A DNA stretch of 64,000 bases from Clytia hemisphaerica. Lineage: Eukaryota > Cnidaria > Hydrozoa > Leptothecata > Clytiidae. Below are positions 1 to 64,000 of the stretch, in pieces (within the stretch, counting starts at the first letter, position 1; the number at the start of each line of letters is the position of its first letter). Below the pieces are notes generated by a model. That model was given only the letters and a program-made list of their open reading frames with translations. It was not told the DNA's origin and made no database searches. Location of the stretch: contig CACVBU010000004.1 of NCBI GenBank assembly GCA_902728285.1, forward strand, positions 78,415 to 142,414, written 5' to 3'. The position numbers were made by a program, and so were the translations under genes.

Positions 1-254
1 GAAGTTTTAGGGTTTTTAATGATCCAGAGGTTTTTGATTTGATATAAGAGCAGTTATTTGCAGAGGATTTAGAATTTTTAGACGGTCTCTATGTGTTTGG
101 TATTAAAACATATTTAAACAGTTAAATACTTGAAAATTCGAGAATTGACAAGCACAGTATTAAAAGTCTATTAAAATCAAATCATTCGACATTCATTCAG
201 TTGGTCTCATCAAGGAGGAAGAAACTTAGTAGTGTAGGTTGCAGCGGAAAATTC

Positions 255-404
255 ATGATATTCATGATGTAATGTTTTCTAAGGAAATACCCCGGTTTTA
301 GCCAGTAGTGTCAATTTCAAACTAGACAAAAGTTGTATAGAATTTTGCCACTACTGGCAAAAATTGGGGTCTTTCCGTAGAAAACATTACGTCATGAATA
401 TCAT
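255..404. repeat. Short inverted-repeat element (MITE-like)
   Basis: Two 56-base arms, 255-310 and 349-404, are near-perfect reverse complements separated by 38 bases. The arms start ATGATATTCATGA and run to GCCAGTAGTG, with a few substitutions between them. No coding potential. No clear target duplication was found, so the family is not assigned. Confidence 0.75.
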
Positions 405-805
405 AGACGAACCTGCTAAACACTGAAGGTTATATTTTGATAGGACGTGGGGAAACAGTCTATTTTACCGAAAAGTGGAGTAGAATGTATTTAAATTCAG
501 CTGATACACAACGTCGTTTCAACGTTATTCGTACGTTAATGACGTAAGATGAACGTTGAGAAGACGTTTTCGTATCAATTGGATAGTTAGTGGTAAAAAG
601 TAAAAAGCACTAGTTTTGACTAGACTCTTACTATTACTATACCTGATTATAAAAGATACTCGCACGTGCTTATAAAACCTCAAAAATGTAATGTTAGGGA
701 AAGGTATTTGGAAGTGATGGTTTTATTGGCTCACAAATATAACATTAATTTGGGTTTATTTTGATTAGAATTTTGAGATTTTGAAAAATTTAAATAAACG
801 TTAAC

Positions 806-874
806 ATGTCGCTGGACGTACCGAAGAATGAAGACAAAATTGCGACTTCTTTTATTGAAGACACGGTCAATTCG
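806..874 (+). CDS. Possible first coding exon, unknown gene
   Basis: An ATG in a reasonable context opens 23 codons beginning MSLDVPKNEDK, ending in phase 0 at a good donor (G|GTAAGG). Possible partners are an exon at about 1509-1570 (acceptor TGACAG, donor GTGAGT, in-frame text starting AVYYFEDF) or, in phase, the first calmodulin-like coding exon at 5664, which would imply a 4.8-kb intron. I recognise no domain. The exon itself is plausible; its gene is not known. Confidence 0.3.
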
Positions 875-3090
875 GTAAGGTTTCTCATATTCTTTACTAT
901 AATTCATATAGGCAAAATAAGTTTTAACGCTGTGTATCTTCAAAGGAAAATGTTTGTGTATTTTCAAAGGAAAATGGCTGTGTAAGAATTGTTCATTATT
1001 TCAGAGAAAAATGTCTGTGTTTTTTCTAAAGAAAAATATATATTTGTTAAATTCATGGGAAATGATGCTGTAAAATTGCAGGATCCAGAAACTCCCTTCA
1101 GAAAAATTATTCATTTCAAAGGAAAACTTGGTTCTCTTTTTTTGTTTCTTTTGTATTAGAACTTTACTTTACTGTTCAAGAAAATAACTTCAAAATTCCT
1201 TCCTAGCAAAATGCTTAGCGACAGATCAAGATAAATTTCTGAAAAGAGCTTCCAGAGGCATTTTCCTTAGTACCTCTACAAAGCTCAGATCTTTCCTGAT
1301 TAGTTTGGCGTCATAGCCTATTGACGTAACGGCGCTTACATTAATTTCGCTTAATTATCCTTAGAAAAGATTAAAAGGTTTCGATGCCCTAATCGAATTT
1401 TAAAGGTATTAAAATGTTATAAAATAGGGCAGAGTTTAAATTATCTGTATTTTACATTTGGATCTTCAAGCATCAAAGTATCAAGTTTACAAAAGTCTGA
1501 CAGGCGGTTTATTATTTTGAAGACTTCAGGAAAAAATGGTCCGACGGGAAAGTACAAAACACCGAGCAATCGTGAGTATTAGAAATTTTTTAACACCGGA
1601 CACAATATCTAAAACGAGCGTTTGTACAATGTCCACAATATCTACATAGTATGATGGACGCCTAACAGGAATATTTTGTGTCAGCCTGTGTTTTTTAAAA
1701 CGTTTTTTTGGCGTTTGTGAACCAGGGTATAAAGATAAATAATGGTAAAAAGTAGGTCTGGAAGGGTTAAAAATGCCGAATCAAGTTGGCACTTTAATTT
1801 CACTCTATAATTCATTGTTCAGACTTCAGAAAAGTGTGATCTAAATCTTCCCAACGAAAACTCCTAACGGTGCATCCTCCAAGTTTCACTTTAGATCTAC
1901 GACAAAAGTAGCGCTAGTAATACTTCTCAAGAGCCATTTTGGTTATGAGGTAGATATAACGAAATGAGAAGTATTTGACACCCACTCTTACCCGCCCTCC
2001 TGGTTGGGAGGAGTTTAATAGCATTTTTAGACTAAAATAAGTCTTTTTAAATCTATTTTTCTATATAGTAAGTACCTAAGTAGTGATTAGCAACCGCTAA
2101 ATGTGTTTGTAGACCGACGACATAAGCAATAACGAATTAAGATAAGGCAAGGTATAGTCTGTAGATTGTATGAGGAGATTGTACTCGGTAGAAGAGCCTG
2201 TGAAAACCATGTTGTTGACATATAAAGAAATTTTTGAAGGCGGTTTCCACATGCTATGATTATTAGTTTGTATGGCTATAATAATTAACGTGCAGGGTCA
2301 GTTGACTAACTGTAGGATAGTTTTTGAATGAAATATTTCTCGATTAATCGTGAAAATGTCTGACAGAATTTATAAATAAATAAGAACAAAGAGTTTATGG
2401 TTCGTACATCATTTGTTGTTGTGGTTTATGGTTTCAAGGGTATAGAATTACATTCTGAAATGACCACACTTACTTGAAGTTACACTGTATATTTTAGAAA
2501 TGTGTCTTTGTCGTGCATGTGACCATTGAGTTTCACTTTCAAACAATCCATGTTTTTGAGGTTAGATGTATCAAGTTTGTAAGGGTGTTTTGATACTCGG
2601 TTTCTTTATGAGTCTTTGATCGGGATCTAAGATGGAGTGTTTGTATTTCCAATTCGGTAGAGTGAATTCGACAGGTTTCAAATTTTGAAGCGTTTTGTTA
2701 GATCTTGAATGGGAACGATAGTTAATGCCATTTAAAAGGGCCGTTGAGGGGCCAGGTTGTTTCTTCATTTTCTTTTTCTTCATTCCTCCACCCTTTTCCG
2801 TATTTCATTTGGTGCCATTTCATTGGAACAAGTACATAATGATTACATCACAGGTGAAAGGGTGTTGAAAAGGCTCAGCTCCAACGTAGAGGTTTTTGGA
2901 AATCTGATCCATGAGTGCATTTAAGAATTGACGTCTAGGAAGTATATTTTTGATGTTTGTTTTTGTTTTTTGAAGTTATGTAAGCAGGATATTTTTGTTT
3001 AGCGGTTTTTTTTTGCGCCCTGTGTATATCATTGTTGTTTTTATCAAGAAAATTGTACAAAGAGGATTAATATCGAACAGTGGATTTCAA
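875..3090. other. Non-coding or unresolved AT-rich sequence
   Basis: Apart from the possible small exon at 1509-1570, I see no supported gene. An open frame on the minus strand (2783-2571, 63 codons after KKMKKQ, rich in basic residues) has a codon pattern that could be real, but no domain and no clear splice sites support it. Confidence 0.3.
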
Positions 3091-3678
3091 AGTCATGTTA
3101 TGAAGCATGTGAGCTAGCCACTCTCAACAGATTTGTTTGTGATTTTCTTTCGCTTTTTTGAGGAGATTGCAAAGAAGACGAAACGGGGGAGAGATGATTT
3201 AATCTTTTTATGCACAATATGTGATGCTCTTTATTGAGTCTCCACCGGGGATATATTTGATTGAATCGTTTTTTGTTTTTGAAGAATTTCATAGCTTCGG
3301 TGAAACACTTGTAGAAGCAAAAATTATTTTGAATTTGATACTTTTCATGATTGGAGGATCGGAGATTTGCAAATATGAATTTTTTGAGTATTCAAGGAGA
3401 CTAGGGATGCTTATTTTTCTAACTGAAAATCTAAGAAAAATACTAGTACATACACACCAAAGAAAACTTTCAACCATAACTGGCTTTCTCATTGTTTATT
3501 TTCTTGGTCATGAGACGTCTCACCAAAAATACTTTCAAGCCATTAAATGGTTAAGCCATTAACTCTCTTAACCAAGAAAATAAAAAATGGGAAAGCCAGT
3601 TTGAAATCGATCATATCACACTTGCCTTTCTGAAGTTGTCAATATTAAGCTTTTTTTCATGTAGTTTTTCCATTCTCA

Positions 3679-4164
3679 TTGTTTGTTAAAGACATCCATG
3701 AGTTACCTTGGATACTCAAAAGCTCGTATATTTTGGAATTTCACTCAACACCCGGGCAAACAGTACACGCTTTTTCAAAAAGGATTCATTCACATGAAAA
3801 TGGTTTTTGTCGGATTCTTTACTATATGAAGGGATTTGAAGTAGGAGAGAATTTTCAGCAAAAAGATTTTGCATGTACTGACGCAACAACTTTTCATAAT
3901 TATAAATTGGTGAACTTTTCGATTTCACTTGATTTTCGGCTTTTCCGCGAAAATCTCCGCAGAAAAAAGTCTTTTGATACGAGTACTATACACAAGAAAC
4001 GTTATGCTCTAGCAGAGTATGTGGATACAATAGTCTCAAAATTGCTGAAAATTCGTCATCTTCTTTCACATTATAAAAAAGCCTGCAAAATTCAGATACA
4101 GTATGCCTGCTATGACATGGAAGTATACAAGTCGCAAGAAGAAACGACGGACAATTCGGATTAA
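3679..4164 (+). CDS. Uncharacterised open frame of 161 codons
   Basis: The longest open frame of the left flank. The C-terminal half is Lys/Arg-rich and its codon use is less AT-biased than the surroundings, while the N-terminal half looks like chance. A second frame (4103-4300) overlaps it. No domain is recognised. It could be an exon of an unknown gene, a decayed transposon gene, or chance. Confidence 0.2.
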   Translation: MFVKDIHELPWILKSSYILEFHSTPGQTVHAFSKRIHSHENGFCRILYYMKGFEVGENFQQKDFACTDATTFHNYKLVNFSISLDFRLFRENLRRKKSFDTSTIHKKRYALAEYVDTIVSKLLKIRHLLSHYKKACKIQIQYACYDMEVYKSQEETTDNSD

Positions 4165-4879
4165 TAGTTTGATTAAAAAATATGTAGTTCCTGATCATAT
4201 ACGATTGAAAGTTCAAGTAATTAGTGATTTTCTTCTATATTTACTTACATGCCAACTTTCCAAGCCGACATCAGGCATCGTTTTAAAGTATCCTTTATGA
4301 ACTTTAGATGAACAAAAGTTATGGTGCTTTATACCTAACGGGATAGGCTGGTAATAGACTTCACTTTGTTGACATAATGCCAGCCTTTCGGTAAAATACT
4401 GTATAGCGATTGAATCTCAGGTTTGATATAATATATTTATATTTTCCACCAAAGTCTAAGGTATTATTAATGACTACAAAAAAATCCCTAAGATTCGAAC
4501 TAATATCTTAAGAAACTAAGAATAGAGTAAAGTGATCAATTACAAAATCAAAAGTTTTGAAAAAAGTAGGATTAGGGTATCCGTCCCACACTTTTTACAA
4601 AAGAGTGGAGTCTTTTGTAAAGAAGGCGGGGATGTAAACAGCCTTAATCCTCTAACGTAAACAAAGCAAGGAATAGAGGCTATGAGCTCCTTTATCATGT
4701 GGGGAAGGATAGATGGATCATATGGTAAAAGGGGGAGGCGCAAAATATCATGAGAATCAATAGGTGCTTGAAAAACCTATAGTGGAAAAAAAATCAAATT
4801 AAAAACAACAAGAGCTTTATCGTTAAATACGGTATAGCTGGAAGAAAGGTTTTAGCTATCGAACAAACCGGGAGCATAC

Positions 4880-5262
4880 CTAGATAGCATCTTTTACGTT
4901 AGGGTGAAAGCTTTGAGGAAGTTCATAGCGAATCAAGAAAACGCAGCTCGACTTAAAAGAACATGTTGTATAAATTAAGAAACCTTTGCACGATAAAAGA
5001 GAAATCAAGAAAATTAAGTAGTGATTATCGAACCGCGATGGCAGCTTTGGGATTAGAAGATCGTCATTACTTGCAGACCCTTGTAGAGGACACTTTGGCC
5101 GATAATTTTTTACCACGAGCACCGGAGAAAAGGCGCCAGTCGATATGGGAAAAAGGCTCTAAAATGATTCAAGAGTCTTTTACATCGATGAAACAAACTT
5201 ATGATGAATTAAAGTTTAGATCACCAAGAAATTTGCCTGAAAATAGTTTGGTACTAATATAA
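4880..5262 (+). pseudogene. Coding-like segment of unknown family, frame broken
   Basis: From 4963 an open frame of 99 codons contains a charged, helix-rich stretch (for example LGLEDRHYLQTLVEDTLADN) ending with TAATCA at 5260. Just upstream (about 4886-4960) another frame reads as similarly charged helix (KALRKFIANQENAARLKR) and stops at the junction. The switch suggests a one-base frame break or an unseen intron. It lies about 400 bases before the calmodulin-like coding start on the same strand. I do not recognise the family. Confidence 0.3.
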
Positions 5263-5663
5263 TCATATTTGTATAATTTATACAAAATTGTTTCCATGTT
5301 TTCATTAAGTGAGAATTAACTGTGTTCTTCATGTTCGCACTGAGCTTGTTAGAATCAAATAAACTTTTGTTAAATGATCAATTAGGTCCATAAAATCACA
5401 AAATCGAGTTTTTCAAGAAATATATTTGGCCATTCGGCTGTCCCTTTACTTTTGCTAATGCTTGAAAATGAAAGAGAAAAAAAATAAGGGGCTCAATTAT
5501 GGCTTAAGTAAAAGATTGTTCTTATGCAAACAAATCTTTGCTCCTGTTTTGAAACTTGGTCACGCTCTGGTTACGGTAAGTTGAGGGTAAGTTATGAGGT
5601 TGATTTATAATTTTCCAAGAATTCAGTACAGTTACTTAATGATTTTTTCCTTTGCATTTTTAG

Positions 5664-7498
5664 GCTATGAAATTCACTGATGAACAGATTGAAGGTAAGC
5701 TTCGAGCACTTTTTCGTTTTGCTGTTCTACTTATGTCTGTTACAAGGACTTTCGTCGCGCATTTTTCAATCTAGACGGATGAATTCTTAGCAAATTCAGT
5801 GGAAGACAAATAAAATTTTTAGATCGGTGGAACAAATCCTATTTTTAAAAACGCTCGGTTTATGGTAGGGAGATTGCTGACAAAATCGTTAATCGTTAAT
5901 ATTCCTTTCGGGTGGGCGAAATATTTCGTTCTCTGGGCCAAAACATGGCCCTTGAATTTTACACTCTAGGAAAATGCGTAGATCTTTTTCTCACAAAGAA
6001 TGATTTCTTCTTTATAGAGGTCAAAGAAGCATTTGCAATTTTCGATAAAAATGGTGACGGTACAATCACGACGAAAGATTTGATTACGGTCATGAGGTCG
6101 TTAGGGAAAAACCCAACAGAAGATGAAATTGACGACATGATTAATGAAGTGGATACTGATGGTGAGACAAGAATTTGCATTTTTTTGATTGCTCTAGTTC
6201 CACCCACAAATGCATACTTTTCCAAATTGGCTATTCTAATAATCCTACCAAGTCGCTACGGTAATCCGCTTTGGAAGGTCAATCCAACATTCATAATTGC
6301 GCTGCTTTAGCCTAAAAGCCATAGACCTATAGTTGCAATTTAATTTTTTGTTTTCACTATAGGTAATGGAGTGATTGACTTCATTGAGTTTCTGGAGATG
6401 ATGGCCAAGATGTCAACAGATGTTGATGAGACAATCAAAGAAGCTTTCTACATCTTTGACAGTGATGGTTCAGGTGAGAAATCAATTTTTAGGGGTTATC
6501 TCCTCCATTGGGTTTTCCCAGAACTATACTGTAAACTTCTGTTGAGGAGGTCCATTTCCGTTCCAATGGGGTATGGTTTGATATGTGGTGGTGTTCAATA
6601 AAAATAACTGGAATTATATCGACTTTGTTTCAACCATTAAATTAATCCTAGAAAAATTCAGAATCTTAGAGGATGTTAAACCTAAATTTTCCATTTTTCT
6701 GGAAAAGCCAATTGTCGCTAAGTTTAACTGAACAGAGATATATACAGCACCTTGTAAATTTAAATGCAACTCACTTAGTTCTTATTGTCTGGTTATTTGA
6801 GTTCTCGTGTAAAATCTTCCCGTTCTTAAGTCCTATTTTGAACCCCTTTTGAAAACAAATAAGAACTAAATTTTCAAAATTTCCTCTAATAATTTTTAGA
6901 GCAATTAAAACTTCAAGTCAACGTTCACATGAGTTTTTTATGGGTATTTCGGTGGGGTATAGGATGGAAATATTTTTCAAGCGGGATAGCAGTATAACAC
7001 GGTCTAATCGTCTTATTATTTATCAGGTGCCATTAGTTCAGAGGAGTTTCGTAAAGTGATGATGACGTTAGGTGCTCAAATGACTGACGAAGAAGTGACA
7101 GAAATTATTGAAGAGGTTGATGTGGATGGTGATGGTCAAATTAATTTAGAAGGTGCGTTTAGTACACTTTCTCTTTTCTTAAGCAGCCATGTGCAAAGGT
7201 AGAGCATCCAGCTACGGTGCACAAGGTCGTGGGTTTAATCCCTTATTGGGTATACCTTCACACTTAGTTCTAGAATGGTGCTTGATATGTCTCTCAGCTT
7301 GCTGCTCAGCACTTAAGAGAAGGATCAAGGATAAGTGAAGCAATCCAAGAGAAAAAGAGTGGTGCCCTCCCCTACCTTCAGGTAGATAGCTATCGAAAGA
7401 GTCGGGTCGTCTGCAACTGCGGTCACAGATTTGATTATTTACTACTTAGCACTTCTTACTTTTTAGAATTCGTTAACATGTTGAAAGGTGGAATCTAA
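5664..7498 (+). CDS. Calmodulin-like EF-hand protein, five exons
   Basis: Exons 5664-5694 (ATG at 5667), 6018-6161, 6363-6473, 7027-7152 and 7467-7498 (stop TAA 7496-7498). Every intron is GT-AG and every junction is phase 1. The product is 146 residues, close to calmodulin (149), and starts [15 protein letters not shown]. Four EF-hand loops are visible: [36 protein letters not shown] and [12 protein letters not shown]. Loop 1 ends in Asp instead of the usual Glu at position 12, which should weaken calcium binding there. The C-terminus is [10 protein letters not shown] rather than FVQMMTAK. Known of the family: a calcium sensor that binds target helices. The upstream bases (TTTTTAG at 5657-5663) look like an acceptor, so a 5' non-coding exon, or one adding residues, probably lies further left. 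This is a divergent calmodulin-like protein rather than canonical calmodulin. Confidence 0.93.
7175..7440 (+). repeat. tRNA-derived SINE-like sequence in last calmodulin intron
   Basis: The intron holds GGTAGAGC followed about 40 bases later by a B-box-like GGGTTTAATCCC, then a unique tail with a GGGTCGTCTGCAAC stretch. The first half of the A box is degraded. Order and spacing of pol III boxes suggest a tRNA-derived SINE rather than a working tRNA. Confidence 0.4.
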
Positions 7499-8790
7499 AG
7501 AAAACAATATAACACAACAACTACAACAAATTATAAATGAATTTGCAACAATCAACAAAAACGAAATTAATAATTCTGACCCCGACATTGTGCAGTGAAG
7601 AAAGGCGGCGAAAAAATGTGAGCAGAAAAACATAACTTGAAACAGCTTTCGAGTCTTTGAATACGATTGTTTTCCGACATGATCCGTTATTGTTATTTGA
7701 GCTGGCGCATGACGTCTATTTGACGTTGTTTGGGATGTTATGGACGCAAGATGAATGTTACTTTGACTTTGTGTACCCGCTTGAATGCGAGTTGTTGGCG
7801 GAATTGGAGGAAAACAGAACAAAATGGAAATCTGATGATCGTATGCAAGATTGAGAAATGAATGAATCCATTCACAGAAAAAAACGTTGAATATTATGAA
7901 CAATTTTAAAATATAAGACAAAAATATTTTTAATACATAATATCTCTTACGTGCGTATTTCAGGAACTGAGCAGAATTTCTATGTCTTTCAATGTGCCTT
8001 TGGCGAAAGAAGAAATACTTAATTAATTGAACTTTAATTCAATTGGAAAAATAGTTACTTAGTTGTTTTGGCTAAAATTATGCTCAGTTTCTTTCAAAGA
8101 TGAAAAATTGTAAATATAAGAAAAAAAATGTACAGTTTTAGAAAATATAATTAAATTGAAGAATAATTTCTGAGATTGGCTGTAAAATATTAACCCATTT
8201 CCCCAAAAAAACTGGTCCATAGATGACACAAAGTATCAACCAACGAAGTATAAGCCCGAGAGCTAGAAGCCAATCTCCTTGGTAGGTTTTGAGGCCAACA
8301 AATCCTACCAAAGTTGCGCGGCCTATAGTGCGACCCGCCTATTTTTTACACAAATGTCAGATGAAACTAAAATCTACCGCTAAATTTCGGAAAAAGATAT
8401 CACTCGAAAACAAAGGAATGCCTGAGAAAGGTAACAGAAAGGGCTTTTACTTCATTGGTATTAATCTCCCTCACAAAAGTATGATACCAGGTACCTAAAC
8501 GAAAGCAAAAACTTCGGCGCTTAAAAAGATTCTTTGAGAAATGAAGTCGATCTATTTTTCCGTCACAGTTAAAGGGAAATTTGGACCAGCGTCATATTTT
8601 CTAACTTAAAATGACCCGTTTCCTAGCCTATCTGGTAAACGACCACACCCTGACCACACCGAACACAAATCTACTAGATTGCCTCCAGGTCCTGAAACTA
8701 TGTCCTCTTGCCGGATTGAAAAAAAAAATTTGTGTTTTTGGCTAAATTTCAAGAAATAAAGTGTTTACTCCATTTCCAAGACTCACCAGA
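7499..8790. other. 3' flank of calmodulin-like gene, non-coding
   Basis: No supported gene. The first 1.1 kb is conserved in the second copy (28425-29560), which includes the calmodulin-like 3' UTR region. Confidence 0.6.
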
Positions 8791-8799
8791 GTCTATATA

Positions 8800-8992
8800 C
8801 CTTTTCGACCATAGTCACGCGGTCAGGTGCGTGCCACTTTATTATTTAATTTACCACCCTAAACTCGATCCAATCTTTTTTTACACTTTTTTCTATTGTC
8901 TTTAGGCGCAAAAAAAAAAAGACTGGGACGTTTTTAGGGTGGTAAAACGGACGAAAGTACCCGTGCAGCAATTCGCGGCTACGGTTGAAAAT
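8800..8992. repeat. 193-bp palindromic MITE (CCTTTTCGACC ends), copy 1
   Basis: Begins CCTTTTCGACCATAG and ends with the near-complement CTACGGTTGAAAATT. A homologue of the same length lies at 46398-46590 with better preserved ends. It is absent from the matching place of duplication copy B, where the sequence jumps to the 150-bp repeats. Confidence 0.7.
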
Positions 8993-9120
8993 TTGTATTG
9001 TTGAGCTTGTTTGATTTTTAAAGTATCAAATATTACAAGCTTGGTTATATCGCTGCATCACAACATCTAAGCTACTGAAGCGATCATTCAAGTCACGTCT
9101 ACTTAAAACGATTTATTCAT

Positions 9121-10770
9121 TATTCTGTCGGAAATATGTTTTCATTTCATCAATAAACTTCAAGTACAAAATAATTACAATTGCCTTCAGGACCAAAACA
9201 TTGTTGCGATTCATTGGTGGATGTCATTTTTAAACCATCATTACCTATATGAATATCTTTGAAAGGTCATTATTCTGTCGGAAATATGTTTTCATTTCAT
9301 CAATAAACTTCGAGTACAAAATAATTACAATTGCCTTCAGGACCAAAACATTGTTGCGATTCATTGGTGGATGTCATTTTTAAACCATCATTACCAACAT
9401 AAATATCTTTAAAAGGTCATTTTTCTGTCAGAAATATGTTTCCATTTCATCATTAAACTTCGAGTACAAAATAATTACAATTGCCTTCAGGACCAAAACA
9501 TTGTTGCGATTCATTGGTGAATGTCATTTTTAAACCATCATTACCTATATAAATATCTATGAACAGTCATTTTTCTGTCAGAAATATGTTTTCATTTCAT
9601 CAGTAAACTTCGAGTACAAAATAATTACAATTGCCTTCAGGACCAAAACATTGTTGCGATTCATTGGTGAATGTCATTTTTAAACCATCATTACCTATAT
9701 AAATATCTATGAACAGTCATTTTTCTGTCAGAAATATGTTTTCATTTCATCAATAAACTTCGAGTACAAAATAATTACAATTGCCTTCAGGACGAAAACA
9801 TTGTTGCGATTCATTGGTGAATGTCATTTTTAAACCATCACTACCTATATAAATATCTATGAACAGTCATTTTTCTGTCAGAAATATGTTTTCATTTCAT
9901 CAATAAACTTCGAGTACAAAATAATTACAATTGCCTTCAGGACGAAAACATTGTTGCGATTCATTGGTGAATGTCATTTTTAAACCATCATTACCTATAT
10001 AAATATCTATGAACAGTCATTTTTCTGTCAGAAATATGTTTTCATTTCATCATTGAACTTCGAGTACATAATGGATATAATTGCCTTCAGGACCAAAAGA
10101 TTGTTGCAATTCATTGGTGGATGTCATTTTTAAATCATCATTACCTATATAAATACCTTTGAAAGGTCATTTTTCTGTCAGAAATATGTTTTCATTTCAT
10201 CAATAAACTTCGAGTACAAAATAATTACAATTGCCTTCAGGACCAAAACATTGTTGCGATTCATTGGTGAATGTCATTTTTAAATCATCATTACCTATAT
10301 AAGTACCTTTGAAAGGTCATTTTTCTGTCAGAAATATGTTTTCATTTCATCAATAAACTTCGAGTACAAAATAATTACAATTGCCTTCAGGACCAAAACA
10401 TTGTTGCGATTCATTGGTGAATGTCATTTTTAAACCATCATTACCTATATAGATATCTTTGGAAGGTCATTTTTCTGTCAGAAATATGTTTTTTTTTCAT
10501 CAATAAACTTCGAGTACATAATTATTATAATCACCTTCAGGACCAAAACATTGTTGCAATTCATTGGTGAATGTCATTTTTAAACCATCATTACCAACAT
10601 AAATATCTTTAAAAGGTCATTTTTCTGTCAGAAATATGTTTCCATTTCATCAATAAACTTCGAGTAAATAATTATTATAATCGCCTTCAGGACCGAAACA
10701 TTGTTGCGATTCATTGGTGAATGTCATTTTTAAACCATCATTACCTATATAAATATCTTTGAAAGGTCGA
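9121..10770 (-). repeat. Tandem array, 11 units of 150 bp, derived from the terminal exon of gene A
   Basis: Units begin at 9121, 9271, 9421 and so on every 150 bases to 10621. Each contains the reverse complement of the last about 37 codons of gene A's final exon, including the conserved TGA stop and about 35 bases beyond. The 10621 unit overlaps the real exon end (10650). Units are over 90% alike by eye. Most carry TTTCTGACAG, an acceptor-like motif in the minus orientation, just before the exon-derived part. Copy B has only about two such units (29560-29790). Confidence 0.95.
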
Positions 10771-13700
10771 TATTCTTTCTCAACATTGTCAGCAGATAAC
10801 AGGTCTTCGACTGCATCAATTGGGTAATTGTTCGGCACCCCATTCAGATTGGATCTCCAATAAGTTGTTCTCTCTACAGGTCGGCTATCACTTTCTCCTG
10901 AGAAATATCGTATAACATTGAAATCGGTATCAGAAGATTGTCTTTTGTTGCCCAGTATAACTAAATCTGTTGTGTTTCGAACACATTTCATACGTATGGT
11001 TTCAAAGTTCATTAGTATTTTAGCCATGCGTAGAAAGGACGCATGCGCACGATAATTATTCTCAAGCACAAGACCATCTTCAAATGATGCGGCTGTTAGT
11101 TCTTTCACTGGAGTTTGGATTGTTGTGTCCATTTGGGTAAATCTCATAGTTCTTCCTTATTTCAGAAAAGAAAAAGAAAATATATCAGTAGTTTAAAAAT
11201 TTCAGAAAAATATAGATTTACAGTCAACTCGTTCTAATTCAAATTCTTATCATTCGAGTCTTCCTGAAAGAGGTTTGAAATACTCTCTGCAATTCGAATC
11301 AAATTTTTTGTACCTTAAAAGGTGGGAGTCTACCGTAAAATGAAAAATCATCGAAAAAATTTTCGAATTCTGGTTTTTGGGTGTTTTGAGATTCTAAGGT
11401 CTATCTGAACATCTCCTGAAAATTTCAGAGCTATATCTTTATCATTCAGGCCGCAGTGAGCATCTTTATCCTGCTGGGTACTTGAAAAAATCGCCCTAGC
11501 AACGGAAAAAATCCCGTTGCTATGGACTTATTTCTTCAATCTCGGCCGAAACATAGCAATGTCATACGCCAAAAGAAAGCTCTTTTTACGCCTTTTTCGA
11601 GCGTCAAAATATTATTTTTCGTGGCATTACGTAATCCTTAAAATTAAAAATGGTAGCTTCAGTAGTGGAACACATCAAAACAATCTGAAAAGCAAGCTGT
11701 ATAAAGCAACATTCTGCAGATTTCTTGGCAAGTTTTAGATCAAAACTTAATCTCTTTGATGGAAATGATTCATTTAAATGAAGAATGGACTCTACAGAAG
11801 CTATAAAGTTGCTGCACATTGGTTATGTTGCTGGATTTCTGCAAAAAACATTCAAGTTGTCGGCATTTTGTTTTGAGCATAGACAGTGTGCTTTTGATGG
11901 CTCACATAAACTTTTGTAGTGGATTTAGATGTAACTGAGATATTTCGAAGCACAGCATGATGTAACAGAAATAGAAATGTGCATTATAATGAATTGGACC
12001 TAACTTCTGGAGACACACATTCTCATCTGACACCCGCCATTCATAACCGCCTAGCCTAGGCGGTAACCGAAGGCGCCTCTGGTCAAGCCAGCTCATTGTC
12101 AATTCAAGTCTATGTGAATAAAAATATGAATTAGAAAAGTTTCCATGCCTACAGAGAGTCATGCTGGACTTTCAATGAACCACTGATGTGTCTGTTTTCA
12201 CCCAAATTTGATGTTATCGCAAGATTACTGCAAAGTTTGCTATGTTTACATAACTTTAGCTCAACATTTTTTGTTGATTTTTGGATAATTTATCAATTTT
12301 TGTGAAATGTTTTACTTTAACTTATGAAACTTGACTGGTTTGATAAGTATTCAGTGAAGAAATTTTTTGAAAAGAGCTTTCTAGCTTAAAATGATACCCA
12401 TTTTGTCTTTTTTTTTGATTTTCTCAAAAACGCGTTTCCGGGGGTTTGCAAACACCTTGTCAGAAAAATCTCAGGATTGGAAAGTGCTAGAGACTTGAAA
12501 TTTTCAGGGAAGTTGCCTGGTACGATTGCATGGAATGAGTTAATTGAAAAGTTTCAAAATTGGTTTCCTGATTTTTTATTCCAAAAAATCAGTTTTTTCA
12601 GTTTCTAAACCCTGGAAAAATTTTTTTTTCACTCATTCTGTAATTTATTCCATATACTGAGCTTTAAAAAAAAAATAACTTTGTAGGTCACCTCAGTGTT
12701 TCAGAAAACCTGACACAAGCAAAATATAGTATTTTACCCCCTGATTGATTTTACCCCGTCTGTGGTTATTTTCAATTTTTTTTCTAAATTTTAGAAACCT
12801 TAATAGTTGATTAACATTTCCTGAAAATTTCATCAAAAATATTAAGCAGTTGTTGAGTTATTGCAAAATATGTAATTTTTGTCTTTTTAAATCTTCGGGT
12901 AGACTCTCACCCTAAAGATCAATTTATAGAGAGCCAACTGCAAATCTATCTAATGAAATAATACTTGAAATAAAATAAGATTTCGTGAAATAGCTTTCTA
13001 GATTTTTCGTGAAAAAGTTAGCAAGTCTACCTATAATTTAAGAAAATTGGAACAAAATTCTTCCTTCAAAGTAAATGAAATTCGAACCTGAACATCGTAT
13101 ATGAATTTTTCGTTGGTCTTTCCATGGATATATTGTGTATCGTCGCAAACCGTTTGGTATATTGAAATGTTCTTTCAAAGCAATACAGGAAGCGTTTTTA
13201 CCAAGTAAAATGTCTTAAAAATAGATGATTGATTTGGTAAATGAATTTTGTGAAATCAGCCCACTGTTAATTGGATAATAGTTAAAACGACTTTTGAAAC
13301 AGTTTTTTCTACTAAAACAATGAAAATAAAGAGTTTGTAAAAAAGAACGTTATGCAGATTGTACATGGTGTCTGGAAAAAAGCATCAAGTTTGAACATAT
13401 CATTGCAGAGAAAAGTTTGTGCGTGGATCATCGCCGAAATATGAGAAAGCATAGCCTTATTCCATAGAAAAGTTTGTTTTTTAAAAGGTATTAATCGATA
13501 ACCTTTTTTATTAATCCTTTGTTGCACAAAATATACATATTTAAAAAAGGAGGGGGAACTTAAAGGCTTGGGGACACCATCCCACCAACCTGAAACGCTT
13601 TTTCGTGTCTCAACCCCATTTTTATTTCTATCATTAAAAGTGAAATCTCATTTTTGCCTCTGGGACAATGAAGCAAAATTGATTCGAATCTTCTTTTTGG

Positions 13701-16054
13701 GACAAAATCAGCGTGTCTTTTGGGTATTTCCCTAACTTTTTGTCCCATGAACAAAAAAAGAAACCATGGGACGCACACTTTTTTCTTGTGTTGGTGGGAT
13801 GGAGCATGTTGCATTGCACCAGCGCAAAAAAAAACTTCTCGTGTCCCCAAGCCTTAAAATACAACTTTGTGAAGATACACATCAAACACTCATCAATATT
13901 TATTACTCATAGTTGTGTTTCAACTCGATACTTTTTTCCGGACACCCTGTTGTGGATAGAACATAAAACCAACCGAAAACGATTTAAGATAACATTTTCA
14001 AGATCAACGATCATGCATAAAAACCCCACAAAGACCTTCCCTTTACACAAGGATGGATGTATCTTTACACTGCATTTTAAAAAATAGACAAAATTTACCA
14101 ATAGACACGTCTAGAAGAATAATACACGATGAAACGAATCAAAATACAGAGATTAGCATTAAATTAGTGAGGGCCAGGGCCAGGGACAATTTTTTACTTT
14201 TAGTGGGATTAAGTATTAGGTTATGAGTATCCCTCGTTCAAATGATGAAATTTTTTTAAGTTTAGGAACGTAGAATAATTTCCCCAATTTCTTCAATACA
14301 TGACGGTTATTTTCTTTCGTTAAACAACCCCCTAAAAGCCGGAAAGATCTCTATTTTCCTCGAAGCAACGAGATTGTTGCACCCTTCTTTTATCTTACCT
14401 TGTGAAATCGTCGAGGGTGTCAATGGACCTTAAAAAAAGAAAAGAAAAAAATGATTTAAACCAGCATTGCTACAGTTTACACAAGAGATAATTATGTTTA
14501 AAACGAAGGATGGTAATATGTAGCCCAGCATTGGTTAAATCTTAAATTATAATTAATTTAGTCAGAGAAACCGAAGTTTTCAATTCCACGGGATAAAACC
14601 CCGGGGATGGGGGGGCACTCAAGGTAAATAAGTGGAGCCAATCTTTACTGTGAAAGCACAGGCTGAAATCATACATCACCCGGTGTCGACCAATCCAGAT
14701 TCTATTCAGCGCGCAATCAAGGCACACGACCATCCAAGATCTTGGATTAAGTTCAAAGTTGATTTTTTTTTCGTGTCATTGAAAACACAGCTTAAAAATG
14801 TCATCAACACCTTTTAGAAAGAGTCAAGAATCATAACATGAAGATTTGTCAATTATTTCGATTCCATTAAAGTAAAATTACCATAATTAATAGCTTAGTA
14901 ATTACTGTTATGCATTTGGGAATCATGTAGAAGATTTATTTTTAAAGAAACCCATTTCAATTACACTTGGAGATTTCTGAGGAATTTGTCAATAGTAACA
15001 TGTATATTGATACAGTCTGCTAAGACATTAGTATGGTAATATTTACTCTTCATCTTTGATTCTTTCTACAGTGATTGACTGACACATGTGCGATAGAATT
15101 TATGAAAAACGACGTAATCTTGACTGAAGCATATCATTAATAATAATTACCAGTTTCATTGCAATGTTTGCCAGTGTATGGAGGGAAACAATGGAGACAT
15201 TGATATGTTTTAGTCAAACGGTTCGGTGAGCAAATACTTCCATGTTCACATAACAATACATTCTCCGTACAGGGATTCTGAAACGAAAAAATTTCATAAT
15301 AGACCTTTTCATAAATTACGTCACGAACATCACTTGCCTCGTATTCAAATAATTACAATGGTGATCACATGCCTTGAGACATTAAATGGTTTTTTATAAA
15401 AAGAATAAGTACCGTAATAAAATCCGCTAGGAGTTAATCACCGTGGCAATAATTTCAAAACGTGCCGTAATTTGTAAAAGGTCCCGGGAGTACATTTTTG
15501 AGGCATTTAAGTTCTCGGGTAGGGTCTGAACTATTTTAGTATTGGGTCAGTAAACTATAAGGGATGAATACTTCAGTATTTCGTTATCTACAGTGGTCTT
15601 GTAGTCAAACGGTAGAGCATCGGACTACTGCATGCATATAAATTTGCTTTAAAGATTATAAATATAAACTTACCCAAATTTCATAAGAATCATATTGGTT
15701 CTCGTGTAAGATGTAAGTAAGAGAAGCACGGAAAACTTCGGCAGAACAGCGACATAACCCATGATTTTCTCGCCATGTCCAGGTGACACACATTGGTTTT
15801 CTCATACAAGTATCAGCACATTCCGTTTTAGAGGAGCCACCGAAATCACAATCGATATTTCTACTAAGTGTAGCCCATCCATTATATCCACGAGTTAATT
15901 TCTTGAATCGCATATACTGTACATGTGTTTGTTGTCTGGTGATGTTTGTTGATTGCCACATATATGTTTGGTTTGATGCAAAGGTGTGAGCTGATGTTAA
16001 TATTAACTGTAAAACCGTGATAGCGTGTAGGTTGAATGTTAGATACAGCATCAT
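10650..16054 (-). CDS. Gene A: secreted PAN/EGF/fibrinogen-like protein, five exons
   Basis: Exons in coding order: 16054-15674 (signal peptide and PAN/apple), 15277-15151 (EGF), 14428-14399 (30-base linker exon), 13213-13088, and 11155-10650 with stop TGA. Junction phases 0, 1, 1, 1 all match; total 389 residues. Residues 1-27 form a hydrophobic signal peptide. The PAN part shows DCDFGGSSKTECADTC then CVTWTWRENHGLCRC. The EGF exon starts NPC and shows the six-cysteine pattern ending TGKHC. Exon 4 carries NASCIALKEHFNIPNGL, resembling the start of fibrinogen-type domains; the same pattern in gene B supports it. The last exon ends FGPEG then a stop inside the tandem array. Likely extracellular, a lectin or matrix protein by architecture; ligand unknown. 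The start was chosen as the paired Met that both copies share. Confidence 0.85.
11321..12913. mobile_element. 1.6-kb insertion in intron 4 of gene A, present only in copy A
   Basis: Ends are imperfect inverted repeats: GGTGGGAGTCTACCGT at the left, GGGTAGACTCTCACC at the right. Copy B (about 30440) reads CCTTAAAGAAC straight through, whereas copy A has TAAA on both sides, giving a likely 4-bp (3-4) target duplication. The interior has no supported gene. It was inserted after the segmental duplication, or lost from copy B. Confidence 0.7.
13565..13853. repeat. MITE with GGCTTGGGGACAC ends, copy 1
   Basis: Left end GGCTTGGGGACACC, right end GTGTCCCCAAGCC, flanked by TTAAA on both sides (TTAA-type target site). 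Copies: 31076-31353, at the paralogous position, and 45913-46131, independent. Lies between exons 3 and 4 of gene A. Confidence 0.85.
14429..15150. other. Intron 2 of gene A
   Basis: No gene. A strong pyrimidine tract (in the minus orientation) precedes the 30-base exon at 14428. The segment 14630-15090 exists twice more, at 33950-34400 and 42600-43060, so it has been copied independently of the main duplication. Confidence 0.6.
15593..15637 (+). repeat. tRNA-like A-box remnant upstream of gene A exon 2
   Basis: Matches 40218-40256 but is cut off before the B box by a deletion of about 200 bases relative to copy B. Confidence 0.5.
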
Positions 16055-16390
16055 TGTCCGATGATATTTAGCCTGTACCAGATGTCTACACTTTATGCCC
16101 TTTATGTATTATGAATGTTCGTCTAGAGCCTTTACATCACTTCATAACTTTTAAAGTAAAGTAAAGTAAAGTAAATGAATAATGATTAGCCCGCTAAGTT
16201 TAGAAGTTAAGTTTAGAATAACAAAATTTCGAGAAAAAAAACAAAAACGAATCAATTAAAGATTTTTTCGTATAAGCTGCAGCGGAAACAAAACCTATAA
16301 CAGCAGGTCTAACCTCGCGGACAAGTATTAGTTAAATAATAATAAAAATAGTAATAAAGCTTTACAGGTTTGTAGGCCACTGTGAAGACA
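16055..16390. promoter_or_regulatory. 5' flank of gene A
   Basis: Conserved with the 5' flank of gene B (40885-41070), including a short (AAAGT) repeat at about 16156 and the tract GCCCGCTAAGTTTAGAAGTT. No clear TATA box can be assigned. Promoter status is inferred only from position and conservation. Confidence 0.35.
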
Positions 16391-16519
16391 CATGGGCCTC
16401 TATAAACCGCTCGTACTTTTTACAATGATCTTTTTGAGTTTCTTTCGCGGGCTCCCCCGGACTTTCCTTTTTGTGTTGTCTCCTTTGATTTTAGCATTCA
16501 TTTTTTCGGCTTCCTTACA

Positions 16520-17800
16520 CCATTCATATCATACAGAATTTTTGCTTCCTTTAGCTTTCCGAGTTTTTTTTTTCTTACAAAAAACACCAGCTTAAATCTA
16601 TTGATCCCATACCAACCAAAATCAAAGACATAACCATCCATTACCAACTAGAAAAACCTTAACCTTAAAATGAATAATCAACAAACAAGTGAATAATTGA
16701 AAAAGATAAAACCTGCTAGATAAGTGTAAGCCCTTCAAAAAATCTTACAGCATAAATGCTGTGTAATTCTCAAAAAATACAGCAGGTAAGTGATGTGATA
16801 AAGCTGTTTCAAAATTAATATTTCCTCCCTATTTCATTAAAGAATACTGTAAGTGACATGACAAGATTCTCAGAAAAAGTCCTTCCCCCTTCGCTGTAAA
16901 AATTTTGAATGAATCACCAACGATTCTTGAATCAATCATAAAGACTGGCAGTCTTTAAAGCTAAAAGGCGCTTCAATGAATGAACACCAAATTTTCATAA
17001 GGTCTTAAGTAAAATTTTACGTGCATGTGAAAAAAGCTTTAGTAGAAGCAGAAAAGTCACCCTTGGCTTGGCACATCTCTGTGTTATTGAAAAACAATGG
17101 AGCGATCGTGTAAGACCCGTTCGGCTCCATAGAAGCCCGGGGGTACTAGAGTTGCAAGCTAACGGGTATGTGCCGCAAAAATCGAGGAAAAAACTGATTT
17201 CTCGGGATTTTGTGACCCTTATTGGAACTTTTGGCTGTTTTTACAAGCCTTAGGGGGACTGAACATAGATTTTGTGATTTTTACGACCCTTCGAAGGTCC
17301 AAAAAAGGCACCCTTAAGGGCGGCACATACCCGTACTTGCCTTAGTACCCCCCCCATAGAACTCATTCACAAAATTATTCTTCTATTGCTTGTGGTTTCG
17401 ATCAATAGATTAAAGCTGGTGATTTTTTATGAAGAAAAATAACTCGGAAAGCTAAAGGAACCAAAAATTCCCGAGTTAAAAATTCAAAAATAACTCGGAA
17501 AGATAAAGGAAGCAAAAATTCCCGAGTTAAAAATTCAAAAATAACTCGGAAAGCTAAAGGAAGAAATAATTCCCGAGTTAAAAAATGAAAAATTACTCGG
17601 AAAGTTAAAGGAAGCAAAAATTCCCGAGTTAAAAAATGAAAATAACTCGGAAAGTTAAAGGAAGCAAAAATTCCCGAGTTAAAAAATGAAAAATGGCGTC
17701 ACTAAATTCCAAAAATGACGTCATAGCTCGGGATAACTCGGTTTTTTCTTAACTCGGTTTGTTTAACTCGGACAAAATAACTCGGGAATTCCGGGCCTCA
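16520..17800. mobile_element. Foldback-like element with AACTCGG repeats
   Basis: A segment at 16524-16606 is inverted relative to 17399-17490 (both carry the AGCTGGTG/CACCAGCT and AACTCGGAAAGCTAAAGGAA motifs). The right arm is expanded to five units of about 51 bp (17441-17690), each ending CCGAGTT, so each unit is itself partly palindromic. The outer ends are not clear. Open frames across it are translations of the repeat, not genes. Confidence 0.6.
17137..17354. repeat. Palindromic repeat with GGTATGTGCCGC
   Basis: Outer arms of about 35 bases, GGGGGTACTAG...GGTATGTGCCGC and GCGGCACATACC...TAGTACCCCC, are inverted. Nested in the loop of the foldback element. From memory, sequences of this type are abundant in anthozoan genomes; this was not searched. 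Confidence 0.6.
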
Positions 17801-18599
17801 TATAAAAAAGCTTGTAAATTAAAATTGATGAGTAAGCAAACGATATCACTCTTATTTAAAATCAAAACTTTAAATAATATTTCAGTCATGATTATTTTGA
17901 CGAGCAGAAAACCATTATTTAATTTACCAATTAAATAAAACGCTAAAAATGTACGTTAAATTTCCCTCCAATCCCAATTGAACCTGCGAGTGATCGATTT
18001 TGTTTTAAATAAGAAAAATATTAATGAAGGTGACAGAAAATAGTTTCATGTGAAAGTTCTTTACCTTGATCGATTCAACTTAAAACATATGATTGTGAAA
18101 CTTTATATAATTTTATGATTCAATCTTTCAATTGCCATTCAATATTGAACTATTTTTATTTTGTGTTGAAAGTGACATAGTAACACTGAATGAATTTTCA
18201 AGGAGGTTCGATTTTTGACTGTAGGGGTGGCCCAATGAAAAAGATACAGGATGTCTCCACGGAAAAGAAAAAACATAGAAATTATATTGATTTAAATCAA
18301 AAAAATATAATTCTGATTCATTTCAACAAGTAGTGAATTGACCATTGCCAACTAACTCATTGAGATCTAACGTCCTGTGATTCGGTATTGTACCGCGTGA
18401 AGCATTTTTGCGAGAAGAAATTTTTGCAGAATTTAATTTTGCACTTTTTTGACAAATCCGTGCTATTAAATTCCGCGAAAGCCGATTATTTTTCAGGATT
18501 TAAAAATCACCTGCTATAAAATAGTCTTTTTATGGCAAAATATGTCATTTTATAAACAAAAAGTTCTCTCAACAGTGAAATTAAGGGCTCAATTTTGAG

Positions 18600-19950
18600 A
18601 TTTTACACCAACTTAAATGGCAATTTCTGCATTATAACTTTTAAACCTGTTAAACATGTCCTGTTAAACCAAAGACGTAGAAAAGAAAGACGTCGCAGCG
18701 CATAATTATGCAAAATTATCTCTTTGTTCGGAGAAAAGAAATTTTTCCCCTTTGATCTAACGTTAGTTTCCGACAAGATCCAAAAAAATGGCCGCCAAAA
18801 ATCGAAGGCTACCAAATTTAGAACTACTCGTCCATGTAATTTTGCTAATTATGGTCTAATTATCATGAAGTATGTCAACAAATTGGATTGGTTGTCTTAT
18901 AAAATAATTATTCTTTCCATTTCTACTGTTTGAACCTTGAACTTTGGCCAGAAGGAAGGAATTTTGCAAAAACAAGATGGCTGGCTGGTTTCTGTGTATT
19001 TACTAAAATGACCTAAAGAATGGCTCTGAAGTACTATGTTAGAGAATTTTTTTATGATTGAAAATAATTTTTTAGTATTGTTATAGGACCAAACTTTCAA
19101 ATTAAGGTTTTCTGTTAGTTTACCTTGCTTCAAGTTTGTTTAGATGAAAAGTATTCCATTTAATTTCAACCATGGATTCATTTGATTTTGATATAATGTT
19201 TTTTATTTATTTAGATGCAAAATAGCTATATAAAAAAGCTCAAACATTCTTTATTTCAAAAACAGATGGCCGACTACAAGGATAACTTCTCTTTTAACTA
19301 GGATATCTTCAACAGACATGATGAAATGTGATCAGAACACTGCTCAATTTGTCACTGTTGGATTGATTTTTGGGATATCTTGATATATATTGTGGCTTGG
19401 CTGGAGCCTTGGTAGATTGGATAATTATCAATAGCGATAGCGATGATACTTACTAAAAAGATTGCTACTAACACTAACAATATTTGGAATAATCCTAAAA
19501 TTTGGATAATGTATTGTTCACACTGTCACCAGAAACAGAGCTCAACAGGCTGCAAACTGAAATTGTGAGGATTATTGCATCGGTATTTGAAAATATTTTG
19601 ATGCATTTGGTAAAATTGTGATTATGTCATTTGCAGAAGAGAGTGGGCTAAAATACACATATTGATTATGCCTGGGTCATTGACTAAATAAGCGCCATCT
19701 GCTATCTCATGGACAGAATCTGAGATTTACAAAATTATGTACGTTTGATTGACTAAAAATTTGGAAAGAATATAAAAAGCTTGAAAATCATTTTAGAAAC
19801 AGTGTGCCAAATTTTTAATTCAGCTAGACTGGTTTCTTGCAAATTCGATGTCCTTTGGCTAAATAAATTTAACAAATTAGCAAACTATACTTCTAAAGTC
19901 ATTGCATTATCTTTCAAGGAACTGACGTCACTTTAATAAAAAACAAAAGA
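18600..19950. other. No supported gene
   Basis: AT-rich sequence after the end of duplication copy A. Only short chance frames are seen. Confidence 0.5.
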
Positions 19951-19958
19951 CGTAAAAC

Positions 19959-20077
19959 GTAACCTCGTCCCCGTGTATCCTAGCCTTTATTTACGTTACT
20001 GATTGACGCCAGAGAATATTATCTACCGCTATCAGTAAGCATAAAAAAGCTGATAATACGCGGGGGAACGAGGTTGC
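19959..20077. mobile_element. 119-bp MITE with 7-bp target duplication
   Basis: Ends GTAACCTCGTCCCC and GGGGAACGAGGTTGC are inverted. Flanked by GTAAAAC at 19952-19958 and 20078-20084. The homologous segment at 58883-58900 has a single GTAAAAC and no element, so it is the empty site. A 7-8 bp duplication fits hAT or P-like families; the family is not proven. Confidence 0.88.
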
Positions 20078-20396
20078 GTAAAACATAATAGACCAGCTTC
20101 GCGTTGCAGGATAGGAAAAGGCTCTGCTACTTAGGCTGTAGGACGTGCCAGGTACTGCAATTACGTAGAATATGACACTCTAAGCTTACGTTAGCTTCAC
20201 GCTCAGTATGTTCGTTGTTTTAGCATATCCAAACTAATCTCACGGCTTTTTCTAGATTATTATTTCTCACTGTTTGGACTTATTTCCCCGATTTTTGAGT
20301 ACAATAAACGACTGTTTTGGTGTTGGAAAAACCGGTTCCGGCCTAACAAAGATAAACATGCGAGACCTTTCTTTTGAGTAATAGAAATTCACCTAC

Positions 20397-20501
20397 CACC
20401 AAACAAACAATGAAAGGAAAAGCCACCAGCCCGTCATGAAGATTTGGTTGATCATGCGATAGGTGAATGAAACATATATTGGTAACGGGATGAGCTGAAA
20501 C
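20397..20501 (-). CDS. Possible exon encoding a membrane segment
   Basis: 105 bases between a good acceptor (TTTCTAG) and donor (GTAGGT). One frame is open and hydrophobic: ...PLPIYVSFTYRMI... then MTGWWLFLSLFVWW. A second copy at about 59170-59277 keeps that frame but has donor GTCGGT. A third near 62460 is truncated. No neighbouring exons were found, so it may be an exon carried by the dispersed repeat. Confidence 0.3.
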
Positions 20502-21882
20502 CTAGAAAAAAGTAGATCAAACAATAAATGAGAAAAGACAATGACGAAAGACCGTCTACAGCAATGAGTTTTAAAATTAGCTGTAGTTTGTGTACAGACA
20601 AAGTGAAAACGTGCCGTGCGTGGAGTATCAGAATCTGCCCGGAGATTACTGAGATGTTTGCATGTGAACATTATTCAAAAGTAAACGAGAAAAGGGAAAT
20701 CCCCACTTGGTGTTTTATTATTCAAACAATTTCTAAAACAACTGAATGAGAAGTGGGGAAAACTAAATGGTCTGAAAAAAGCTTAACATCTATTATAAGA
20801 TAAAATAACGGTATTTCCCCTCAGACGACTTTAAACCACAAGCAGAATACATATTAAAAGTGTTTCAAGCAATAGAATTGAATTAACATTCTCGAACCGT
20901 GGTCCGTTCGGGATTGGTTATCCGGAATTTCTCTCGTCAGAACGCTAGCGACCTTGGTCAGTCGTGATGGCTCGGTGACGCCTAAAGTCACTGCCCGATC
21001 CTAAGCCCTCTGGGATTGACCGCACCTTTTCCAAAAATATATTTTTAAATAATCTATATCTATCAGCTTGGAAAGGCCATGCACATTACGAAATCACCTT
21101 TTTCTACATAGCACTTCAAAGTTCAAATCAAACAAAATTTGCTGCAATCTCCAAGTTGACAAAAAAAAACTGTTATGGACGGCTATGTATATGTAGAAGA
21201 TTTAAACTAATTTTGTTGAACCCCGGGGAGGGGGTACTAGGGCAAAATGCGTCGCTGGTCAGGGTACCTTGCTTTTTTAGCCTCCACGAGTCCAAGGTAG
21301 GGTCGCAAAAACATCAAAATAGAAAAATCAGTTCCTCGTAGGGTGCCTTTTTAGGAAAATTTGGGGATAGAGTAGAAAATTTGAGAAAAATTTGGAACTT
21401 CAGTCCCATTCATAGTCTAGCAAGCTAAACGACTAATTTATTCATAGTAGAAATGAAGCAAAAAGTAATGAATGGAACAATTTTAGTCGTCTAGAAACCT
21501 TTGTGCACTAACTCCAAACAAAGGAAAGGGTCAATATTGCAATTATAATTTTTTCCTGCTCAAAATAATTCTTGAGAAAAAAAATATGCGTGGATTTGTG
21601 TATTGAAAGTTTTTCATTTGAGTTGATTTCGTTTTGAGAGTTTGTTGTTGCTTGATAAATTGTTTTCTCGCTACGCAAGTTTCTGCGTAGCTAGCCGGGG
21701 TATCTATAAGGCTGGAACACCGGATTTTCCCAGTCGTTTATACAAACTAAATCTCGTATTATTATTATTACTAGTCATAGCTTTCACTAAATGCCCCCAC
21801 ATAAAGATCATGTCATGCACTTATAAAGCTTTAATGCTTTAAAGATTAAACATTAAAAAATAATCAGGAATAATTGATTGAT

Positions 21883-22025
<143 letters not shown>

Positions 22026-22239
22026 GGCGTTTGCTTGAAAAAAAAAATTATATTCCATTATAAAAAAATACATACTTGATGAATTCATGCAGCTTGATAA
22101 CTTAATAAAATTTAAGGAAAAGCTGGAAAAGCCTCTCAAAAATATATTTAAAAAGTTATGCGAAAGCATCCAACGAGGACCTTTTTTTAAATATCTGTTT
22201 CCCAAGCATAGCCTTCCTGGAAAATTTGATCTGTTGGCC

Positions 22240-22620
22240 GAACATTTCAAAAATCTTATTCCTAGAAAAAAAGATCTGTTTCTCCGCAAAACCTAAATTT
22301 TTAATCTCAAAGTATCTTTCCTAGAAAATTTGATCTGTTTCCACAATTTTCAGAATTAAGAATTTGATCTGTTTTCCCAAATAGGATATCTGTTTCCAAT
22401 GCAATATCATCTTTTTTGGAAACAGATATCTGTTTCCCAATTTATTATGTCATCTCCTAGAAATATTGATCTGTTTCTCGCTGATGACGTCATCAGCTGG
22501 AGCAGGGAAACAGATAGTTTTAAGGAAAAGGTCTCTCCTAGAAAATCGGATCTGTTTCTCCAATTTTCAAAAAAAGCTCTCTCCTGGAAAAGGGAAACAG
22601 ATATTTCGGGGAAATGGGCT
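22240..22620. repeat. Irregular repeat of a TTTGATCTGTTTC motif
   Basis: Around eight copies of CCTAGAAAA(T)TTGATCTGTTTC in both orientations, with an inverted centre GGAAACAGATATCTGTTTCC near 22420-22440. Resembles a small foldback or satellite. Open frames here follow the repeat. Confidence 0.7.
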
Positions 22621-23287
22621 CGTTGGCTGCTTCTGGTTATGTATGGTATCATTATCTTACTGATTTTCACATCTCCTGTTTGTTTGTTTTTTCTCCTAGT
22701 TTCTTTCTTATAACGATATATGTCATGATTATTATTCACTAAATAGACCTTTTCTAATAATGTCGCAGACATCTTAGATTGTAGGCAAAATATATGGACA
22801 TACGCAGTGAATAAATACACAAAGTAACCAATCAGAAATAGCTTGTTTTTTTTTCATTGGCTGCTATATTTCAACATTGCTACTTTGCCTAATAAACAAT
22901 AGTCAAGAGGATACTGCGTATAAAATTTATCAAAAAGTTCTGCGCCATCTTAAGTTGGGTGAAATAGAAACTCACTTATCCTAGTTAAGGCCCGGGCTCC
23001 ACTAGCGTACGCTGTGATTCCACTTCTCAAGCAAAATCTTCTATGTTGTTGGTCAAAAGAAAAGTAAAGGAATGCCATTGTGGTTCATTCAGACGTACAG
23101 TCGAGAAAAGTTAAAATGCGCCTAAATTTCTTTTCAAGTGCATAGTCCTTTTTCATGATGCAATCTTTTCTCCAAGCTGATCGCAGCGCAGACAATGAAG
23201 AGACGTGCCTTCAGGAAGCTAGACTTTTTGAGTTTATAGCTAGCGATATACTTTCCCTTTATGGTGTTTCTGTATGACTGTCTGTGC
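22620..23287. other. No supported gene
   Basis: Unique-looking AT-rich sequence; no coding or RNA signal seen. Confidence 0.45.
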
Positions 23288-23507
23288 ACCGTGAGATTGG
23301 GTAACTTGCATCAGTGGAGGCTAACATGCATAGCCCTCAAATGAAAGACCTGGCTGGTCACTAAAATACAACTACACAGCTCCTCTCGCAGCTCTAGTCT
23401 ACCATTTTTGTTTTGACTTAACTTTGTATTTTAATGACCAGCTAGGTCTTTCATTTGAGGGCTATGTATGTTAGCCTCCACTGATGCAAGTTACCCAATC
23501 TCACGGT
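23288..23507. repeat. 220-bp perfect-armed palindrome (MITE)
   Basis: Left arm ACCGTGAGATTGGGTAACTT... and right arm ...GTTACCCAATCTCACGGT are near-identical inverted copies about 90 bases long around a short loop. Very few mismatches, so young. Confidence 0.9.
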
Positions 23508-23775
23508 ACCTAGTCTAACCACCGTTAAATGCCTTCGGGAAGGTCTCTCCTAACTTAGAAAGCCAGAATTTGGAGCTATTTCACCAAACCACTGGAGCGT
23601 AAGTTATTTAGGCTATCACAACTGCATGAAAAAGTTTAACGTGCGCATGTAAAGTTTAACGAGTAAACAATCTTTTTTCAGGTTTTTGAAAAAGATTTAC
23701 CACACTGAAAAGACGTAAAAACACTCTAAGTGAGGTAAATTATTTTGAAGACCAAAAGAACAAGTAATACTTTAA

Positions 23776-24464
23776 TGGACCTACCTATTTATAAAACAAA
23801 TAATTAGAATTTAATGGAACTAATGTATAATTTTGGGCATTGCCATTTTACATCATTGTGCGAAAAATCATGAAAATCTGTCGAGTATAAGTTGAAAAAA
23901 TGAAGGAAAACCGTTTTACGCCGGTTTTCACCTGTTCCGGCGATTTTTAAGGAGTTCCGGATTCAAAGGATGATTTTTTTGGAAATCAAACGATGCTAAG
24001 TTTTGGGCATCATCATAAAGAACATTTTTCTGTAAAGAAACAATTAAATAAGTTGAAAAAATGTGACGGAAATGTGAAAAAACGACGATTTCCGGCACAT
24101 TTCCGGTTCTACAGACCGGAAAAAATTTTTTTCGGCAAACGGTTTTCGACACCTTTTTGGCAGTACTAATGTCCATCTATGTGCAAAAAATCGCAAAAAA
24201 CTAATGATAAAATCTCGAGAAAATCTCAAAAAACCGCTTTTTTCGGGATATTTCCGGTTCTACCGGCCGGAAAAATTTGTTTTTTCGAAAATCGAGCTCC
24301 GTCACATTCGAGGGTTTATAGTAATGCACCTTTGTGCAAAAAATCAGAAAAATTGAATGAGCCAATCTCGAGAAAAGTTGGTAACTAACGAACGAACGAA
24401 CGAACTAACTAACTAACGAACAAGGGTTAATTTATAGGACCTCCACCCCACCGGGGTAGGTCCA
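23776..24464. mobile_element. MITE-like element with TGGACCTACC ends, copy 1
   Basis: Left TGGACCTACC, right GGTAGGTCCA. The inside is built of repeated subunits with TTCCGG palindromes (for example CCGGTTCTACAGACCGG) and ends with a (CGAA)/(CTAA) run at 24385-24420. A second copy spans 31867-32747, inside the intron of gene B. Open frames here are subunit repeats. Confidence 0.8.
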
Positions 24465-25378
24465 AAAACTCAACCACGTTTGGATTCAACTTTACATATG
24501 CGTACATTCATTTTTTTTGTACTTTGCCGGTTGTTTTACTAAGTTAAGAAGGACTTTCTCGAGTTACGACCTATAAACAATAAAGGTAGTTATCAATAAA
24601 ATGACAGACAAAAATAAATTAGAGTTTGAACAAAAATATCAAAAGTACATTTGAAAACTTAAGCAAATTTCTTTAAAGATTCTGGAAAAAGAATTGAAAT
24701 CATTGCTGAAGTGAACTTCTGACTAAATTACAGTAGTTAGTATTCAGTTTCAAAGACAAGAAACAAAATTTGACATACAAAACACTTTTTCAGTCAATGA
24801 ATCAGCTCATCATCATCATAACCATTTTGTTTGTTTTGATTTGCACAAGTAATATTGTAATTCGTGTTATATCATACACTGTTTTGATTTGCATTTATAA
24901 CACTCGCTTCAGCTTTTCAAAGCTAAATCAAAACTAAAATTGTAATATGTAATAATGATAATACCATATAACGTAATATGAAAATATGTATACTACCGTC
25001 CCGGAAAAAAACCGAACATTTACGGAAGAGACTAACTACGGATATGCTTACGCGACAACAACAACAACAACAACAAAACAATTCGCAAAATTTTGAGATT
25101 CCAGTCCAATATCTATGCGTGAAACTATGAGTGCCTCCTCGTCGCTACGCTCCTGCGGGGGCAAGTATTACACGCATTATAAACGACTCCAGTCTATCCC
25201 ATTCAGTACCATTCAGGGTCACTTTTTTTCCCAAATTTCGGCAATTTTTGAAAGAACGGAAGAAAAGTAGGGTCCATTTTTCGAACCTCAGCAGAGCAGC
25301 GCCGTCGGTCGGCAAGGGTAGTACCCCCCTCCCGCGGGTGTTGAACTCGTCAATTTCTTATAAAGTGTACCCTTATAC
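24465..25378. other. No supported gene
   Basis: AT-rich; includes part of a dispersed repeat (25195-25330) related to 60340-60420 and 63620-63770. Confidence 0.5.
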
Positions 25379-25647
25379 ATGGGCCCCGGCGAGCCATTTT
25401 GAGTGAGGGGGCCAACATTTTGGAAAAAAATGTCGCCCACCATGGTTGGGCGACGAAGAAATTTTTTTCACTTTTTACACCCTCAAAACACCTTAAAACG
25501 ATATCTAGTCGGGGAGAATAATAGTTTTTGTGGTTTGATTTAGTCTCAAACCAGCTTAAAATAGTAACTCTTAAAAACGTATGACATTATCTACCAAAAA
25601 GTGGGGGGGGGCATGGACCCCCCGGCCCCCCCGTTGACGGGGCCCAT
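25379..25647. repeat. MITE-like element with ATGGGCCCCG ends
   Basis: Left ATGGGCCCCGG, right CGGGGCCCAT; a G-rich inner right arm. No open frame and no clear target duplication. Confidence 0.6.
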
Positions 25648-26200
25648 TGTTATATAAAAAAAGCGTGTTACTTTCACTGAGTAATGACGTCATTATCAAT
25701 TTTATAATTCGAATCAAAAATGCGAAGGAACAAACAATAACTCAGAAATACTCGGGTAAGTTATGGCATGTCTTGAAACTACCATAATTTTTAGATCGCA
25801 TTAGCCGACAGAAAACTTCTTTTTTTCTTTTTTCTCTTGAAACTTCTGAGATACTTAATTACTTATTCTGTGCACATAGGGATAGCCATCCTTGTAGTTT
25901 TGTTCCTATTTTTTTTCGATTCACAGTTTATATCTATTATGGGCCTCTGATCCATTCTTAGTTTATAGAGTTTCATATCTTTATGGGGTTCACTTTAGGT
26001 CGTTTGGAGGCAAGGCCGCTTCTTTATCTCTGGTAGTCCCTGATGATATCGCGGTCTCTCCTCCATAACGAAGTGACCAAGGGTATTTTTAATATCGGGT
26101 GCCGTTATTTATGCATTTCTTTTCCAATACAAACGAGAACATGTACATTTTATTTTAAACATAGTTTTTATTTAGTTGTAAATTTTTAGGATGTAAGTAT

Positions 26201-27604
26201 TACGGTGGCCCACAACTGCCACGTCAAAAAAGAAAAGCCACGGTGAATAGAAAGATGTTCACGGCAAATAGAAAAGTTCACGGCAAAAAGAAAAAACGTT
26301 CACGGCAAAAGAAAAATGTTTGCGGCAAATAGAAAAGTTCACGGCAAAAAAGGAAAACTTTCACGGCAAAAAAAAAAGTTTGCAGCAAAAAATAAAAGTA
26401 TAAGAAGAATCTTACTAAAAGAATCTTACTAAAAAGTACACTCAAATAAAAATAAAAGAAATTTAGAAAAAGCTTGATTTCTTTTTTTATTGCTATGGCT
26501 GCCTGGTGCTGCCTAAGCTGCCTTTTTCACATGGACAACATAGACCAGGACAACAGAATGAATAGGAATGGATACTTTATTTCTTCATTCAGGCAGGGTT
26601 TCGAATGGAGGATTTGAAGAAGAGAGATTTTAGCTTTTTAGATACCAAACTATCACGCTACAGTGTTTGCAATGTAGGAGACAAAGTTTATTCCATTCCA
26701 ACGACCATATTCTTGGCTTGTTTCCGGTGTTGGTCAGGAATGATGAAGCCTTAAAAAAGCAGTAAGTTTTTTAATATTTTAGATTACAGCCTTTTTATTC
26801 CAATTAAAACTTTTCTCTAATTGGAACTCGTTTGGGAAAAATCACTCAATTTGTGTTTTAAATTCGGCATAATAGGCCATTTACTTCTTTTGAAGAAGTT
26901 AATGAAAACTACCAGAGAGTTTATTTGGCAATGGTTTGTTTTCAATTTGACTTATATCTATTGAGACAAGGTGAAGCGTGATGCTGTAGATCGAATCTGT
27001 GTTTTGACTCAACTCGCCAACCTTTATGATTATAAAGGATCAGTCTGTTTTATGCAATAATTATTTTTAAATTCAAAATCCCATATATGGGATATTCACA
27101 TATATAGGTGGAAGCGTGATGCTGCAGATCGAATCTGTGTTTTGACTGAACTCGCCAACCGTTTTAATTATAAAGGTTCAGTCTGTTTATTGCAACAAAT
27201 GAGTCTAAAATTTTCTATTTTTGTGTGGCTGAAAACATCGGGATATCTCGAAGTATCTTTGTTAGGTATGAAAATGTTATCAAAAGGGATCCCAAAGGGA
27301 TGAACCTGAACTCATTGATCTGACTCCCACATCAGTTCAGTATAGTTGCAAGGAAAACCGGTTGACAAGTCCCCTGCTGACTGACAAAATCCTTCCTGGC
27401 TGGCCCATTTTCTTTCTGCGTGAACGCTTTTTCTTTTTGCCGTGAACTTTTCTATTTGTCGTGGCTTTTCTTTTTTGCCGTGAAAGTTTTCTTTTTGCCG
27501 TGAGAGTTTTCTTATTTGCCGTAAAGATTTTCTTTTTGCCGCGAGTGTTTTCTTTTTTGCCGTGGATTTTCTTTTTATTGACGTCGCAGTTGTGGGACAC
27601 AGTA
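26201..27604. mobile_element. Foldback element with minisatellite arms
   Basis: Outer ends TACGGTGGCCCACAACTG and CAGTTGTGGGACACAGTA are inverted with two mismatches. Inside each end lies an array of about nine 20-22-base units (TTCACGGCAAAAAGAAAA), at 26222-26397 on one strand and 27414-27578 on the other. Flanked by AAGTAT at 26195-26200 and 27605-27610; the duplication may extend to 8 bp. The centre has a direct repeat of about 85 bases (26970-27055 and 27110-27195). Confidence 0.88.
26605..26754 (+). CDS. Small open frame inside foldback element
   Basis: Fifty codons including stop, starting MEDLKKRDFSFLDTK and containing SVCNVGDKVYSIPTT. Residue composition looks protein-like, and it lies in the unique centre of the foldback element. 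It may be a captured exon. No domain is recognised. Confidence 0.25.
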   Translation: MEDLKKRDFSFLDTKLSRYSVCNVGDKVYSIPTTIFLACFRCWSGMMKP

Positions 27605-27639
27605 AAGTATTATACCAAATCTAATGGTGATAAAAGAGA

Positions 27640-28110
27640 TTTAAATAAAAAAAAAAATATTGTCTTGTTGAATAGTTCATGAATGAATACATGTGAACAA
27701 GGTTTTCTAACTGATTCAATCAAAACCACAATATGTTTATTATGTAATTCGAATTGATCGAGACAAATCAGGAAGCTTTTTACATCGCATGCGTGCATTT
27801 TTTTCATACAAAAACAACAAGTTATTATTTAGCATAAGCATAACTCATCAAGAAGTGAATTTCCTGTGTTCAACATTACAGATAAGAAATACTCATTCCA
27901 TTTAGTCACTGAGTATAAGGTATGTATCAGGCTTATGCTACTATCGAACTTTCAACTCGCTTTTATCTCGAAACTTTGGTTGGGTGGTTGGGAAATTTTC
28001 ATCAATAAAATTGTAATATGTTTATGACAAACCTCATGTCACTGAAATTTTACACGTTTTTATAAGAACAATCGATGACTGAATATCATGAGTAAGTTAT
28101 AAGAACATTT
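27640..28110. repeat. Dispersed 0.45-kb segment, copy 1 of 4
   Basis: Repeated at 60630-61030, 61615-62060 and 63825-64000 (cut by the window end). Shared marks: GAACAAGGTTTTCT, CATCGCATGCGTG, TTAGTCACTGAGTATAAGG and CTTTGGTTGGGTGG. Sequences are very similar, so duplication is recent. Not coding. Confidence 0.85.
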
Positions 28111-28392
28111 AAAGGCTTTGTCGACTCTAAGACACCTACTTTGTTATTGAAGATACACAAAAATACAGTGGTTTTGAAAAATTCTAAACATGTCCAAAGA
28201 CAAATTTTTGTCCATACGGAGTCAATTTGATGCTTATCCAAGGGTAGAATATACATAATCCGATTCTTTCTTTTCTCTGGTTCAAGTTATCCACCAGTAT
28301 ACTCTTCTATAGATCTGTTCACAAAATTTATCCACCATGTTATCAAAATTAATATCTGAATATATATTTTTGTCGCCATTATTATTTTTCAG

Positions 28393-28424
28393 AATTCGTT
28401 AACATGTTGAAAGGTGGAATCTAA
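28393..28424 (+). pseudogene. Orphan last exon of calmodulin-like gene
   Basis: Acceptor TTTTTCAG followed by the same 32 bases as 7467-7498, encoding [10 protein letters not shown] and a stop. No other calmodulin-like exons precede it; upstream is a dispersed repeat. The duplication breakpoint fell in the last intron. Not a gene on its own, though it could serve as an acceptor for upstream transcripts. Confidence 0.9.
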
Positions 28425-29559
28425 AGAAAACACTCTAACACAACAACAACAAACAAATTATATGAATTTGCAACAATCAACAATCAACAAAAACGAAATT
28501 GATAATTCCGACCCCGACGGTGTGTAATGAAGAAAGGCGGCGAAAAAATGTGAGCAGAAAAACTTAACTTGCAACAGCTTTCGAGCCTTTGAATACGATA
28601 TTTTTCCGACATGATCCGTTATCGTTATTTGAGCTGGAGCATGACGTTTATTTGACGTTGTTTGGGATGTTATGGACGCAAGATGAATGTTACTTAAACG
28701 TTGTGTACCCGCTTGGATGCGAGTTGTTGGTGGAGCCGGAGAAAAACAAAACAAAATCCGATAATCGTATACAAGATTGAGAAATGAATGAATCCATTCA
28801 CAGAAAAAAACGTTGAATATTTTGAACAATTTTAAAATATAAGACAAAAATATTTTTAATACATAATATCTCTTACGTGTGTATTTCAGGAACTGAGCAG
28901 AATTTCTATGCCTTTCAATGTGCCTTTTGCGGAAGAAGATATACTTAATTAATTGAAGTTTAATTCAATTGGAAAAATAGTTACTTAGTTGTTTTGGCTA
29001 AAATTATGCTCAGTTTCTTCCAAAGATGAAAAATTGTAAATGTAAGAACAAAAATGTACAGTCTTAGAAAACATAATTAAATTGAAGAATAATTTCAGTG
29101 ATCAGCTAAAAATAATAACCCCCCCTCCGAAAAAGATCCATTAATGGCCCAAATTATTAACCAATGAATTGAATGAAATAGAAGTGAATCTCCTTGGTAG
29201 GATTTGAAGCCAACAAATCCTACCAAAATTGCGCCAGCCACCTGGTTTTTACACACGTGGCTGATTGAAACTAAAATTTACCACTAAATTTCGAAAAAAA
29301 ATATCACTAGAAAACAAAAGGACTGCTACATTCAACCCGTCGTCAAAAATGCAGCGCCCATTTTAAGGCTTCACTTTTTCTTGCCTGAGACAGGTCAAAG
29401 ATTCTCTTCTAGCCCTTCGGGCTTATACTTCATTGGTATTAATCTCCCTCACAAAAGTACGATACCGAGTACCTAAACGAAAGCAAAAACTTCGGTGTCT
29501 AAAATCGATTCATTTTTCGGTTACAGATATAGGAAGTTCGGACCAGTATCATACTGTCA

Positions 29560-29790
29560 TTTTTAAACCATCATTACCTATATAAATATCTTTGAAAGGT
29601 CGATATTCTTTCAGAAATATGTTTCCATTTCTCATCAATAAACTTCGAGTAAATAATGGTTAAAATCGCCTTCAGGACCAAAACATTGTTGCGATTCATT
29701 GGTGAATGTCATTTTTAAATCATCATTACCTATATAAATATCTTTGAAAGGTCATTATTCTGTCGGAAATATGTTTCCATTTCTCATCAA
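29560..29790 (-). repeat. Short form of the 150-bp terminal-exon repeat
   Basis: About one and a half further copies of the exon-derived unit just past the stop of gene B. This compares with eleven in gene A. Confidence 0.85.
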
Positions 29791-32700
29791 TAAACTTCGA
29801 GTAAATAATGGTTAAAATCGCCTTCAGGACCAAAGCATTGTTGTGATTCATTTGTGAATGTCATTTTTAAACCATCATTACCTATATAAATATCTTTGAA
29901 AGGTCGATATTCTTTTTCAACATTGTCAGCAGATAACAGGTCGTCGACTGCATCAATTGGGTAATCATCCCACACCCCATTCAGCCTGGATCTCCAACTA
30001 CTTGTCGTCTCCACAGGTCGGCTATCACTTTCTCCTGAGAAATATCGTATAACATTGAAATCGGCATCAGAAGCTTGTCTTTTGTTGCCCAGTGAAACTA
30101 ATTCTGTTGTGTTTCGAACACATTTCATGCGTATGGTTTCAAAGTTCATTAGTATTTTAGCCATGCGTAGAAAGGACGCATGCGCACGATAATTATTCTC
30201 AAGCACAAGACCATCTTCCATTGACGCAGCTTTTAGTTCCTTCACTGGAGCTTGGTCTCTTGTGTCTAGTCGGGTAAATCTCATAACTTTTCCTGATTTT
30301 AAAAAGAAAAAGAAAATATATCAGCTAGTTTAAAAGTTTCAGAAAAGTGTAGACATACAGTCAACTCGTTCTAATTCAAATTCTTATCATTCGAGTTTTC
30401 CTGAAATTACTCTCTGTAATTCGAATCAAATTTTTAGTTCCTTAAAGAACTGCATATCTATCTGATGAAATGATACTTGAAATAAAATAAAATCTCGCGA
30501 AATAGCTTTGGAAAAAAAATTAGCGAGTCTACCTAAAATTTACAAAAATTGGAACAATATTCTTCCTTCAAAGTAAATGTAATTATCTTCCGAACCTGAA
30601 CATTTTATATGAATTTTTCGTTGGTCTCTCCATGGATGTATTGTGTATTGTTGCAAACCGTTTGGTATATTGAAATGTTCTTTCAAAGCAATACAGGAAG
30701 CGTTTTTACCAAGTAAAATGTCTTAAAAATAGATGATTGATTTGGTAAACGAATTTTGTGAAATCAGCTCACTGTCAATTGGATAATAGTTTAAAAACGA
30801 CTTTTGAAAAAGTTTTTTTCTACTTTTAAAAACAATGAAAATAAAGAGTTTGTAAAAAAACGTTATCCAGATTGTACATGCTGTCTGGAAAAAAGCATCG
30901 AGTTTGAAAATATTATTGTGGAGATAAGTTTGTGATGATCCACGCCGAAATATGAGAAATCACAGCCTTATTATATAGAAAAGTTTGTTTTCTAAAAGGC
31001 ATTAATCGATAACCTTTTTTAAAAATCCTTTGTTGGACAAAATATACATCTTCAAAAAAGGAGGGGGAACTTAAAGGCTTGGGGACACCATCCCACCAAC
31101 CTGAAACGCTTTTTCGTGTCTCAACCCCATTTTTCTTTCTTTCTTGTCCCTGGGACAATGGAGCAAAATTGATTCGAATCTTCTTTTTGGGACAAAATCA
31201 GCGTGTCTTTTAGGTATTTCCCTCACTTTTTGTCCCATGAACAAAAAAAGAAACCATAGGACAAGCACTTTTTTCTTGTGTTGGTGGGATGGAGCATGTT
31301 CCCGCATGTTGCATTGCACAAACGTGAAAAAAAACTTCTCGTGTCCCCAAGCCTTAAAATACAACTTTGTGAACATACACATAAATTATTTTTACTCATA
31401 GTTGTGTTTCAGCTCGATACTTTTTTCCGGACACCCTGTTGTGGATAGAACATAAAACCAACCAAAAACGATTTAAGATAACATTTTCAAGATCAACGAT
31501 CATGCATAAAAACCCCACAAAGACCTTCCCTTTTCACAAGGAAACCTGGATGTATCTTTACATTGCATTTAAAAAAAATAGATTTCAAAGTTCAAAATTT
31601 ACCAATAGACGTCTAGAATAATAATAATATTTTCTTTCGTTAAACAACCCACCAAAAGCCTGAAAGATCTCTATTTTCCTCGGAGCAACGAAATTGTCGC
31701 ACCCTTTTTTATCTTACCTTGCGAAATCGTCGAGGGTATCGATGGACCTTAAAAAAAGAAATATAGTGAAGTTATATACACTGAAGAAGATACAAACTAG
31801 CGACTAACCATGACAATCTGTAATAAAAACCCAATGAAGAAAGAAATAAAACAAGTAATACTTTAATGGACCTACCTATTTATAAAACGAATAATTAGAA
31901 TTTAATGGAAGTAATGTATAATTTTAAATTTCGATTTATATATCTATTGGAACGGAGAAAGCAATTAAGAAACACCTTTTCGGCAGTACTAATGTGCATC
32001 TATGTGCAAAAAATCGCAAAAAACTAATGAGAAAATCTCGAGAAAATCTCAAAAAACCGCTTTTTTCGGGACATTTCCGGTTCTAGCGGCCGGAAAAATT
32101 TCTTTTCGGAAAATTGGGCTCTGTCACATTTTGGGCATTGGCATTTTACATCATTGTGCAAAAAATCATGAAAATCTGTCGAGTATAAGTTGAAAAAATG
32201 AAGGAAAACCATTTTACGCCGGTTTTCGGCTGTTCCGGCGATTTTTAAGGAGTTCCGGACTCAAAGGATGATTTTTTTGGAAATCAAACGATGCTAAGTT
32301 TTGGGCATCATCTAAAGAACATTTTCTGTAAAGAAACAATTAAAATAAGTTGAAAAAATGTGACGGAAATGTGAAAAAACGACGATTTCCGGCACATTTC
32401 CGGTTCTACAGACCGGAAAATTTTTTTTTTCGGCAAGCGGTTTTCGACACCTTTTCGGCAGTACTAATGTGCATCTATGTGCAAAAAATCGCAAAAAACT
32501 AATGATAAAATCTCGAGAAAATCTCAAAAAACCGCTTTTTTCGGGACATTTCCGGTTCTACCGGCCGGAAAATTTTTTTTTTCGAAAATCGGGCTCCGTC
32601 ACATTCGAGGGTTTATAGTAACACCTTTGTGCAAAAAATCAGAAAAATTAAATGAGCCAATCTCGAGAAAAGTTGGTAACTAACGTACTAACTAACTAAC

Positions 32701-35700
32701 GAACATGGGTTAATTTATAGGACCTCCACCCCACCGGGGTAGGTCCAAAAAGTAAAAAACAAAAGGAATGCACAAGACACAAAAGGAAGTGATAAGCTGA
32801 AGACCGAAGTTTGAGATCAGGTGCGCTAGCTTGATTAAGCATCTCCTGCCACTCTAGAGTCACCTGTCAGCTTAACAAGAAGAAAGAAATTAAAACATAG
32901 GCACAAAGTCTAACCATATAGTTAAGTATAGCAGAAAAGGAAAGGTTGAAAAGTCTAGAACCCGGTTTGGCGTCCCTTGCCCGACCGGCCGCCTCAAAGA
33001 GAGAGGGAGAAGAAATGACAAAATAATCAAGAAAATTAAACCAGCATTGCTACAGTCTACACAAGAGATAACTTCAAATTTCTGGCCTTTGAGGTTTTAT
33101 GTTTAAAATGAAGGATTAGTAGGGGGAAATTTGTAAAATCGCTCGATTTTTTTAGTCAAAGCACTTGTTATACATTTTTGGAAAGCTAAGGGGTAGGGGA
33201 ATCAAAATAACTTAGGTGCCAATTTTGTTTCGGACACTTTGGTGTGATTTTCGGACAAATACGACAGTCTCGGGCAAAAATCATAGGGTGAAAAATTAGT
33301 GAAAATTTTAACTTGAGAAAACGGAGACCTGTTGTATATTTTTGGAAAGCTCTCAAAAAATTAAGATTAGTGATATATTGCGAGTATAGGTGATTTCTTT
33401 ACCTAACTCGAGATTTTAATCCTTAAAAACAGTGTTTTTCAGTGTTTTTCAGCCAGAAACAGCTGTTTTGTCCAGTTTTAGCGCTTTTGGTAGCTCAATA
33501 TCTCGAGTTAGGTACTGAAATCACCTATACTCGCAATATATCACTAATCTTAATTTTTTGAGAGCTTTCCAAAAATATATAACAGGTCTCCGTTTTCTCA
33601 AGCTGAAATTTTCATTATTTTTTCACCCTATGATTTTTGCCCGAGACCGTCGTATTTGTCCGAAAATCATACCAAAGTGTCCGAAACAAAATTGGCACCC
33701 AAGTTATTTTGATTCCCCTACCCCTTAGCTTTCCAAAAATGTATAACAAGTGCTTTGACTAAAAAAATCGAGCGACCTCAAAAAAACGAACAAATTTCCC
33801 CCTACTAGATGGTAATATGTAGCCCAGCATTGGTTAAATCTTAAATTGTAATTAATTTACACAGAGAAACCGAAGTTTTCGATTCCACGGGATAAAACCG
33901 TGGGGAGGGGGGGGTGGCACTCAAGGTAAATGAGTGGAGCCAATCTTTACTGTGAAAGCACAGGCTGAAATCATACATCGCCCGGTGCCGACCATCCGGA
34001 TTCTATTCAGCGCGCAATCAAGGCAGAGAAAAGTAACCATGACGACCATTTAAGATCTTGGATTAAGTTCAAAGTTGATATTATTTTTTTCGCGTCATTG
34101 AAAACACAACTTAAAAATGTCATCAACGCCTTTTAAAAAGAGTCAAGAATCGTAACAAAAAGATTTGGTCAATTATTTCGATTCCATTAAAGTAACATTA
34201 CCATAATAAATAACTTAGTAATTACTGTTATACATTTGGGAATCATGTAGAAGATTTTTTTGAAAGAAACCAATTTCAATTACACTTGGAGATTTCTGAG
34301 GAATTCGTCAATAGTAAATATGTATATTAATACAGTCTGCTAGACATTAATATGGTAATATTTGCCCTTCATCTTTGTTGAATTCTTTCTACAGTGATTA
34401 GATTGACAGCCTATTTTTCATGGAAAGAAATAAAAAACATTTGTTTTGTTTGCAAAGCTCTTAAAAAACGAATTAAAAAATTTTATTTTCTCATTCTCAG
34501 CCTCAGCATGTTTCTTAGTTTTTAGGCATTCTGAACCTCGTTTTTCTTAAAAAAAAAACGTGTAACACTCAGGGGTAAAATTCCAGTGTTTTCGATATGA
34601 AAAACGACGTAATCTTGGCTTACGCATATCAATAATAATAATTACCAGTTTCATTGCAATGTTTGCCAGTGTATGGAGGGAAACAATGGAGACATTGATA
34701 TGTTTTAGTCAAGCGGTTCGGTGAGCAAATACTTCCATGTTCACATAACAATGCATTCTGCATACAGGGATTCTGAAACGAAAAAATTCCATAATAGACC
34801 TTTTCATAAATTACGTCACGAACATCACTTGCCTCGTATTCAAACAATTACCATGGTGATCACATCCCTGGAGACATTAAATGGTTTTTTATGAAAAGAA
34901 TAAGTAGTTGTAATAAAATCCGCTGGGAGTTAATCATCATGGCAATAATTTCAAAACGTGCCGTAATTTGTAAAATGTCTATCTAACTTTCTATCCTTAG
35001 ACCAGGTCGATCTGGGGGGTCTGCGTCCCCCAAGAGGTGAAAAATGTTTGATGGTGGTTTTGGGTTGCTAAGATGCTATATTTTCAGGAATGAGACGGTA
35101 AATAGGCTGTTAAGGGGGCTAACTAAAATGGTAAGCTAGGTAAGTGGGGGGTTTTTTAGCCAAAATACCAATTTGTAAGGGATTTTGCTTGAGACTTGAA
35201 ACACCATGGTAACTTAGAAGTGCGATTCTGCACTATCTAAAAATCGTTATTGCTTGAAACTTTCCAAATATGTTACAAATAGGTAAAATAACATTTTGAA
35301 AAAAGAAAATTCAAAAATATTTACCAGGGGGTTCTGTACCAAAGAAAACAGGGGGTAAAACACGAAAAAAACCCCCAAAATCGTATTTTTTCAGCAGAAA
35401 AGTGGTCCTACGCAAACGAAAAACTGTTTATGATACTTCAAAGGTTATGTGGTGATAGATCGTGATTGCTCTCATCATAATATCAGGATTAACTATCCAC
35501 TGGGGGCTTAATTCTTTATTTTCAGGGGGTAAAAATTGCAAAAAATACTCATTTTTTGACCAAAATTCAAATTTTTGAGCTAATGTCTCGCGATTAACCC
35601 CTCAAACAGTCTAAAACTATTAAAATTCCCAATAAAAAGCCTTTAAACTAATAAATTTATCAGTTTTTAAGTTAGAAAATTTCAAAATACCTCAAATCCG

Positions 35701-38700
35701 GGGTAAAATGTCCAAAAATGTTAGATCTTTACAAAAAAATCACTTTTTTTCAAAATTAAAGACTACCAAAGAGACTTTAATGACAGTGCGGTTCACACAA
35801 ATCAGAATTACACCAATTAGGCTCAAATTTGGTTGTAGTCAGTTTAATCGAAAGAAAAATATGACACCTTTATAGATCTAGAAACCTTTTGTGACCAATT
35901 TATATCTAATTATCAGCAATAATCAGCCTTATCTCATTACACAATGTGTTACGTTGGATTTTCAATCTAATCTAGAGAGTGTTTTCAGTTATTCAAAACG
36001 TTTGTAATGTAAATTTTGTAACATTTTTGTTAAAAGAATCTCTGAAAAGTGCCGTGTTTAAGTTATCATGTTTAAGTGCGTGGGTTGCGTGAGTTTTATT
36101 TCAAAAAGCTCCGAAAGTGCCCGATTGTTTGTACGACATCAGTTCTGACCCTGAGAGCTTTGACAGCATGATACCTCCGAATTGGAACGAATTCTTACAA
36201 AGATACGAGCGCTACGGTCAAGATGTTCGAGATTGGAAAGTCGGCAAAACAGCCTAGTTTTGGATGGTACACCTGAACATCGTGAGAATTCAGCACAAGA
36301 TTCACACAGCCGTCCAAACAAACAACTTCGAGATGAGATTGCAAGCGTGGGATGAGATGCTGCCTTGCGTGGGATGAGATGTTGCCTTTCTATTTTGCAT
36401 TTAACAAAACCAACTATGCAAGATATGTCTTGTGGTATGTCCAAATACACGTTTTTTTTTATAAGAACAAACTATATAAGAACATAAGGCTTCGAGGCCC
36501 AAAAATTTAAGAACATTCTAAGAACATTCTAAGGCTTTGGAGACTTAAAAACATGCATTTTCTTAAGAAATTACATCAAAATGCTCAAAAAATGCTGAAA
36601 ATAAGAACATTTTAAGAACATTTTTAGGCTTCAAATTCAAAAAACTAAGAACATCTGAAGGCTTCGAAAATTTTTGACGTTCATAAAAAAAAAAACGTGT
36701 AATGAAGGAGATTGATCTGCGATACCCTGGCTTGACAGAGACCTTCAAAATGTCTGGAATTTCTGTCCAAGCTCAATCAGCTTATCCTTCCACAGATCAG
36801 CGTGGAGAACAGTCGATCAACCGCGATGCTAAAACCTCAGATAAATAATTACATTAATAGGGAATTAGGTTCAATATGAAATCTTTCCCAATCAAAATCA
36901 ATATGTATTTACCTCGCGTTTGATCACTGGAGATAAATCAAATAGAAGGGTTACTACAGAAAAATTCGTCATTTTCAGGTGGAATCAAGTTTTTTGCGAA
37001 CAAAAAGGACGCAGTTCTAAAATGGTGTTTGAATCGAGCTGACATAGCTAAAACAACCTCTGAATTAAAAAAGATGGCTGGCACTTTAAGATTATGTGAT
37101 AAATACAAGCCTATGAGACCGTCCAAGATTCTTGCCAGTGAAAAGCATGTGACAAAAATTTTTCAGGTGGTGAAAGGGAAATACATCAATCCTTTTGATT
37201 TAGGTCTGGAGGGGCTATACAACTTTTCTTCTCTGGGGAAATGGTTGAGGAATCGTTTGCAAGCAAGATTTTGAAAATAGAAGAAGACGGGAAGAGAATG
37301 CGAGACGAATTTGAGCAGTCAAGTGTCAAAGGAAATCCAAAGAAAGACAGATTGAGCCGAGTTCCTATCTACATATTCAAGACATATTCAACATCAGTCA
37401 TTAAATGTCAATATTTTGCAAATACAATAATAGAAGTAAATCGGGATATCATTGGTACCCTTCTTTCGTTTTCAATTAGAAATGAACGCGCAATTGATAT
37501 TCCATCAGCTCTTGTCTACCCATTGGCTCCTGCACCTCTCAGTCTTGCACATGGAAATGGAAAACACCAAAAACGTGAAACACCAAAAAGCAGGCTAATG
37601 AAACTACTGGTTGCAGATACGACAACTAGAAAGATCCTAGATCAGATGTTTCACTGAAGTCTATCAAGAAGAAAGATAAGTCCTTTGTCATTGACCTGAT
37701 TGCTGCTATTTGGACTATGACGAAATTCATTGGAGACCTGCCAAAATGGTACAACCGTATTGATATTGTTGCTGACACATACAGATCCAATTCGATCAAA
37801 GGTGATGAACGTAATGAGCGTGGTAAAGATCAAAAAGTTATGATCGCATCCAAGGAATCGATATTTCCCTATGACTTCGGAGACTTCATGAGGAATGTTG
37901 AAAACAAAACAAAATTGGTTGAGCTGATGTCAGAAGTAATGAGAAGTAATTATCAGAGAGTATTGCAGACCACAAATTGTTCGAAGGTCTATTTTTCTCA
38001 AGAAGGTGTTACGTATTGTCTTAGTCGAACGGGTGTCACTATTTCAGAGAATTTGTCATCTGATCAAGAGGAAGCTGACTCAAAGGTCACCCCTCACTGC
38101 AGTCATGTCCTGAAAGAAAATCCCGAAGCGAAAGTAATCTTAAGATCTCCATCTGCAGACACTGACATCTTTGTTCTTGCAGCATGTCTTCTAAGTCCAA
38201 CCAAAATCTATCTTGACTACGGCAAAGGGAAGACACGGAAAGGGTTTTGGACAGGCAACCTTGGCAAAGATGCTGTCAAGTACAAAACATCTTTGAGTGG
38301 TTTCCACGCCTTTACAGGAAACGATTACATATAATCATTATTCTTCAAAGAAGGAAAATCAACCTGCTTCAATAAAATGAAGAAGAATAGAAATTTCGTG
38401 GAAGCTTTTCGCCGCTTGGGAGAATCATGGAATTTGGAAGAAGAAACTCAAAATTATTTGGAACGATTCGTCTGCGCCCTTTATGGTTATCCTAAAGAAA
38501 CATCAGTCAACGTAGCGAGAGCAAAAATGTTTGAAAAGAAGTACACCAAAAGCAGAAAAATTATCGATATGGCCATGCTTCCTCCGTCTCAGTCAATTTT
38601 GATTCTCCACTCGAAGAAGGCAAACTACGTTAGCAAACTTTGGAAATCATCATTAATAAGTTGGTTAACAAGGAGATATTACAGAAAGTGGTTGGTCGAA

Positions 38701-40884
38701 CGACGGATCTACAATTTGGGTTGACGAGGTAATCTTTCCCCTTAAAGTTGAGGAGATACTTTGTGATGCGACCTACAACAGCGAAGAAGCTGAAGTTGGA
38801 GAAGATGAAATTTCCGACGACGAATCGGATGAAGACGAAGATGAAGAGATCAGCTGAGGATGACGACGAGAACTAAATAATATGAAGGTGTAAGATTTGT
38901 TGTTGTTTAATTTGACATCGCTATGATTGGTTTATTATGGATAATTCTAAAGCTATTGATATTATGATAGACTTTTTTATTACGTTGTCTCAGTATATTT
39001 TTCATAGAAAGCTGTTACTTTTAGCCGATTTGAAAGTCTTATGGACTACCAGTTTTTGTCGAAAAGAAGGTGTTTTTGCAATTTTCGCCCTAAAATCAAG
39101 AAAACTGGTTATGACTTATGATTTTGTTTTTTTGTCCAAAAATTGATTTTAATTTTTAAAAAATTGTGATATTTTGTAAAAATTTAATATTTTAAGACAT
39201 TTTACCCCCGATTTTGAGATATTTTGAAACTTTCTAACCTAGAAACAGATAAATTTATTAGTTTAAAGGCTTTTTATTGGGAATTTTCATAGTTGTAGAC
39301 TGTTTGAGGGGTTAATCGCGAGACATTAGCTCAAAAATTTGAATTTTGGTCAAAAAATGAGTATTTTTGCAAGTTTTACCCCCTGAAAATAAAGAATTAA
39401 GCCCCCAGTGGATAGTTAATCCTGATATTATGATGAGAGCAATCACGATCTATCACCACATAACCTTTGAAGTATCATAAACAGTTTTTCGTTTGCCTAT
39501 GACCACTTTTCTACTGAAAAAATACGATTTTGGGGGTTTTTTTCGTTTTTTACCCCCTGTTTTCTTTGGTACAGAACCCCCTGGTAAATATTTTTGAATT
39601 TTTCTTTTTTCAAAATTTTATTTTACCTATTTGTAACATATTTGGAAAGTTTCAAGCAATAAAGATTTTTAGATAGTGCAGAATCGCACTTCTAAGTTAC
39701 CATGGTGTTTCAAGTCTCAAGCAAAATCCCTTACAAATTGGTATTTTGGCTAAAAACACCCCCACTTACCTAGCTTACCATTTTAGTTAGCCCCCCTTAA
39801 CAGCCTATTTACCGTCTCATTCCTGAAAATATAGCATCTTAGCAACCCAAAACCACCATCAAATATTTTTCACCTCTTGGGGGACGCAGACCCCCCAGAT
39901 CGACCTGGTCTACCTTATATTTACATCTTTGTTCTGGGCAAACTTGGTCGCTTGATTGACAGAATTTCACAAACGACCTTATCTAGGGTATCATGTGCCA
40001 AATTTTACAATCCCAAAGTAATTTATTCATGACTAAATCCTATTATGTCTCCCAAAATTATTTCATTTCTTTTAGTTAAGTTTAGGGTTGGTTATTGATG
40101 AGTTAGGATCAGGGTTAGAGCTCCCGAGAGTACACTTTTGAGGCATTTTAAGTTCTCTGGTAGGGTTTGAACTATTGCCATATATTGGATCAGTAAACTA
40201 TACTATCGTTATCTACAGTGGTCTTGTAGTCGAACGGTAGAGCATCGGACTACTGCACAAGGAAACTTTCTGTTTGCAGGTTCAAACCCCTTCTGGGTCC
40301 AAATTGTTGAAAATTTCAAAATTCGTTCAAAATCACTAAAGTCACTCAGAAACATCAATGAAAGTCTCCATGGTCAGAAATCGAAAACAAAAATCAGCGA
40401 GGAGGAGTAGTGTGGTGGGAGACATTACTGGAGTTAGCCCGAAGTCATAAAACCCTCTAAATGCATATATTATTTGCTTTAAAGATTATAAATATAAACT
40501 TACCCAAATTTCATAAGCATCAAATTGGTTATCCTGTAAAATGTAAGTAGGAGAGACACGGTATACTTCGGCAGAACAGCGACATAACCCATAATGTTCT
40601 CGCCATGTCCAGGTAACACACATTGGTTTTCTCATACAAGTATCAGCACATTCCATTTTAGAGGAGCCACTGAAATTACAATCGATATGTCTACCGAGTG
40701 TAGCCCATACCTTATATCCACGAGTTAATTTCTTGAATCGCATATACTGTACATGTGTTTGTTGTCTGGTGATGTTTGTCGATTGCCACATATATGTTTG
40801 GTTTGATGCAAACGTGTGAGTAAATGTTAGTATTAACTGTAAAACCGTGATAGCGTGTAGGTTGAATGTTAGATACAGCATCAT
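29787..40884 (-). CDS. Gene B: paralogue of gene A, five exons
   Basis: Exons 40884-40504, 34772-34646, 31747-31718, 30721-30596 and 30292-29787: the same lengths as gene A (381, 127, 30, 126, 506) and the same phases, so also 389 residues. Signal peptide, PAN/apple (CNFSGSSKMECADTC), EGF starting NPC, linker exon, exon with NASCIALKEHFNIPNGL, and final exon starting with MRFTRLD. Changes against gene A are scattered, without stops or frameshifts, and several are synonymous (for example in the linker exon), so both appear maintained. Intron 1 is 5.7 kb because the 4.9-kb transposon sits in it; intron 2 holds a foldback element. An in-frame upstream ATG at 40926 could add 14 residues; the shared paired Met is preferred. 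Confidence 0.85.
31076..31353. repeat. MITE with GGCTTGGGGACAC ends, copy 2
   Basis: Paralogous to 13565-13853, in the same place between exons 3 and 4 of gene B, hence older than the duplication. A small inner deletion differs from copy 1. Confidence 0.85.
31867..32747. mobile_element. MITE-like element with TGGACCTACC ends, copy 2
   Basis: Same ends and inner TTCCGG subunits as 23776-24464, with an extra subunit. It lies in intron 2 of gene B; the matching site in copy A lacks it. Confidence 0.8.
32748..33060. other. Sequence found only in copy B
   Basis: About 300 bases with no counterpart in copy A and no gene; includes GC-rich GACCGGCCGCCTC. Possibly part of an inserted element. Confidence 0.35.
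33117..33807. mobile_element. 691-bp foldback element with 3-bp target duplication
   Basis: Almost wholly palindromic: arms of about 330 bases around a short loop near 33450. Terminal TAGTAGGGGGAAATTTG is perfectly inverted at the right end. GAT flanks both sides (33114-33116, 33808-33810). Copy A keeps the empty site GAAGGATGGTAAT at about 14506-14518, with one GAT. Non-coding. Confidence 0.92.
36068..38857 (+). pseudogene. Broken transposon gene: acidic-tailed family with ADTDIFVLA motif
   Basis: Family marks, in order: PPNWNEFLQRYERYG (36175), WDEMLPFYFAFNKTNYARYV (about 36370), a segment around INRDAKT (36815), GGIKFFANKK after an acceptor at 36977, KHVTKIFQVVKGKYINPF (37145), ALVYPLAPAPLSLAHGNGK (37510), SADTDIFVLAACLL (38150), GFHAFTGNDY (38300) and a Glu/Asp-rich tail to 38857. 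From memory this is a widespread cnidarian repeat-associated family; the ADTD motif resembles PIN/XPG-type nuclease acidic motifs, but function is not established. Breaks: nested MITE at 36448-36699, frameshifts near 37228, 37640 and 38700, an in-frame TAA after GNDYI at about 38332, a small direct duplication at about 36355-36385, and a donor reading ATAAAT before the 36977 acceptor. Not functional here. Confidence 0.75.
36448..36699. mobile_element. 252-bp MITE nested in the transposon gene
   Basis: Ends CACGTTTTTTTTTATAAGAA and its approximate complement ending AAAAACGTG. TA duplicates at 36446-36447 and 36700-36701. Removing it with one TA restores an uninterrupted frame (...YVQI then MKEID), so it landed in a coding exon. 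Relatives: 47400-47673 and 53639-54001. Confidence 0.9.
38870..39190. other. 3' flank of the transposon gene
   Basis: Non-coding AT-rich sequence between the acidic-tail stop and the start of the right inverted repeat. Confidence 0.5.
40218..40301 (+). repeat. tRNA-derived sequence (SINE head or tRNA pseudogene)
   Basis: A perfect A box (TAGTCGAACGG) and B box (GGTTCAAACCC) at tRNA spacing. Acceptor and T stems pair poorly (several mismatches and wobbles), so a working tRNA is unlikely. The tail continues into non-repetitive sequence. Copy A keeps only the first half (15593). Confidence 0.5.
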
Positions 40885-41070
40885 TGTCAAATAATATTTA
40901 GCATGTACCAGATGTCTACACTTCATGTATTATGAATGTTCGTCTAGAGCCTTTACATCACTTCGTAGCTTTTAAAGTAAAGTAAAGTAAAGTAAAGAAA
41001 ACGAAAAAAGATTAGCCCGCTAAGTTTAGAAGTTAAGTTTAGAATAATAAAATTTCAAAAACAAATAAAA

Positions 41071-41890
41071 AGGGTACATAACAAAAAGAAACATCAAGAG
41101 CTCCCTTAAGCTTGGTACTCACTTATGTAAAAAATTGCGCCTAAGTGCGTTTAGCGCACTTAAACGCCATCTATGTACTCACTACAAAGTGATTTGAATG
41201 AAAGATATGGAAAAAGGAGCTAGGTGCACTTAGATGCAATATTCAAATTTCAAAAGAATTGAATAGTTTGGAAGTAATTAAAGTCTATTCACGATAAGTG
41301 TGCACTCTTTTTTCTTTTACCTATAACTTTTGAAGGAATTCTTCAATCTTTATAAATTTGGTATCGTTGGAGAGATATTTGTGAGTGGAACAATTTGAAA
41401 TAAAAAAGTTTTTAAAAAAATTCTGAAAACGAAGATGAAAATGAAGAAGAAAAAAATGAAGATCTTTTAGAGAAGCGCCATAACTTTCATTTTCACTGGA
41501 GAGATTCTTTGATTTAAGAGGTCGTCACTGTGAAGAAATTTCACTAAAATATTTACTCAATATAAAGTTATGATACAAAGCTAACAAGTGATTGACCCCA
41601 AAAAACAGCAGAAAACAGCGTTTTTAGACGTCATTATTTTTGAGAATTTTTTTCAAAGTGATGACGTTTGACGTTCATTTATTGTTTTTTTTTAAATGAT
41701 ATCAAAAAGAATTCAAATGAGAATGAATTGGTTGAAAGGAAATTTGTGAGTGGAGTGTTAATATCAAAGACCTGAAAAACAAAGATGAATGATGAAGAAG
41801 AAACAAAAAAATAAACTATGATTTGAACTTCACTAATTGTAATTGTCTTCTTCATTTTGAATCTTCGCTTTCAACTCTTTCTTATTTTTT
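41071..41890. other. No supported gene
   Basis: AT-rich and purine-rich sequence (AAGATGAAAATGAAGAAG runs). A short palindrome, TAAGTGCG...CGCACTTA, lies at 41141-41162. No copy A counterpart. Confidence 0.45.
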
Positions 41891-41894
41891 TACT

Positions 41895-42119
41895 TTAAAG
41901 GTCTTGTTTAGAGTGATACCGTTTGCTTACTGATCAATTTTAACTAAGCTTTTTCGAATTGGATTGACACAAATGAGGAGCAAGATTGGTCTGAAAGAGG
42001 AAAAAAATATTTTTTGCTTATACCAGCATAACATAACAAAAGGAAGGAAGACGCTGTCCCGATATGAAATATGTGTCTGATATGAAACGGGAACACTTAT
42101 GTAAAAACAAAACATTTAA
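41895..42119. repeat. MITE with TTAAAGGTTTTGTTTTTA ends, copy 1
   Basis: 225 bases; right end complementary to left and TTAA at both edges. Copies at 52803-53024, 54708-54933 and 61033-61260, plus a partial at about 17815-17870. All share TTTGCTTACT, ATGTGGAGCAAGATTGGTC (less preserved here) and GACACTGTCC. Confidence 0.8.
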
Positions 42120-43400
42120 ATAATATTTCATTCATGAATATATTTGACGAGCAGAAAACCATTATTTAATTCACGAATTAAAAACACGCTAAAAACGTAC
42201 GTTAACGAAACGAGGTTAGTTTACATTCATTCCCAATTGAACCTGTCAGTGATCGAAAAAATAAGTTGATTTTGTTTTAAATAAGAATAATATTGATGAA
42301 GATGACTGAAAATAATTTCATGTGAAATGTAGTTTCATCGATTCAACTTAAAACATATGATTGTGAAACTTTATTGTATAATTTTGATTCAACCTTTCAA
42401 TATTGAACTATTTTGATTTTGTGTTGAAAGTGACATAGTAACACTGAATGAATTGTCAAGGAGGTTCAATTTTTGACTGTGGGGGTGGCCCAATGAAAAA
42501 GATACAGGATGTCTCCACGGAAAAGGAAAAAAAAAACATAGAAATAATATTGATTCAAAAAATATTATGCCGATTCATTTTAACAAGTAGCGAATTGTAC
42601 CATGAAAAGCACAGGTCAAAATCATATATTGACGCTGTGCCGACGAATAGAGATTCATCGCGCAATCAACGAAGACAAAAGTAACCATGACGACCATTTA
42701 AGATCTTGGATGAAGTTCAAAGTTGATATTTTTATTCCTGTCGTTGAAAATACAACAAAAAATATCATCAATGCTTTTTAAAAAGAGTCAGTGATAGAGA
42801 ATCATAACATAAAGTCTGTCTATTATTTCGATTCAATTAAAAGTGACATTTCCATAATCAATAGCTTAGTAATTACTGTTATACATTTGGGGATCATGTA
42901 AAAGATTTATTTTGAAAGAAACTCACTTCGATTACACCTGGAGGTTTCTGGGGAATTCATATAAATAGTAAACTGCATACTGATACAGTCTGCTAGACAT
43001 TAATAAGGTAATATTTGCTCTTCATCTTTGATTCTTTCTACAGTGATTAGATTGACACATGCGCGATAAAATTCCTATTATTGGTCTTCCGAGGTTAATA
43101 TATTCTTTGAAAACTTAACCTCTGATACTCAGGGTAAGCGAATTGACCATTGCCAACCAACTCATTGAGATCTAACTTCCCGAGATTCGGTATTGTACCG
43201 CGTGAAGCATTTTCGCGGGAATAAATTTTCGCAGAATTTAATTTCGCACTTTTTTGACAAATCCACGAAATTAAATTCAGCGAAACACAAATATTCACAG
43301 GATTTAAAAAAACACCTCTAAAATGGTCTATTAATGGCAAGATAGGCCATTTTATAAACAAAAAGCTCTCTCAACCGCAAAATGAAACTGACCGAGACTT
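42120..43400. other. End of duplication copy B, non-coding
   Basis: Matches 17860-18600 in two blocks, with the extra 42598-43060 block (also at 14640 and 33960) between them. A frame at 43361-43095 shares NASRGTIPN...LDLNELVGNGQ with copy A, but the frame is closed elsewhere and it is probably a repeat. Confidence 0.55.
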
Positions 43401-43687
43401 CCAAATTTAAAGCTGTGAGCCGCAAAATTAATTTGCGCAAATATTTCTTCCCTTAGAACTAAAAACTCAAAGAATTTGTTCAGATAAAGAGAAACGAAAA
43501 TAGTCAGTTTTAGAAACAGATCACTTTCTAAAAAGGGAGTTAAATACCCCCTCCCCCGCCTGAAGCTACTGCATTGACCAGGTCCTCTGTAGCGAAATTG
43601 TTAATCTATTGAGTAAGTTCGGAGTATAGTTCTGGATCTGTGGATTAGATATCTTCATATTACAATTCTATACAGGGGTGCACTATC

Positions 43688-46600
43688 TCAAATTTTCGTA
43701 CTATGGATACTTAATGACTCAATCAATTCAATCGAGTTATAAAGTTCATGATTTCTAACACTTTGTCTCAATTCAACTGCACTTGAGATTAAGTCCGGCT
43801 CTAAGTCCGTCCGGTTGTACGGTAAACAGTCCGCTATTATGCTATCTTTGTGTGCAGTTGTCAGTGGTGTATAAAGCCTGTCTCGTATATGCCGAATTTC
43901 GTCACTCGTCAAATTCGTCGTTTGTGGTTTATTTAGAAACTGACGTTGTAGTTCGTCGGTATTTGTCGGGTTTTGATAGACTTGAATGACTGTTAGATTT
44001 GTGGGAGCGCCTCTGTTTGAGGGTATATTATGAGCGATCGACAGATGCCCAAAAGATTGTATAGAATGAACTGGCTTTAGACTGACCTCGTTCGAGATGA
44101 CGGAATTCAGGCTACACATGGTGTTTCGACGTATGGAAAATAGTTCGACAACTGATCGAATGTCGTCGGAATGTCGTCGGTTCTTTTTATCACCTTGGTG
44201 AGTGGAGACGAATAAATTGTCGGGCAACGAAAGCCTTTTGTCAGGTTGCATGAATTTGATTTTGTTTTCCTCCAATGGGTTTTGAGGGTTGATTGGTGGT
44301 AGAAACGGCCTAAAAGTAAAAAATCGAGTCGTTTTTGTTTGTTGAATTTTGTCCAACAGCGCTAAACTGACAATACAGTCAGCTCTCTCTAATTCGAATC
44401 TCTGTTACTCAAATCTTTCTTTAATTCGAACTAAAGCATTGGTCTACTCTCTGTAATTCGAATTAATTTTTGGTTCCTTGAAGATGTAATCAGAGAGTCA
44501 ACTTTATTTCTGGGGTGGCCAAAAGAGTCCGAAGACCACGAAATTCGACACAATTTTCCTTTTTCCACCCCAAAAACAGCATATCATAACATCAATATAC
44601 AAAATTCGTTAACTCCTTCTAGTTCCGTAGAAATCAGAGTAAAGTAAACAGGAAAAAAACTCACTGTATTTTCTTGCTGTTAATACGTCGGTACCACGCC
44701 CTTTGAAATTGCAAACGTTCTTTAGCTTTATCTGTTTCCAAATGTCTAATAGAAAATTGAGATTTCAAGAAGTCTCAGACAGAATTCAAACAAAAGATTT
44801 TCTTCTCTAAAAGTTTTCCAAAACATTTTTACGCTTTTAACGGGTGGAATTTCTAACTAACAAACCTCTGATTCGCTTGAAAAATGTCCAATTATAAGCA
44901 CAGCAGGGGGGTTGGTTTGAAGTATTAGAGAGTTAAGGCAAAAAAAAAACAGTAAGAAAACAGGCAAGAGGGTTTATACGAATAAGTGTAAAATCAAAAT
45001 CAGCATCACTCACCTTTTCCAAGCTTTCTTCCAGATCTTTAGTGTTCCAAATGTCCATGTCCACGAGCTCGTAAGAAGTGACATGAGGAGTAACAACAAA
45101 ATATAGCAATGAAGACAAAGCAATCTTGATTTGTCAGGCGGAATACATTCTTTGGAAAGAGATGTTGGAAGGCTTACAGTTTCAAGTCTGCACCTAAAAG
45201 TAGTGTGAAAAATAATCATTGTTTTCGTCATAACGATGAGAGTCAATATATCAGCTCAGAGAATCTCAGGAATATTCTATTTTTCTCAATATGAAGACTA
45301 GGGTAAGCTTGGTGGCTTGGCATTAGCGATATGGTTGCCGGGTATGTGCGAGCCACCCTCGAAAATCTCTCAAAGGGGTACAAAAAAACATTATAAAAAA
45401 ATCGTGTAAGGTTCCGAAATCACGAAATTCAAAATTTTTTCTCTCAGAGGATCGTGATTTTCCAAAATTTGGATAAAAATCGAGCTAAAATTGAAAAAAG
45501 TTTTGAGAAAAGTCTCTTTAAGTGTCCCAAAACGGTAATTCTTCCTCTCTCTAAGGGTCGATTTTCGATTTTTTGGTTCGGACCCGTCTTCTCGCAAACA
45601 TAACCCCGGATGGTTACCTTCAGAAAACTGTAAACCAACACACAAAATTTAGCCATTCTACTCCCTTTTCCAGTTGTGAGGGGTTTACAGTCTCTATCAC
45701 GAATTGATTATTGGAGAAGATTCTCAAATCTTGTGAACATTCACAAGGAAACTGTGTTTTTAAAAAGTTATAATTGTGCTTCTTGCGGTCTCTTAAAATG
45801 ATAAACAAAAGCTTCATCTGCAAATTTTCTTCCTTGAAAGCTTAATCTACGAGTACTGAAAGCAATTAAATTATGTGTTTCCAATTGTTTATATATGATT
45901 TGTTTGAGTAAAGGCTTGGGGACACGCGAAGTTTTTTCGCGTTGGTGCAATGCAAGTGTCCCAGGGACAAAAGTGAGAGACACACAAATGTTATTAAATG
46001 TTATGTTGTCGATCTCACTTTTATTGGTAGAAAGAAAAATGGGGTGGAGACACGAGAAAGCGTTTCAGGTTGGTGAGATGGAGCATATTGCATTGCACCA
46101 ACGCGAAAAAAACTTCTCGTGTCCCCAAGCCTTAAGTACCAGTAACAATATGTTAGTCCTATGGAAAATTTATGTTTTTGCATTTCTTATTGCCATTGAA
46201 CGAAGTATCACAGTAGAATGTTATTCTATGAAATCAGATATTCAAGAGCTATCAGAAGACATTGATTCCCTTTCTAAAGAGAAAAATAATTTTGGAAAAT
46301 CACTTGCGATTAGTGAGGATCATGTTTTTGTTTTAGCTGATCAGACAATTAATGTTTACCAGGGAACGAATACATAAACACACCCGGTGTTTATACACCT
46401 TTTCGACCTTAGCCACCAATTGCCGCGCGGGCATTTTTTTGTCCGCTTTATCCCACTAAAACCGTCTCAGTCCTTTTTTCGCACCTATAGGCAATAGAAA
46501 AATGTGTCAAAAAAGGATTGGATCGAGTTTAGGGGGATAATTAAAAAATCGTGTGACACGCGCCCGACCGCGCGACTACGGTCGAAAAGGTTGCAACAAT

Positions 46601-48303
46601 GTCATCAATAATTAGCTACCTACCTGATATACTTGGAATGCTTCTTCTCCCATTCCTCTCTCATATTGAATTCGTAATACATGATGAACACCAGTAACGT
46701 AAATGCCACCAGCACTCCTAATCCATAGATAACTGAAAAACACAAAAGATATCCAAGTAATCTACAATCTTGCTCGAAATATTTGGCACAAAAGGGGAAT
46801 TCCCTCCAAACTTTAAAACCGCAAGTGATTTTTAAGTGCTTATTGAAGTACAGTTTGGAAGATAGAGTTTCAGCATAAGACTTAAGTCCTAGGACCTTAG
46901 TATCTCAGGATCTAAAAGCTAAAAAATGTTCCAATAAGGCTGGGAATGTAGCCTGGAAGCCACTTAACCCCTCTCAAATCGAAAAATCCAATGAAGCAAA
47001 GTGGAACTACTGAAACTGCAATTCCCGCCCGACCTTTAAATTCTGAAAAACGTTAAAATACCCAAAATTCCCAATATATTTCGGCGCTGATTGCAGATAG
47101 CCCAAATAATCTTTGACTCAATTGTTTTCCACGTCAGCCGGCTCGGCTATCTGGGAAATGAACAGAACATTGGAAGGAGCGGGGATTGGAACTGGGAACC
47201 TTCTGGTTTTAAAATCCCTCATTTTTTAAAAGGAGAATGTCTTTTTCAGAGCAAAGGTGAAATAAAAATCCATATGGAACACAAAAAATGTGTAAGTGCG
47301 TGGTTGATATTCCAGACAAGCTTAGCCAGTTTCTAAAAAAACAACCCCTCAAATATAGGAATATCGAAGTTTTTAACCTACACACATTTATTTACGATAC
47401 ACGCTTTTTTTTATAAGATTGGTGTAAATCCATTTCATCATGGATATTCTTAACTGGGATAATCATCCTAAAATATTCTTACAGCATTCTTAGGTTAGGA
47501 TCCTAATTCAGACTTCAGATTTAACATTTAGAATATACGTCTCATGCATAAAATGGCATTCTTAGCTTGAGCAGCCAAGTTCTATGATAGTGATATATTT
47601 AGCATCATAAAATTTTTTGGCCATTTTCATCATAGACATTCCTATAAAGTGTATTCTTATAAAAAAAAGCATGTACATATCTTTTTATCCTGGAACAAAA
47701 ATTAACATTGCCAAAACCCGATAACTTGGAGAGGCAGGGGAATGGCTATACATCTTTTTTATGAGAACAATTCAAGAACAATCCCAAGTCTTGAATTGCT
47801 TGACTTTGCGCAAACTTAGGGTCAAATCAGTAAAAATAGAGTATGAGGCCCAAAAAAGCTCAATACTATCCTATAAGTTAACTTGTGAATAAGTAAAGGC
47901 TAATAGCGAGAAAAGAAAATAAGAGCAGTCGAGCCTTAACTAAAATTAACTGGTTGAGATGGAAATGGGCTTTTCCAGAAATAGTCCGTGCCCCTCCCCC
48001 CGTAAAAACCATATCTAGGGGATAAGCATCTTTATAAGAGAGGATATCCAGGCGGTTGAGCATATCTTTTAAGACTGGATATCAAGGGGTCTTTAATAAT
48101 AAAGAAGGATATCCAAGTGGTTCAATACGAAAAATCAATATCCTATCAACAGTGGGGGTTAAATTTTTTTCTGCAAAAGTCCAATAGAGAAATAGCCTGG
48201 ATTAACTCACTCATCCTGTAGAAGGTTTTGGTCAAATTTTTGACAGCTTTTGGGACCAGAAATACACTGCAATCATTTCGAAGTTTCTTTAGTTGTATTA
48301 CAC
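43688..48303 (-). CDS. Membrane segment and cytoplasmic tail exons of a receptor-like gene
   Basis: Exons in coding order: 48303-48211, 46732-46624, 45193-45014 (180 bases, phase-neutral) and 44309-43688 with a stop. All have GT-AG sites and matching phases (1, 2, 2). The 46732 exon encodes a clear membrane helix, IIYGLGVLVAFTLLVFIMYY, followed by charged EFNMREEWEKKHSKYI. The last exon gives about 206 hydrophilic residues with YQNP and YTPL tyrosine motifs. The 180-base exon reads less naturally in its required frame and can be skipped without frameshift, so it may be alternative or spurious. The first exon needs one base from an upstream exon; a GT inside the fibrinogen gene's last exon (53415) would supply it. 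No known domain in the tail. Confidence 0.55.
44379..44502. repeat. Small pogo/Tigger-like MITE remnant
   Basis: CAGTCAGCTCTCTCTAATTC at the left and GAGAGTCAACT at the right are inverted, with TA at the left. Decayed relatives lie at 11219 and 30358, where they host other insertions. Confidence 0.5.
45913..46131. repeat. MITE with GGCTTGGGGACAC ends, copy 3
   Basis: Same ends as 13565-13853 and inner similarity (AAGCGTTTCAGGTTGGTGAGA, in the other orientation). TAA-type flanks. Located in the intron between the tail exons at 46624 and 45193. Confidence 0.85.
46150..46377 (+). CDS. Small open frame with signal peptide, unknown
   Basis: Seventy-five residues starting MLVLWKIYVFAFLIAIE, a good signal peptide, then SDIQELSEDIDSLSKEK, a short amphipathic helix. 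It starts right after MITE copy 3 and lies antisense within an intron of the tail gene. Codon use is protein-like. It may be a single-exon peptide gene or a first exon; no homologue recognised. Confidence 0.35.
   Translation: MLVLWKIYVFAFLIAIERSITVECYSMKSDIQELSEDIDSLSKEKNNFGKSLAISEDHVFVLADQTINVYQGTNT
46398..46590. repeat. 193-bp palindromic MITE (CCTTTTCGACC ends), copy 2
   Basis: Ends CCTTTTCGACC and GGTCGAAAAGG are perfect inverted repeats. Same length as 8800-8992, but the inside is inverted relative to it. Ends 34 bases from the donor of the membrane exon. Confidence 0.8.
46760..47399. other. Intron sequence, no other gene seen
   Basis: AT-rich; short frames only. Confidence 0.5.
47400..47673. 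repeat. MITE with CACG(C)TTTTTTTTATAAG ends
   Basis: Left CACGCTTTTTTTTATAAGA, right TCTTATAAAAAAAAGCATG, TA on both sides (47398-47399, 47674-47675). Same family as 36448-36699. Confidence 0.8.
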
Positions 48304-48420
48304 CTGAAAAATATAAAAAGAAGAACAAGAAGATGATAATTGAATGCAGTAGATCGCGTTTTCCGGAATACCGGAAATTTTCATTTAAAACTTTTATGGA
48401 CCTACCTGGTTATCAAAAAC

Positions 48421-50893
48421 GGCATACCGGATAAGTGGGATGGGGGAACCTGGGAACCTAAAGTGGGAACCTAAATGAACACCGGAAAAGTGGGATGGGG
48501 GAACCTAAAGTGGGAACCTAAATGAACACCTGAAAAGTGGGATGGGGGAACCTAAGTGGGAACCTAAGTGAACACCTGAAAAGTGGGATGGGGGAACCTA
48601 AGTGGGAACCTAAATGAACACCGGAAAAGTGGGATGGGGAACCTAAGTGGGAACCTAAATGAACACCGGAAAAGTGGGATGGGGAACCTAAGTGGGAACC
48701 TAAATGAACACCGGAAAAGTGGGATGGGGGGGGGAACCTAAGTGGGAACCTAAATGAACACCTGAAAAAGTGGGATGGGGGAACCTAAGTGGGAACCTAA
48801 ATGAAACACCTGAAAAGTGGGACGGGGGAACCTAAGTGGGAACCTAAATGAACACCTGAAAAGTGGGATGGGGGAACCTAAGTGGGAACCTAAGTTGTTT
48901 AATTATTAATAGAATTGAAATATTTTTCTTTAAAAACAAATACATAAAGATAAGAAAGATATTATATGCAATGAAAGAAAAAACCTTTTATCATAATAAG
49001 AACACCAGTTATTTACTTTTTACATTACGGTTCCAAACAATAATGTTGAAAATAAAACAAAGGGAATTTATTTATTCAATTAGCTCAAAAAAGCATGTTT
49101 ATTTATCAGCAGTTTTATAGTGCATCTTTTTGAAAGGTTCTTTTTAGTAAATTGACTTAAATTGACTTTAAACTTTAAACTTTAAACCGTCATATCTTCA
49201 AATCTAAAAGGAATTAGAAGTTCGTTCATAGCTCGATGGATAACTTAGAGCCTCTTCTTTCTTTTGCACGGATCTAATTTGCTTGAATACAGAATCTAGT
49301 AAAACATTATTTATGATCTAGTTTTTGTTCACTCTTGATGCAATACACATTGTTTTTTATTAGCAGCTCCAATTTTCGGGTCAGGGCTGGGGTCGCTTAG
49401 CATTTAACGGATTCTAGCTCGTTTTTCTTTCTGTACCAACCAAACAGTACAGCGTGTGAATACACTTCATTAATTAAAAATGTTTGATAGTAAAATAGAA
49501 CATATTGCACGGCTTGCCACGTTTCAATACACATAGGCATAGATCCACGGGGGGGGGGGCACTCAAGGTAAACGACCTACCGTACGTGCGGCCCTTTTTT
49601 CCAAGCTTCCCAAAGTACACTGTAAGGGTGGAAATGAGCAAAAATGAGAATAAGTTCACTCTAAGGGTTTAAAATTTGGTCAAAGGACTGGCTTTTAGAA
49701 TTTCATCCGAACAAGTGTCATGTTTTAACACTGGGTAAATTTTGGAACATCAAATATGTCCATCCCTATACCATAGCAGGATCTGTTCTAGAACAAGTTG
49801 ACCAAGAAAAAGATCTAGGAGTGATAATCGATAGTGACCTGACCTTTGAAGCCCATATATTCAGTAAAATCAAGAAAGCTAACTCTATCGTTGGCTTGAT
49901 TAGCAGGAGCTTCGAATTTCTCTCACCAGATATGTTTCGAACGCTTTTCATTGCATTTGTCAGACCCCATTTGGAATATGCACATGTAGTATGGTCTCCA
50001 AGGCTAATCAAACATGTCAAAGCAATTGAGGGCGTCCAACGAAGAGCTACTAGGCTAGTTAGTTGCTATAGAAACTACTCATACGAAGATCGGCTACGAC
50101 TCATCAATCTACCTAACGTAAAGACCAGGCGGCAAGTTGGTGATATGGTGGAAGTTTTCAAGAACCTCCACATTTATGACGAGTCTATAAGATTAGAGAA
50201 ATTTACTCCTCGAACACGCCCACGACGTCAGCATGATTACGAGCTTCAAAGGAACTTTGCTAATGACGGTATGAGAGGCTACCAAAGCAACTCTCTTTTT
50301 CACAGAAGTGTGAAACCTTGGAATGATCTAGAAGAAGATATTGTTGAAGCACCATCCTTACAAGTCTTCAAAGAGCGTTTGATAAAAGAAAGGGAGAAAA
50401 AACTTTATAAAATGTAAAATCAAAAGTTCTGTTTCATAGAGGTCAATAGACCTGCGAAATATATTGCTATAAAAAAAAAATAATAATAAAAAAAAAAAAT
50501 AATAAAAATAAAAATTTAGGTTCCCACTTTAGGTTCCCCCATCCCACTTTTCCGGTGTTCATTTAGGTTCCCACTTAGGTTCCCCCATCCCACTTTTCAG
50601 GTGTTCATTTAGGTTCCCACTTAGGTTCCCCCATCCCACTTTTCCGGTGTTCATTTAGGTTCCCACTTAGGTTCCCCCATCCCACTTTAAAGGTGTTCAT
50701 TTAGGTTCCCACTTAGGTTCCCCCATCCCACTTTTCAGGTGTTCATTTAGGTTCCCACTTAGGTTCCCCCATCCCACTTTTCAGGTGTTCATTTAGGTTC
50801 CCACTTTAGGTTCCCCCATCCCACTTTTCAGGTGTTCATTTAGTTTCCCACTTTAGGTTCCCAGGTTCCCCCATCCCACTTATCCGGTATGCC
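48421..50893. mobile_element. 2.47-kb foldback element, minisatellite arms, 9-bp target duplication
   Basis: Ends GGCATACCGGATAAGTGGGA and its complement. The perfect 9-base duplication ATCAAAAAC lies at 48412-48420 and 50894-50902. Left arm (to about 48895) has about ten units of about 46 bp with GGGATGGGGGAACC and GTGGGAACCTAA; the right arm (from about 50517) has about eight in inverted orientation. Long inverted repeats made of short tandem units with 9-bp duplications match Drosophila FB elements and Mutator-type (MULE) families. The centre holds a LINE fragment rather than a transposase, so it is non-autonomous. Confidence 0.93.
49665..50417 (+). pseudogene. LINE (CR1/jockey-like) reverse transcriptase, 3' part
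   Basis: An open frame of 251 codons without the N-terminal domains. It begins inside the palm/thumb region (DWLLEFHPNKC, then KDLGVIIDSDLTFEAHI) and runs through RPHLEYAHVVWSP and GVQRRATRLV to a natural stop, followed by a short 3' UTR and an A-rich (AATAA) tail at 50471-50515. The catalytic YxDD region is absent, so it is a 5'-truncated copy. The tail abuts the right arm of the foldback element. The frame is undamaged. Confidence 0.9.
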
Positions 50894-50902
50894 ATCAAAA
50901 AC

Positions 50903-52802
50903 TAATCAATGAACATTGAAACCCCATTGATACAATGAAACACATAAGACATAACTGGACAAAATAAAAATGGTATAATGAAAACATATTTATTCTATAA
51001 GGAGAAACTATGAACACTATTATAAAGACTTGAAAAAAAATAAAAAAGCTATTAGACACTTTTCTTTATAAAAACAATCCACTATCAGAAAAAATGCACA
51101 GCTCTTCGAGTATCGAAGAAATATACTATACAAATATAAATATGGGGTTAAGGGGGTCGAGACCCTTCTACACTATAAGCTTTTTAAGGTATCAAAACCA
51201 TAACTCAATTCAGAATTTCTGGTTATCGTTTTATAGTATAGGCCACGACCGTATCCGAACTCTTGAAAATATGACGTGTAGTACTGTTAAAGATCATATA
51301 AACTAAAAAATTTAGTTAGTGTACAGTACCAACTAAAAAAGACATGCACGTTATACTAGACTTGTAAACAAGTCTGTTATTTACCGCGCGCAACAAAATC
51401 GGATACTGGCTAGGTATAATCGGAAAAACGTTCACACGAGAATTAGCGCGCGAGAGAGAAGGAAAATAACTTTGAAATTTGAGAATATCAATATCGTTCT
51501 AGATACGGTTTCCCGATTTTACCACTCTAGTAAAATTTTCCGGTGTAATTTTTTTCATTCAACGACTATACTAGTCTAACGTTATACGGGTCAAGCTCCT
51601 CGAAAAGTACAAGTGTCCTTTTGTCAAATGTCACAAATTAAAGCATCCTAGAAGCACTAATTCGTAATGGGAAAGAGAAAACTACTAAAAATGAACGTTG
51701 TAGCATAAGTAGAAGCTCAATTTTTACAATCGCGAATTTTTCAACTAAAAATCGCGAATTTTTCAACTAAAAATACATTCAAATATAGCACTTTTGATTC
51801 TCTAAAAGAAGCAAAAAAAAATTTCACAATTATATTTGACAATCAAAAGTTACAGGAATTCTTGTTTCCATTGCCAATTATATCTGGATACACTTTATTT
51901 TTAGGGTGAGTCGGGTCCGGTAAAAATAAAAGAACAAATCGAAAAAGTATCGCGAAATAGAAAATTAAAGTTAAAATTCAAGGTAACATATCTAGTTTTA
52001 GCAAAGATCTAAGTGCAAACTGTGTTGAAGTACTGGTATAATTTCCAAGACTTTCCAAATCAAAACTATTTACAATCACAATTGGACGAGTCCTTCAGTC
52101 GAAAAGATTCTTCCAAATCGGGAGGAACTTCTCGAACAGGCAAAACTATGGTTCCGAATCGGGAGAAACTCCCGAAAAGGTTTCATTTTAACCTATTTTG
52201 TCCTCTTTAAGTGCTTCTAGATTGGATTAGACATTCCCGATTGTTTGAACAGCTTCAAAGCATATTTGATAATTAAGCAGGATTGCCCAGGTTGAATTAT
52301 CTTCCCTAATGGGAAACATCGAAATTCAATGCTTTATAGGCGAGGCGAGAGCATGTTTGAGTTTTGGCTCGTCATCGTACAGCTTCGCGTGTAATTTGGT
52401 CATTTTTTATTTATTTTCCCGAGTTTAAGTATGTGTGCTTTTCTGCGACGGAGACGGTAAGGTTCTAATTTGACTAGATCCTGAACAACTGAGGACGACG
52501 GTTAATCAGCACCTTTCCCGTCCTCGATATTGCGAGTCAGAACTGTGGGTTATTCCAAAACGCTTCAGTCACTCTACCGTCTTCAAAAGTGCAAATACAT
52601 AAATTCAGTTTGAATTGCTGAAGCGCAGTTATTTTAATTTTCACAGTTATAATAACTTTTAGACGAGTGGACGACTGAATTTAAGAAATAATGTATGGTA
52701 AGGAAAACTAAAAGCCATTGTACGAACTAACATTATATTGTAACATACACTTATTGCATTATCACATAACACCTATATTACTATATATAACACGAATTTA
52801 TC
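50903..52802. other. No supported gene
   Basis: AT-rich sequence downstream of the foldback element. Falls within the possible long intron between 53415 and 48303. A duplicated ATCGCGAATTTTTCAACTAA pair lies near 51730-51760. Confidence 0.5.
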
Positions 52803-53024
52803 TTAAAGGTTTCGTTTTTAAATAAGAGTGAAATTGTTTGCTTACTCGTCAATTTCAATTTACAAGCTTTTTCGAATTGGCAAGATAGCAAGATTGGTCA
52901 GAAAGAAGAAAAGAAATTTTTTTTTTATATCAGTACAATATAACAATAGGTAGACACTGTCCCAATATGAAATATGTGTCTGATATGAAAATGGAACACT
53001 AATATAGTAAAACAAAACCTTCAA
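52803..53024. repeat. MITE with TTAAAGGTTTTGTTTTTA ends, copy 2
   Basis: Same family as 41895-42119; right end diverged. Confidence 0.75.
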
Positions 53025-53374
53025 CAACTCTAGTCAATAGAAGTTTGCCATTGTGCGTTTGTGAAGATAAGAGTACAAATCACAAATTTCTGTAAAGCTC
53101 GAAGGGTAAGATGGAGTGCTTTAAGCTTTTTCCAAGTAAAAAAAGTTATTGCTATTGTTATCCGCGACGTTTCTGATTGGTCAAACGCTGAAATTCTATG
53201 GTAATGAATTTCATGTGACCTAGATAGGATATCTTATCTAATCACGGCTCACTTACATCAAGGAACTTGCTTACATAAATACATAAATAACAAATACATA
53301 ATAAAATATTTTAAGATACACTCAAGTGTAATAATAATGATCAATCATCGATTGAAAACGATTCAATCGATTCA

Positions 53375-56300
53375 TCAATCGATTGAAATTGATTCAAACG
53401 ATTCTTCTTTTTTACTTCTCATCATGATTAGCGTTTCTTTGAGAGATTCAACAGGACCTGCAAATTCTTCCCAAATGATCCCTTGAGACGATGATGGTAC
53501 ACCTCCGTTCGATCGGTAACGACCATTCAGATTGATTGGAAAACAGCTGTTCATCCACCAACCTATGAAAAATAAACGTTCCAAAGTTGGTCTTATGTTT
53601 GTAACCCTCTTCAAATCCCATCAAGCTAACTTAGAGTACACGTGTTTTTTTATAAGGATACACTTTTTTATAAGAATCTCCATGATGAAAATGGCCAAAA
53701 ATTATATATTAAGAATATGCTAAGAATATCACCTTTAATGGAATTTTTCTACTCAAGCTAAGAATGTCTGTCATTTTTAGAGAATTTTCAATTATAAATT
53801 GCCATTTACCAGCATGTAAGGCTCACTCCTTTCACAAAAATGCTATTTTATGCTTGAGACGTATGTACTAAATGTTAAATCTAGTCTGAATTAGGATCCT
53901 AACCTAAGAATGCTGTAAGAATATTTCAGGATGATTTTCCCAAAAAAGTTGAGAATATCCATGATGAAATGGATTTACACCATTCTTATAAAAAAAGCGT
54001 TTATAGTTATTATGCACCGGAAGCTCTATGCGTCAAGAGTTGACAGAGTCGGGTAAGCGCAGTAGTTTCTCGACCCTAGGATAGCGAGTGCTTGTTCTTC
54101 TTATAAGGCCTGATCTGTCCATCGTTCTCTTACACAACCAAAAAAGGTTTTTAAAACAAGCGCTGTAAATTGCTAATAACTACCTTATTTTGGGGGCATT
54201 TATGTGTACAATTACCAACCTCCTCGAAAATTAGCTCCCCCCCTGATTATTCAAACCCCTCTCCCCGTTTATCAGGCATCTGAGCTGAGAGTATTACCGA
54301 AGTACTCTTAGGTTCCAAATAAACGGGAGGGGACCTAATTGCCGGGAGGTTGGAAATCGTACTTCTGAAAACCAAAAAATAAGGTAAATATAGGTTAAAA
54401 TCAGGCTTTTTAGAGCGAAATAAGGGGCGAAAAGTTAACAAGCGGTGGGGCCCGTTTATTTGGAGCCTAAGAGTAGATAACAGTAAATGAATTAGTGGTC
54501 TTTCAATTTACCTGAAGGGTAATTTTGGGCACAATTACTATCTCCAAAATTATCATTATCTGAATCGAATGTGCTGAATCTCATCCCATTCAAAGCTGTC
54601 CAATCTCTCCCGTAATTTACACCTGTTTTTCTACCACTTGTTATTCTGTACTTTGTGATTTCGCCATCCACTGAAAAACCTTGATGATAAAAAAGGTAAA
54701 AACAAAGTTAAGGGTTTTGTTTTTAAATAAGAGTGATATCGTTTGCTTAGTTATCAATTTTAATTTACAAGCTTTTTCACGTTGAATTGACACGGATGTG
54801 GAGCAAGATTGGTCAGAAAGAGGAAAAGAACAACATTTTTTGCTTATATCAGCATAATATAACAATAGGAAGACACTGTCCTGATTGTGTCTGATATGAA
54901 ACGGGGACACTTATGTAAAAATAAAACCTTTAACAATAGTTGAAGCAAAGTTAGTTTGAAATTAAAAATTAGTGGCAAGTGACGGGCCTTTAGTTGAGTT
55001 TGTCGGGTTTCTGTTAATAAAATGAGTTAAAAATCAAAAAGAAGGAATACATGATGGAAAACCCCGCAAAGGAACGCAAAGAAATTTGTTACCACCAGTG
55101 GAAAATTCAAACGCATTTAGCAAACAATTTACATTACAGTCGACGCTCTCTAATTCGACGTTCTACTATTCGATAGGCTCCCTTATTCGATGATATTTAA
55201 AGTCCCCGTCAACAAGAAACTCTCATAAACGACGCTCTCTTATTCGATAAGCTCCCTTATTCGATGAAAATTCAAAATCCCCTTGAAGATCGAATTAGAG
55301 AGCGTCAACTGTACCTTCAAAATGTTCAAATCTTGTATTGCCAATAAATCGTTTAGCAAAGATGAGAACTTCGACAGTTGGTTTGGATTTGGTGAATTGA
55401 TGAATCTTCTCCAAACCAAGCCAGTGGTTACCATGGATATTACCAAATCCAACCTTGTAGTCCAACCATGATCTGTAGAAATCGACAAACCCGTCTTTAC
55501 GGCGCTGGAAAACTGTCCATCCTAAACAAAACAATAGAGCAAATTACACTGAAAAATCGGTATCATTAAAGATAACTTAATGGAACCAATTTTCGCGGTG
55601 CAGTTTGGGTTTCTACCGTAAAAGTTAGCTTCGCAGAAATATTGAAAATTAAAAAATCATGAATTTCCTAAGATATTGAAGAAAAGAAATTCATTAAAAA
55701 GTAGGTGTCAACCTGCGAATATCTGTTCTTAAAAAACGCCCATCTTCTTAAACCACGGAAATTTTATTTCCCCGTTAAGTCTTTTCTAATGATGCGATTC
55801 ATAAGACTTTGAAGTTTAATTCTGCTCTCTACAGTACCTACAAGCTGTGAGCAAAGAGAAAGCTTTTTCCGTTTCCTTCTTTGTTAATATCGTTGTTATT
55901 GTAGACAGGGAAAGGATTGGAAGTTTGTTTGTAGGACTTTTGTGATCCAAACAACCTTGATTTTCGACGTCATCTTTCTATCGGGACTGTGAACCAGTTA
56001 AACAAATCCATATTTGAGATTCCAATTAGTAGATATATGGTAAAAATTCAAGAGGAACCTACCTGCTCCGAAACTTTGTTGATCTTACATTATACAATAG
56101 ACTGGAGTTGATTTTCCACCGATGGTTATGTTATACACACCATCGTCTTCAGATCCATTCTCATACCAATCAAGACATTCCGGTAAACTGCTTAGTGGCG
56201 GTGTTGGTGCTAGTGGAAGAATCGGATCTTGATCTTCGTTGCTGCAAGAAAGCTGTTCATTCAACTTTACAATCTTGGCGCTTTTATGATGCACCAATAC

Positions 56301-56597
56301 AGCCGAGACATCTTCAATATTGCTGAATAACGAACATTTAAGACCTGGCTGTTTCTCTTGAGGTACGGTTTGGGCGAAAACACATTTATGGCGTTGACAT
56401 ATTAGGGAACATTCAGTTGGACTGGATACTGATCTTTCATAAATTGCATCAATACCTTCAATCCTGACGTTTTCACCACCAACAACCTTGGTGAATATTT
56501 GCGGAACGGTGTAAATAGAAGAGATTTGAAGAAAAATAGATATGAAAAATAAATTGGTATGTTGATAACTGCACATTGTCATTAATTGGTCGGTCAA
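53375..56597 (-). CDS. PAN plus fibrinogen C-terminal domain protein, four exons, with an in-frame stop
   Basis: Exons 56597-56063, 55521-55315, 54670-54512 and 53562-53375. Phases 1, 1, 1 match. The best start is [17 protein letters not shown] (third Met), a signal peptide. A PAN-like part follows ([12 protein letters not shown]...), then a Pro-rich linker and a fibrinogen domain: [35 protein letters not shown], the calcium-site-like [21 protein letters not shown] and a final [10 protein letters not shown]. Family role: secreted or surface recognition lectins. In exon 1 the frame reads YCIM, TAA (56085-56087), DQQSFGAG and then the donor; the text after TAA is needed for the domain, so this is a nonsense change or a base-call error. 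A GT at 53415 could join the membrane and tail exons at 48303 instead of using the 53375 stop. Confidence 0.8.
53639..54001. repeat. MITE with CACG TTTTTTTATAAG ends, copy 3
   Basis: Left CACGTGTTTTTTTATAAGG with TA before it; the right end is less precise. Inside is a partly repeated left end (CACTTTTTTATAAGAATC). Lies in intron 3 of the fibrinogen gene. Confidence 0.65.
54708..54933. repeat. MITE with TTAAAGGTTTTGTTTTTA ends, copy 3
   Basis: In intron 2 of the fibrinogen gene, ending 37 bases before the acceptor of exon 3. TTAA at both edges, AAGGGTTTTG variant at the left. Confidence 0.8.
55137..55311. mobile_element. 175-bp pogo/Tigger-like MITE at the splice donor
   Basis: Ends CAGTCGACGCTCTCTAATTC and GAATTAGAGAGCGTCAACTG are inverted, with TA at 55135-55136 and 55312-55313. 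The donor of fibrinogen exon 2 (minus, GTACAG at 55314-55309) takes its positions +2 to +6 from this TA and the element's end. Confidence 0.9.
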
Positions 56598-56599
56598 TT

Positions 56600-57370
56600 A
56601 CCAACGAAGGAAACTTGATTAGATGTTTGTATAATGTTGTTGAAATGAACAAGTCAAAAGACGGGTTAAATGCTTGTCTGCCAACTAGGTTCTCCTGATT
56701 TACTCAATTTTCATGGCTTCCACATACGTACAGTGATTCTGCTTATCACTTCTTAGTTTGGTGAATTTTTATGTAATGTTGCTTATATGTAATATGTACG
56801 TCTGAATGGATGGGAACGGAGGAAACTGTATGTTATTTTTGATTGTGAAAAGTGTGAACACGGAAGGAAGTCTCAACCAAAAAGGAGTTGCTTTTTGATA
56901 AAAAAGATTTTAAATAAGAACAATAGTTATATAATTTGTTTTGAACCTGAGAACAAAATTTAGAATAATCCTAGTCTCGTATTCCAGAAAACACCAAAGC
57001 AATTAGTAAAGAAACAGAGTATTTTAAGAACATTTTAAGAACATTCGAGACTTAAGTTAAAGATTTCGAGAATACAAGAGAAGCCGAAGCTAAATTTAGT
57101 TGGTTCTTATAAAAACTATTTCATTTCAAAGATGGTGGTCCCTGTAATGAAAAAGCACTCAAGATGATTGAGAAGATACATTAAGCAAATAAAAAAATTA
57201 ATTAACAACCCAAAAAACCTCAAAATTACATCAAAACCATATCATTAGACATTAGCACCTACAAGTAATTGATCAATATTAATTTCACAAAATGTTTTCA
57301 AAAAGTACTCGCAAATAGAATATCCTAAAAACAAAAGAAAATGATTCTTTCCCCTCCCTTCCTTCTTTTA
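56600..57370. other. 5' flank of fibrinogen gene, no other gene seen
   Basis: AT-rich. A decayed TAAGAACA/TGTTCTTA palindromic repeat spans about 56895-57120. Confidence 0.5.
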
Positions 57371-57372
57371 AT

Positions 57373-57727
57373 TACCTTAAGAAAAGAAATTTTGGCGAAT
57401 GAGCCAATTCGCCAATTTTGGTGCAATTTGGCGTAATTCATTTTGGCGATTTAATAAAATTTCTAAATTTGGCGAGAATTAATTTTGGCGAACAATCCAT
57501 TTTTCGTCAATATTTTAACTGAAAAAAGAGGAAAAAAAGGGTTTTAGGAGAAATAGAGACTAAATTGAAAGAAAATTAAATTTGGCGAGAATTTATTTTG
57601 GGTTTGGCCTGAACTATAAAATTAAATTTGACGGAGAGAAATTTTGGCGAATTTGTCGACATTATTTTTAGGCAATTTGCCAAATTCGCCAAAATTTCTT
57701 TCCGCCAAAATCTCTTCCCTTAAGGTA
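57373..57727. repeat. MITE with TACCTTAAG ends and TTTTGGCGAA repeats
   Basis: Left TACCTTAAGAAAAGAAATTT, right CTTAAGGTA after inverted TTTTGGCG copies. About ten TTTGGCGAA-type motifs in both orientations inside. Confidence 0.75.
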
Positions 57728-58830
57728 TAGTAGAAGATAAAAAAAGAGACACCAAGTGTAGCACATTCATTTCCATTTTAAGCGACATCAATAACCCTCT
57801 CCTAAATTTCAAATTAAAATGGAAAGCTTTTCATAGCCAGTAGGAGCGGGTTACCCAGTTGGTGTGAGTTTTAAAGATTCCCATTTATTTATATCAGCAG
57901 TATATTTGCTGGGATTTCTTTTCGCATTCAAATAGTTACTACCAAAGGGAGTACAAAACAGTTATTTATTTTTTTCCCTTTGATTAAGTTCTTTATCAAT
58001 AACGGTTTGAAAATCACTTTAAATTTACCCAGTTGGCGGTAGTCTTACCCAGTTGGCGTGACAAATTTCAAATGAAAATAACCTACCTCATAAACCATTA
58101 TTTTATTTTTTGTTATGCATTACCTCATTTTTGGCGAGAACGGATTTTCGCAAAATTCGGCACTGACGACGCGTTTTAAGAATAAAACTATTTTCAAGGC
58201 TTGACAATTCGAATTAAATGTTAATGTGTCAAATATTATACTTTTTTCACTGGGAATCACGATATGATTGAGATGAATTCGCACGTTAGAAAAAAAAAAC
58301 AGACATAAAAAATTGAATAAATCTACTGTAAAGTAAATATTTCATTCACTTTCAATTTCAATCGTTACCTTTCCCGATATTTTTAAATGTGACACATGAT
58401 AAAACATTCCCGATATGAAAAGATCGTCAATTATTAATTTTCGCCTTGAAAAATATCCGAACTTTTTACAACCGTGCGAACAGATGTTGAAAACAACATC
58501 GAACAACGAGACGAAACAAAAATTAGCTAAATCAACGGAAAAACGACCTTGCCAGTTTGGAGATCGGTAAAACTTCTAAAATCTAAAGCGATGCCGGTCT
58601 TCCCGTATCATTTTGTGTAGAAAATAGTGTAACATACTACAAAAGTTTAGACTAAGTTTTACCTGTACCAAACGGAAATGACTTTCTTGTTTGAGACTGT
58701 CCCGTCTGTAACTTTTTACAAATATACCCTCCTAGCCAGTGCCTTCCCGAAAACCAAGTTTATAATTTATTTTAAACTGCGCAAAAAAAAAAACACATAA
58801 TCGTCGGGGGAGATTGGTATCACTTTTGAA
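57728..58830. other. No supported gene
   Basis: AT-rich. The motif TTACCCAGTTGGCG recurs at about 57850, 58027 and 58046. Confidence 0.5.
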
Positions 58831-60430
58831 GTCATTGTATTATGTTTCAAGGAACTGATGTCAATTCAATTAAAAAACAAAAGACGTAAAACGTTATAAA
58901 CCAGCTTCGCGTTGTGGGATAGGAAAAGGCTATGCTAGGCTGTAGGATGTGTCAGATACTGCAAATACGTCGAATATGACACTTTGTTTCGTTATTTTAG
59001 CATAGTTTTTTCCAAACTAATCTCACGGCTTTTTCCAGATTATTATTTCTCCCTTATTTCCCCGACTTTAGAGTACGAAAAACGACTGTTCAACTGTGTT
59101 GAAAAAACCGATTCCGGCCTAAAAAATATAAACATACAAGACTTACATTTGAGTAATAGAAATTCACCGACCACCAAACAGACAGTGAAAGGGAAAGCCA
59201 CCAGTCCATCATGAAGATGCTGTTGATTATGCGATAGGTGAATGAAACATATATTGGTAATGGGGTGAGCTGAAACCTAGAAAAAAAAGTAGATATCTTA
59301 TTCCCATGAACAAATGATCCGTCATAATAACTTCTTTGCTAACTTTGAATGAATTCAAATCCTTTAAAAAATTTAATAAACAGTGTGTCCTTTTTCGAGA
59401 ATACTTCTGCAACTGGGCCAATGGGCGGCACATAGCCGTGCCCTCCATTTGCTTAAGTAACCCTCTACCCGGTCCCAGGGAGTCCTTTGTCCTGAGAAAC
59501 ATGCCTCTATGGTATTGGTTTTTGATTATTTTTTCGAGTTTTAATTGTTTTGCTTCAGACAATCAGTGCGCTCAAAAGCTCATTTAATATTCATCCCAAA
59601 TCTGGATGAAAAACATAAAAGCGGTGCGCTAATCCGGGCAGAATTTCTTACGGGAGCCATGGCCTTTAGAGTGAAAACGTGCCGTGCGCGGAGTATCAGA
59701 ATCTACCCGGAGATTACTGAGATGTTTGCATATGAACATTCAAAAGTAAACGAGAAAAGGGAAATCCCCACTTGGTGTTTAATCATTCAGACAATTTCTA
59801 AAACAACTGAATGAGAAGTGGGGAAAACCAAATGGTCTGAAACAAACTAAACATCTATTATGGACGATAAAATAACGGTATTTCCCCTCAGACGACTTTA
59901 AACCACAAGGAGAATACATATTAAAAGTGTTTCAAGCAATAGAATTGAATTAACAATTTAATATCCGTGGTCCGTTCGGGATTGGTTCTCCGGAATTTCT
60001 CTCGTTAGAACGCTAGCGACCTTGGTCAGTCGTGATGGCTCGGTGGCGCCTAAAGTCACTGCCCGATCCTAAGCCCTCTGGGATTGACCGCACCTTTTCC
60101 AAAAATATATTTTTAAAATAATCTAAATCTATCAGCTTGGAAAGGCCATACAAATTACATAATTACCTTTTTCTACATAGCACTTCAAATGAAACAGAAT
60201 TAGCTGTACCTTTTTTAGCCTCCACGAGTCCAAGGACTAGGGTCGCAAAAACATCAAAATAGAAAAATCAGTCCCTCGTAGGGTGCCTTTTTAGGAAAAT
60301 TTGGGGAGAAAGTAGAAAATTTGAGAACATTTTGGAATTTCAGTCTCATTCAGGGTCACTTTTTCCCAAATTTCAGCAAAATTTTTGAAAAAACGAGTCC
60401 TACACCCCCGGTGTTGAGCTCGTCAATTTT
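58830..60430. repeat. 1.5-kb dispersed segment, copy 2 of 3
   Basis: Matches 19900-21400, including the GC-rich block (59965-60100) and the membrane-exon-like frame (about 59277-59170). It lacks the 119-bp MITE and so keeps its empty site. A spacer of about 360 bases (59290-59650) is shared with copy 3. Confidence 0.85.
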
Positions 60431-60629
60431 CTGTCCTTGTAGTGTTCTTATTTTTTACCAAATCTTTCCTTGGGACCAAGAAACTTGTTGGGAAATGAAA
60501 TAAAAATTGAGAATGACGTCATAACTTGTTTTTATATGAGAATAATTCGGGATTTCCGAGCATCGACCTTTCAGTACCTTTACAACTTATATCTCATTGG
60601 TACCACAAGAGAATGAATAATGTAAACGG

Positions 60630-61030
60630 AGCTTTAACAATTCTGTCTTGTTGAATAATTCATGAGATTGAGAACATGTGAACAAGGTTTTCTTACTGAT
60701 TCAATCAAAACCACAATATGTTTATTATGTAATTTGAATTGACCGAGACAAATCAGGAAGCTTTTTACATCGCATGCGTGAATTTTTTTCATATAAAAAC
60801 AACAAGTTATTATTAAGCGTTACTCGTCAAGAAATGTATTTCTCGTGTTCAACATTACAGATAAAAAGTACTCATTTCATTTAGTCACTGAGTATAAGGT
60901 ATGTATCAGGCTTATGCTACTATCGAACTTTTAAACTCTTTTTTTCTCGAAACTTTGGTTGGGTGGTCGGGAAATATTCATCAATAAAATTGAAATATTT
61001 TTTACGACGAGTGTGACATGTTTGTCACTG
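60630..61030. repeat. Dispersed 0.45-kb segment, copy 2 of 4
   Basis: Same family as 27640-28110. Confidence 0.85.
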
Positions 61031-61032
61031 AG

Positions 61033-61260
61033 TTAAAGGTTTTGTTTTTAAATAAGAGTGAAATCGTTTGCTCACTCATCAATTTTGATTTACAAGCTTT
61101 TTCACATTGAACTGACACGGATGTGGAGCAAGATTGGTCAAAAAGAGTATATTTTTTGCTTATATCAGCATAATATAACAATAGGCAGACATTGTCCTGA
61201 TATGAAATATGTGCCTGATTATATAAAACGGGAACACTTATGTAAAAATAAAACCTTTAA
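61033..61260. repeat. MITE with TTAAAGGTTTTGTTTTTA ends, copy 4
   Basis: Complete ends, TTAAAGGTTTTG and AAAACCTTTAA. The 89-codon frame inside is not a gene. It lies at the end of a dispersed-segment copy. Confidence 0.85.
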
Positions 61261-61615
61261 TAACGACTCCGAAAACACCAATTTTTTTAGGGAGATACAC
61301 AAAAATACTCATAAGGTAAAGATATAAGAACATTTTAAGAGCATCCGCAGGCTTCACAAATTTTTGACGATCTTAAAAAACCTGTTCTAGAAAAACATCC
61401 GAAATCATTGGAGCCTACAGACAATTTTTACATTATAAATTTTAAGCCTAAAAATGTTCTTTAAAATGTACATTAAAATTGGCTGTACATCTGAGAGTTG
61501 ATGAGAACTTTTTGTCGATCTCATTAATTTCAAGCTGGCCATGTCTAATTAAATTTCTTATTTGTTTCAAACGTATAAGTCAGCATAAATGTTCTTAAAA
61601 AAACACTTGGATAAA
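61260..61615. repeat. Repeat shared with 62040-62440
   Basis: Both begin AACGACTC(C/T) and share GGGAGATACACAAAAATACTC, GCCTACAGA and CAAACGTATAAGTCAGC. Together with the dispersed 0.45-kb segment this forms a tandem pair of about 1-kb units at 60.63-62.44 kb. Confidence 0.8.
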
Positions 61616-62440
61616 TCTCGTAATGTAAACAGAGCTTTCACAATATTGTCTTGTTGAATAATTCATGAGATTGAGAACATGTGAACAAGGTTTTCTTACT
61701 GATTCAATCAAAACCACATTATATTTGAATATGTAATTTGAATTGATCGAGACAAATTTCAGGAAGCTTTTTACATCGCATGCGTGAATTTTTTTCATAC
61801 AAAACAACAAGTTATTATTTAGCGTTACTTATCAAAGAATGAATTTTTCGCTTCCAACATTACAGATAAAAATACTCATTTCATTTAGTCACTGAGTATA
61901 AGGTATGTATCAGGCTTATGCTACTTTCGAACTTTCAACTCGCTTTTTTCTCGAAACTTTGGTTGGGTGGCCGGGTAATGTTCATAAATAAAATTGAAAT
62001 ATTTTTACGACAAGCGTAACATGTCTGTCACTGAATAACGACTCTAAAAATACCCAATTTTCTAGGGAGATACACAAAAATACTCATAAAATAGTAAAAA
62101 AATAAGAACTTTTTAAGAACATTTCTGGGCTCAAAACTTTAAAGGTTAAGAACATCTGGAAGCTTCACAAATTTTAGACAACCTTTAAAAAACTTGTTTT
62201 ATAAAAACGTCGGAATCTTTAAAGCCTACAGATAATCTTAACTTTATGAATTTTAAGTCTAAAAATGTTCTTAAATGTACATTAAATTTGGCTGTACATT
62301 TGAGAGTTGAGAAGATTTTGGGCAAGTTTTTGTTGATCTCATCAATTCTCAGGCTAGCAATGTCTATTTAATTTTCTTATGTTTTTCAAACGTATAAGTC
62401 AGCTTAGATGTTCTTAAACGCACTTTTTATGTTCTTTATG
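61615..62440. repeat. Second tandem unit of the 60.6-62.4 kb repeat
   Basis: Contains copy 3 of the 0.45-kb segment (61615-62060) followed by the 62040-62440 block. It lacks the TTAA MITE of the first unit. Confidence 0.8.
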
Positions 62441-62449
62441 TTTTGTTAT

Positions 62450-63790
62450 GGTAATGGGGTGAGCTTAAGCATAGAAAAAAAGTAGATCTACAATAAGATA
62501 TCTTATTCCCATGAAAGAATGTTCCTCTATAATAACTTCTTTGCTAACTTTGAATGGATTCAAATCCTTTAAATAATTTTAATACTCACGGTGTTCTTTT
62601 TTCGAGAATGCTTCTGAAACTGGGTCCTTAAGGGCGGCATAAGTACTCCCCCGAGCCCGGGGGAACGGGACAAAGTGTACGGGAGTCCTTTGTCCTGGCA
62701 AACATTTGATTTTGTTGCAATTGTTTTGCAATCGCTCAAAAGCTCATTTGATATTCATCTTAAATCTGGATGAAAGAGATCAAAGCGGTGCGCTAATCCT
62801 GGCAGATTCTCTAACGGAGCCATGGTCTTTAGAAAGAAAACGTACCGTGAACGGAATATCAGAATCTGCCCGGAGATTACAGAGATGTTTGCATAGGAAC
62901 AATCAACATTCAAAAGTAAACGAGAAAAGGGAAATCCCCACTTGGTGTTTAATTATTCAAACAATTTCTAAAACAACTGCATGAGAAGTGGGAAAACTAA
63001 AAATCTATTATGGGCGATAAAATAACAGTATTTCCCTTCAGACTTTAAACCACAAGCAGAATACATATTAAAAGTGTTTCAAGCAATAGAATTGAATTAG
63101 CAATCTTGAACCGTGGTCCGTTCGGGATTGGTTATCCGGAATTTCTCTCGTCAGAACGCTAGCGACCTTGGTCAGTCGTGATGGCTCGGTGGCGCCTAAA
63201 GTCACTGCCCGATCCTAAGCCCTCTGGGATTGACCGCACCTTTTCGAAAAATAAATTTTTGAATAATCAAATCTATCAATTTGAAAAGGCCATACACATT
63301 ACAAAATTAACTTTTTCTACAAACCTTTTTCTACATAGCACTTCAAATCAAACAAAATTAGCTGTAATCTCCAAGTTGAGAAAAAAACTGTTATGGACAG
63401 CTATGTATAGAAGATTGAAACTAATTTTGTTGAGCCCCGGGGAGGGGGCACTAGGGCAAAATGGGTTACGGGGTCAGGTTACCTTGCTTTTTTAGCCTCC
63501 ACGAGTCCAAGGTAGAGTCGCAAAAACACCAAAATAGAAAAATCAGTCTCTCGTAGGGTGCCTTTTTTTGAAAATTTAGGGAAAAAGTAGAAAATTTGAG
63601 AAAATTTTGGAATTTCAGTCCAATTCAGTACCATTCAGGGTCACTTTTTTTCCCAAATTTCGGCACAATTTTTGAAAAAACGAGTCCCACGTAGGGTCCA
63701 TTTTTCGAACCTCAGCGGAGCACCCCCGTCGGTCGGCAAGGGTAGTAGTACACCCCCCGGGTGTTGAACTCGTCAATTTTCAGGTTGGCT
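62450..63790. repeat. 1.5-kb dispersed segment, copy 3 of 3
   Basis: Starts inside the membrane-exon-like region (truncated) and includes the GC-rich block at 63108-63245. Tail repeats near 63435 (GCCCCGGGGAGGGGGCACTA) match 21225. Confidence 0.85.
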
Positions 63791-63824
63791 GTCCTTGTAG
63801 TGTTCTTATTTTTTTATTTTGTTC

Positions 63825-64000
63825 TTATATTTGAATATGTAATTTGAATTGATCGAGACAAATCAGGAAGCTTTACATCGCATGCGTGAATTTTTTTTCA
63901 TATAAAAACAACAAGTTATTATTTAGCGTAACTCATCAAGAAATGAACTTCTCGTGTCCAATATTACAGATAAAAAATACTCTAATCCATTTAGTCACTG
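63825..64000. repeat. Dispersed 0.45-kb segment, copy 4, cut by window end
   Basis: Starts mid-unit relative to the other copies and runs off the window at TTTAGTCACTG. Confidence 0.8.

Follow-up and report, generated by a model that had tools for sequence, protein, structure and literature searches.

The window analysed here, a stretch of 64,000 nucleotides from the genome of the hydrozoan Clytia hemisphaerica, contains a transposable element that is very probably a non-autonomous, internally deleted derivative of the AcademX type. It retains long inverted ends, a 3-bp target-site duplication and the decayed coding sequence of a predicted nuclease of the XPG/FEN1 kind. AcademX elements and the family of the window element are alike in the nuclease and the 3-bp duplications, and a candidate DDE transposase lies upstream in the full-length relatives; the window copy differs in that the DDE part is lost and the frame of the nuclease is broken. 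Since the nuclease and the 3-bp duplications match the published marks of AcademX, we have placed the element there. The features are listed in Table 1.

Table 1. Features of the element, in coordinates of the window.
Feature	Position	Strand	Basis
Left target-site duplication, CCT	34995..34997	.	flanking bases compared
Whole element, very probably a non-autonomous AcademX-type derivative	34998..39912	+	inverted ends, boundaries, 3-bp duplication
Left terminal inverted repeat, starts TAGACCAGGTCGATC	34998..35760	+	end alignment
Internal-deletion junction, ~51 bp of filler; the corresponding DNA of L048 is ~2.77 kb long and holds a 463-aa ORF with candidate DDE residues	36044..36096	.	
Coding remnant between the DDE part and the nuclease, matching the 170-aa ORF of L048	36093..36374	+	ORF comparison
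Nested MITE-like insert, ~255 bp, ends ACACGTTTTTTTTTATAAGAAC, TA at its edges	36446..36701	.	absent from L045
Linker-region coding pieces before the nuclease, two frames	36924..37654	+	
Predicted XPG/FEN1-like nuclease domain of 364 codons, interrupted by a TAA at 38332	37630..38721	+	
D22, candidate equivalent of FEN1 D34	37693..37695	+	D in 29/37 rows, E in 2, gap in 6; motif only
D49, equivalent of EXO1 D78 / FEN1 D86	37774..37776	+	D in 33/37 rows, P in 1, gap in 3; profile alignment to EXO1
E147-E148-A149-D150, candidate equivalents of FEN1 E158/E160	38068..38079	+	E147, E148 and D150 each in 36/37 rows; motif and spacing
D177-T-D179, candidate equivalents of FEN1 D179/D181	38158..38166	+	37/37 rows; motif and spacing
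D232 of GNDY, equivalent of EXO1 D225 / FEN1 D233	38323..38325	+	37/37 rows; profile alignment to EXO1
Acidic C-terminal tail, another frame	38669..38854	+	
Right terminal inverted repeat	39148..39912	-	end alignment
Right target-site duplication, CCT	39913..39915	.	flanking bases compared

The element is 4,915 bp in length and is bounded by inverted ends of ~763 bp each, which are 95.8% identical across 766-767 aligned columns. A first-pass annotation of this DNA had recognised a unit of ~4.9 kb with inverted ends, and that unit is real; the long inverted repeat is likewise confirmed, and is slightly longer than the length of about 720 bp given there. The annotation had also noted TA at both edges. 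This dinucleotide in fact opens the inverted end (TAGACCAGG), and the duplication is the CCT that lies outside it. A TA target duplication was rejected because the TA is inside the inverted end and the flanking 3-mers differ among copies. Duplication of TA is the mark of the Tc1/mariner family, from which the window element differs in having the 3-bp duplication instead.

Duplications of 3 bp were found in 12 of the 19 elements checked, and in 12 of 14 where both termini could be located. They are CCT in the window, TTA in L043 and L045, GAG in L050, GTA in L051, ATT in L056, TTT in L057, AAA in L058 and L059, TAT in L061, CAT in L062 and TAC in L063; those of L059 and L061 are weaker, as they come from a search over many offsets. 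The count omits three elements: only one end of L048 falls within its stretch, the ends of L049 could not be located, and no inverted repeat was found in L053. No 3-bp duplication was found in seven of the 19: in L044, L046, L052, L054 and L055 one end is missing or not located, and in L047 and L060 both ends are present and the flanks are unlike one another.

Positions 14699-16247 of the window are a segmental duplicate of the flanks of the element (34000-41160), 79-95% identical by piece, from which the element is absent. It was rejected as a clean empty site because it also lacks ~18 and 207 bp beside the element. Other repeats were noted in the window. At 48421-50893, inverted arrays of 46-bp tandem units flank an ORF (49821-50417) that by eye resembles the end of a non-LTR reverse transcriptase. 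A tandem array of 150-bp units occupies 9117-10916, with a shorter array of related units at 29555-29935, and each is overlapped by a similar 165-aa ORF on the minus strand (10650-11147 and 29787-30284). Near-perfect hairpins are present at 33130-33784 (288-nt arms) and 23288-23507 (84-nt arms).

The assembly from which the window comes (417 Mb in 951 contigs) was searched for further copies. The 364-codon nuclease domain (37630-38721) has 116 matches, including the window itself. Six are close copies with 88-92% identity, one has 63% and one 62% identity, and there are shorter pieces as well as many further matches at 29-44%, in which the open frames reach 891 aa. A search with the initial 121 bases of the end gave 29 matches in the genome, 19 of them with at least 96% identity over at least 107 bases; both numbers include the window's own two ends. 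The genomic sequence examined comprised 20 stretches of 10 kb, a further 19 of ~1 kb and one of 5 kb, and six short end pieces. Inverted ends of 274-1,153 bp surround the gene in 11 of the 12 divergent relatives for which 10-kb stretches were available, and were not found within the 10 kb of the twelfth, L053. The gene is usually bounded by such ends. The distance between the aligned ends is 2.8 kb in L051 and 6.7-7.9 kb in the 10 others.

No relative was confirmed in the viral and prokaryote collections, and tblastn gave no match in plasmids and phages. A 17-base pattern taken from the end occurs in 23 viral-contig stretches, none of which has the HA-TG-D motif, and these were taken as chance. 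Patterns for the HA-TG-D motif itself gave 0, 0 and 11 stretches, and the 11 were judged to be chance by eye from their translations.

The coding region of the window copy is on the + strand, in pieces distributed across three frames, with a TAA at 38332 directly after GNDYI. It had been described as one gene, a description that does not survive the breaks in its reading. The features reported earlier, i.e. ADTDIFVLA, GFHAFTGNDY and the acidic tail, are all present. Taken alone, the coding pieces of the window gave no significant match in Pfam, PHROGs or PDB. The MITE-like insert lies upstream of the nuclease, and L045 provides the corresponding empty site. Other ends of this insert type are found in the window as a second pair at 47399-47674 and a lone end at 53638-53659.

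The nuclease domain of the window was aligned with those of 36 of 38 stretches, L045 and L046 being dropped, to give alignment A2 of 37 rows; L050 and L063 gave pieces of <150 aa. Residues D177, T178, D179, H226, T229, G230, D232 and S236 are invariant in the 37 rows. The acidic residues are related to the seven acids of FEN1, and to those of EXO1, in Table 1, with a FEN1 numbering that fits the FEN1 sequence used here. When the window domain was shuffled 300,000 times, 2 shuffles reproduced the arrangement of acids that FEN1, EXO1 and GEN1 have in common, a pattern that was set post hoc.

When the A2 profile was compared with PDB, the best five rows were all Exonuclease 1, with E values of 0.0011, 0.0011, 0.0012, 0.0041 and 0.065. 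These are versions of one protein, and the next row is S100-A9 at 0.14. The EXO1 match is made up of two collinear stretches, neither significant alone in the alignments shown. Profile-profile comparison gave a weak match to two FEN1s (probability 4.4%, E 0.0092), and comparison of single sequences with FEN1, EXO1 and GEN1 gave no signal, 148 of 200 shuffles scoring as high.

Folding by AlphaFold with A2 gave a model with pLDDT 81.4 and pTM 0.80; the single-sequence fold of the window domain had a pLDDT of 36 and was of no use. Foldseek against PDB matched the model to P. furiosus FEN-1 (E 3.5e-4), XRN1 (7.1e-3) and A. fulgidus FEN-1 (1.9e-2); ranks 4 and 5 are unrelated proteins, followed by P. 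horikoshii FEN-1 and the M. smegmatis flap endonuclease. One PDB match has E <=0.001, and the TM-scores by query length for the FEN-1 and XRN1 matches are low (0.30-0.43) with large rmsd. In a library of viral structures the top ten matches include XPG-I, XRN and 5'-3' exonucleases. Of the named matches to predicted viral structures, the fish herpesvirus protein Allo54 ranks first (E 1.1e-6, for the fold of 37630-38721), and two frog herpesvirus proteins are within the top five. From these models it is possible that the herpesvirus proteins and the transposon nuclease share an origin.

Conservation of the acids through the 37 rows, the profile and the fold comparison, for which EXO1, FEN-1 and XRN1 are best, support assignment of the domain as a predicted nuclease of the XPG/FEN1 branch of the PIN superfamily. 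The earlier suggestion that ADTDIFVLA resembles a PIN/XPG-like motif was thus a good one. With the XPG/Rad2 nucleases (EXO1, FEN1, GEN1 and XPG) the domain shares a PIN-like fold by model, the acidic positions and G-x-D-Y; it differs in being part of a transposon and in showing no similarity detectable by single-sequence comparison. The fold family includes host repair nucleases, so that an XPG/FEN1-like gene of the host might have been captured by an unrelated long-ended element. We consider this extremely improbable, given the weak sequence resemblance to FEN1 and EXO1, the 116 matches in one genome, and the long inverted ends of 11 of the 12 divergent relatives.

Values of dN/dS were sought for 14 pairs of nuclease sequences, and six gave none since synonymous change was saturated. 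Those for two older pairs, L059/L060 (0.057) and L070/L071 (0.036), speak for selection but are rough, with synonymous change near saturation. The other six of the eight values, from pairs of closely related copies, lie between 0.56 and 1.53, and five of these are between copies of one family.

The element had been thought to be of complete length. Comparison with L048, a member of the same family that has the same left end (94% identity), reveals that the window copy lacks ~2.7 kb. The window copy also carries the nested insert of ~255 bp, which L045 lacks. The right end of L048 was not found in its stretch. The window copy, L044, L045, L046 and L047 can be aligned without a break over the deletion junction. 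As these five copies with a common deletion are on five contigs, the deleted form must itself have moved. The targets of deletion-form copies differ, being CCT for the window and TTA for L045. L043 is not counted among the five, having undergone a further loss (element 325-1211) on the left side of this junction. The alignments indicate a single deletion that was followed by several transpositions of the deleted form.

The part that was lost can be seen in L048. Its 463-aa ORF includes FWVDNFDI...GSVNTTH and ITLDVGAAINAF...HLGDFHF, with DNFD and LDVG as motifs of candidate DDE residues. The next ORF includes SGFKD...YNR...SEALERLLL, and is followed by a 550-aa open frame with the nuclease. The DNFD motif and the second-D motif are each found in five of six rows of divergent relatives; the row of L052 begins past DNFD, and that of L057 stops before the second D. 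Similar exons carrying the candidate E are present in L054, L055, L057 and L058, and they also have a match in L059 and L060 (best blastp E 2.5e-19). In these two relatives a single open frame, of 880 aa in L059 and 891 aa in L060, contains the nuclease together with the second D and the E.

The association of the two parts was examined with 29 nuclease rows picked by hand from the 116 (identity >=36%, E ~1e-35 or less, additional pieces of a single copy dropped) and 37 of 90 DDE rows. For 16 of the 29 nuclease matches there is a same-strand DDE match no more than 8 kb upstream, in 14 of them at a distance of 1.7-2.2 kb. The other 13 have no DDE match, and six of these are the window and its close copies. 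No DDE match exists in the window copy, where the DDD/E transposase is absent by deletion. The lack of a recognised transposase motif, noted in the first-pass annotation, is thus due to the deletion and is not a trait of the family, as L048 has the candidate DDE exons.

Two further elements are informative. L063 (1-4951) has both window-type ends and a duplication of TAC, and has kept the first part of the DDE region (97-98% identity to L048); the exon carrying the candidate E is gone, as is nearly the whole nuclease. A role for L063 as a transposase-only partner was rejected, because the exon with the candidate E is also missing. L051 (5388-8194, reversed stretch) belongs to another family than the window element. 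It is a nuclease-only element of 2.8 kb with 274-bp ends, a duplication of GTA and an open ORF of 509 aa, and has no DDE match. The nuclease region of L052 is 97% identical to that of L051 (372 residues), and L052 has DDE ORFs upstream.

These elements bear on a view in line with the first-pass annotation, in which the nuclease would act by itself as transposase and mark a new group. In favour of such a view, L051 provides another element with an open nuclease ORF and no DDE match, and the window-type deletion form has reached several sites. However, for both L051 and the window type there is a close relative that bears a DDE part (L052 and L048, respectively), so the proposal is poorly supported; with a DDE match upstream in 16 of 29 cases, it is largely refuted by L048 and L052, and we regard it as highly improbable. 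The annotation had itself named ends of this kind around a known transposase in intact copies as the observation that would count against it, and such an arrangement is largely what was found. Within the family of the window, an open nuclease frame is preceded by candidate DDE exons in L048, for which the left end was located, and L063 retains the two ends along with the initial part of the DDE region. Other families include elements in which both ends are present and the nuclease is preceded by DDE exons. It is also conceivable, if very unlikely, that this is a split two-part system, in which nuclease-only forms (the window type and L051) keep the nuclease to aid their own mobilisation and obtain transposase from full-length copies.

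We return to the preferred reading of the window element as a deleted AcademX-type element. For the upstream part of its family there was no match in Pfam or in PDB. In L059 and L060, DUF6589 (PF20231) scores below its Pfam cut-off just upstream of the nuclease, and by its position in the sequence DUF6589 may be an Academ-like transposase part. Separately, DUF6589 has 105 matches in the same genome and 0 in 14 control genomes. Academ proteins share the DDE appearance of the upstream part, which we infer to be a candidate DDE transposase of the Academ superfamily. The nuclease of AcademX is of the XPG type.

PMC10045372 gives target duplications of 3 or 4 bp for AcademX and of 9 or 10 bp for AcademH, and there the difference is linked to the encoded nuclease versus helicase (PMC10045372, citing Kojima 2020). 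AcademH belongs to the same superfamily as the window element if the assignment to AcademX is right. It differs in the helicase and the duplications of 9-10 bp (PMC10045372), the duplications here being 3 bp; no helicase match was found in seven ORFs. Academ elements are abundant in bivalves, with a mean consensus of 5,565 bp (PMC10294476); this mean of 5.6 kb compares with 6.7-7.9 kb for the full-length relatives here. The KolobokD, E and P elements likewise combine a DDE transposase with an added nuclease, which is of the DEDDh, PD-D/ExK or His-Me type (PMC9587614), whereas that here is XPG-like. Among the literature matches listed, there was no paper that joined Academ, XPG and transposon.

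The same data could be read as a separate, undescribed superfamily that combines DDE and XPG-like parts, whose likeness to AcademX would be limited to the nuclease and the 3-bp duplications. In favour of this reading, neither Pfam nor PDB gave a match for the upstream part in the family of the window, and the likeness to Academ is one of description, not of sequence-level comparison. Against this, a nuclease together with a duplication of 3-4 bp is the mark of AcademX (PMC10045372), and Academ is common in bivalves with a mean consensus of 5,565 bp (PMC10294476). We think a separate superfamily unlikely. The first-pass claim that the element defines a transposon group with a non-standard nuclease must then give way to that of a deletion derivative of an element of a published kind, with transposase plus nuclease (PMC10045372).

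A likely scheme for the family is as follows. The full-length element of ~6.7-7.9 kb would encode the DDE transposase part and then the XPG/FEN1-like nuclease, most likely as one protein. Recognition of the long inverted ends, and the cutting and joining of the DNA, would most likely fall to the transposase part; a 3-bp stagger in the cutting of the target would generate the 3-bp duplications. Branched or flapped DNA that arises as the element is excised or integrated, or as gaps are repaired, is most likely trimmed by the nuclease domain. The window copy would have lost its transposase part, and the deleted form would have been mobilised in trans by full-length relatives and have subsequently decayed. 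In its present state it would need both transposase and nuclease from elsewhere.

The sequence and fold evidence points to a lineage of transposons in which a FEN1/EXO1-like nuclease with a conserved active site lies beside a candidate transposase, the two being in one frame in two relatives. Natural copies without the transposase half, or with most of the nuclease missing, would make the role of a flap-type nuclease in cut-and-paste transposition testable.
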